From contig SLMM01000176.1 in the NCBI GenBank assembly GCA_007133565.1, positions 1 through 37,272 on the forward strand: a stretch of 37,272 nucleotides of DNA, read 5' to 3'. Shown piece after piece: positions 1 to 37,272 of the stretch (within the stretch, counting starts at the first letter, position 1; the number at the start of each line of letters is the position of its first letter). The position numbers were made by a program, and so were the translations under genes. This DNA comes from Bacteroidales bacterium. GTDB lineage: Bacteria; Bacteroidota; Bacteroidia; Bacteroidales; PUMT01. The notes beneath the pieces were generated by a model that was not told the origin of the DNA, ran no database searches, and saw nothing but the letters and a program-made list of their open reading frames with translations.

Positions 1-2
1 GA

Positions 3-812
3 AAAATGCTTATCAGGGCTGCATGGGGAAAAACTGTCAACAGGCCGGAATTCAGGGAGCTTGCACCTTTTGGATTCTATGATTTCAACTTCAACCTTGT
101 TAAAAAGGGGAATGAGCTGTTGCAGTCCGCTACCGCGGGCAATTTTGATTTACGCTGGGAGTACTATCCAGCACCGGGAGAGGTGATCAATATCGGACTG
201 TTTTACAAGGATTTTAAAAACCCCATTGAGACATCATTCGTTCCGGGTGGCGGATCCGGAGGGATCAAGACATTTACTTTTTCAAATGCAGATGAAGCTA
301 TAAGCCGTGGTGTCGAAATAGAAATAAGAAAATCGCTTGCAGGCATTATTCCATCAGCTTTTTTAAGCGATATGACGGTGCTTTTCAACGCAGCGCTTAT
401 AGACAGTAAGGTTGAGCTCGGAGAAGCCGGCCTTGCGCAATCAAAGACCGAAAGGCCAATGTTCGGCCAGTCTCCGTATATAGTCAATGCCGGTCTTTAC
501 TACAGGAACGAACAGAATGACCTCCAGGTAAATCTCCTCTACAATGTTATCGGAAAAAGAATATTTATAATAGGTTATGACGATTATCCCGACATATATG
601 AAATGCCCAGGAATCACCTTGACCTGACCCTAACAAAAGGTATCGGCAAAAGGCTTGAACTGAAAGCAGGGCTAAGGGATATCCTGAATGCAGATATTAT
701 CCTGATGCAGGATGCGAACCAGGACGGGATATTTGACCTAGAAACGGACCAGGTTATCCAGAGGTACAGGCCGGGGACTGTAATTAATATCGGACTTGGA
801 TACAGGTTCTGA
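3..812 (+). CDS. TonB-dependent receptor, C-terminal part (5' end outside window)
   Basis: The reading frame is open to the left edge, so only the last ~270 residues are present. They are rich in alternating aromatic/hydrophobic strands with polar turns, as in the outer-membrane beta-barrel of TonB-dependent receptors. The protein ends in the aromatic motif GLGYRF, typical of BAM-inserted barrels. The stretch RPEFRELAPF at the start and the late DANQDGIFD turn are common in Bacteroidetes receptors of this kind. The role would be energy-dependent uptake of a ligand across the outer membrane; the ligand cannot be told because the plug and N-terminal domains are missing. A surface lipoprotein gene follows 227 bases downstream on the same strand and may be its partner. 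The barrel assignment is firm; the subfamily is not. Confidence 0.85.
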   Translation, partial: KMLIRAAWGKTVNRPEFRELAPFGFYDFNFNLVKKGNELLQSATAGNFDLRWEYYPAPGEVINIGLFYKDFKNPIETSFVPGGGSGGIKTFTFSNADEAISRGVEIEIRKSLAGIIPSAFLSDMTVLFNAALIDSKVELGEAGLAQSKTERPMFGQSPYIVNAGLYYRNEQNDLQVNLLYNVIGKRIFIIGYDDYPDIYEMPRNHLDLTLTKGIGKRLELKAGLRDILNADIILMQDANQDGIFDLETDQVIQRYRPGTVINIGLGYRF

Positions 813-1039
813 AGCATTTTCATGCCGGAATTTAAAAAACCCGGACAACTCCATGCAAGGCCGGTACGGCATAAAACACTGATTATGAATAAAAAAACAA
901 CCCTGAATCAAAAGGAAACAACAATTTAATGTTTTCATAATGATTTGGTCAATCCTCATTAAAATTCAGATAACATTCAACCGGTACTTTCGCAGTGTAA
1001 AATAATTTCCATTAATGCTTAATAAAACAAAATCAGATT

Positions 1040-2824
1040 ATGAAAAAGATCAAAAATGAGAAGTGGCCGGTAAAAAATCTTGCCTTGCTGCCGCTTTTAT
1101 TATTAGCCACAGTGTTTATATTAAACTCCTGTGATGATGAAGATCCGATTGAAGAAATAAAGGGGCCCCCCTCCTTCTCGGTAAGTTCAGTTACTGCACA
1201 GAATGTAGCCGGGGCTGAGGTTGCAACAACACTTTCAATAGAGGCTCCCGAAGGTGCAAAATCCCTCGCTATACTTCGTAACGGAGCTCCTCACTCCAGT
1301 GTCTCATTTAACGGCGAAACCACCATTGATTATGAATTTGTTTATGAGGTTGAAGCCCTGGAGTTTGGAACGATAATAACTTTTTCGTTCCAGGTCAGCG
1401 ACCAGAGGGATCGGTCAACGGATATAAAGACCTTTGCAGTAACGATAATTGCCAAGCCTATTGTCGAGATACCCGAAGGCTTTCTGGAGGGGACAATTAA
1501 CTGGACGGCAGATAATATTTACAGACTTAACGGTTTTGTCAGGGTTGACGATGGCGCAAAACTTTATATAGAACCCGGTACACTTATTATCGGGGACAGG
1601 GAGTCAAAAGGTACCCTTATCGTTCAGATGGGCGGACAGATATTTGCCGAGGGTACAAAGGAGAATCCCATAGTAATGACTTCGGAAAATCCTCCGGGAC
1701 TGAGGGAGCCTGGTGACTGGGGCGGACTGGTTGTTTGTGGCAGGGCGCCTAATAACGTTACTGCAGTAACAGGGCAGCCCGTTGAGCTGGAAGGAGGATA
1801 TGGAGGCTGGCACGGCGGCAATGATCCTGATGACAATTCTGGTGTAATAAGGTATGTAAGGATTGAATACGCAGGTATTCCAATCAACCCGAATGAAGAG
1901 GTTAATACCCTTACAATGGGGAGCGTCGGCCGGGGTACTGTTATTGAATATGTTATGGCCTCTTACGGACTTGATGACGCCTTTGAATGGTTTGGAGGCA
2001 CTGTAGACAACAGGTATCTTATAGCATACAGGAACCTGGACGACGATTGGGACGTGGATCTTGGTTTCAGCGGACGTATGCAGTTCGGCCTCTCGATAAG
2101 GGGTGCGTCTCTTGCAGACCAGTCAGGTTCAAATGGTTTTGAAGTCGATAATAACGGTGCAGGAAGCAATGCCCAGCCCTATACATCAGGTATATTTGCC
2201 AATATAACAAATATTGGCCCGAAAAAGACCAGGGAAACTCCTATCAGCCTTCAGTTTCAACATGCCGCGCAGCTAAGAAGGAATTCCAGGATAAGCATCT
2301 ATAATTCCATAATGACAGGTTATCCTGACGGATTATATATAGATGATGCCCGCGGGGGTTCGGGACAGGCCGCACTTGACGGCGAGCTTCAGATAAGGAA
2401 TGTGTGGCTGGCAGGTGTCGAGCACTGGGGAGGAAACGGTTACGGGTCAGCAGGCGATATCTTCACCGGAGCTCCGGCGAATGGAGCCCAGCATCCGAAT
2501 GCTCCAAGGGGCAGGGCATTAAAAAGCCATGAGAATTTTCCCGGCGGACAGGATGCATATGAAGAGTGGTTCCATCGCGAAGAGTTTAACAATCACCTTA
2601 TAGAAAGTTGGAGTGAACTTGGCATTGATGAAAGTATATTCGACCTTGGAATTCCAAAGGTCACACTTAGCTCAGGTTCAGTTCTTCTTGACGCTGCCAG
2701 GTGGGACAATACGCCCAAAGCAGACGACTGGTTTGAACAGGTACCTTATGTAGGCGCTTTTGGAACTGAGGACTGGACAGAGGGTTGGGCAGAGTGGAAT
2801 GCTCACCTGGTCAGATATTTTTAG
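1040..2824 (+). CDS. Surface lipoprotein with right-handed beta-helix-like domain
   Basis: This 594-residue protein starts with a lipoprotein signal peptide: basic N-terminus, hydrophobic stretch 14-28, lipobox LNSC with Cys31. The residues after Cys31 are DDED; acidic residues here act as a surface-export signal in Bacteroidetes lipoproteins, so it probably faces outward. Residues ~45-140 look like an Ig/cadherin-like beta domain. From ~150 onward the sequence resembles secreted parallel beta-helix proteins: GTLIIGDRESKGTLIV, then GQIFAEGTKENPIVMTS and GDWGGLVVCGRAP. No catalytic motif is recognised. It follows a TonB-dependent receptor, a pairing often seen in Bacteroidetes, so a ligand-capture role is plausible but is inference. 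A strong terminator hairpin lies after its stop. Confidence 0.8.
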   Translation: MKKIKNEKWPVKNLALLPLLLLATVFILNSCDDEDPIEEIKGPPSFSVSSVTAQNVAGAEVATTLSIEAPEGAKSLAILRNGAPHSSVSFNGETTIDYEFVYEVEALEFGTIITFSFQVSDQRDRSTDIKTFAVTIIAKPIVEIPEGFLEGTINWTADNIYRLNGFVRVDDGAKLYIEPGTLIIGDRESKGTLIVQMGGQIFAEGTKENPIVMTSENPPGLREPGDWGGLVVCGRAPNNVTAVTGQPVELEGGYGGWHGGNDPDDNSGVIRYVRIEYAGIPINPNEEVNTLTMGSVGRGTVIEYVMASYGLDDAFEWFGGTVDNRYLIAYRNLDDDWDVDLGFSGRMQFGLSIRGASLADQSGSNGFEVDNNGAGSNAQPYTSGIFANITNIGPKKTRETPISLQFQHAAQLRRNSRISIYNSIMTGYPDGLYIDDARGGSGQAALDGELQIRNVWLAGVEHWGGNGYGSAGDIFTGAPANGAQHPNAPRGRALKSHENFPGGQDAYEEWFHREEFNNHLIESWSELGIDESIFDLGIPKVTLSSGSVLLDAARWDNTPKADDWFEQVPYVGAFGTEDWTEGWAEWNAHLVRYF

Positions 2825-2861
2825 TTCATGGATTTAGGTTTATTGGTTTTAAAGGTTGAGA

Positions 2862-2894
2862 AAAGAGTCGGAGGAGGTCTCCGGCTCTTTCTTT
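2862..2894 (+). terminator. Intrinsic terminator after the beta-helix lipoprotein gene
   Basis: A 12-bp stem (left arm 2862-2873, right arm 2879-2890, one G-T wobble) closes a 5-base loop and runs into a T-rich tail. It sits 38 bases after the stop codon at 2824. The next + strand gene starts at 2909, only 15 bases beyond, so that gene is either expressed by read-through or has a promoter inside the preceding gene. Confidence 0.8.
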
Positions 2895-2908
2895 AAATCA
2901 AAAAAGAG

Positions 2909-3472
2909 ATGAGAAAAAATATTACAGCTTTAGCCCTTTTATCAATGGCTTTAAGTATACTTGTTAACTGCAAGGGAGATCCGGAAGTTTTTAGCCCTGA
3001 TAATTATTATGCAACAGATATAAAGGATACGTTACTGGTTAACATTGTTACCTACATCGGCAAAAAAGCAAGACTTGCTGACTACCAGACAAGGCATAAT
3101 CCGGAACACCGTCAATTTTATACACAACAATCAAAGGATTATAAGCTTGTATATTATTATATTACAGACGACAGCACGCATTACTTTTACATAATGAGAC
3201 CTGCCAGGAGTTTGAGGGGTAACACCAGGGGGGTCGGCGGCAGGTTCAGGATGAAAAAGTTGTTGACACTGCATGATTTTGAAGAGCTGTTCAACACACC
3301 TGTACTTGATGAACAGGAGTTACAGATGATAGGTAAAACTCTTTTCAGAGAAATGTTGGATTCAGGAAATGTTGACTTTTATATGGGCAATAAAGACTTT
3401 ATCGAATGGCCTGATGAGAGGCTCAGATATGATAAAACCAGGAATGAATGGAGGTACGATGTTGTTGATTAA
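2909..3472 (+). CDS. Small lipoprotein of unknown function
   Basis: I do not recognise this 187-residue protein. It has a lipoprotein signal peptide: MRKN, a hydrophobic stretch to residue 19, and a VNC lipobox with Cys21. The mature part is rich in Tyr, Asp and Arg and has no membrane segment or catalytic motif that I can name. The middle (~85-110) carries a basic Gly/Arg segment, RGNTRGVGGRFRMKK, and the C-terminal third is acidic. It lies just after a receptor/lipoprotein pair on the same strand and may belong to that locus, although a terminator hairpin separates it from the gene before. The coding call rests on the signal peptide, the intact frame and the strand context. Confidence 0.7.
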   Translation: MRKNITALALLSMALSILVNCKGDPEVFSPDNYYATDIKDTLLVNIVTYIGKKARLADYQTRHNPEHRQFYTQQSKDYKLVYYYITDDSTHYFYIMRPARSLRGNTRGVGGRFRMKKLLTLHDFEELFNTPVLDEQELQMIGKTLFREMLDSGNVDFYMGNKDFIEWPDERLRYDKTRNEWRYDVVD

Positions 3473-3529
3473 TTGATAAACATCAATACATCGGTTACAA
3501 AAAATATAAAATAAATGAATAAAACTTAA

Positions 3530-3537
3530 TATCTTTG
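3530..3537 (+). promoter_or_regulatory. Bacteroidetes-type -7 element (TATCTTTG)
   Basis: The octamer TATCTTTG matches the TAnnTTTG consensus and lies 47 bases before the ATG at 3585, in an AT-rich gap. No clear -33 TTG is seen at the expected distance, so the call rests on the octamer and its position. Confidence 0.5.
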
Positions 3538-3584
3538 ACTTATAAGCATTAATAATAGTCTCGTTATAAATAATTGTCTCCGAA

Positions 3585-4049
3585 ATGAGAGTTATAATAT
3601 CATTAATTGGTTTGATATTTACCTTGTCATATGCTGCCACAGGACAGAATATAGCAAGAGAAACTGACGGCTTGTTTTACGACGAAAACAACCGCCTGTA
3701 TACCGGTATATACCGGGAGTACCACGAAAACGGCAATCCTAAAATTGAGATTCCTGTCCGTCGGGGTCTTAAAAACGGACAGGTTGTGCTGTATTTTGAA
3801 GATGGCAGCAAAAATGAGATCCGTTCATACAGATCAGGAGAAATGCATGGCATTTGGGTTACCTGGGACAAATCCGGAAACAGGACCGCACAGGCAGTTT
3901 ACCGCCGGGGTCTTAAGGACGGAAATTGGTATATATGGGATGATGCCGGGCAACTAAGATATGATATGAATTATAAGAGAGGTAAAAGAACTGGCACATG
4001 GAGGATGTTTGATGAAGAAGGGAACCTTGTTATGGCACAATCCTACTGA
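3585..4049 (+). CDS. Secreted MORN/YwqK-like repeat protein
   Basis: The 154-residue protein has a Sec signal peptide (hydrophobic core ~3-17, likely cut near AATGQ) followed by repeats of ~20-25 residues of the form G-x-(Y/W)-x-x-(Y/W)-(D/E)-x-x-G-x-x. Copies include GIYREYHENGNPK, GQVVLYFEDGSK, GIWVTWDKSGNR, GNWYIWDDAGQL and GTWRMFDEEGNL. This is the MORN-variant repeat of proteins often annotated as YwqK-family antitoxins. Despite that name, a secreted single copy with no toxin next to it gives no reason to call it an antitoxin. The repeats probably form a beta-hairpin sheet in the periplasm. Its last 20 bases overlap the tail of the opposite-strand gene ending at 4030. Confidence 0.8.
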   Translation: MRVIISLIGLIFTLSYAATGQNIARETDGLFYDENNRLYTGIYREYHENGNPKIEIPVRRGLKNGQVVLYFEDGSKNEIRSYRSGEMHGIWVTWDKSGNRTAQAVYRRGLKDGNWYIWDDAGQLRYDMNYKRGKRTGTWRMFDEEGNLVMAQSY

Positions 4050-4392
4050 TCTGATTTAGCTCAATCTTTACAGGTTCAATAATTTCACCGTTCAGCTCAA
4101 GATCAAACTTCAGGCTCTCATACGAGATTAAATAGGTATTTATGCTGTATGTGCCAGGAGCGACATCATGAAGTTCAAATTTTCCTTCAAAATCGGTGTA
4201 TATCCTTGCTCCGGAGTTTTCAATCTCTACAAGCACCCCGGCCAGCGCTTCACCCGATTTATGATCAATTACCTTCCCGGTAACCGATATAAGCGTTGCC
4301 TCTTCTTTATCTCCTGTCTCAGATGTGGATGACATAACGACAGGAAAATATAATATACACAGGAGACCTGATAATGCAAACAATTTTTTCAT
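4030..4392 (-). CDS. Small secreted protein with carboxypeptidase-regulatory-like domain
   Basis: This 120-residue protein has a Sec signal peptide (MKKLFALSGLLCILYF) and then a single carboxypeptidase-regulatory-like beta-sandwich, ~33-115. The domain is marked by VTGKVIDHKSGEALAGVLVEI, a YTDFEGKFEL turn and VAPGTYSI. Such domains usually form the N-terminus of TonB-dependent receptors or secreted enzymes; here one stands alone, so this may be a small periplasmic or surface binding module. Its 3' end overlaps the MORN-like gene on the other strand by 20 bases with no terminator between them. A -7 octamer lies ~26 bases upstream of the start, so it probably has its own promoter, separate from the DUF4301 gene behind it. 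Confidence 0.75.
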   Translation of the reverse strand: MKKLFALSGLLCILYFPVVMSSTSETGDKEEATLISVTGKVIDHKSGEALAGVLVEIENSGARIYTDFEGKFELHDVAPGTYSINTYLISYESLKFDLELNGEIIEPVKIELNQISRIVP

Positions 4393-4417
4393 CGGCGTGT
4401 AGTTTTAAGGTTCGATA

Positions 4418-4425
4418 CAAAAGTA
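4418..4425 (-). promoter_or_regulatory. Bacteroidetes-type -7 element (TACTTTTG on minus)
   Basis: Read on the minus strand, the octamer TACTTTTG fits TAnnTTTG and lies ~26 bases before the ATG at 4392. The same octamer precedes the genes at 8992 and 14398. A -33 element is not evident. Confidence 0.5.
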
Positions 4426-4527
4426 CATACCGGTTATATCCAGGGTATTAATTCAGGATGATATTTCTATTAATTAATTGTTAAATCAATGCGGTTTTCT
4501 GTGGCATGGCAATAACCGCCATTGTTT

Positions 4528-6048
4528 TCAGGAATGTTCAGGCCTGAGAAGATCATTGACGGTTTTAACCGGGTTGAAGGTTGAGAGGGGGACCTCCACA
4601 AACACCGTATTCCAGTCCGACATAGCCCCGTTCCACAAACCGGGAAGTTCGAGGGCTTTGAGCTCCCTGCCTCCGGAGGATTTACGGGAAATGAAGCCGG
4701 TTTGGGGATCCCTGTATTTTCGAAGGTCAAACTTATTTCCCTTGTAGTCTTTTATAGAGCATACAAGGTCTACAGGGTTGAAATGAGTGGATGCCTCAAA
4801 CAACTTTCTCATAAGCGGATTGGAGAGGTTTATCTGGGAGCTTTCGCCTATCTGCAGCGAAATTGATTCATCATTGTTTCTCACCCAGAAGGGCCCCCCG
4901 CCGGGCTCACCTACATTTTTCACCATACCGCATATACGAATAGGCCTGTTCAGTTTGGCAACCAGGTAGCTTCTTAACTCCTGGTCGGCCCATTGGTCAT
5001 TCCCCCAGGGTGTAATAACCGACAATTCTTCTTTCAGGAATGTGAGCATCTCCTCAAGAGTGTTTCTGTCTGTGCTATCATTGTCAAGCAGGTTCAGGTA
5101 ATCAAAGATTCTCTCCCTGAAAGAAATAAGCATACCCCCGAGCGCCTTCTTGTATCGCACTGTTTCTTCCTTGAGTTGATCAGGCACCACATTATCGATA
5201 TTTTTGATAAATATGATGTCCGCATCCAGGTCATTAAGATTATCCAGCAGTGCACCGTGGCCGCCCGGCCTGAATACCAGTCTCCCGTCCGCATCCCTGA
5301 ACGGATTGTTGTCAGTTTCAACAGCAATAGTATCGGTCGAAGGTTTCTGGGTTGAAAAACTGGTTTCGTACTTTATACCGTAATGATTTTCATATTTATT
5401 CCTGACCCTGTCAAATAACTTTCTGAATACTTCAAAATGTCCGGCAGAGACAGTAAGGTGTATACGTGCTATATTGTTTCCTCCGCGGCAATACATAGCA
5501 CCTTCAACAAGGTGTTCCTCAAATGCAGTACGCGGGCCTGTTTCATATTTGTGAAACAGGAGCAACCCTTTGGGAAGATTTCCGTATTCAAGGCCTTCTG
5601 GATTCAGAAGGGTCTTTATAACCTTAACATAATCATCTGGCCCTTTAAGTGAAGTGGTATCTTTTTCTTTCATTCCAAGCTTTTCGGCAAGCTTGGTGAA
5701 AAATGCGAACCGTGGCAGTCCATCAATAAAAGCCTGAATGCTGTTACCATCGAAATTACCTGCTGAGGGGTCTTCCAGAAAGGAATAAAGTTCCTTGAAC
5801 ATTCGTGTAGCTGCTCCTGAGGCAGGCACAAACTTCAGAACTTTTTCACGCCCTATGCTTGATTCATAAAGCTGGATAAAATCATCCAGGGTCTCCGGAC
5901 GCGGCCTCAGGATACCGTCACCGCCGGTAGCAGGCCTGACTATTGAAAGATATGGAAATCCTTTTTCAAATATTGAGAGCTGTTCCTTGATATCGGCTGC
6001 TGATACCCCCCTCTCTTTAAGGTCCTTTTTATCGGTTTCAGTGAACAT
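4528..6048 (-). CDS. DUF4301 family protein, possible nucleotidyltransferase
   Basis: This 506-residue cytoplasmic protein is recognisable as DUF4301, a family found mainly in Bacteroidetes and without an assigned function. Its motifs occur in the order seen in UDP-sugar pyrophosphorylases: PASGAATRMFK at 75-85 (compare the Gly-rich, TR-ending nucleotide loop), STQKPSTDTIAV at 232-243, PGGHGALL at 261-268 and KNIDNV at 282-287 (compare the GHG and NxDN motifs). My reading is that it has a GT-A-type nucleotidyltransferase fold; the substrate is unknown. The start is 5 bases after the iorB stop, so translation is probably coupled in an iorA-iorB-DUF4301 operon. The family call is firm; the activity is inference from motifs. 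Confidence 0.85.
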   Translation of the reverse strand: MFTETDKKDLKERGVSAADIKEQLSIFEKGFPYLSIVRPATGGDGILRPRPETLDDFIQLYESSIGREKVLKFVPASGAATRMFKELYSFLEDPSAGNFDGNSIQAFIDGLPRFAFFTKLAEKLGMKEKDTTSLKGPDDYVKVIKTLLNPEGLEYGNLPKGLLLFHKYETGPRTAFEEHLVEGAMYCRGGNNIARIHLTVSAGHFEVFRKLFDRVRNKYENHYGIKYETSFSTQKPSTDTIAVETDNNPFRDADGRLVFRPGGHGALLDNLNDLDADIIFIKNIDNVVPDQLKEETVRYKKALGGMLISFRERIFDYLNLLDNDSTDRNTLEEMLTFLKEELSVITPWGNDQWADQELRSYLVAKLNRPIRICGMVKNVGEPGGGPFWVRNNDESISLQIGESSQINLSNPLMRKLFEASTHFNPVDLVCSIKDYKGNKFDLRKYRDPQTGFISRKSSGGRELKALELPGLWNGAMSDWNTVFVEVPLSTFNPVKTVNDLLRPEHS

Positions 6049-6053
6049 CTTTG

Positions 6054-6635
6054 TCAGTGTTTATTGTTCAGGTAGTCTCTGCCGGCTTTAAGTGCCTTCA
6101 GGTTTATTGCAACCACATCCTCCCCTTTTCTTTTAAAAATATCTCTGACGGCTTCTTCAATAATACCGTATTCAATTCCTGTAAAAGGTGAGGCTGCGCC
6201 CAGCATAACCATATTGGAAGACCGGGGCGACCCCTGTTCACGCGCAATGCTGTCTGCGTCTATTATCACGTGGTTCTTAATTGATTTTATTTCGCTTATG
6301 ATTTCTTCCGTATCCGGGTAATCTTTAATATTCTTTAAAGGAGTTGTATTGGTTACCAGCCATCCCCCGTCCGACAGCCATGGCAGGTAGCGCAGGGCCT
6401 CCATGGGTTCAACTGCCAGAATTAGTTTTGCGGTTCCTCCTGGTATCAGGTCAGATATGATCTCTTTGTCCGATATACGCATATTGGACTGTACGGCTCC
6501 GCCCCTCTGGCTCATACCGTGCACCTCCGATTGCTTGAGGTGAAGATTGCTTTTAAGTGCAGCCATACCGATGCAGGCAGCGATGGAAAGTATCCCCTGC
6601 CCGCCTACACCTGCAATAATAATGTCTGTTTGCAT
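6054..6635 (-). CDS. iorB: Indolepyruvate:ferredoxin oxidoreductase, beta subunit
   Basis: The product is the gamma-domain-type subunit of the 2-oxoacid:ferredoxin oxidoreductase superfamily. IorAB converts arylpyruvates (indolepyruvate, phenylpyruvate) plus CoA to aryl-acetyl-CoA and CO2, or the reverse, with ferredoxin as electron partner. The family motifs are clear: IIIAGVGGQGIL near the start, HLKQSEVHGMSQRGGAV, and GGTAKLILAVEPMEALRYLP. I chose the ATG at 6635, giving 193 residues starting MQTDIII. The longer frame would add 21 residues unlike the family and overlap the 3' end of iorA. With this start, 14 bases separate it from the iorA stop. The next gene, DUF4301, begins 5 bases after its stop. 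Confidence 0.92.
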   Translation of the reverse strand: MQTDIIIAGVGGQGILSIAACIGMAALKSNLHLKQSEVHGMSQRGGAVQSNMRISDKEIISDLIPGGTAKLILAVEPMEALRYLPWLSDGGWLVTNTTPLKNIKDYPDTEEIISEIKSIKNHVIIDADSIAREQGSPRSSNMVMLGAASPFTGIEYGIIEEAVRDIFKRKGEDVVAINLKALKAGRDYLNNKH

Positions 6636-6649
6636 CCTGTTCAGGTTTA

Positions 6650-8251
6650 TTAACTGGTCTTTTCCTCTTTTTTCCTGCGCATGGTAACCTGTATGCACTC
6701 CCTCCTGGCTATTACTACCGAAACGCCCCTGTATTCAAGTTCTCTGCTTATTATCCTTGTATTCTCTTCATGATGTTTTCTGAGCGGGTTAATAACCTTA
6801 ATATGGCCGGGATCGACACCCACCCCTGCACAAATATCTTCTATCCTGCCGGTTGCCGACGATTTTTGTCCCCCGGTCATTCCCGTGGTTGAGTTATCGC
6901 CTATCAGGACTGTAATTGATGAGCCGTCATTTACTGCATCGAGCAGTCCGGTTATACCCGAATGAGTGAATGTTGAATCGCCTATAACACACACTGAGGG
7001 ATGCAAACCGGCATCGGCAGCCCCTTTTGCCATTGTAACAGATGCACCCATATCGACACATGAGTTTATTGCGTTGAATGGCGGAAGTGCACCTAGGGTG
7101 TAACACCCGATATCAGAAAATACCCGTCCCGGACCGTAATTTCTAATGGATTCGAGCAATGCATTGAACATGTCAATATGGCCGCATCCGGCACAAAAGG
7201 ATGGTGGCCTGTTTTTTACGACTGATGGTATTTCGGGTCCTTTTTCAAAGGGCATCCCCAGGGCTTCGGCTACTATGTCGGGATTAAGTTCACCGTCGCG
7301 CGGGAGTGTCCCGTCAAGTCGGCCCATGATCTTTTTACCGGTGCCGGGAAAACCCCGCAACATCTCCTCAACAATTGGATATCCCTCCTCAAGCACAAGC
7401 ACTTTTTCACAGTCGCCGGTGATCTTTTCAACCAGCTCTGCCGGCAAGGGATACTGCCCGATCTTAAGCACAGGGTTTGCATGTTGTTTTCCGCGATAAG
7501 CTTCAATAAGGTAATTATGGGCAAGTCCGCATGCGATGTACCCGACAGATTTGTCATTGCCGTTAACAAGGCTGTTCCATGGTGAATTGCCGGATTCACC
7601 TTCAAGCAGGGTTTGTGAATTGAGCAATCCCCTGTATCTTTTTCTGGCAATACCGGGCAGAAGCACATACTGAACCGGATCGGAAGGGAGGTTAACTTCT
7701 TTCTGGCTGAGGCGTGAAGCGGTCCTGACAGCCGACCTTGAATGGGCAAGCCTCGTAGTAATACGGATCATTACCGGCAGCTTGTATTTTTCAGATAGGT
7801 CAAAACCGTAAAAAACCATGTCATATGCTTCCTGCTGGTTAACAGGCTCAAGAACCGGTATCATTGCAAACTTTCCGTAATACCTGGAGTCCTGCTCATT
7901 CTGCGAAGAGTGCATTGAGGGGTCATCAGCCACCACCAGGAGGAATCCGCCGTTAACACCGGTAATGGCAGCATTCATGAAAGGATCGGCTGCAACATTG
8001 AGGCCGACATGCTTCATGCATGCCATCGAACGTTTACCGCTGTACGACATGCCCAGGGCTGCCTCGAAAGCCGTCTTTTCATTGGCCGACCACTGACAGA
8101 AGATATTATCTTCGGATGAACGGCCACTGTGTTGCACATATTCCATTATCTCGGTCGACGGTGTGCCCGGATACGCATAGATACCTGACATTCCCGCATC
8201 CATACCGGCAAGGGCTATTGCTTCGTCACCAAGTAACATAAGCTTGTCCAT
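6650..8251 (-). CDS. iorA: Indolepyruvate:ferredoxin oxidoreductase, alpha subunit, short form without ferredoxin domain
   Basis: This is the thiamine-diphosphate subunit. It has the N-terminal pyrimidine-binding domain (LLGDEAIALAGMDAG, AYPGTPSTEI, SANEKTAFEAALGMSYSG), the conserved DDPSMHSSQNEQDSR segment, and a C-terminal TPP domain with CAGCGH (Cys353, Cys356) and GDSTFTHSGI ... GDNSTTGMTGGQ. I start it at ATG 8251 (MDKLMLLGDEA, 533 residues). The ATG at 8281 lies inside a -7 promoter octamer and adds unconserved residues. The archaeal/proteobacterial form carries a C-terminal domain with two 4Fe-4S clusters; here the protein ends ~20 residues after VIARRECIQ and has no CxxCxxC motif. The frame is intact, so this looks like a natural short form rather than a break. 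Confidence 0.92.
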   Translation of the reverse strand: MDKLMLLGDEAIALAGMDAGMSGIYAYPGTPSTEIMEYVQHSGRSSEDNIFCQWSANEKTAFEAALGMSYSGKRSMACMKHVGLNVAADPFMNAAITGVNGGFLLVVADDPSMHSSQNEQDSRYYGKFAMIPVLEPVNQQEAYDMVFYGFDLSEKYKLPVMIRITTRLAHSRSAVRTASRLSQKEVNLPSDPVQYVLLPGIARKRYRGLLNSQTLLEGESGNSPWNSLVNGNDKSVGYIACGLAHNYLIEAYRGKQHANPVLKIGQYPLPAELVEKITGDCEKVLVLEEGYPIVEEMLRGFPGTGKKIMGRLDGTLPRDGELNPDIVAEALGMPFEKGPEIPSVVKNRPPSFCAGCGHIDMFNALLESIRNYGPGRVFSDIGCYTLGALPPFNAINSCVDMGASVTMAKGAADAGLHPSVCVIGDSTFTHSGITGLLDAVNDGSSITVLIGDNSTTGMTGGQKSSATGRIEDICAGVGVDPGHIKVINPLRKHHEENTRIISRELEYRGVSVVIARRECIQVTMRRKKEEKTS

Positions 8252-8278
8252 AAAATCTTTTTTGACTTGATTACAGAC

Positions 8279-8286
8279 CAAAATTA
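8279..8286 (-). promoter_or_regulatory. Bacteroidetes-type -7 element (TAATTTTG on minus) before iorA
   Basis: On the minus strand the octamer TAATTTTG fits TAnnTTTG and ends 28 bases before the ATG at 8251. It covers the alternative upstream ATG at 8281, which argues that 8251 is the real start of iorA. It also suggests that iorA-iorB-DUF4301 are transcribed separately from the YjbQ gene upstream. Confidence 0.5.
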
Positions 8287-8391
8287 GAAATAAATGGAAG
8301 CAAAAAACATGTTATATATCACATACTGTACGTGCATCCGTTTACTGAGCGGCAATTATCAGGTGTTCTGACCTGAATGCCGGATGCATTA

Positions 8392-8802
8392 CTATGAATA
8401 TACTGTAACTGTTATCTTGCGGCTCCCTCCCCGGTTTCTGAACTCGCAAAGGAAAATGCCCTGCCAGGTACCCAAATTCAACTTTTTGCGGGTTACAGGA
8501 ATTGTAAGTGAAACTGAAATCAGGCTTGATTTAACATGGGCAGGCATATCATCAGAACCTTCAATGGTATGTATATACCCGGGGTCATTATCCGGCACAA
8601 GTTTGTCTGTTGCATAGGCAAGATCACGGGGTACATCTGGATCAGCATTTTCGTTTATTGTAATTGCAGCCGAAGTATGCCGCAGGAACAGGTTCACAAG
8701 TCCGGCATCAGGAAGGCTGCCGAGCTTTTCTTCGATCAGCCGTGTAATCGGGTGGTAGCCCCTGCTGAAGGGCGGGAGGCTTATCTCATACTGCTGTACC
8801 AT
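8392..8802 (-). CDS. YjbQ/UPF0047 family protein
   Basis: The 136-residue protein matches the YjbQ family closely over its full length. The conserved stretch RHTSAAITINENADPDVPRD (~41-60) is followed by HTIEGSDDMPAHVKSS and LGTWQGIFLCEFRNRGGSRK near the C-terminus. The His and Glu residues of these motifs form the family's metal/phosphate site. Members have been reported to substitute weakly for thiamine-phosphate synthase, but their true role is unsettled. It is cytoplasmic, with no signal peptide. It lies 140 bases upstream of iorA on the same strand but is probably a separate unit, given the -7 octamer in that gap. Confidence 0.92.
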   Translation of the reverse strand: MVQQYEISLPPFSRGYHPITRLIEEKLGSLPDAGLVNLFLRHTSAAITINENADPDVPRDLAYATDKLVPDNDPGYIHTIEGSDDMPAHVKSSLISVSLTIPVTRKKLNLGTWQGIFLCEFRNRGGSRKITVTVYS

Positions 8803-8930
8803 AATTATTCTTTATTATATGACATTTGGGGAGGTATTAAACTTTTATTATTTTTGACTGTTAAGATATACAGGGAATCACCAGTTAATGCAAAATTAGT
8901 AGTAATACAGAACCTATGCAATTTTTATCT

Positions 8931-8938
8931 TACTTTTG
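8931..8938 (+). promoter_or_regulatory. Bacteroidetes-type -7 element (TACTTTTG)
   Basis: TACTTTTG, 53 bases before the ATG at 8992, fits TAnnTTTG and is identical to the octamers at 14369 and, on the minus strand, 4418. No -33 TTG is seen at the usual spacing. Confidence 0.5.
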
Positions 8939-8991
8939 AGACGGCATGAATTTTGCAGAAGTTAAATAGTAAATTTAAATGACAGGATAAT

Positions 8992-9633
8992 ATGCCAGTA
9001 CCCCGGATTATATATACCGTAACGCTGATTATTCTGTCGTTCATCACGGCCGATTTATATGCACAGGGCCGCGATGCAGGGAAAGATCCATTGCAGATCA
9101 GTGGTATAATCAGGGATGAATTTAATAATCCGCTGCCATACAGCCATGTTATAGTCATCAACAAAGGAATGGGCAGTATTGCTGACAGACGGGGAAGGTT
9201 CTCATTCATAGTGCATCCAAACGACACACTTATTTTTTCATCTCTCGGCCATAAGCGTGAACAGTTTATCGTGCCCGACGACCTTGATGTGGTTCATTAC
9301 TCCATAGATATCCAGCTTGAAAGAGACCCGTTTGAGATAGAGGAGGTGACTGTCTGGCCATGGGCCACATATGAGGAATTTTCGGAAGCATTTATAGCTC
9401 TCAACCTCCCTGAAGATGATTATGACAGGGCAATGGCAAATATTGCCCTTATACAGACATGGATGGAGCTTGAAGGCCTTCCGGCCGACCCGGCCGCCAG
9501 TTTCAGGCTTGCAATGATGGAGCACAATTACAGGCATATGTATGCAGGCCAGCCACCCAACAACCTGCTGAATCCCTTCTCATGGGCACAGTTTATTCAG
9601 GCTATCAGAGAAGGGCGATTCAGAGGGCGATAA
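8992..9633 (+). CDS. Secreted protein with carboxypeptidase-regulatory-like domain
   Basis: The 213-residue protein begins with a Sec signal peptide (hydrophobic ~6-20, probable cut after DLYAQ). Residues ~35-115 form a carboxypeptidase-regulatory-like domain: ISGIIRDEFNNPLPYSHVIV, a ADRRGRFSF turn and DTLIFSSLGHKREQFIV. The C-terminal ~95 residues are different: IEEVTVWPWATYEEF, then a helical region rich in Met, Ala and Asn that ends in a basic tail. Proteins of this layout are common and uncharacterised in Bacteroidetes. It lies 119 bases upstream of a TonB-dependent receptor on the same strand, so the two may be expressed together and act at the envelope. No enzyme motif is visible. Confidence 0.8.
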   Translation: MPVPRIIYTVTLIILSFITADLYAQGRDAGKDPLQISGIIRDEFNNPLPYSHVIVINKGMGSIADRRGRFSFIVHPNDTLIFSSLGHKREQFIVPDDLDVVHYSIDIQLERDPFEIEEVTVWPWATYEEFSEAFIALNLPEDDYDRAMANIALIQTWMELEGLPADPAASFRLAMMEHNYRHMYAGQPPNNLLNPFSWAQFIQAIREGRFRGR

Positions 9634-9752
9634 ATTCCGGAACGTATTATATCAACCGGTTAATCCCTCCCCCCTGCATTATCAGAATATATTTTATATT
9701 TATCCGTTAATTAACGATGAATTGACCATTAACAGGATAATCTATTTCTGGG

Positions 9753-12212
9753 ATGCATTTTATCAGGGCCCTGGCCATATTGTCAGTATTCGGTTTAGCA
9801 GTTTCTGATCCTGTTAATTCGCAAACTCCCCTGTTCACAGTTTACGGAACTGTGACAGATACAACCGGACACCCCCTGCCTCTTGCAGGGGTTGGCATTT
9901 CAGGAATACCTGCCGGCACAGTAAGCAACAGCACCGGCCATTACAGTCTGTCCCTGCCTGCCGGTACAAATCATAAAATGGTTGTTACAATGCTTGGTTA
10001 TGTGCCGGCAGAAAAGGTAGTTACAGGCAACGCCGGAGACAGTGTGAGGGTTGATTTCATATTGAAGGTTTCATACGAGGAGATATCAGAAGTGTTGGTT
10101 ACCCGGGCCAGGGAGAGGGAAGGCAGCCTCAGTGGTATTGACATAAGGGATGTGGAAATAATACCCACCGCAGGAAGCGCAATAGAAACACTGCTTAAAA
10201 CCATGCCCGGGGTATCGGGCAGGAATGAATTCAGCTCACAATATACAGTAAGGGGCGGAAACTTTGACGAAAACCTCGTATATGTCAACGGGATTGAGGT
10301 TTACCGTCCTGTACTTATCCATGCCGGTCACAAGGAAGGACTCAGTTTTATAAACCCCGACCTGGTCGGATCTGTCAAATTTTCGGCAGGGGGATTTGGA
10401 GCCAGGTACGGTGACAAAATATCATCGGTACTGGACATAACTTACCGCGAGCCGTCATCTTTTGCGGCGTCTGCATCAGCCAGCCTTCTTGGCGGCACGG
10501 CCCATGCGGAGGGAGCTTCTGCAGACGGAAGGTTTCGCCATATAAGCGGTCTGAGGTACAGGACCAATCAGTACCTGTTGCATACTATGGATGAAAAGGG
10601 TGATTACCTCTCTTCCTTTGCCGACTTCCAGTCGTTTACCAGCTATCAGTTATCTGACCATTTTTCATTGTCATTTTTGGGACATTATTCCAGGAACAAT
10701 TTCGGCTTTGTGCCTGAGACGCGGGAGACAAGTTTTGGAACTTTTGATAACCTGATGCAGTTGATGATATATTTTGACGGCCGCGATGCCAGCGTATTCC
10801 GTACCTATTCAGGCGCCCTGAGCCTTAATTACAGTCCGTCAGACAAAATGAACCTGGTTGTCAATGTGTCGGCATTCAATACTTCTGAGTCGGAAACTTT
10901 TGACCTGCAGGGCAGGTACCTGATAAATCAGCTTGAAAAGCAGCTGTCATCTGAAAATTCAGCCGACAGTGTAATGAATATCGGTGTTGGCACTTTCATC
11001 AACCATGCCAGAAACTTTCTTGAAGCCAGGGTTTTATCGATTGCACACAGAGGTGAATATTTATATTCAGGAAGCCGGCTTGAATGGGGACTGCAGATGC
11101 AGAACGATGTTTTTGATGACAGGATGAGGGAGTGGCAGATTATAGACTCTGCAGGATACAACCTGCCCTATACAGGCAGTGAAATTGTTCCATGGCATCT
11201 GGCTGCCTCTGAGAACAGCCTTGCAGTTTTGAGGTACTCTGCATATCTGCAAAACACCACAAGGATTGACCTCAGCAGGGCCATGCTGGATGCCAGCGGA
11301 GGAATCAGGACTGTTTTCTGGGATTACAGCGGTGGCATTTTTGTCAGTCCCCGCGCCTCTCTTACACTATACCCGGCAGCCTGGAACAACCTTGTCTTCC
11401 ACCTGTCAGGCGGATATTATTATCAATTGCCGTTCTTCCGTGAGTTTCGTGACAAATTCGGCAACATAAACCTGGACAAGGTACCTCAGAAATCAATCCA
11501 CCTGGTTCTGGGTAATGATTATTTTATGCGACTGTGGAACAGGCCATTCAGGCTGTCAACTGAGCTGTATTACAAATGGCTGCATGACCTGATACCATAT
11601 AAAACAGATAACATTAGAATTATTTATTCGGGCGAAAACAATGCTAGAGGATATGCAACAGGTATTGACATGAAACTTCACGGCGATTTTGTTGCGGGAG
11701 TGGACTCCTGGGTCAGCCTGTCATTTCTGCGTACACGAGAATCGGTAGGGTATATCGATAATGATACCGGAGTTGAAAATTTTACAGGATATTATCCGCG
11801 CCCGACTGACCAGCTGGTAAATCTTGCCGTATTTTTTCAGGATTATCTTCCCAACAACCCGGCATACAAGGTACACATGAGAATGATCTATGGCAGCCGC
11901 CTTCCCTTCAGTCCCCCCAACACCCCTGCACATGAACTTTCTTTCAGAATGCCCTCCTATCGCAGGGTCGACATAGGGTTTTCTAAAGAAATTTTCAGCA
12001 GCCTTAAGGATCCGGGAATGGGGCATGTTCCGGGTAACTTCAGGAGCCTGAGAATTGGCGCTGAAATATTCAACATGCTTGATATCAGGAATACAGGATC
12101 TTACTTCTGGTTAAAAACAATATCACACGACCCCGGGGTACCGGGAGAATTTGCTGTTCCCAATTATTTGTCGGGAAGGCGCATCAATATCCGTTTAATT
12201 GCCAAATTCTGA
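9753..12212 (+). CDS. TonB-dependent receptor with N-terminal carboxypeptidase-regulatory-like domain
   Basis: This complete 819-residue outer-membrane receptor has a signal peptide (1-~23), a carboxypeptidase-regulatory-like domain (~28-110: [34 protein letters not shown]), a plug domain (~118-230: [51 protein letters not shown]) and a beta-barrel to the end. The terminal RLIAKF has the usual final aromatic residue. The plug sequence is that of the family usually annotated simply as TonB-dependent receptor; there is no adjacent SusD partner, so it is not a SusC-type glycan importer. The ligand is unknown. Its stop codon directly abuts the stop of the opposite-strand nitroreductase gene, with no base between. 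Confidence 0.93.
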
Positions 12213-12797
12213 TCATCCCCTGCTTTTATTCCAACTGCTTTTGAAAACAAATTCACTCAATTCATTTCTGGTTCTCTCTGCTTTTTCCCTTTTTTGCAGG
12301 TCGGCCGGAAGATCATCTGTCCTGCCCCGGTACCCTACAGCTATCATTGCAACCGGATCAAATCCGTCTGGTATACCCAGGTTTTCCCTTGCCATCTCCT
12401 TGTCAAACCCGCCCATCTGGTGTACATATAATCCCATATCGGTTGCCTGGACAAGAAGGTTGCCAACGGCCATCCCGGTATCATGCATTGCGTAATAGTT
12501 GGGTTTTCCGTTAAATGAGGAATTCCTGGCCGCCACACTGAGAATAAGCAGCGGAACGTTCTTTGCCCATACCCGGTTTCCTTCGGCCAGAGTATCATAC
12601 ATATTGTTAAAAGCATCACTTTCTTCCCTTGTGGCATAAATGAAACGCCAGGGCTGTTCATTCCTGCTCGAAGGGGCCCACCTGGCAGCTTCGAACAGTT
12701 TCAGTATCTTTACCTCTTCAACAGGTTTACTGTCAAATGCAAGGGGACTGTAACGCTTTTCAATGAGCTCGTTGATAATTCCTGTTTGCTTTTCCAT
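12213..12797 (-). CDS. Nitroreductase family FMN oxidoreductase
   Basis: The product is a single-domain nitroreductase that would bind FMN as a dimer and use NAD(P)H to reduce a nitro, quinone or similar acceptor. Visible motifs are the RYSPLAFDSKPV start, ARWAPSSRNEQPWRFIYAT (FMN-phosphate binding), and the central MHDTGMAVGNLLVQATDMGLYVHQ segment. I place the start at ATG 12797 (MEKQTGIINELIEKR, 194 residues) because the family begins there; the longer frame adds 18 residues without similarity. The substrate cannot be told. It is a single gene, convergent with the TonB receptor and divergent from rocD. Confidence 0.88.
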   Translation of the reverse strand: MEKQTGIINELIEKRYSPLAFDSKPVEEVKILKLFEAARWAPSSRNEQPWRFIYATREESDAFNNMYDTLAEGNRVWAKNVPLLILSVAARNSSFNGKPNYYAMHDTGMAVGNLLVQATDMGLYVHQMGGFDKEMARENLGIPDGFDPVAMIAVGYRGRTDDLPADLQKREKAERTRNELSEFVFKSSWNKSRG

Positions 12798-12975
12798 AGA
12801 ATATTTTTTTATAATAATGTACAAGTTATCAGCTTTATCTGAGAACAGCAAATACCTCTTTTTGTTTGAGCAGTTTGAGATATTTTATTATAGCCGTATC
12901 TTAGGATATTTGGAAAAGTTGTATTAAGATTGCATTCTTTCAGAAATAAAATATTTAAAATTTAACGAATAAGAT

Positions 12976-14187
12976 ATGAACACACAAGACTACATCAAAA
13001 GAGAAGAGAAGTACGGGGCGCATAACTATCATCCTATACCGGTAGTGCTTGAAAGGGGCGAAGGTATATATGTATGGGATGTTGAAGGAAAACGTTATTT
13101 TGATTTTCTTTCAGCTTATTCAGCCGTAAACCAGGGACACTGCCATCCTAAAATCATAGATGCACTTACAGCACAGGCCGGCAGGCTTTGTCTTACCTCC
13201 CGTGCATTTCACAATTCATGTCTGGGTGAATATGAAGAATATATAACCAGGTATTTCGGTTATGACAAGGTGCTGCCTATGAATACAGGAGTTGAGGGAG
13301 ATGAGACCGCCCTGAAGCTATGTCGTAAATGGGCATACCTCAAAAAGGGTGTGCCTGAGAACGAGGCCAAGATTATAGTATGTGAGAATAATTTTCACGG
13401 ACGGACAATAACCATCGTCTCTATCTCAACCGATCCTGATGCCAGGAGGCATTACGGGCCATATACACCGGGGTTTGTCACTATACCCTACAATGACCTG
13501 GATGCCCTTGAAAAGGAACTGAATGACCCTAATGTCGCAGGTTTTCTGGTAGAACCGATACAGGGGGAGGCAGGCGTTTATGTGCCTGACGACGGTTACC
13601 TGAAAGGTGTGAGTGAACTGTGCAAAAAGCATAATGTTTTGTTTATTGCCGATGAAGTGCAGACCGGCATTGCAAGGACAGGAAGGCTGCTTGCCTGCGA
13701 CCACGAGAATGTACGGCCCGACATCCTTATTCTCGGAAAGGCCCTTTCCGGTGGTGTGTATCCGGTTTCGGCCGTACTTGCCGATGATGATATTATGCTG
13801 ACCATTAAGCCGGGAGAGCATGGTTCTACATACGGGGGAAACCCTGTTGCAGCCAGGGTGGCTATGGCGGCCCTTGAAGTGGTGAAGGAGGAGAACCTTG
13901 CTGATAATGCTGAACGACTCGGAAAAGTATTCAGGGAAGAGATGAGCAAAATCAATTCAGAGATGGTCGAGTTAGTGAGGGGTAAAGGCCTGCTAAACGC
14001 AATTGTGATTAAACCCAGGAACGGAAAGACTGCACAGGATGTATGCCTCAAAATGAAAGACAACGGGGTGCTGGCCAAACCTACACACGGTCATATTATC
14101 AGGTTTGCCCCGCCGCTGGTAATAAATGAACAACAGCTGAGGGAAGCATCATCAATAATTGCCGAATCTATTAAATCTTTTGACTGA
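12976..14187 (+). CDS. rocD: Ornithine aminotransferase
   Basis: RocD is a class-III PLP aminotransferase that moves the delta-amino group of ornithine to 2-oxoglutarate, giving glutamate-5-semialdehyde and glutamate. The N-terminus ([36 protein letters not shown], split here between residues ~14 and 49) is diagnostic of ornithine rather than acetylornithine enzymes. Others are [31 protein letters not shown] and the PLP lysine, Lys255, in LGKALSGG. At 403 residues it has the normal bacterial length. Its product is also the intermediate made by ProB/ProA, encoded at 28397-30526, so it links ornithine with proline and glutamate. A clear terminator follows, so it is a single-gene unit. Confidence 0.95.
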
Positions 14188-14215
14188 TTCCTTATGTTTT
14201 CCTGAATTTACCGGG

Positions 14216-14243
14216 GAGGCTGCCTCAAAAGGGCAGCCTCTTT
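14216..14243 (+). terminator. Intrinsic terminator after rocD
   Basis: A perfect 9-bp GC-rich stem (GAGGCTGCC at 14216-14224, GGCAGCCTC at 14232-14240) with a 7-base loop is followed by a short TTT run. It begins 29 bases after the rocD stop and separates rocD from acnA. Confidence 0.8.
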
Positions 14244-14368
14244 GTAATGCGTCTGCATTGATGAATTAACATTCCTGCCTGGTACATGGTGAAGAATAAT
14301 TTAAGTTTTTGCGTGCTGAGAGCAAACAAATAGTGTATCCGGCTGTTTTTTAAAAAGGTTTGTTTGAT

Positions 14369-14376
14369 TACTTTTG
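14369..14376 (+). promoter_or_regulatory. Bacteroidetes-type -7 element (TACTTTTG) before acnA
   Basis: TACTTTTG fits TAnnTTTG and lies 21 bases before the acnA ATG, past the rocD terminator. The region 20-25 bases upstream is T-rich but has no exact TTTG. Confidence 0.55.
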
Positions 14377-14397
14377 AGTTACTAAAACAATAAAAAT

Positions 14398-17166
14398 ATG
14401 GCTAAACTACCTTTTGCAATAAAAGATACTCTGGATACCGCAATGGGCCGGTTTGAGTTTTTCAGTCTGCGAAAACTTGATGAGCAGGGACATCCTGTTT
14501 CGCACCTCCCCTTTTCCATAAGGATCCTGCTTGAAAATGCCCTGCGCAATTTCGACGGGTTCGGCATAACAGAGGAGAATGTCAGAACAATTCTTGGCTG
14601 GAAACCCGAACCGGGTGACGCCGATATCCCATACAAACCTGCACGTGTGCTGATGCAGGATTTTACCGGGGTTCCAGCAGTAGTTGACATTGCATCATTA
14701 CGTGCCGAGATGGGCAGGAAAGGAAAAGACCCTGCAAAAATAAACCCGCTGATACCTGTTGACCTTGTGATAGACCACTCCGTACAGGTTGATTTCTTCG
14801 GAACAAGCTATTCATACCAGCAGAATGTTGAAAAGGAATATGAGCGCAACAAAGAAAGATACCAGTTCCTGAAATGGGCCCAGGGATCGTTTGACAATTT
14901 TTCTGTAGTTCCTCCCGGATTGGGCATATGTCACCAGGTAAACCTGGAGTACCTTGCCACCGGGGTCATTGCCCGCAACGGCATGGCCTTTCCTGACACG
15001 CTGGTTGGCACGGACAGCCATACGCCTATGGTAAACGGAATAGGCGTTATTGGATGGGGTGTAGGAGGAATTGAGGCTGAAGCTGCAATACTCGGGCAGC
15101 CTGTATATTTTATCATGCCCCAGGTTATCGGACTGAAACTTACGGGAAAATTACCTTCAGCCACTACTGCGACTGACCTTGTACTGAACATTACCAGCCT
15201 GCTCCGTTCGCACGGTGTTGTGGGCAAATTCGTAGAGGTGTTTGGTAACGGACTTGATTCGCTTACTGTACCCGACCGGGCTACTATTGCAAATATGTCG
15301 CCTGAGTTCGGCTGTACGGTCACATATTTTCCCATAGATAACAGGACGATAGAATATATGAGGCAGACAAACAGGCCTGAACAGCAGATCAGGCTGGTGG
15401 AGGACTATTGCAGGGCAAACTTGCTGTGGCGTACCGGGAAGGAGGAGATTGAGTATTCTCACATCCTGGAACTTGACCTGTCAACTGTTGAACCTACTAT
15501 AGCTGGGCCACGAAGGCCGCAGGACAAGATCCTCCTCAGAGATGCTGACGCTGCATTCAGGCAGCAGCTTGAAGCTGATTTCAACAGGTCATATGTAAGC
15601 ATTGATGAACGTGAGATTGACAGGTGGAAAGGAGAAGGCGGAAGCGCCCAGCAGGAAGATGCAGTGCGGTCCGGGCCTGCTGAAGTTCAACCGGCGACTG
15701 AAGATAATGGTTTGAGGACGGTGGAAGTCAAAATCAATAATGAAAAATTCACCATTAGTGACGGTTCAGTTGTAATTGCTGCCATAACATCCTGTACAAA
15801 TACATCCAATCCAAGCGTAATGATAGGTGCGGGAATAATGGCAAGGAAGGCCAGGGAAAGAGGGCTTTGGACAAAGCCGTGGGTAAAGACCTCAATGGCC
15901 CCTGGGTCAAAGGTGGTAACCGATTACCTGAAGAACAGCGGACTGCTGGAGGACCTTGAAGCGCTACGTTTTCATGTGGTTGGATACGGTTGTACAAGCT
16001 GTATCGGAAATTCAGGTCCGCTTCCTCCCCATATTGCCGAGGCTGTTGACGAAAATGACCTGATTGTAGCATCAGTGCTGTCAGGCAACAGGAACTTCGA
16101 GGCACGCGTACACCCCCAGGTAAAACTGAATTACCTGATGTCGCCTGTACTGGTAGTTGCATATGCCATTGCGGGGAGAATTGATATTGACCTGATGAAT
16201 GAACCGGTTGCCTGGGATCCAAACATGGATCCGGTTTACCTGAGGGATCTCTGGCCTTCATCAGAAGAGATAAATGAGATAATGGCATCTGTGCTCTCCC
16301 GTAAAGATTACGGCAGGAATTACGGCGAGATTTTCGAGGGCGACCATATATGGAAAAGCCTTGAGGTGCCCCGTGAAGAGGTTTACAAATGGGATGATTC
16401 CTCCACATATATAAAAGAGGCACCTTTTTTCAAAGACATTGACCCTGAGCCTGCAGAACTGTCTGACATTATAAATTCAAGGGTGCTGCTGTATCTTGGC
16501 GACAGCATAACAACCGACCATATTTCTCCTGCCGGTGCTTTCAGTACAAAAACTCCCGCAGGCAAATATCTTCTTGAACGGGGTGTGGAAAGAAAGGATT
16601 TCAACTCATATGGTTCCCGCAGGGGTAATGACGAAATTATGATACGCGGCACATTTGCCAACGTAAGGATAAGGAACAAGCTGGCAACTTCCGAGGGAGG
16701 ATACACCACATATCTTCCCAAAAATAGCGAAACGAGTGTTTTTGAAGCAGCTCAGCTTTACAGGCAGGACAATACACCTCTTATTGTTATTGCAGGAAAG
16801 GAGTACGGAAGCGGTTCAAGCAGGGACTGGGCAGCCAAGGGTACCTTCCTTTTGGGTATCAGAGCTGTTATTGCCGAGAGTTACGAAAGAATTCACCGCA
16901 GCAATCTCGTGGGAATGGGTGTTCTCCCGCTCCAGTTCATGGATGGTGAAAACGCTGAAAATATTGGTCTTACAGGCACTGAGCATTTTACCATAGAGGG
17001 GATTGCCGAAGGGATAGCGCCCGGCAAAATACTGACAGTCAGTGCAAAAAGGGATGACGGTTCCGAAAAGAGTTTCAGCGTAAGGGCCAGGCTTGATTCG
17101 GAGATTGAGATAGCATATTTCAGGCACGGCGGAATTCTTCAGTATGTACTGAGGCAGATGAAATAA
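14398..17166 (+). CDS. acnA: Aconitate hydratase, AcnA/IRP type
   Basis: The enzyme interconverts citrate and isocitrate in the TCA cycle and carries a 4Fe-4S cluster. The ligands are visible: Cys466 in SCTNTSNPSVM, and Cys532 and Cys535 in GCTSCIGNSG. The 66- and 3-residue spacings equal those of E. coli AcnA. DSHTPMVNGIGVIGWGVGGIEAE and the C-terminal swivel domain (GDSITTDHISPAG, YGSRRGNDEIM, GKEYGSGSSRDWAAKG) are all intact. At 922 residues it is ~30 longer than E. coli AcnA. The extra length lies before the first cluster Cys, in a Gln/Glu/Ser/Ala-rich linker at ~420-445 that looks disordered. The gene has its own predicted promoter; the aldo/keto reductase gene begins 34 bases after its stop and may be co-transcribed. 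Confidence 0.97.
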   Translation: MAKLPFAIKDTLDTAMGRFEFFSLRKLDEQGHPVSHLPFSIRILLENALRNFDGFGITEENVRTILGWKPEPGDADIPYKPARVLMQDFTGVPAVVDIASLRAEMGRKGKDPAKINPLIPVDLVIDHSVQVDFFGTSYSYQQNVEKEYERNKERYQFLKWAQGSFDNFSVVPPGLGICHQVNLEYLATGVIARNGMAFPDTLVGTDSHTPMVNGIGVIGWGVGGIEAEAAILGQPVYFIMPQVIGLKLTGKLPSATTATDLVLNITSLLRSHGVVGKFVEVFGNGLDSLTVPDRATIANMSPEFGCTVTYFPIDNRTIEYMRQTNRPEQQIRLVEDYCRANLLWRTGKEEIEYSHILELDLSTVEPTIAGPRRPQDKILLRDADAAFRQQLEADFNRSYVSIDEREIDRWKGEGGSAQQEDAVRSGPAEVQPATEDNGLRTVEVKINNEKFTISDGSVVIAAITSCTNTSNPSVMIGAGIMARKARERGLWTKPWVKTSMAPGSKVVTDYLKNSGLLEDLEALRFHVVGYGCTSCIGNSGPLPPHIAEAVDENDLIVASVLSGNRNFEARVHPQVKLNYLMSPVLVVAYAIAGRIDIDLMNEPVAWDPNMDPVYLRDLWPSSEEINEIMASVLSRKDYGRNYGEIFEGDHIWKSLEVPREEVYKWDDSSTYIKEAPFFKDIDPEPAELSDIINSRVLLYLGDSITTDHISPAGAFSTKTPAGKYLLERGVERKDFNSYGSRRGNDEIMIRGTFANVRIRNKLATSEGGYTTYLPKNSETSVFEAAQLYRQDNTPLIVIAGKEYGSGSSRDWAAKGTFLLGIRAVIAESYERIHRSNLVGMGVLPLQFMDGENAENIGLTGTEHFTIEGIAEGIAPGKILTVSAKRDDGSEKSFSVRARLDSEIEIAYFRHGGILQYVLRQMK

Positions 17167-17200
17167 CTTAATGTTTACACCAGACCAAAAAAAACTTATC

Positions 17201-18157
17201 ATGAAAAGGAGAAAATTCATCAAAAAAAGTGTGGTGGGCGGGGGACTTATAACATTGTCTGCCGGTTCACTATGGGCTTCTGTCAACCTCTTCGGCGACA
17301 GGCCGGTACCACGGAGAATACTTGGAAGGTCAGGAGAAGAAATATCGGCAATCGGATTCGGTGGGATAATGCTCAACAATGAACCGCAGGAAACCTGCAA
17401 TGATATGATTGCCCGGGCTTTCGAGGCTGGCATTGACTATTATGATGTTGCCCCGACATATGGCAACGCAGAGGAGCTGATGGGCCCTGCCCTGGAACCC
17501 TACAGGAAGAGATGCTTCCTGTCCTGTAAAAGCGCCCAGCGTGACAGGGAGGGGGTTGAAAGGGAGATGCAGGAATCATTTGATAAGCTGCGCACCGATT
17601 ACTTTGACCTTTACCAGCTCCATGCACTCACCAGCATTGAGGATGTTGAGCGGTCATTTGCCCCGGGAGGCGCTATGGAGGCGATACTCCGGGCACGTGA
17701 GCAGGGGAAGGTCAGGCTGATTGGCTTTTCAGCCCATACCGAAGAGGCGGCATTGCTGGCCCTGGAATATTTTGATTTTGACACCGTAATGTTCCCCATA
17801 AATTTTGTCTGCTGGCACAGCGGCAATTTCGGCCCCCGCGTCTATGAAAAGGCGGTTGAGAGGAATCTTGGCATATTTGTGCTTAAATCTTTGGCAGAAA
17901 GGGGTTTAAGGTCAGGAGAAGAGAGATTGTTCTCCAACGTGTGGTACAAACCGGTACTTGATAATGAGCTTTTTGACCAGGCCCTTGCCTTTTCGCTTTC
18001 GCGGAAGGTCACGTCGGTCATACCACCGGGTGACATGAGCCTGTTTCTTAAGGCGCTGGACAGGGTGCATCACTTCAGGCCGCTTACTGCAAACCAGGAG
18101 GATTCGCTCCGTCAGAAAGCATTGCAGATAGATCCGCTTTTCAGCAGGGAGGTATAG
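17201..18157 (+). CDS. Exported aldo/keto reductase with Tat-like signal peptide
   Basis: I start this at ATG 17201 (318 residues). The N-terminus MKRRKFIKKS followed by VVGGGLITLSAGSLWAS has the shape of a twin-arginine signal (RR-x-F-I/L-K), so the enzyme probably folds and loads cofactor in the cytoplasm before export. The ATG at 17171 would push the RR motif inward. The aldo/keto reductase barrel follows: ILGRSGEEISAIGFGG, then the catalytic tetrad Asp82 and Tyr87 (DVAPTYGNAEE), Lys110 (LSCKS) and His141 (LYQLHAL). The substrate is unknown. Tat-exported members are common beside sugar-modifying oxidoreductases. The convergent DUF1080 gene may be functionally related, but that is only a suggestion. 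Confidence 0.88.
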   Translation: MKRRKFIKKSVVGGGLITLSAGSLWASVNLFGDRPVPRRILGRSGEEISAIGFGGIMLNNEPQETCNDMIARAFEAGIDYYDVAPTYGNAEELMGPALEPYRKRCFLSCKSAQRDREGVEREMQESFDKLRTDYFDLYQLHALTSIEDVERSFAPGGAMEAILRAREQGKVRLIGFSAHTEEAALLALEYFDFDTVMFPINFVCWHSGNFGPRVYEKAVERNLGIFVLKSLAERGLRSGEERLFSNVWYKPVLDNELFDQALAFSLSRKVTSVIPPGDMSLFLKALDRVHHFRPLTANQEDSLRQKALQIDPLFSREV

Positions 18158-18249
18158 CCACAGAGTTGTGTTGCCTGCTGATCTTCACTATTGTCAACCT
18201 GGTCGTGATGGAGGTTAAAAGCACGAATTGCGGGTATTTGTTAATGAAG

Positions 18250-18280
18250 ATCCCCAAACGGTCTGTTACCGTTTGGGGAT
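18250..18280. terminator. Bidirectional terminator between convergent genes
   Basis: A perfect 13-bp stem (18250-18262 with 18268-18280) and a 5-base loop lie between the stop of the aldo/keto reductase gene and the stop of the DUF1080 gene, which read toward each other. There are short T/A-rich stretches on both sides, so it can serve both strands. Confidence 0.8.
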
Positions 18281-18282
18281 AT

Positions 18283-19020
18283 TTAAAGCTCTCTTACCCA
18301 TATATTCCTGAAGCTCACGAGATCGCCGTGGTCCTGGAGCCTGAGAGGAAGTTTGTCCTCATGCTTTGTATATGTCGGAAGTCCGATCCACTTGGTATCA
18401 CCCCATATTTCAACATTGTTCTGGACCAGCACCCCGTTGTGGATAACCGTTACCCTTGCCGGATCGGTTACCCGCCCCTGCTCTTTGAACCTGGGGGCCA
18501 TGAAGATGATATCGTATGTCTGCCATTCTCCGGGAGGGCTGCAGGCATTTACCAGGGGTATATGCTGCTTGTAGACCGAGGCAGCCTGTCCGTTCGGATA
18601 AGTGGGATTGTCGTAGGAATCGAGCACCTGTACTTCGTACCTGCCCATAAAGAAAACACCGCTGTTACCCCTGCCCTGTCCTTCACCTCTTATCCCGGCC
18701 GGTGCACGCCATTCGATATGCAGCTGGACATCGCCGAATCCCTGTTTTGTCTGAATATCTCCCGTTCGGGGGACTACAGTCATTGCACCATCGCTGACGG
18801 TCCACTGTGCCGGTTCACCATTCATTCTTTCCCAGTTTGAAAGATCGGTGCCATCAAACAAAACAATCGCATCGGAGGGGGGAGCCGTGCCAACACCAGG
18901 TGTAACAACCGGAGGAACTGGTTCTTGAACTTCTGTAACTCTGTCTCTGCCTTCTTGTGCTTCCATAGTAATTGCAATTAGTAATAGGATTGCCGTTAAT
19001 AATACAGTTTTCTTTTTCAT
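18283..19020 (-). CDS. Secreted DUF1080 (3-keto-disaccharide hydrolase-like) protein
   Basis: The 245-residue protein has a Sec signal peptide ([22 protein letters not shown]) and one DUF1080 domain, ~48-245, a concanavalin-like beta-jellyroll. Landmarks are [31 protein letters not shown], the [18 protein letters not shown] segment with its acidic residues, and [13 protein letters not shown]1080 members include enzymes that cleave 3-keto-glycosides in the periplasm; whether this one does cannot be told from sequence alone. A short Pro-rich linker ([18 protein letters not shown]) joins signal and domain. It is convergent with the exported aldo/keto reductase and shares its terminator. Confidence 0.9.
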
Positions 19021-19292
19021 AATGGTAGGTTTTAAAGCTATTAAAAATTTTATAGTTTTTCTGGTAAGGGGTTTGTTATCACCGTGCCCTTCCCCGAAAG
19101 GGCAATATTAGTCCTGAATTCTTTGTTGATTAAATAGATTTTTACAAAGGAATGATCAATTATGATTACAAAGAAAGAAAAAAAAACCGAATGATCAGAG
19201 TACATTTGCTCCCGGCTGCCATTTACTGCCCATTCTTGGTGTTGTGCTCTGTTTTTTATATTTTTCGGTTTGACAAACTAAACTCAACAGCT
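19021..19292. other. Divergent intergenic region between DUF1080 and pcm genes
   Basis: This 272-base AT-rich gap must hold the starts of transcription for both divergent genes, but I see no exact TAnnTTTG octamer on either strand. A small hairpin (TGCCCTT at 19085-19091 pairing with AAGGGCA at 19098-19104) lacks a T-run and is not a convincing terminator. A + strand frame from 19152 runs into pcm, but its first 47 residues look like translated leader. Confidence 0.5.
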
Positions 19293-19982
19293 ATGAGATT
19301 ATTAATCTTTCTGGTCATGATATTCCTTGCCGGACCGGGTAGTTTTGCACAAGACTACGACCGGATGCGGGAAAATATGGTTCGCCGGCAGATAATCAGC
19401 CGGGGTATTGATCATCAGCCTACAATACAGGCAATGCAGAATGTTGAACGGCACTTGTTCGTGCCGCGTGCACAGCAAAGACGTGCTTACGATGACGGGC
19501 CTATGCCTATTGGATACGGGCAGACTATTTCACAGCCATATATTGTTGCCTATATGACCCAGCTTGTAAATCCGCGTCCCGGCGACCGCGTACTTGAGAT
19601 CGGGGCAGGCTCAGGTTATCAGGCGGCAATCCTTGGCGAGATAGTTGAAGAAGTGGTTACGATAGAGATAATACCCGAACTGGGAAACAGGGCAAAAAAC
19701 CTTCTGGATAACCTGGGTTACGATAATATCGAGGTAATAATCGGCGATGGCTATTTCGGATACCCGGACAAGGCACCATTTGATGCAATTGTTGTTACCG
19801 CTGCTGCCGAATACATTCCTCCTCCCCTGGTCGAGCAGCTGAAGGATGGTGGAAAAATGATCATACCGGTAGGATCGCCTTTCCTGGTGCAGACTCTGAT
19901 GCTGGTTGAGAAAAAGGGTGAGAGAATAACCACAACAAATCTTATGCCGGTTAGGTTTGTTCCTTTTACCAGGAGGGACTGA
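19293..19982 (+). CDS. pcm: Exported protein-L-isoaspartate O-methyltransferase
   Basis: This enzyme transfers methyl from S-adenosylmethionine to isoaspartyl residues in damaged proteins, starting their repair. From ATG 19293 the protein has 229 residues and begins with a Sec signal peptide (MRLLIFLVMIFLAGPGSFAQ). The methyltransferase follows with the family signatures: RENMVRRQIISRGI, FVPRAQQRRAYDDGPMPIG, GYGQTISQPYI at 74-84 and SAM motif I LEIGAGSGYQ at 101-110. The frame extends upstream to 19152, but that start would bury the signal peptide. A signal peptide on a SAM-dependent enzyme is notable. Thirty-three bases later comes a membrane protein with a spermidine-synthase-like domain, probably in the same transcript. 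Confidence 0.9.
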   Translation: MRLLIFLVMIFLAGPGSFAQDYDRMRENMVRRQIISRGIDHQPTIQAMQNVERHLFVPRAQQRRAYDDGPMPIGYGQTISQPYIVAYMTQLVNPRPGDRVLEIGAGSGYQAAILGEIVEEVVTIEIIPELGNRAKNLLDNLGYDNIEVIIGDGYFGYPDKAPFDAIVVTAAAEYIPPPLVEQLKDGGKMIIPVGSPFLVQTLMLVEKKGERITTTNLMPVRFVPFTRRD

Positions 19983-20015
19983 AAAAACGGCCTCCGGTAA
20001 AATAAATTTTGCAGT

Positions 20016-22394
20016 ATGTTAAGGAAACTATACCTGGGAGTCGGACTGCTTTCGGCGTCAATCATAGCTTTTCAGTTAACCCTTATGCAGGTGCTTTCCA
20101 TAATTCAATGGAGCCATTTTGCATACATGGTTATATCAGTAGCACTTTTGGGTTTTGGGGCGAGCGGTACTGTTCTCGCGATTGCAAGGGCCTGGTTCGT
20201 GAATCGCATTCATTCAATCCTTCCCCTGCTGATGGTTCTTTCAGGAGCATCAATGTCGCTTATAATGCTTGTCTCTTCAACAGTTTTCGGAAGTTTTGAT
20301 TCATACCTGCTGTTTGTTGACCGGAGCCAGATATTTACCCTGCTCATAACCTATTTTGCTTTCTTCATCCCGTTTTTTCTGGGAGCGCTGGCTATCGGAC
20401 TGGTTTATATTCATTATGTGGAGAAAATAGGCCCGCTGTACTTTGCCGACCTGTTGGGATCAGGTATAGGCGGATTGCTTATGCTGCTGCTTTTCTGGAT
20501 CTTTTCACCTGCACAGCTTCCTTCTGCTGTTGGTTTGATGCCTGTCGTTGCAGGCGCCCTTTTAATTCCCCAAGAGCTTCGTACCCGCTTTGTGCCCCTT
20601 CTTATTGCTGCCGTCGTGCTGCCGGTAATTCTTGTCATTAAACCTCCCTCCCTGCCCATGTCTCAATATAAAAGCCTCTCGGGAGCCCTGAATCTTCCGG
20701 AAGCAGAGATTGTCAAGGAGAAGACAAGCCCCTACGGGCAACTCAACGTGGTACGGTCGCCGGCGCTCAGGTATGCTCCGGGTTTAAGCCTTACCTTTAC
20801 TGAAACCGTACCTGTTCGCGACGTGATTTTCAACAACGGTAACTGGTTCGGACCAGTTGTTGAATGGTCTGAGACCGATACAAGTCATTTTCTTAACTAT
20901 ACCACCAATAACCTGCCGTATGTTGTCGGAAAGCCTGACAACCTCCTGCTGCTTGATGCGGGAACAGGTTTGTTTGCTGCCCATGCCCTCACAATGGGGG
21001 TTGAAAATATTACAGCCGTAGAGCAGAACAGGGTTGCCGTCAACCTGCTGAAAAAGGAACTTGCACCAATGATTGATTCCATGTATCACCTGCCTGAGGT
21101 CACGCCGGTCAATATACACTCCCGCAGTTATCTTCTGGCAGACGACAATTTGTATGACCTCATAATACTTCCCACATCAGAAACCTTTGGTGGCACATCC
21201 GGAATAAATGCCCTTGAAGAGCAGTTCATAATGACCATGGAATCCTTTGCAGAAATGCGCAGCAGGTTAACCGAAGACGGCATGATCTCAATCACATCAT
21301 GGATGGATTATCCGCCCCGGAACACGCTCAAGCTTCTGGCAACGCTTGTTGAGGCCCATGAGGCTGAAAGTGATGCACCTGTCGAGGAACATATTGCTGC
21401 GATACGCGGATGGGGAACCATCACTTTCGTACTTAAGAAATCACCCGTTACAGGTAAGGAAGCAGATAATATCAGGGAGTTCTGCCACAAAATGTTCTTT
21501 GATCCGGTGTTGCTCCCGGGGCTTGACCCGGAAGAGCGGTCGGTTTACAACCAGCTTCAGGATGACGATTTTTTCATGTATGTTGACAAAATTATGTCTG
21601 ATGACAGAGATGAGTTCTACAGGGAATATGATTTCAACATACGGCCTGCTACCGATAATATACCTTATTTTTCCCAGTTCCTGAAACTGAGCCGGTACAG
21701 AAAGATGGAAGAGGTATTCGGTCAGTCATCCGTTCCGTTTCTTGAGATAGGTTACCTGGTTGTTATTATTACCTTCCTGCAGATAACCGCGGCGGCTGTC
21801 ATACTGATAATCCTTCCCCTGTTCGCCCTGGGCTGGAAAGGGGCTGGAAAAGCCTATACTGTTTTGCATTTCAGTGGAATCGGACTCGGCTTCATGTTTA
21901 TCGAAATAACCCTTATCCAGCAATTTATTCTCTATTTTGGCAACCCGATTTATGCAGCAGCGGCAGTTCTGAGCGGCATGCTGATCTGTTCAGGGGTAGG
22001 TAGTTATGCTTCGTCAAGATTAGGTACCGGAGCCATGGATTTTGTCAGGGTGCTTTCGCTCGTAATATTCTTTATTCTTCTCTATATCCTTTTTCTCACG
22101 CCTCTTTTGCGTGCCACAATCAATCTGCCGTTGCTTCTGAAGATATTCCTGTCGATATTGTTTATATCGCCGGCTGCATTTTTTATGGGCATGCCTTTCC
22201 CACTGGGGCTGAGAAAACTGGCTGTACACAACAGGTTGCTTATACCCTGGGCGTGGGGAATTAACGGCTGCCTGTCGGTTATCAGCACTGCCCTTGCAAC
22301 AATCATTGCAGTGGAGGCCGGATTTCTTGCGGTAATGCTTATCGCGGCACTTTCTTACGCGCTTACACTTGCTGCTAACCTTTTAAAAATATGA
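20016..22394 (+). CDS. Membrane protein with central spermidine-synthase-like domain
   Basis: The 792-residue protein has three parts. Residues 1-~210 hold about seven hydrophobic segments. Residues ~220-560 form a soluble SpeE-like/class-I methyltransferase domain, with motif I LLLLDAGTGLFAAHALTMG, the acidic end of strand 2 ITAVEQNRVAVNLL, YDLIILPTSE and RPATDNIPYFSQF. Residues ~575-790 hold about seven more segments. This layout is known for uncharacterised membrane-bound spermidine-synthase homologues; aminopropyl transfer has not been shown for most and should not be assumed. The soluble domain's side of the membrane is unclear. The start of the next gene overlaps its stop by 4 bases, so the two are translationally coupled. 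Confidence 0.85.
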   Translation: MLRKLYLGVGLLSASIIAFQLTLMQVLSIIQWSHFAYMVISVALLGFGASGTVLAIARAWFVNRIHSILPLLMVLSGASMSLIMLVSSTVFGSFDSYLLFVDRSQIFTLLITYFAFFIPFFLGALAIGLVYIHYVEKIGPLYFADLLGSGIGGLLMLLLFWIFSPAQLPSAVGLMPVVAGALLIPQELRTRFVPLLIAAVVLPVILVIKPPSLPMSQYKSLSGALNLPEAEIVKEKTSPYGQLNVVRSPALRYAPGLSLTFTETVPVRDVIFNNGNWFGPVVEWSETDTSHFLNYTTNNLPYVVGKPDNLLLLDAGTGLFAAHALTMGVENITAVEQNRVAVNLLKKELAPMIDSMYHLPEVTPVNIHSRSYLLADDNLYDLIILPTSETFGGTSGINALEEQFIMTMESFAEMRSRLTEDGMISITSWMDYPPRNTLKLLATLVEAHEAESDAPVEEHIAAIRGWGTITFVLKKSPVTGKEADNIREFCHKMFFDPVLLPGLDPEERSVYNQLQDDDFFMYVDKIMSDDRDEFYREYDFNIRPATDNIPYFSQFLKLSRYRKMEEVFGQSSVPFLEIGYLVVIITFLQITAAAVILIILPLFALGWKGAGKAYTVLHFSGIGLGFMFIEITLIQQFILYFGNPIYAAAAVLSGMLICSGVGSYASSRLGTGAMDFVRVLSLVIFFILLYILFLTPLLRATINLPLLLKIFLSILFISPAAFFMGMPFPLGLRKLAVHNRLLIPWAWGINGCLSVISTALATIIAVEAGFLAVMLIAALSYALTLAANLLKI

Positions 22395-23080
22395 TACCTG
22401 AATCAACAATCGGCAGGAAACGGCACCAGGTTATATGCTTACTGGCTGCTGTGATATTTATACCCTTTTTCTCATGCAGCAACAAGATAAACGGACAGGA
22501 TGCAGTTACAGATTACGGTTACGGGTCGTATACCGTATACGTAATACAGGAGTTCTGGCACACAGGTATTGTTTTCAAAATAGAAGATGTCGATACTGGC
22601 ATATGGCCCGAAATTGAAATGTACCAGGATCGTAATCATATAGATGTGGGATGGGGTGATGAAAAATTTTACCAGGCTTCCGGCATCCCTGTGTTTCTTG
22701 CCGCCAGGGCAATGCTGTGGCCAACTCAGAGCGTAATGCAGATATATGCTTTCAACCTTCCGGTAGAATCGGCATATGGCGGAGATAGCAGGATATTGCG
22801 TGTTCCGATGACGGAGGAGCAGTTTGAGAGACTGACAGGATACATTGCAGAAAGCTACAAGCATGATGATGAAGGGAACCCGGTTACAAGCACGGCATAT
22901 GGAGAAACCAACCACTATTTTATGGCGACCCGGAAATACCATCTCTTCCGCACCTGTAATACCTGGGTTGCCCGTGCATTCAGGGAATCCGGGTTTGATG
23001 TGCGAAGCTTCATGATCCTGAATGCAAACCAGCTTTACAGGCAGCTCTCAGGAATACCCGGTGCAGAATTCGTTGAATAG
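22391..23080 (+). CDS. DUF2459 family lipoprotein
   Basis: The 229-residue protein belongs to DUF2459 (the TIGR02117 group). Signatures are EFWHTGIVFKI near residue 60, HIDVGWGDEKFYQ, ARAMLWPTQSVMQIYAF and CNTWVARAFRESGFDV near the C-terminus. The conserved His, GWGDE and CNTW motifs suggest a papain-like fold with a Cys/His pair, but no activity is established. The N-terminus ends in a lipobox-like FFSC (Cys29), so it is probably a lipoprotein. Its ATG overlaps the stop of the SpeE-like gene (ATGA), showing coupling. The stop lies 6 bases from the end of the opposite-strand esterase-like gene. Confidence 0.85.
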   Translation: MIPESTIGRKRHQVICLLAAVIFIPFFSCSNKINGQDAVTDYGYGSYTVYVIQEFWHTGIVFKIEDVDTGIWPEIEMYQDRNHIDVGWGDEKFYQASGIPVFLAARAMLWPTQSVMQIYAFNLPVESAYGGDSRILRVPMTEEQFERLTGYIAESYKHDDEGNPVTSTAYGETNHYFMATRKYHLFRTCNTWVARAFRESGFDVRSFMILNANQLYRQLSGIPGAEFVE

Positions 23081-23086
23081 AATGGA

Positions 23087-24421
23087 TTAGCGTACCGGCC
23101 TCAGGGGGCTGGTCTCGCGTATAAAAATGAACGAATCATACCTTTCAGGCATTATGGTTGGTACATAATTGCCCGCCTCATGCCGGGGATTGTATACAAC
23201 GCCTATTGCCCTGTGGCCTATGAACTCAGATAGTGCCGGGTGGGAACGGTCTTCCTGGTCAAACAGAAGGTAGAACTGTTCATGGCCAACCTGCCCGAAT
23301 ATGTATTCATAGCTGCCTTCAATTCCTTCGGGCACCTGCATCCTGTGCATACTTGACCCCCAGCTGCTGCCTGCATTCACCCTTCCGGTGTAGGTCCCGA
23401 AACCGTTTATGAATACACGGTCCTTCCCCAGCTCTTCCCTGCTGAGTTTGCCGATGTTAACCATGTTCTGGTAGCGCATCACGGTAGCATCGGCATCTCC
23501 AACGTGGGTATTGTGTGCCCATACTATGCCTTTGGAATCCTCCCCGTACCACCTGAGCAATCTCTTTACGGTTTCCCACATGTGTGTTGCCCTGCTGTTC
23601 CATGAGGCTGTGTTGTCAGTAATGGCGAGTCTGAAAAAGTCTTCGGCATTTTTCACTACATAGGCATTCTGCTTTGCTCTTCTGAAATCTTCCAACTCAT
23701 CCCCTTCGATCAGTCCGGACATCTCCCTGAATATTTCTGTTACCTTTTCAAGATCACCTTCACAGGAAGGATGTCCCCTTCCGACAACTGCCCTTGCATA
23801 GACCCATTCGTCGCGGTCATAACCGGCAAAGCACTCCATGCTTCTGCTGATCTGCCTGTGGTGTCTTTGCATATTTTTTGACGTGAATTCCAGGAGGTCA
23901 TCCATCGCTTCCCACTGGCCATATACATCCATGCCGTAGAAACCGACTTTCTGATCGTCAGGAAGAGTGCTGTTATATTCCCGCATCCATTCTGCCAGCT
24001 TCTCAATTTCGGTATTTCCCCACATCCATTCAGGCCACCGGTCAAATCTCCTTAGTACCCGCCTGGCTGATGAAGGTGCTCCGGGACGGCCTTTAACGTA
24101 TTCATTAAGCCTGTATATCGATGCCCAGTCGCCCTCGACTGCAACAAAGGAAAAATCCTTTTCGGTTATCAGCCGTTTTGTAATTTCTGCCCTCCACTCA
24201 TAAAACTCTGATGTTCCATGTGATGCCTCCCCCAACAGGACAAGATCGCGTTCTCCCATGGCAGCTATTATTTCATCAAGGCCACCTGCATCGGCAAAGG
24301 GCACGGCTTTATTTGAAAAATATTGAATAAGCTCCCTGGTGCCTGATCCTGATGACACAGAGCATTGAAGCAAAAGGATAATTAAAATGGCTAATGTTGA
24401 TTTAGAAACATAAAATCTCAT
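23087..24421 (-). CDS. Exported erythromycin-esterase family protein
   Basis: This 444-residue protein has a signal peptide (hydrophobic ~8-20; the sequence LLQCS could even be a lipobox with Cys20) and a full-length erythromycin-esterase/EreA-type domain. Motifs include LVLLGEASHGTSEFYEWRAEI (residues ~60-80, the conserved Glu/His), FVAVEGDWASIYRLNEYV, WMREYN, YGMDVYG and IVWAHNTHVGDA with its His pair. Most members of this family are not macrolide resistance enzymes; they are hydrolases of unknown substrate, and an exported form is unlike the classical cytoplasmic EreA/EreB. It is a single gene, divergent from argR. I would not call it a resistance gene. Confidence 0.88.
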   Translation of the reverse strand: MRFYVSKSTLAILIILLLQCSVSSGSGTRELIQYFSNKAVPFADAGGLDEIIAAMGERDLVLLGEASHGTSEFYEWRAEITKRLITEKDFSFVAVEGDWASIYRLNEYVKGRPGAPSSARRVLRRFDRWPEWMWGNTEIEKLAEWMREYNSTLPDDQKVGFYGMDVYGQWEAMDDLLEFTSKNMQRHHRQISRSMECFAGYDRDEWVYARAVVGRGHPSCEGDLEKVTEIFREMSGLIEGDELEDFRRAKQNAYVVKNAEDFFRLAITDNTASWNSRATHMWETVKRLLRWYGEDSKGIVWAHNTHVGDADATVMRYQNMVNIGKLSREELGKDRVFINGFGTYTGRVNAGSSWGSSMHRMQVPEGIEGSYEYIFGQVGHEQFYLLFDQEDRSHPALSEFIGHRAIGVVYNPRHEAGNYVPTIMPERYDSFIFIRETSPLRPVR

Positions 24422-24487
24422 ACTGAAAACTTTTGAAAGTTGAAATTATTCGTAAAAATACTCCAATTGTTATAGATAATCAAAAAA

Positions 24488-24526
24488 TATGTATATATTT
24501 GCATCGCACATGCATATATATGCAGG
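24488..24526 (+). promoter_or_regulatory. ArgR operator: two ARG-box-like sites
   Basis: Two 14-base cores resemble the ARG box core TGAATwwwwATTCA. The first is TGTATATATTTGCA (24490-24503, 11 of 14); the second is TGCATATATATGCA (24511-24524, 12 of 14 and a perfect palindrome). Their centres are 21 bp apart, so with 18-bp boxes they are separated by 3 bp, the arrangement of paired boxes in E. coli arginine operators. The first covers the predicted -7 octamer and the second the likely start site, so binding would block transcription of argR and the genes behind it. Confidence 0.65.
24494..24501 (+). promoter_or_regulatory. Bacteroidetes-type -7 element (TATATTTG) before argR
   Basis: TATATTTG fits TAnnTTTG and ends 51 bases before the argR ATG. 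A TTG at 24467-24469 is 24 bases upstream, a little farther than the usual 19-21. The element lies inside the first ARG-box-like site. Confidence 0.55.
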
Positions 24527-24552
24527 AATGGTTACTGCAATAATATAAATTT

Positions 24553-25026
24553 ATGAACAGGACTGAGCGTTTACTTGAAATAAGGAGACTGATAAGGACC
24601 AATAAGATCGGAAACCAGGAAGAGTTGCTGAAACTGCTTATAGATAATGGTTTCAGGTACACCCAGGCAACACTTTCCAGAGACCTTAAGTTTCTCAGGG
24701 CGGGTAAAAAACCGGATGCTGAAAAGGGATTGATATATTTTTTACCTGATAATCTACCTGTTGATAGTGAAAATGAGGAAGTGATGAAGGAGGCGGTAAA
24801 CCAGGGTTACCTTTCTGTCGATTATACCGGCAACATGGCTGTAATAAAAACCCTGCCAGGTTTTGCAAGCGGGATAGCATACAGGATTGATGGCATGAAA
24901 GCCTTTGAAATACTTGGAACCATTGCCGGAGATGATACAATCCTGGTAATTTCCCGCGAAGGGATCAGCAGGCGGGATCTGGAGCGGGTCCTGACAAGTG
25001 CAATACCTGGCAGCGTTAACGTTTAG
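24553..25026 (+). CDS. argR: Arginine repressor
   Basis: ArgR is a hexameric transcription factor that binds ARG boxes when arginine is present. The 157-residue protein has the N-terminal winged helix (RTERLLEIRRLI, then NQEELLKLLIDNGFRYTQATLSRDLKFL, residues ~16-48) and the C-terminal arginine-binding/oligomerisation domain. The latter has GFASGIAYRIDGM and GTIAGDDTILV, in which Asp127-Asp128 match the pair that holds the arginine guanidinium. The recognition helix reads ATLSRDLK rather than the usual TVSRDIK, a conservative change. It heads the cluster argG-argH-proB-like-proB-proA-gltB-gltD, with argG 54 bases downstream, and has a pair of ARG-box-like sites over its own promoter, so autoregulation is likely. 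Confidence 0.95.
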   Translation: MNRTERLLEIRRLIRTNKIGNQEELLKLLIDNGFRYTQATLSRDLKFLRAGKKPDAEKGLIYFLPDNLPVDSENEEVMKEAVNQGYLSVDYTGNMAVIKTLPGFASGIAYRIDGMKAFEILGTIAGDDTILVISREGISRRDLERVLTSAIPGSVNV

Positions 25027-25080
25027 TTCACCTCCGGATAGTATCTGACAGCCATATTTCTAACCAAAAAATATCATATT

Positions 25081-26316
25081 ATGACAATTAACAAGAAAAA
25101 GATAGTCCTTGCGTACAGCGGGGGACTGGACACATCGGTAATACTGAAGTGGCTTATTGACGAGGGTTATGAAGTTATTGCCTACATTGCCGATGTAGGG
25201 CAGGATGACGATTTTGAAGAAGCAAGGGAAAAGGCGATCGCGATCGGTGCGGCCGGGGTTTATATAGAAGATCTTAAAGAGGAGTTCGTGACCAGTTATA
25301 TACTGCCCGCCATAAAGGCAAACGCCTTGTATGAAAGCCGCTACCTGCTGGGAACAGCCCTGGCACGACCGCTTATAGCAAAAAGGCAGATTGAAATAGC
25401 TGCTTTAGAGAATGCAGGTTATGTGTCACATGGAGCAACCGGCAAGGGCAATGACCAGGTCAGGTTTGAGCTTGCTTACTATGCGCTTAATCCCCTTATC
25501 AAAGTGTTTGCACCCTGGAAGAACAGGAAGTTCCTTGAACAGTTCAAGGGCAGAACAGATCTGCTAAGGTATGCCGAGGCCAAAGGAATTCCTGTTAAGG
25601 CAACTCTCAAAAAGCCATACAGTGAAGATGATAACCTGATGCATATAAGCCATGAGGCAGGAATACTTGAAGATCCTAAATTCAGGGCGGGCAGAGATAT
25701 CATTTCACGTATAAGGATGCCACAGGATGCACCTGACAAAGAGACGCATATTTCGATCACTTTCAAAGACGGAACTCCTGTCAGCGTGGTTAATACTGAC
25801 GAGAATACCGAAAAATCAGATCCGCTCGAAATGTACTCCTGGTTGAACAACCTTGGTGCCGAAAACGGCATAGGACTACTCGACATGGTCGAGAACAGGT
25901 ACGTGGGAATTAAGTCGAGGGGAGTTTATGAAACACCTGGTGCCGAGATACTGCTGAAAGCTCATATGGATATAGAGGGTATAGCAATGGACAGGGAGGT
26001 AATGAGGCTCAGGAATATGTTGTCGCCTGTATTTGCCGAGCTTGTTTACAACGGATTCTGGTTCAGCCCTGAAATGGAATTCCTGATGGCTGCGGTTAAT
26101 AAAAGCCAGGAGCTGATTGATGGTACCGTATATCTGACTCTGTATAAAGGCAACGTGATGATTGACGGTCGTGAATCTCCAAGCTCTCTTTATGACCAGG
26201 ACCTTTCAAGCATGGATATTGAAGGAGGATTTAACCAGCAGGACAGTGAAGGATTTATAAAAATCAACGCGATAAGGCTGATGGCTCACCATGCAATAAC
26301 AGTATCCCGCCAGTGA
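25081..26316 (+). CDS. argG: Argininosuccinate synthase
   Basis: ArgG joins citrulline and aspartate, using ATP, to form argininosuccinate, the penultimate step of arginine synthesis. The 411-residue cytoplasmic protein has the normal length. It carries the N-type ATP pyrophosphatase loop [15 protein letters not shown] near residue 11, and [21 protein letters not shown] around 120, which binds citrulline and aspartate. There is also the late [15 protein letters not shown] segment. It starts 54 bases after the argR stop, and argH follows 27 bases after its own stop, so argR-argG-argH read as one unit. I see no separate promoter or ARG box between argR and argG. Confidence 0.97.
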
Positions 26317-26343
26317 TTGTGAATTGTTAATATTATTACATAT

Positions 26344-27675
26344 ATGAAGCTTTGGGATAAAGGTAAAGAGACTGAAAAACTTGTGGCAGATTTCACAGCA
26401 GGCAAGGATAGCCAGATTGACCTTGCACTTGCAGCCTGGGATATTATCGGCACACTTGCCCATGTTAAAATGCTTGAGAAGGCGGGGCTGATAACTGTTA
26501 AGGAACTTCATGCCCTTGAGGCGGAACTCAGGAAGATTTACAAAATCATTGAAAGAGGTGATTTCATTATTGAGGAGGGTGTTGAAGATGTCCACAGCCA
26601 GGTGGAACTGATGCTTACCACCGCTCTTGGAGATACAGGCAAAAAGGTCCATACCGCAAGATCGAGAAATGACCAGGTGCTTGTTGACATTAAACTTTTC
26701 ACAAGGGCAGGCCTCCGGGATATTGCCGGTCTCATTCTTGAGCTCTTTCACAGGCTTTTGCATTTAAGTAACAGGCACAAGGATGTGTTGATGCCTGGTT
26801 ATACCCACATGCAGGTTGCCATGCCTTCCTCCTTTGGGTTATGGTTCGGTGCATGGGCTGAATGCCTTACAGAAGATATGCTGCTTCTTGAGGCTGCATA
26901 CCGGATAGCCGACCAGAACCCCCTGGGATCGGCGGCCGGATTTGGCTCCTCTTTTCCTGTCGACAGGGAGTTTACAACATCCTTACTTGGGTTTGGCAAT
27001 ATGCACGTGAATGTTGTCAATGCACAGATGAGCAGAGGAAGGATGGAGAAAGCAGCAGCTTTTGCGATCGGCTCAGCCGGCTCGACACTTGCCGGGATGG
27101 CAGGCGATATTTGCCTGTATAGTGGTCAGAACTACGGCTTCATCGAACTTCCTGAAAAGTTCACAACAGGATCAAGCATCATGCCACACAAAAAGAATCC
27201 CGATGTGTTTGAGCTGGTACGCGCCACCGGGAACAGGCTCCAGTCCCTACCTACCGAAATATCAATGATATGCGCCAACCTGCCGTCAGGTTACCACAGA
27301 GATTACCAGCTGATAAAGGAGACTTATCTGCCGGCATTCAGCATATTAAGCGAACTTATCTCAGTAACAAACAGACTGATAACAGAGATCGTGGTAAATG
27401 AGGAAATACTTGACAACAATATTTACAATGATCTTTTCAGTGTAGAAGAGGTAAACAGGCTGGTAATGGGTGGTATGCCGTTCAGGGAGGCTTACAGGAC
27501 CGTTGCAGGTAAGATAGCTGCAGGTGAATTCAAACCTCTTACAGGATTAGATCATACCCATATTGGCAGCATCGGCAACCTTTGCAATGAGTTGATAGAA
27601 TCTAAAATGGAAAAGATAATGTCGCGGCTGGACTTCACCACTGCAGAAGAAGCCATTGCCGGATTACTGGGGTGA
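26344..27675 (+). CDS. argH: Argininosuccinate lyase
   Basis: ArgH splits argininosuccinate to arginine and fumarate, the last step of arginine synthesis. The 443-residue protein shows the superfamily landmarks in order: EDVHSQVELML, the substrate motif GKKVHTARSRNDQV, GYTHMQVAMPSSFGLW with the catalytic His, and the fumarase/aspartase signature GSSIMPHKKNPD with the active-site Ser. The C-terminal part is shorter than in some members but continues past the signature through the usual helical bundle. It follows argG with 27 bases between. A degenerate proB-like gene starts 34 bases after its stop. Confidence 0.97.
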   Translation: MKLWDKGKETEKLVADFTAGKDSQIDLALAAWDIIGTLAHVKMLEKAGLITVKELHALEAELRKIYKIIERGDFIIEEGVEDVHSQVELMLTTALGDTGKKVHTARSRNDQVLVDIKLFTRAGLRDIAGLILELFHRLLHLSNRHKDVLMPGYTHMQVAMPSSFGLWFGAWAECLTEDMLLLEAAYRIADQNPLGSAAGFGSSFPVDREFTTSLLGFGNMHVNVVNAQMSRGRMEKAAAFAIGSAGSTLAGMAGDICLYSGQNYGFIELPEKFTTGSSIMPHKKNPDVFELVRATGNRLQSLPTEISMICANLPSGYHRDYQLIKETYLPAFSILSELISVTNRLITEIVVNEEILDNNIYNDLFSVEEVNRLVMGGMPFREAYRTVAGKIAAGEFKPLTGLDHTHIGSIGNLCNELIESKMEKIMSRLDFTTAEEAIAGLLG

Positions 27676-27709
27676 CCGGAAAGCAGACTGATAAAACTGA
27701 GAACAGGAT

Positions 27710-28396
27710 ATGACAGCACAACATTGCGGAACAATTGTATTCAAAATAGAATTCGAGACCCTTTGCGGTGACGATGGCAAAGTGAGCAGCGCCAGGATGG
27801 AACATCTTGCCATGCTGTGCTCAAATATGAGAAATTCAGGAGTGGATGTACTCCTGGTTTCCTCAGGAGCGATTGCCCTGGGCGCCTGCAGGCTCAATAT
27901 GCCTTTGATTCCACCCGGCATCACTGCCAAACAGGCAACGGCAGCTGTCGGACAGGCTGAACTGATTATGATGTACCAGGACTGCTTTGACAGGTTCGGC
28001 CAGACCGTGGCTCAGGTTCTCCTGACATGTGATGCTACAGGGGATCCCGTAAGGAACAAGAACGCCAGAAACACGCTGGCCAGACTTCTGCAAAAAGGTA
28101 TTATACCTGTAATAAATGAAAATGACTCCGTAAGCACAACAGATATCATCTTAAATGACAACTATCCTCTCGCCCTGATGGCATCTGAGCTTACAGATGC
28201 AGATTCAATTGTGATAAGTACATCAGATCCCGAAACTTTCATTGTTTTTATCAAGGGCTACCCATCGGTTATAACTACTGGCACGGGTGAGCTTATTGAA
28301 CTGGCTGGCAGGATTGACAGAGGGGAGTATGATCATTTCATCGGTACAGGATATTTTCCAGGTTATAACGAATATGCAGGTGCAACAATTAACTGA
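27710..28396 (+). CDS. Degenerate glutamate 5-kinase-like paralog (probable pseudokinase)
   Basis: The 228-residue protein is a paralog of the proB product encoded directly behind it. Shared stretches are LLVSSGAIALGA, KQATAAVGQAEL, VAQVLLT and IIPVINENDS. The catalytic parts are altered: after the conserved Lys12 the Gly-Ser-Ser loop reads IEFE instead of TGSS; the GDND motif reads LNDN (148-151); and the GTGGMxxK motif with its ATP-contacting Lys is replaced by GTGYFPGYNEY. The last ~50 residues of the kinase domain are missing. The frame is intact with no internal stop, it sits 34 bases after argH, and its stop touches the proB start. This suggests a maintained non-catalytic subunit, though early pseudogene decay is possible. 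It is not ArgB: the motifs are those of ProB. Confidence 0.8.
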   Translation: MTAQHCGTIVFKIEFETLCGDDGKVSSARMEHLAMLCSNMRNSGVDVLLVSSGAIALGACRLNMPLIPPGITAKQATAAVGQAELIMMYQDCFDRFGQTVAQVLLTCDATGDPVRNKNARNTLARLLQKGIIPVINENDSVSTTDIILNDNYPLALMASELTDADSIVISTSDPETFIVFIKGYPSVITTGTGELIELAGRIDRGEYDHFIGTGYFPGYNEYAGATIN

Positions 28397-29227
28397 ATGA
28401 TCATGGAAGAATGGAAGAAGCTTATGGATTGCAGGACCATAGTCGTTAAAACGGGAAGTTCTACCCTTACATTCCCGAACGGGCGATTGAATTACCACAG
28501 ACTTATGAGGCTGGCAGAGACGATGTCTGCAATCCAGAGATCGGGCAAAAAACTGATACTGGTATCCTCCGGAGCTATCGCGGTAGGATCGGGAAGGATG
28601 GGGATCAATTCAAAGCCTGCTGATCTGGCCGACAAGCAGGCGCTTGCAGCCATCGGGCAGGCAGAGCTGATAAGGATCTACAGGAGGTTTTTCGATTACA
28701 ATTGTCAGAAGGTGGCGCAGGTATTGCTCACAAAGGATATTGTCATCAATCATGAAAGAAGGGTTAATGCAAGCAATACCCTGGCAGAACTTCTTAAAAT
28801 GGATATAATTCCCATTGTAAATGAGAACGACACTGTTGCTACAGACGAGATAGAGTTTGGCGATAACGACACATTGTCGTCCTATGTGGCAGAACTTGCC
28901 GGAGCCGATCTTCTGGTCCTGTTGTCAGACATTGACGGGCTGTTTACTGCTGACCCTACAAAAGATCAATATGCAAAGCTTATCAGGGTTGTAAACCGGC
29001 TGACAGAAGATATGGAAAAGTCGGCTGCAGGTTCATCAACTGGTTTCGGGACCGGCGGTATGGCAGCCAAAATTGCTGCAGCACGCATTTGCCGGTCAGC
29101 CGATATTAAAGTTGTTATTGCAAACGGATCGCGCCCTGGTATTTTGTCTGACATCCTTCAGGGGAACGAGGCGGGAACATTGTTTACATGGGACCGCGAC
29201 CCTGTAAAATCTGCCCGGCCAGGCTGA
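28397..29227 (+). CDS. proB: Glutamate 5-kinase, short form without PUA domain
   Basis: ProB phosphorylates glutamate to glutamyl-5-phosphate, the first and feedback-controlled step of proline synthesis. The amino-acid-kinase domain is complete: KTGSS (Lys18-Ser22), LVSSGAIAVG, KQALAAIGQAEL, NENDTVATDEIEFGDND (NEND 142-145, GDND 155-158) and GTGGMAAK with Lys225. At 276 residues it lacks the ~80-residue C-terminal PUA domain of E. coli-type enzymes and stops soon after the kinase fold. An ATG at 28403 is an equally good start. The ATG follows the preceding stop directly, so it is probably translated by coupling with the degenerate paralog. proA follows 54 bases later. Confidence 0.93.
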   Translation: MIMEEWKKLMDCRTIVVKTGSSTLTFPNGRLNYHRLMRLAETMSAIQRSGKKLILVSSGAIAVGSGRMGINSKPADLADKQALAAIGQAELIRIYRRFFDYNCQKVAQVLLTKDIVINHERRVNASNTLAELLKMDIIPIVNENDTVATDEIEFGDNDTLSSYVAELAGADLLVLLSDIDGLFTADPTKDQYAKLIRVVNRLTEDMEKSAAGSSTGFGTGGMAAKIAAARICRSADIKVVIANGSRPGILSDILQGNEAGTLFTWDRDPVKSARPG

Positions 29228-29281
29228 ACCCGGGTGAACCGGAAACTGGATATTGAATACCAAACTATATTATTTGTCACA

Positions 29282-30526
29282 ATGGATGAATTGATCGAAA
29301 AAGGTGCACAGGCGAAAAAGGCATCAGTATTTCTTGCAAGGATGTCATCTGACGAAAAGAGATCGGCGCTGGAAGAAATTGCCCGTTTACTGGAGGCAAA
29401 GTCCGATAGGGTAATAACTGCCAACACCAGGGATCTGGAAAATGCGCAGAAGAATGGTATCAGCGGACCCCTCATTGACCGTCTGACACTGAACCCCGAA
29501 CGAATAAGCGCTATGTCGGAAGGTATAAGGCAGATAGCCAGGCTTGACGACCCTGTGGGCGAAGTCCTGTACATGAAAAAGCGGCCCAACGGATTGCAGA
29601 TCGGTCAGGTAAGGGTACCCATCGGGGTTATAGGAATTATCTATGAAGCCAGGCCCAATGTTACAGCCGATGCATCAGGACTATGCCTGATGGCGGGTAA
29701 CGCAGTGCTTCTCCGGGGAGGCAAAGAGGCCATTAACTCAAATATTGCCATTACCGGCATCATACAGGATGCGCTTTCAGCCAGGGGGATACCTGCCGGG
29801 GCCGTCCAGCTTGTTGAGAACACCGGCAGGGAAAGTGCAATGGCAATGATGAAACTGAACAAATACCTTGATCTGTTGATACCAAGAGGCGGTGCGGGGC
29901 TTATAAAAACCGTGGTCGAAAACAGCAGGGTACCTGTAGTGGAAACCGGCGTTGGAAACTGTCACGCGTACATTGACCAGACAGCTGACCTGGTGATGGC
30001 TGAAAAGATCGTCATAAATGCAAAAACACAGAGGCCGGGTGTATGCAATGCAATAGAAACATTGCTTGTCCACCGGTCACTGGCCGGCGGTTTTTTACCG
30101 GTCATCTGCGAAACTCTTAAAAAACACAATGTTGAGATAAGGGGCGACAATTACGTTACCAGCCTTGTTCCGTACGCGGTTAATGCCACTGATGACGATT
30201 GGTACGAAGAATACCTTGATCTCAGGATCGCTTTGAAAATTGTTGAGAACACAGCCGATGCAATTGATCATATAAACAGTTACGGTTCCGGACATTCTGA
30301 GACCATCGTAACCGAAAGTTATGCTAATGCCCAAAGGTTTGTATCGGAGGTCAACTCTGCAGCAGTTTATGTGAATGCCTCGACACGGTTTACTGACGGC
30401 TTCGAATTCGGGTTTGGCGCCGAGATAGGTATTTCAACACAGAAGCTTCATGCACGCGGACCTATGGGGTTGAGGGATCTTACTTCAACAAAATACATCA
30501 TTTATGGCAATGGCCAGGTAAGGTAA
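29282..30526 (+). CDS. proA: Glutamate-5-semialdehyde dehydrogenase (gamma-glutamyl phosphate reductase)
   Basis: ProA reduces glutamyl-5-phosphate with NADPH to glutamate-5-semialdehyde, which cyclises toward proline. I start it at ATG 29282 (414 residues, MDELIEKGAQAKK), the family's usual N-terminus; a GTG at 29234 would add 16 residues unlike the family. Signatures are VPIGVIGIIYEARPNVTADA, GNAVLLRGGKEA, LIPRGGAGLI and the catalytic Cys255 in TQRPGVCNAIETLL. FGFGAEIGISTQKLHARGPMGL closes the domain. The length is normal. It follows proB and is 52 bases ahead of gltB on the same strand. No terminator hairpin is seen on either side, so read-through into gltB is possible. Confidence 0.97.
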   Translation: MDELIEKGAQAKKASVFLARMSSDEKRSALEEIARLLEAKSDRVITANTRDLENAQKNGISGPLIDRLTLNPERISAMSEGIRQIARLDDPVGEVLYMKKRPNGLQIGQVRVPIGVIGIIYEARPNVTADASGLCLMAGNAVLLRGGKEAINSNIAITGIIQDALSARGIPAGAVQLVENTGRESAMAMMKLNKYLDLLIPRGGAGLIKTVVENSRVPVVETGVGNCHAYIDQTADLVMAEKIVINAKTQRPGVCNAIETLLVHRSLAGGFLPVICETLKKHNVEIRGDNYVTSLVPYAVNATDDDWYEEYLDLRIALKIVENTADAIDHINSYGSGHSETIVTESYANAQRFVSEVNSAAVYVNASTRFTDGFEFGFGAEIGISTQKLHARGPMGLRDLTSTKYIIYGNGQVR

Positions 30527-30578
30527 TATTAGCCGGCCGGGTAAATTAACTATTTTCAGATAATAAAACAGTACTCAG

Positions 30579-33500
30579 ATGGCTTCAGGCAGATATGGAA
30601 ATACAGGGTTGTACTCCCCCGAAAATGAGCATGATAGTTGCGGCATAGGTTTCGTGGCCAGCATAAGGGGCATAAAATCTCATGAAATTGTTGAACGCGG
30701 ACTTGGGGTTTTGCTTAAAATGACCCACAGGGGTGCCGAAAGCGCCGACAATGTGACCGGCGACGGAGCTGGCATAATGGTACAGATCCCACATGAGTTT
30801 TATCTATCTGAAATTGCGAACCTGCCACCTGCCGGAAGCTATGGGACGGGACTTGTTTTCTTGCCCGGCAACAAAACGGACAGGGAGAGTTGCGAGGAGA
30901 TGCTATTCTCACAGGTCAGCAAAGAGAACCTGCATATTGCTGCTGTCAGGGATGTTCCGGTAAACAGCAGTGTTCTGGGTGAAATTGCCCTCCGTACCGA
31001 ACCTTGTATAAGACAGGTATTCATTACAGGAAACCACGAGCAGGAAGACCTTGAACGTAAGCTTTATGTTATCCGGAAACTTGTTGAGAAACAGATCAGA
31101 AGCTCGACTATCGGTCAGAAAGATTGGTTCTCAGTTCCAAGCCTGTCGACCAGGGTAATTGTATATAAAGGCATGTTTACACCTGAGCAGCTGCAGCGAT
31201 ACTATCCTGATCTGGGTGAGAAAATATTTGCCAGCGCTATAGCACTGGTGCATTCAAGATTCAGCACCAACACATTTCCAACCTGGGACCTTGCCCAGCC
31301 TTTCAGGTTCCTTGCCCACAATGGTGAAATAAATACCATAAGAGGTAACCGTCTATGGATGCAGGCCCGGGAATCTTTGCTGAAAACAGATCTTTTCGGA
31401 AGCGACCTGCAGAAACTCTTCCCGGTAATTGAACCGGGCAAAAGCGATTCTGCTTCGCTCGACAATGCGCTGGAATTTCTGGTGCTGACCGGGCGATCTC
31501 TGCCACATGCTCTTTCGATGCTGGTTCCCGAATCGTTTAACGACAAAAATCCCATTCCTGGCAGCCTGAAGGATTACTATGAATATCACTCAACCATAAT
31601 GGAGCCCTGGGACGGACCGGCATCACTGCTCTTCAGTGATGGCAGGTATGTGGGGGGGACACTTGACCGTAACGGATTGCGTCCCTCAAGATACCTTATA
31701 ACCGATGATGACCTTATTGTCATGGGCAGCGAGACGGGTGTACAGGATTTCCCGGCTGACAGGATAAAGGAGAAGGGAAGACTAAGGCCGGGCAAGATAC
31801 TGCTGGTCGACACAAAACTGGGGGTGATAATACCCGATGAGGAGCTTAAATCACAGCTCTCAAGGATGAATCCATACGGTAACTGGCTACGGGAGAATCG
31901 CCTTGAACTTGAAAATATTGAGGTGAAAGAACGGGTGCCATCTGGCATGGGCGATAAATACCCGCTATGGCTTAAAGCATTCGGATACACCCGCGAAGAT
32001 ACAGAAGAGATGATAAAACCCATGTGTATTGATGGCAGGGAGCCAACAGCCTCAATGGGTAATGATACACCTCCCGCAATTTTATCGGATAAACCCCAGA
32101 GGCTGTTCAACTATTTCAGGCAGCAGTTTGCACAGGTCACCAATCCGGCCATTGATCCGATAAGGGAAGGGCTGGTAATGTCGCTTACAAATTATATAGG
32201 CTCGCTGAACAAGAATATTCTTGAGGAGTCACCGAGTATTTGCAGGCTGGTGAAATTCAAGAGCCCGGTAATTATCAATACCGATCTTAAAAAACTAAAA
32301 GATCTTGAAGCATCTGGTTTCACGCACAGGGTGCTCAGCATGGTATTTAATTCGCAAGGTGGCGGAGACGCTCTGGATGCAGCACTTCAAAACCTTTGTT
32401 CTGAAGCTGAAAAAGCGGTCGATGATAATGTGAACTTTATAATTCTCTCTGACCGCGATATTGACAGGAAATATGCCCCGATACCATCGCTCCTTGCCGT
32501 TTCGGCAGTCCATCACCACCTGATACAGACCAAAAAGAGAATGCAGGCCGGATTGATAGTTGAAACAGCAGAGGCACGGGAGGTTATGCATTTTGCACTG
32601 TTGCTGGGATATGGTGCAAGCGTTGTCAATCCCTATCTGGCCTTTGCAGTGATTGATGAGCTTGCAGAAAAAGGAGAAACAGGAATTGAATATAAAAAGG
32701 CCAGGGAGAACTATATAAAAGCAATAGATGGAGGCTTGCTGAAGATAATGTCAAAAATGGGTATTTCGACACTCAGAAGCTACCATGGTGCACAAATATT
32801 TGAGTGCCTCGGAATTTCAGAAAAGGTAATAGACAAATATTTCAACGGCACCGCTTCACGAATAGGCGGAACAGGTCTCGACGGGATTGCTGCCGAAGCA
32901 TCAGGGCCTCACAGGCAGGCATTTGACACACCGGCAGACAAGGGTTTTGACCCGGTTACCCAGGGGTATTATTCCTTCAGGATGAACGGCGAACATCACG
33001 GATGGAACCCTGAAACAATAAGCCTCCTTCAATGGGCTGCAAAGACCGGTGATTATTCAAAGTACAGGGAGTTCAGCTCACTTGTCCACCATGAGAACCG
33101 GAAACCCACTTTTTTGCGTGGCTTTCTCGACTTTAAGAAAAATTCTGTCAGCATAGACGAAGTTGAACCCGAAGAAGCTATTCTGAAAAGGTTTGTTACC
33201 GGCGCCATGTCGTTTGGCTCGATAAGCAAGGAGGCGCATGAGGCCCTGGCAATTGCAATGAACCGCATTGGCGGCAGGAGCAATACCGGCGAAGGAGGTG
33301 AGGATGTGGGAAGGTACATTGCTGTTAACGGTAAAGAGAATAAAAGGAGCGCCATCAAGCAGGTTGCTTCTGGCAGGTTCGGCGTTACTGCAGGATACCT
33401 TGTAAGCGGCGATGAAATACAGATAAAAATATCGCAGGGGGCCAAGCCGGGTGAAGGGGGGCAGTTGCCCGGTTTCAAGGTCAATGGTGTAATAGCGGGA

Positions 33501-35111
33501 CTGCGTAATTCAACCCCGGGCATAACCCTTATCTCTCCCCCGCCCCATCATGACATTTATTCAATTGAAGACCTGGCACAGCTTATTTTTGATCTGAAGT
33601 GCATAAATCCGTCAGCAACTATATCTGTTAAGCTGGTATCAGAGTACGGCGTCGGTACAATAGCGGCCGGCGTTGCAAAGGCAAAGGCCGATCTGATAAC
33701 CATCAGCGGCTGTGAGGGCGGAACAGGTGCCAGTCCCGCCAGCTCGATCAGGCATGCCGGGCTCCCTGCCGAGCTGGGCATATCTGAGGCACACCAGACA
33801 CTGGTGCTGAACAACCTCAGGGGAAGGGTGAAACTACAGACTGACGGCCAATTGAAAACCGGTCATGACGTTATCCTGATGGGTATGCTGGGTGCCGAGG
33901 AATTCGGCTTTTCAACTGCTGCTTTGATCGTTCTTGGTTGTGTTATGATGAGAAAATGCCATCTTAACACCTGCCCTGTTGGTGTGGCGACCCAGGACGA
34001 AACACTCAGAAAGCGTTTTCTCGGAAGGGCAGATTATGTTGAGAATTATTTCAGGTTCCTGGCCAGGGAGGTGCGTGAACTCCTGGCTGAAGCCGGAATC
34101 AAAAGGTTTGATGATATTGTGGGCCGGTCTGACCTGCTTGTACAGCGTAATGATATTTCACACTGGAAGGCAAGGTACACCGATCTTTCAGCGATGCTAC
34201 ATTTTCCGCTGGCAGGAGAAAATGTGCCAAGGTGCTTTGAGAGGCCCCAGGAGCACAAGCTTGAAGGGATAATTGACAGAGAACTTATAAAACTCTCATC
34301 AAAAGCTTTAAGCAAGGGTGAAAAGGTATGGATATCAAGGCCTATCAGAAATACCGACAGGGCGGCAGGGACAATGCTTTCGGGTGAAATAACGAGGCGA
34401 AATGGTTTCAGGGAGCTTTCCGGCGACCTGATCAATGCGAGGTTCTATGGATCGGCCGGACAAAGTTTCGGTGCCTTCCTGGTAAAAGGGGTCAACTTTT
34501 ATCTTGAAGGCGACACAAATGATTACCTGGGTAAGGGCCTATCGGGAGGGCGGATAGTCCTGACCCCTCCAAAGGGTTCAAAGTTCAGGCCCGAAGAGAA
34601 CATTATAACCGGAAACACTGTCCTGTACGGGGCAACGGGAGGCGAGCTTTATGTTCACGGTATGGCCGGCGAAAGGTTTGCCGTCAGAAACAGTGGTGCA
34701 ATAGCTGTTTCTGAAGGTGTTGGAGACCATGGTTGTGAGTATATGACCGGAGGCAGGGTTGTTATACTGGGCAGTACCGGGAGGAATTTTGCTGCAGGAA
34801 TGAGCGGGGGCATAGCCTGGGTCCTTGATCTCAAGGGTAATTTCGATTATTTCTGCAACAGGGGCCTTGTTGAACTTGAAAAGGTCAGTGATATGACAGA
34901 TATAAACGAGTTACAGGAGATAATAGGAAAACACCTGCAGTATACCGGCAGTAAGCTGGCAGAAAGGATACTTGCTGAGTGGGACGATTATCTCCCAAAA
35001 TTTGTCAAGGTCATACCTTTTGAATATAAAAAGGTGCTGCAGGAGATGAAGGTAGAAAATCTCAGGAAAAAACTTGAGGCAACTGAGGACAAACCTCAGC
35101 ATCAGTATTGA
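30579..35111 (+). CDS. gltB: Glutamate synthase, large (alpha) subunit
   Basis: GltB with GltD turns glutamine plus 2-oxoglutarate into two glutamates using NADPH. The 1510-residue protein has the full family layout. Cys21 in DSCGIGFVA is the amidotransferase nucleophile, exposed after removal of a 20-residue propeptide; the class-II glutaminase domain follows to ~430, with HSRFSTNTFPTWDLAQPFRFLAHNGE split across 220-250. Then come the central domain, the FMN/synthase domain (~830-1220) with GEGGED, KPGEGGQLPG and the 3Fe-4S ligands Cys1121, Cys1127 and Cys1132, and the C-terminal beta-helix with Gly-rich turns. gltD follows 28 bases later. Its placement directly behind proBA puts glutamate supply next to the pathways that consume it. 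Confidence 0.98.
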   Translation: MASGRYGNTGLYSPENEHDSCGIGFVASIRGIKSHEIVERGLGVLLKMTHRGAESADNVTGDGAGIMVQIPHEFYLSEIANLPPAGSYGTGLVFLPGNKTDRESCEEMLFSQVSKENLHIAAVRDVPVNSSVLGEIALRTEPCIRQVFITGNHEQEDLERKLYVIRKLVEKQIRSSTIGQKDWFSVPSLSTRVIVYKGMFTPEQLQRYYPDLGEKIFASAIALVHSRFSTNTFPTWDLAQPFRFLAHNGEINTIRGNRLWMQARESLLKTDLFGSDLQKLFPVIEPGKSDSASLDNALEFLVLTGRSLPHALSMLVPESFNDKNPIPGSLKDYYEYHSTIMEPWDGPASLLFSDGRYVGGTLDRNGLRPSRYLITDDDLIVMGSETGVQDFPADRIKEKGRLRPGKILLVDTKLGVIIPDEELKSQLSRMNPYGNWLRENRLELENIEVKERVPSGMGDKYPLWLKAFGYTREDTEEMIKPMCIDGREPTASMGNDTPPAILSDKPQRLFNYFRQQFAQVTNPAIDPIREGLVMSLTNYIGSLNKNILEESPSICRLVKFKSPVIINTDLKKLKDLEASGFTHRVLSMVFNSQGGGDALDAALQNLCSEAEKAVDDNVNFIILSDRDIDRKYAPIPSLLAVSAVHHHLIQTKKRMQAGLIVETAEAREVMHFALLLGYGASVVNPYLAFAVIDELAEKGETGIEYKKARENYIKAIDGGLLKIMSKMGISTLRSYHGAQIFECLGISEKVIDKYFNGTASRIGGTGLDGIAAEASGPHRQAFDTPADKGFDPVTQGYYSFRMNGEHHGWNPETISLLQWAAKTGDYSKYREFSSLVHHENRKPTFLRGFLDFKKNSVSIDEVEPEEAILKRFVTGAMSFGSISKEAHEALAIAMNRIGGRSNTGEGGEDVGRYIAVNGKENKRSAIKQVASGRFGVTAGYLVSGDEIQIKISQGAKPGEGGQLPGFKVNGVIAGLRNSTPGITLISPPPHHDIYSIEDLAQLIFDLKCINPSATISVKLVSEYGVGTIAAGVAKAKADLITISGCEGGTGASPASSIRHAGLPAELGISEAHQTLVLNNLRGRVKLQTDGQLKTGHDVILMGMLGAEEFGFSTAALIVLGCVMMRKCHLNTCPVGVATQDETLRKRFLGRADYVENYFRFLAREVRELLAEAGIKRFDDIVGRSDLLVQRNDISHWKARYTDLSAMLHFPLAGENVPRCFERPQEHKLEGIIDRELIKLSSKALSKGEKVWISRPIRNTDRAAGTMLSGEITRRNGFRELSGDLINARFYGSAGQSFGAFLVKGVNFYLEGDTNDYLGKGLSGGRIVLTPPKGSKFRPEENIITGNTVLYGATGGELYVHGMAGERFAVRNSGAIAVSEGVGDHGCEYMTGGRVVILGSTGRNFAAGMSGGIAWVLDLKGNFDYFCNRGLVELEKVSDMTDINELQEIIGKHLQYTGSKLAERILAEWDDYLPKFVKVIPFEYKKVLQEMKVENLRKKLEATEDKPQHQY

Positions 35112-35139
35112 AAGATAACTAAATGAAATACAAGAAATT

Positions 35140-36558
35140 ATGGGAGATCCCAGGGGATTTATGAAAGTTGCCAGGAAAGAAGGAGGCAACAGGCCTGTTT
35201 ATGAACGGCGGCATGATTATTCAGAGGTAGAACAGACACTAAACCAGGATGACCGCCGGCTACAGGCATCCAGGTGTATGGATTGCGGGGTCCCTTTCTG
35301 CCAGTGGGCATGTCCGGTGATCAACAACATGCCTGAATGGCAGGATGCCATGTACAGGGGGAAGTGGGAAGAGGCCGCCAATCTGTTGCACACCACGAAT
35401 AATTTTCCTGAATTCACCGGTCGGGTATGTCCGGCCCCCTGTGAAAATGGCTGTGTTCTGGCGTTGCATGAAGAGGCTGTAACGATCAGGGAAAATGAGG
35501 CTGCTGCCGCTGAAATGGCATTCGAGAATGGATACATAACCGCAAGGCCTCCTCTGATGCGCACCGGCAAAAAAGTAGCTGTGATCGGATCAGGGCCGGC
35601 CGGACTTGCATGCGCTGACCTTCTGAACAAGTCTGGACACACGGTAACTGTCTTTGAGAAAGACGATGCTCCGGGCGGACTGCTGCGTTATGGCATACCC
35701 GATTTCAAGCTGGGCAAAAATATCGTTGACCGCAGAATAAACTTAATGAAGGAGGAGGGTATAATTTTCAGGACCTCAGTAAATGCAGGCTATGATATTG
35801 ATCCGGATGAGCTAATTGAAAGATATGATGCCCTGTGCCTTACGATTGGTGCTATGAAGCCCCGCGACCTGGATATTGATGGCCGGCAGCTTGAGGGCAT
35901 ATATTTCGCCATGGACTATCTGACCTGCCAGAACAGGATTGTTGCAGGCAGGCTTGAAGGAGAAGCAATCAGTGCTGCCGGAAAGCACGTACTTGTAATC
36001 GGAGGAGGTGACACCGGCTCCGATTGTGTAGGTACGGCAAACAGGCAGGGGGCAAAATCGATAACACAGGTTGAAATATTGCCAGAACCTCCTGGGAAAA
36101 GAGTTCCCGGAAATCCATGGCCATACTGGCCACAGACCCTCAAAACATCGTCATCGCACGAAGAGGGTTGTAAAAGGTTATGGGGAATCAAAACAAAAAG
36201 GTTCCTGGGTTCAGAAAGCAGGGTTCAGAAAGCTGAGATATGTGAAGTAGAGTGGGTTAAAGATGATAGCAGCAGTATTAACATGAGAGAAAAACCCGGC
36301 AGTACCAGTGAAATTGAAGCCGGACTGGTTTTGCTTGCCCTCGGGTTCGTACACCCCGATCATGGCGGACTTGTCACCGCCCTTGATCTGGGCCTGGACA
36401 ACCGGGGAAATATATTGACTGATCCTTTTGGTAAAACAACTCGTGAGAAAGTATTTGCAGCCGGCGACAGCGCTTCAGGGGCATCTCTGGTTGTGACAGC
36501 AATTGATTCGGGAAGGAGAGCTGCCCATGGCATATCATCATGGCTGGAAGGAAGATAA
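35140..36558 (+). CDS. gltD: Glutamate synthase, small (beta) subunit
   Basis: GltD passes electrons from NADPH through FAD and two 4Fe-4S clusters to GltB. The 472-residue protein has the N-terminal cysteine sets Cys46/49/54/58 (RCMDCGVPFCQWACP) and Cys97/101/105 (RVCPAPCENGC). The FAD-binding GSGPAG is at 150-155, with GGLLRYGIPDFKL after it, the NADPH-binding GGGDTG near 288-293, and the C-terminal FAD motif VFAAGDSASGASLVV. Length and layout are normal. It is the last gene of the + strand run that starts at argR; its stop lies 8 bases from the end of the opposite-strand msrA, with no visible terminator between. Confidence 0.98.
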   Translation: MGDPRGFMKVARKEGGNRPVYERRHDYSEVEQTLNQDDRRLQASRCMDCGVPFCQWACPVINNMPEWQDAMYRGKWEEAANLLHTTNNFPEFTGRVCPAPCENGCVLALHEEAVTIRENEAAAAEMAFENGYITARPPLMRTGKKVAVIGSGPAGLACADLLNKSGHTVTVFEKDDAPGGLLRYGIPDFKLGKNIVDRRINLMKEEGIIFRTSVNAGYDIDPDELIERYDALCLTIGAMKPRDLDIDGRQLEGIYFAMDYLTCQNRIVAGRLEGEAISAAGKHVLVIGGGDTGSDCVGTANRQGAKSITQVEILPEPPGKRVPGNPWPYWPQTLKTSSSHEEGCKRLWGIKTKRFLGSESRVQKAEICEVEWVKDDSSSINMREKPGSTSEIEAGLVLLALGFVHPDHGGLVTALDLGLDNRGNILTDPFGKTTREKVFAAGDSASGASLVVTAIDSGRRAAHGISSWLEGR

Positions 36559-36566
36559 CCTGAAAC

Positions 36567-37199
36567 TTACGGCTGCCTGAGGTAATTCCTGAATGCCTCC
36601 TCAAACTTTTTCACTTTTGGTGCTATAACCATCCGGCAGTAACCCTGGTTGGGATTATTCCTGAAATATTCCTGGTGATAGTCTTCTGCCTTGTAAAATT
36701 CTGAATATGGGGTAATCTCGGTAACAATCGGATCATCCCATATTTCCTTATTATCCAGCATCTCCTTAATTTCACCGGCAATACGTTTCTGCTCTTCTGT
36801 GTGGTAGAAAATTGCAGAACGGTATTGTGTCCCAACATCCGCTCCCTGGCGGTTCAGGGTTGTAGGATCATGAGTCATAAAGAAAATCTCAAGTAATTTC
36901 TCAAAAGGCAGAATGTCAGGGTTGAAAACAATTTGCAGCACCTCAGCGTGTCCGGTACGACCAGAGATCACCTCCCTGTATGTAGGATTTGGCAGATTGC
37001 CACCTGAGTAACCTGATTTTACCTCAATTACACCGTCTACCCTTTCAAAGATGGCCTCAACACACCAAAAGCAACCAGCGCCAAGGGTTACTGTTTCTGT
37101 TTTTTTTGCGGCAGGATTCATATAAGTTTCATTTGTTCCGGGATTACCCGAGATCATGACAATACTTGTCAGGATAATCGCAAGTACTTTAAATGTCAT
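36567..37199 (-). CDS. msrA: Exported peptide-methionine (S)-S-oxide reductase
   Basis: MsrA reduces the S form of methionine sulfoxide in proteins. The 210-residue protein has the catalytic motif GAGCFWC, with the nucleophile Cys43, then GYSGGNLPNPTYREV, TGHAEVLQIVFNP, FFMTHDPTTLNRQGADVGTQYRSAIF and a C-terminal Cys in QGYCRMVIAPK that can act as resolving residue. A Sec signal peptide (VLAIILTSIVMISG, ~5-18) precedes the enzyme, so it works in the periplasm or at the surface, presumably repairing envelope proteins. No MsrB domain is fused and none lies next to it. It would need a periplasmic thiol partner, not encoded here. It is convergent with gltD. Confidence 0.93.
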   Translation of the reverse strand: MTFKVLAIILTSIVMISGNPGTNETYMNPAAKKTETVTLGAGCFWCVEAIFERVDGVIEVKSGYSGGNLPNPTYREVISGRTGHAEVLQIVFNPDILPFEKLLEIFFMTHDPTTLNRQGADVGTQYRSAIFYHTEEQKRIAGEIKEMLDNKEIWDDPIVTEITPYSEFYKAEDYHQEYFRNNPNQGYCRMVIAPKVKKFEEAFRNYLRQP

Positions 37200-37251
37200 T
37201 ATACTTTTTTTATTTTAAACAATAGGGGTGAGATAATGTTCAGTGATTGGA

Positions 37252-37259
37252 TATCTTTG
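37252..37259 (+). promoter_or_regulatory. Bacteroidetes-type -7 element pointing out of the window
   Basis: TATCTTTG on the + strand fits TAnnTTTG and is identical to the octamer at 3530. It lies in the gap upstream of msrA, so it probably serves a divergent + strand gene that begins beyond the right edge. Confidence 0.45.
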
Positions 37260-37272
37260 CCGAAAAATTCTC

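Follow-up and report, generated by a model that had tools for sequence, protein, structure and literature searches.

Glutamate 5-kinase (G5K) has been described as an oligomer of identical chains in which proline is sensed in the active site or beside it. In the E. coli enzyme the proline pocket adjoins the substrate site and involves Asn134 (printed as Asn34) and Asp137, and removal of the PUA domain leaves proline feedback in place (PMC6099280). Since feedback persists without PUA, regulation is not known to require a substitute for this domain. In other enzymes, control by a relative that has no catalytic role of its own has been described: in T. brucei AdoMetDC is activated by its prozyme, a catalytically dead paralog (PMC5201418, PMC6221367), and in N-acetylglutamate synthase (NAGS) an amino-acid-kinase-like domain regulates an enzyme of glutamate-family biosynthesis (PMC4490483). 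An ornithine-inhibited splice form of mammalian P5CS, in the account cited in PMC11061531, presents a glutamate kinase that serves both proline and ornithine under end-product control. Searches of open-access literature brought up no published account of a pseudokinase or regulatory paralog of ProB.

Here we analyse such a paralog, for which the name PROBX is coined, in a window of 37,272 nucleotides from a Bacteroidales genome (contig SLMM01000176.1).

Sequence and predicted structure of PROBX

PROBX belongs to an operon with the gene order argR-argG-argH-PROBX-proB-proA-gltB-gltD (table 1). Its TGA (28394-28396) abuts the ATG of proB (28397) in the same frame, and both the ORF coordinates and this junction bear out the original prediction of tandem amino-acid-kinase genes with stop touching start; an alternative ATG of proB at 28403 would leave a gap of 6 nt. 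The annotated start of proA is GTG, and an ATG at 29285 is possible. Divergent from argR, an erythromycin-esterase-family protein is encoded at 23087-24421 (-), and an ORF of equal size (441-445 aa) and orientation occupies the same place in several congeners. Two further large ORFs of the window, at 1040-2824 (594 aa) and 20016-22394 (792 aa), have no Pfam match.

Table 1. Positions of the operon genes, PROBX elements and upstream palindromes in the window
Feature	Coordinates	Strand	Remarks
argR, arginine repressor, operon gene 1	24553..25026	+	TIGR01529, 127.9 bits, slightly below cut-off 130.5
argG, argininosuccinate synthase	25081..26316	+	NF001770, 533 bits
argH, argininosuccinate lyase	26344..27675	+	TIGR00838, 312 bits
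PROBX, ProB-derived putative pseudokinase, 228 aa	27710..28396	+	ATG to TGA
proB, PUA-less glutamate 5-kinase, 276 aa	28397..29227	+	TIGR01027, 310 bits
proA, glutamate-5-semialdehyde dehydrogenase	29234..30526	+	NF001221, 610 bits
Glutamate synthase large subunit, presumably gltB-type (named from its sequence)	30579..35111	+	ortholog order same in relatives
Glutamate synthase small subunit, gltD-type	35140..36558	+	Pfam Fer4_20 and Pyr_redox_2
Ornithine aminotransferase	12976..14187	+	TIGR01885, 687 bits, above cut-off
PROBX 12-17, degenerate P-loop KIEFET	27743..27760	+	Glu14 at the E. coli Gly12 position
PROBX 50-56, VSSGAIA, amino-acid-site loop	27857..27877	+	retained
PROBX 71-94, long helix AAVGQAEL...YQ	27920..27991	+	most conserved block of PROBX; invariant columns; helix in model
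PROBX 136-140, NENDS (E. coli N134-D137)	28115..28129	+	retained; NEND 29/29
PROBX 149-152, NDNY instead of GDND	28154..28165	+	Tyr at catalytic Asp150
PROBX 172-228, hairpin and three short helices in place of the ATP lobe	28223..28393	+	pLDDT about 76-90
ARG-box-like palindrome 1, TGTATATATTTGCA	24490..24503	.	
ARG-box-like palindrome 2, TGCATATATATGCA	24511..24524	.	21 bp from palindrome 1

PROBX is 46% identical to the adjacent ProB over 164 aa, and the similarity ends near residue 170 of PROBX. The NCBIfam proB model TIGR01027 aligns with it at model positions 2-165 of 363 and gives 162.2 bits, below the curated cut-off of 186 bits that the neighbouring ProB clears. Pfam AA_kinase (PF00696) matches both proteins; on PROBX it covers the N-terminal part only, with 52.8 bits against a gathering score of 24.9, which places the protein in the amino-acid-kinase (AAK) fold. 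AlphaFold2 predicts a compact domain (mean pLDDT 85.7, pTM 0.86) in which, after the AAK N-lobe, a short hairpin and helices close the domain. The top Foldseek matches of this model are the G5K structures 8zpj, 4q1t and 2j5t (E 1e-13 to 1e-12), with E 1.4e-13, TMq 0.67, about 165 aligned columns and an rmsd of about 2-3 Å against G5K, and the model predicts no active kinase site. Modelled as one chain, with the TGA read as Trp, PROBX and ProB give pLDDT 79 and pTM 0.64, in a model without inter-domain error estimates.

Lys10, Asp150 and Lys217 form the established catalytic set of G5K, on the basis of its structure and of analogy to NAGK. In the E. coli numbering, Gly12 of the nucleotide loop is replaced by Glu in 27 of the 29 PROBX sequences of our residue table, Asp150 by Tyr or Phe in all 29, and neither an equivalent of Lys217 nor a GTGGM loop was found in any of them. 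Thr169 and Asp170 are not conserved among PROBX sequences, Glu143 is Asp throughout, and Lys10 is retained in 13/29 with Arg in its place in 8/29. The catalytic and ATP-related positions (Gly12, Asp150, Lys217, Thr169-Asp170) are thus degenerate as a set, and those of the glutamate/proline pocket are preserved: Gly51, Asn134, Glu135, Asn136, Asp137 and Asn149 are present in every sequence and Ala52 in 28, position 50 is Ser in 21 and Ala in eight, and position 148 is Asp in 23 and Asn in six. Both proline-pocket residues of the E. coli enzyme, Asn134 and Asp137, are therefore kept.

These residues agree with what had been read from the single locus, namely that VSSGAIA, KQATAAVGQAEL, VAQVLLT and NENDS persist, that the Gly-Ser-Ser loop (now KIEFETL), GDND (now NDNY) and GTGGMxxK are altered or absent, and that the end of the domain is missing, the ATP lobe and Lys217 being absent from all 29 copies. 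Judged by its residue content PROBX is non-catalytic, and the pattern is that of a lobe for binding glutamate from which the lobe for ATP is gone. The catalytic motifs of the proB product are intact (K10, G12, D150 and K217 are all there). PROBX shares with the prozyme-like inactive regulators that it is a conserved paralog, dead in catalysis, which accompanies an active homolog.

Distribution, ancestry and selection

Searched with a profile, 393 genomes of the order yielded PROBX in 20 (18 clear and two divergent ones). Relatives have unbroken PROBX frames: 10 of the genus's 13 genomes carry one, as do six further families of Bacteroidales, and within the genus PROBX is flanked by argH and proB in every contig that shows its surroundings. 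In all 20 PROBX genomes of the order sample there is also a ProB of about 265-315 aa that lacks PUA. When ProB type was assigned by frame length, 140 genomes with ProB fell into 33 with a short form and 107 with a long PUA form; PROBX occurs in 20 of the former and none of the latter (Fisher p about 7e-16, uncorrected for phylogeny). No PROBX was found outside Bacteroidales in the class sample (395 genomes) or the phylum sample (296 genomes), and the non-Bacteroidales loci read from the contig scan have the GGM..K motif of ordinary ProBs.

It had been suggested that PROBX takes the place of the missing PUA domain. On the one hand, PROBX is found only with PUA-less ProB. On the other hand, in 13 genomes from other families of the order the PUA-less ProB is unaccompanied by PROBX. 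Counted by family, three others in Bacteroidales manage without it, and so do short ProBs in Clostridia and elsewhere in Bacteroidia. Therefore PROBX is no obligatory substitute for PUA, and simple substitution is insufficient as an explanation.

The arrangement of the pair varies. In family f11 it stands without arg genes, in families f8 and f15 proB lies directly 3' of argH with the PROBX slot empty, and in family f5 PROBX lies at one locus and proB at another. At the five f5 loci PROBX is a stand-alone gene, which in four of them adjoins a gene of 680-711 aa on the opposite strand, resembling a membrane HD-domain phosphohydrolase in the one locus read. The operon of congener G002 reads argR-argG-argH-gltB-gltD, PROBX-proB-proA being gone as one block with the rest intact, and the sister-genus genomes G013-G015 have argR-argG-argH without this block. 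In G003, a genome of the genus that is 74% complete, PROBX lies at a contig end, and this is the sole PROBX genome of the genus without ProB. Because only some PROBX-proB pairs share a frame and their spacing ranges from overlap to 154 nt, stop-codon read-through or fusion of the two genes is not a common trait.

In a maximum-likelihood tree (165 shared columns) the 29 PROBX sequences are monophyletic (UFBoot 98), and their neighbours are the order's short ProBs, among them those from families without PROBX; late duplication within the PROBX-bearing lineages is disfavoured (AU p 0.061, from only 2000 replicates). Closely related pairs from four lineages give dN/dS of 0.03-0.28 for PROBX and 0.035-0.16 for ProB, which is well below 1 and indicates purifying selection, and no frame is broken among the 29 copies, whose length stays at about 217-231 aa. 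PROBX is a single old family and no decaying copy. Its being shorter than ProB might suggest a truncated pseudogene, in frame by accident; the intact frames of relatives and the dN/dS rule out a pseudogene or chance ORF, and together with the single old clade and the constant length they leave this explanation next to no probability.

At the protein level PROBX evolves about 1.5 times as fast as ProB (mean distance 0.88 vs 0.58). The distances of the two proteins correlate (r 0.90; partial 0.54 given argG and argH), which we count as weak support. Only one weak position separates ProBs with PROBX from those without, and no loss of catalytic residues was seen in the partner ProBs of the residue table.

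Arginine control and metabolic setting

The proposal that the operon is under ArgR agrees with argR being its first gene and with two 14-bp ARG-box-like palindromes that precede argR at distances of 63 and 42 bp. The pair is kept at the same 21-bp spacing 5' of argR in most relatives checked, with or without PROBX; control of the operon by arginine through ArgR is therefore likely. Tandem palindromes of this kind span several families, and their forms range from TGCAT...ATGCA to TGAATAATTATTCA.

argB scores above cut-off in 95 of the 107 genomes with long ProB vs two of the 33 with short ProB, and argC shows the same scarcity among 39 short-ProB genomes checked. Ornithine aminotransferase is above cut-off in 38 of these 39, argH is present in 30/30 genomes checked, and ornithine carbamoyltransferase is above cut-off in 18/20. 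As nearly all hosts are without argB/argC but have ornithine aminotransferase, ProB probably feeds both proline and arginine; gene content makes it likely that in most hosts the glutamate semialdehyde made by ProB and ProA is the source of proline and of ornithine and arginine. Because argB is retained in four PROBX genomes, however, PROBX depends strictly neither on the loss of argB nor on the ornithine aminotransferase route.

Several observations concern the neighbourhood of these pathways. Across the order, short ProB and the loss of argB/argC coincide, which points to an ornithine aminotransferase route to arginine, and about 230 of the 393 genomes gave a match to neither ProB nor argB in our searches. 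All the same, G002, G013 and G014 have argH and ornithine carbamoyltransferase. In the window an aconitase gene (14398-17166) lies near that of ornithine aminotransferase, upstream of the operon, and in other families citrate synthase stands between proA and gltB; these positions suggest that genes for the supply of 2-oxoglutarate and glutamate cluster with proline and arginine genes. In eight short-proB operons without PROBX the order is GNAT acetyltransferase, ArgG-like protein (with only about 25% identity to the ArgG of the window), ProC, ArgE/LysK-like hydrolase, argH, proB and proA; these operons possibly represent an N-acylated arginine route without argB/argC.

Possible roles and comparison with known systems

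We propose that PROBX is a dead, N-lobe-only paralog of G5K that serves as a non-catalytic and probably ligand-sensing partner of PUA-less ProB, and we give this reading a probability of about 0.5. PROBX would assemble with ProB through their common AAK N-lobe into a mixed dimer or tetramer, for which the helix of residues 71-94 is a candidate dimer element, and an amino acid bound in the PROBX pocket would alter the activity of ProB. Proline would be a likely ligand, or else a different member of the glutamate family from the two branches fed by ProB, such as ornithine, and this enzyme-level control would come on top of the transcriptional response to arginine through ArgR. That PROBX associates with ProB, which ligand it binds and in which direction it shifts activity are inferences. 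A non-catalytic regulatory partner is what the original prediction had put forward, and the lost residues, the purifying selection and the tracking of PUA-less ProB speak for it, whereas the partner is not obligatory for a PUA-less ProB. Of the arginine or proline sensing that it also suggested, the second part fits the preserved glutamate/proline-type pocket, but sensing of arginine through the NAGK/NAGS site is rejected, as that region is missing in PROBX (site location from PMC4490483).

A bolder version, which we regard as doubtful, makes PROBX the sensing subunit of a two-subunit G5K, so that ProB would answer an arginine-branch metabolite, for example ornithine, as well as proline. If it is true, such a G5K acts where arginine comes from glutamate semialdehyde via ornithine aminotransferase, and a kinase-derived amino-acid pocket without a kinase serves as the sensor.

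Several other roles have to be weighed against the ligand-sensing partner. PROBX could be an obligate activator or stabiliser whose pairing with ProB increases or stabilises the activity of the latter and involves no ligand sensing; the close analogy with T. brucei AdoMetDC and its prozyme (PMC5201418, PMC6221367), the co-occurrence with short ProB and the block loss with proBA make this a tentative alternative. It leaves the invariance of Gly51, Asn134, Asp137 and Asn149 after the loss of catalysis without a purpose, since a structural role does not need them, and the partner ProBs retain catalytic residues of their own. The location of PROBX beside proB-proA, its restriction to genomes with PUA-less ProB and its loss along with proBA would also suit a scaffold that replaces the missing PUA and channels the labile gamma-glutamyl phosphate from ProB to ProA. 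We consider this unlikely, given the many PUA-less ProBs without PROBX, the unlinked genes of f5 and the proline feedback that survives removal of PUA in E. coli (PMC6099280).

The separate f5 loci mean that operon linkage is not needed in that family, and they could be read as pointing to a free amino-acid-binding protein with a target other than ProB. This is very unlikely: every PROBX genome of the order sample has ProB, the G003 exception being a contig end in an incomplete genome, and G002 retains its arg and glt genes yet has neither PROBX nor proBA. An active kinase with altered chemistry could draw on the Lys or Arg that many copies keep at position 10, but with Glu for the P-loop Gly, Tyr or Phe for Asp150, and neither Lys217 nor an ATP lobe in any copy, it is highly improbable.

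Compared with E. coli G5K (PDB 2J5T; TIGR01027), PROBX has the same fold and ancestry over residues 1-170 and the same glutamate/proline pocket residues, but it is without the P-loop glycine, Asp150, Lys217, the ATP-binding lobe and PUA, and its score stays below the family cut-off. As these defining features were tested and are lacking, PROBX is not a glutamate 5-kinase by function. TIGR02078, named as a putative paired aspartate kinase subunit of Pyrococcus, is likewise an amino-acid-kinase homolog proposed to be part of a pair, but it belongs to the aspartate kinase family; PROBX does not match this model and ProB matches it only weakly. In the P5CS splice form, as the citing article presents it, a two-residue difference within one chain is regulatory and no paralogous subunit takes part, unlike what is proposed for PROBX. 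The regulatory domain of NAGS is fused to its enzyme, whereas PROBX is a separate protein. With the T. brucei prozyme PROBX has in common that a dead paralog is kept beside an active homolog, and action in a heteromer is proposed for PROBX by analogy; the prozyme has another fold and belongs to another kingdom and pathway, and PROBX, known from sequence, is short of a whole lobe. By this analogy PROBX resembles the prozyme and the NAGS regulatory domain in manner and is a member of neither.

Regulation by dead paralogs is thus known already, and G5K is proposed here as a new enzyme family for it. A conserved pseudokinase partner would give G5K a second, separable control point, and as PROBX is found where one kinase serves both proline and arginine, regulation at this branch point can be tested directly with two small proteins. 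PROBX would then be the bacterial amino-acid-kinase counterpart of the trypanosome prozymes.
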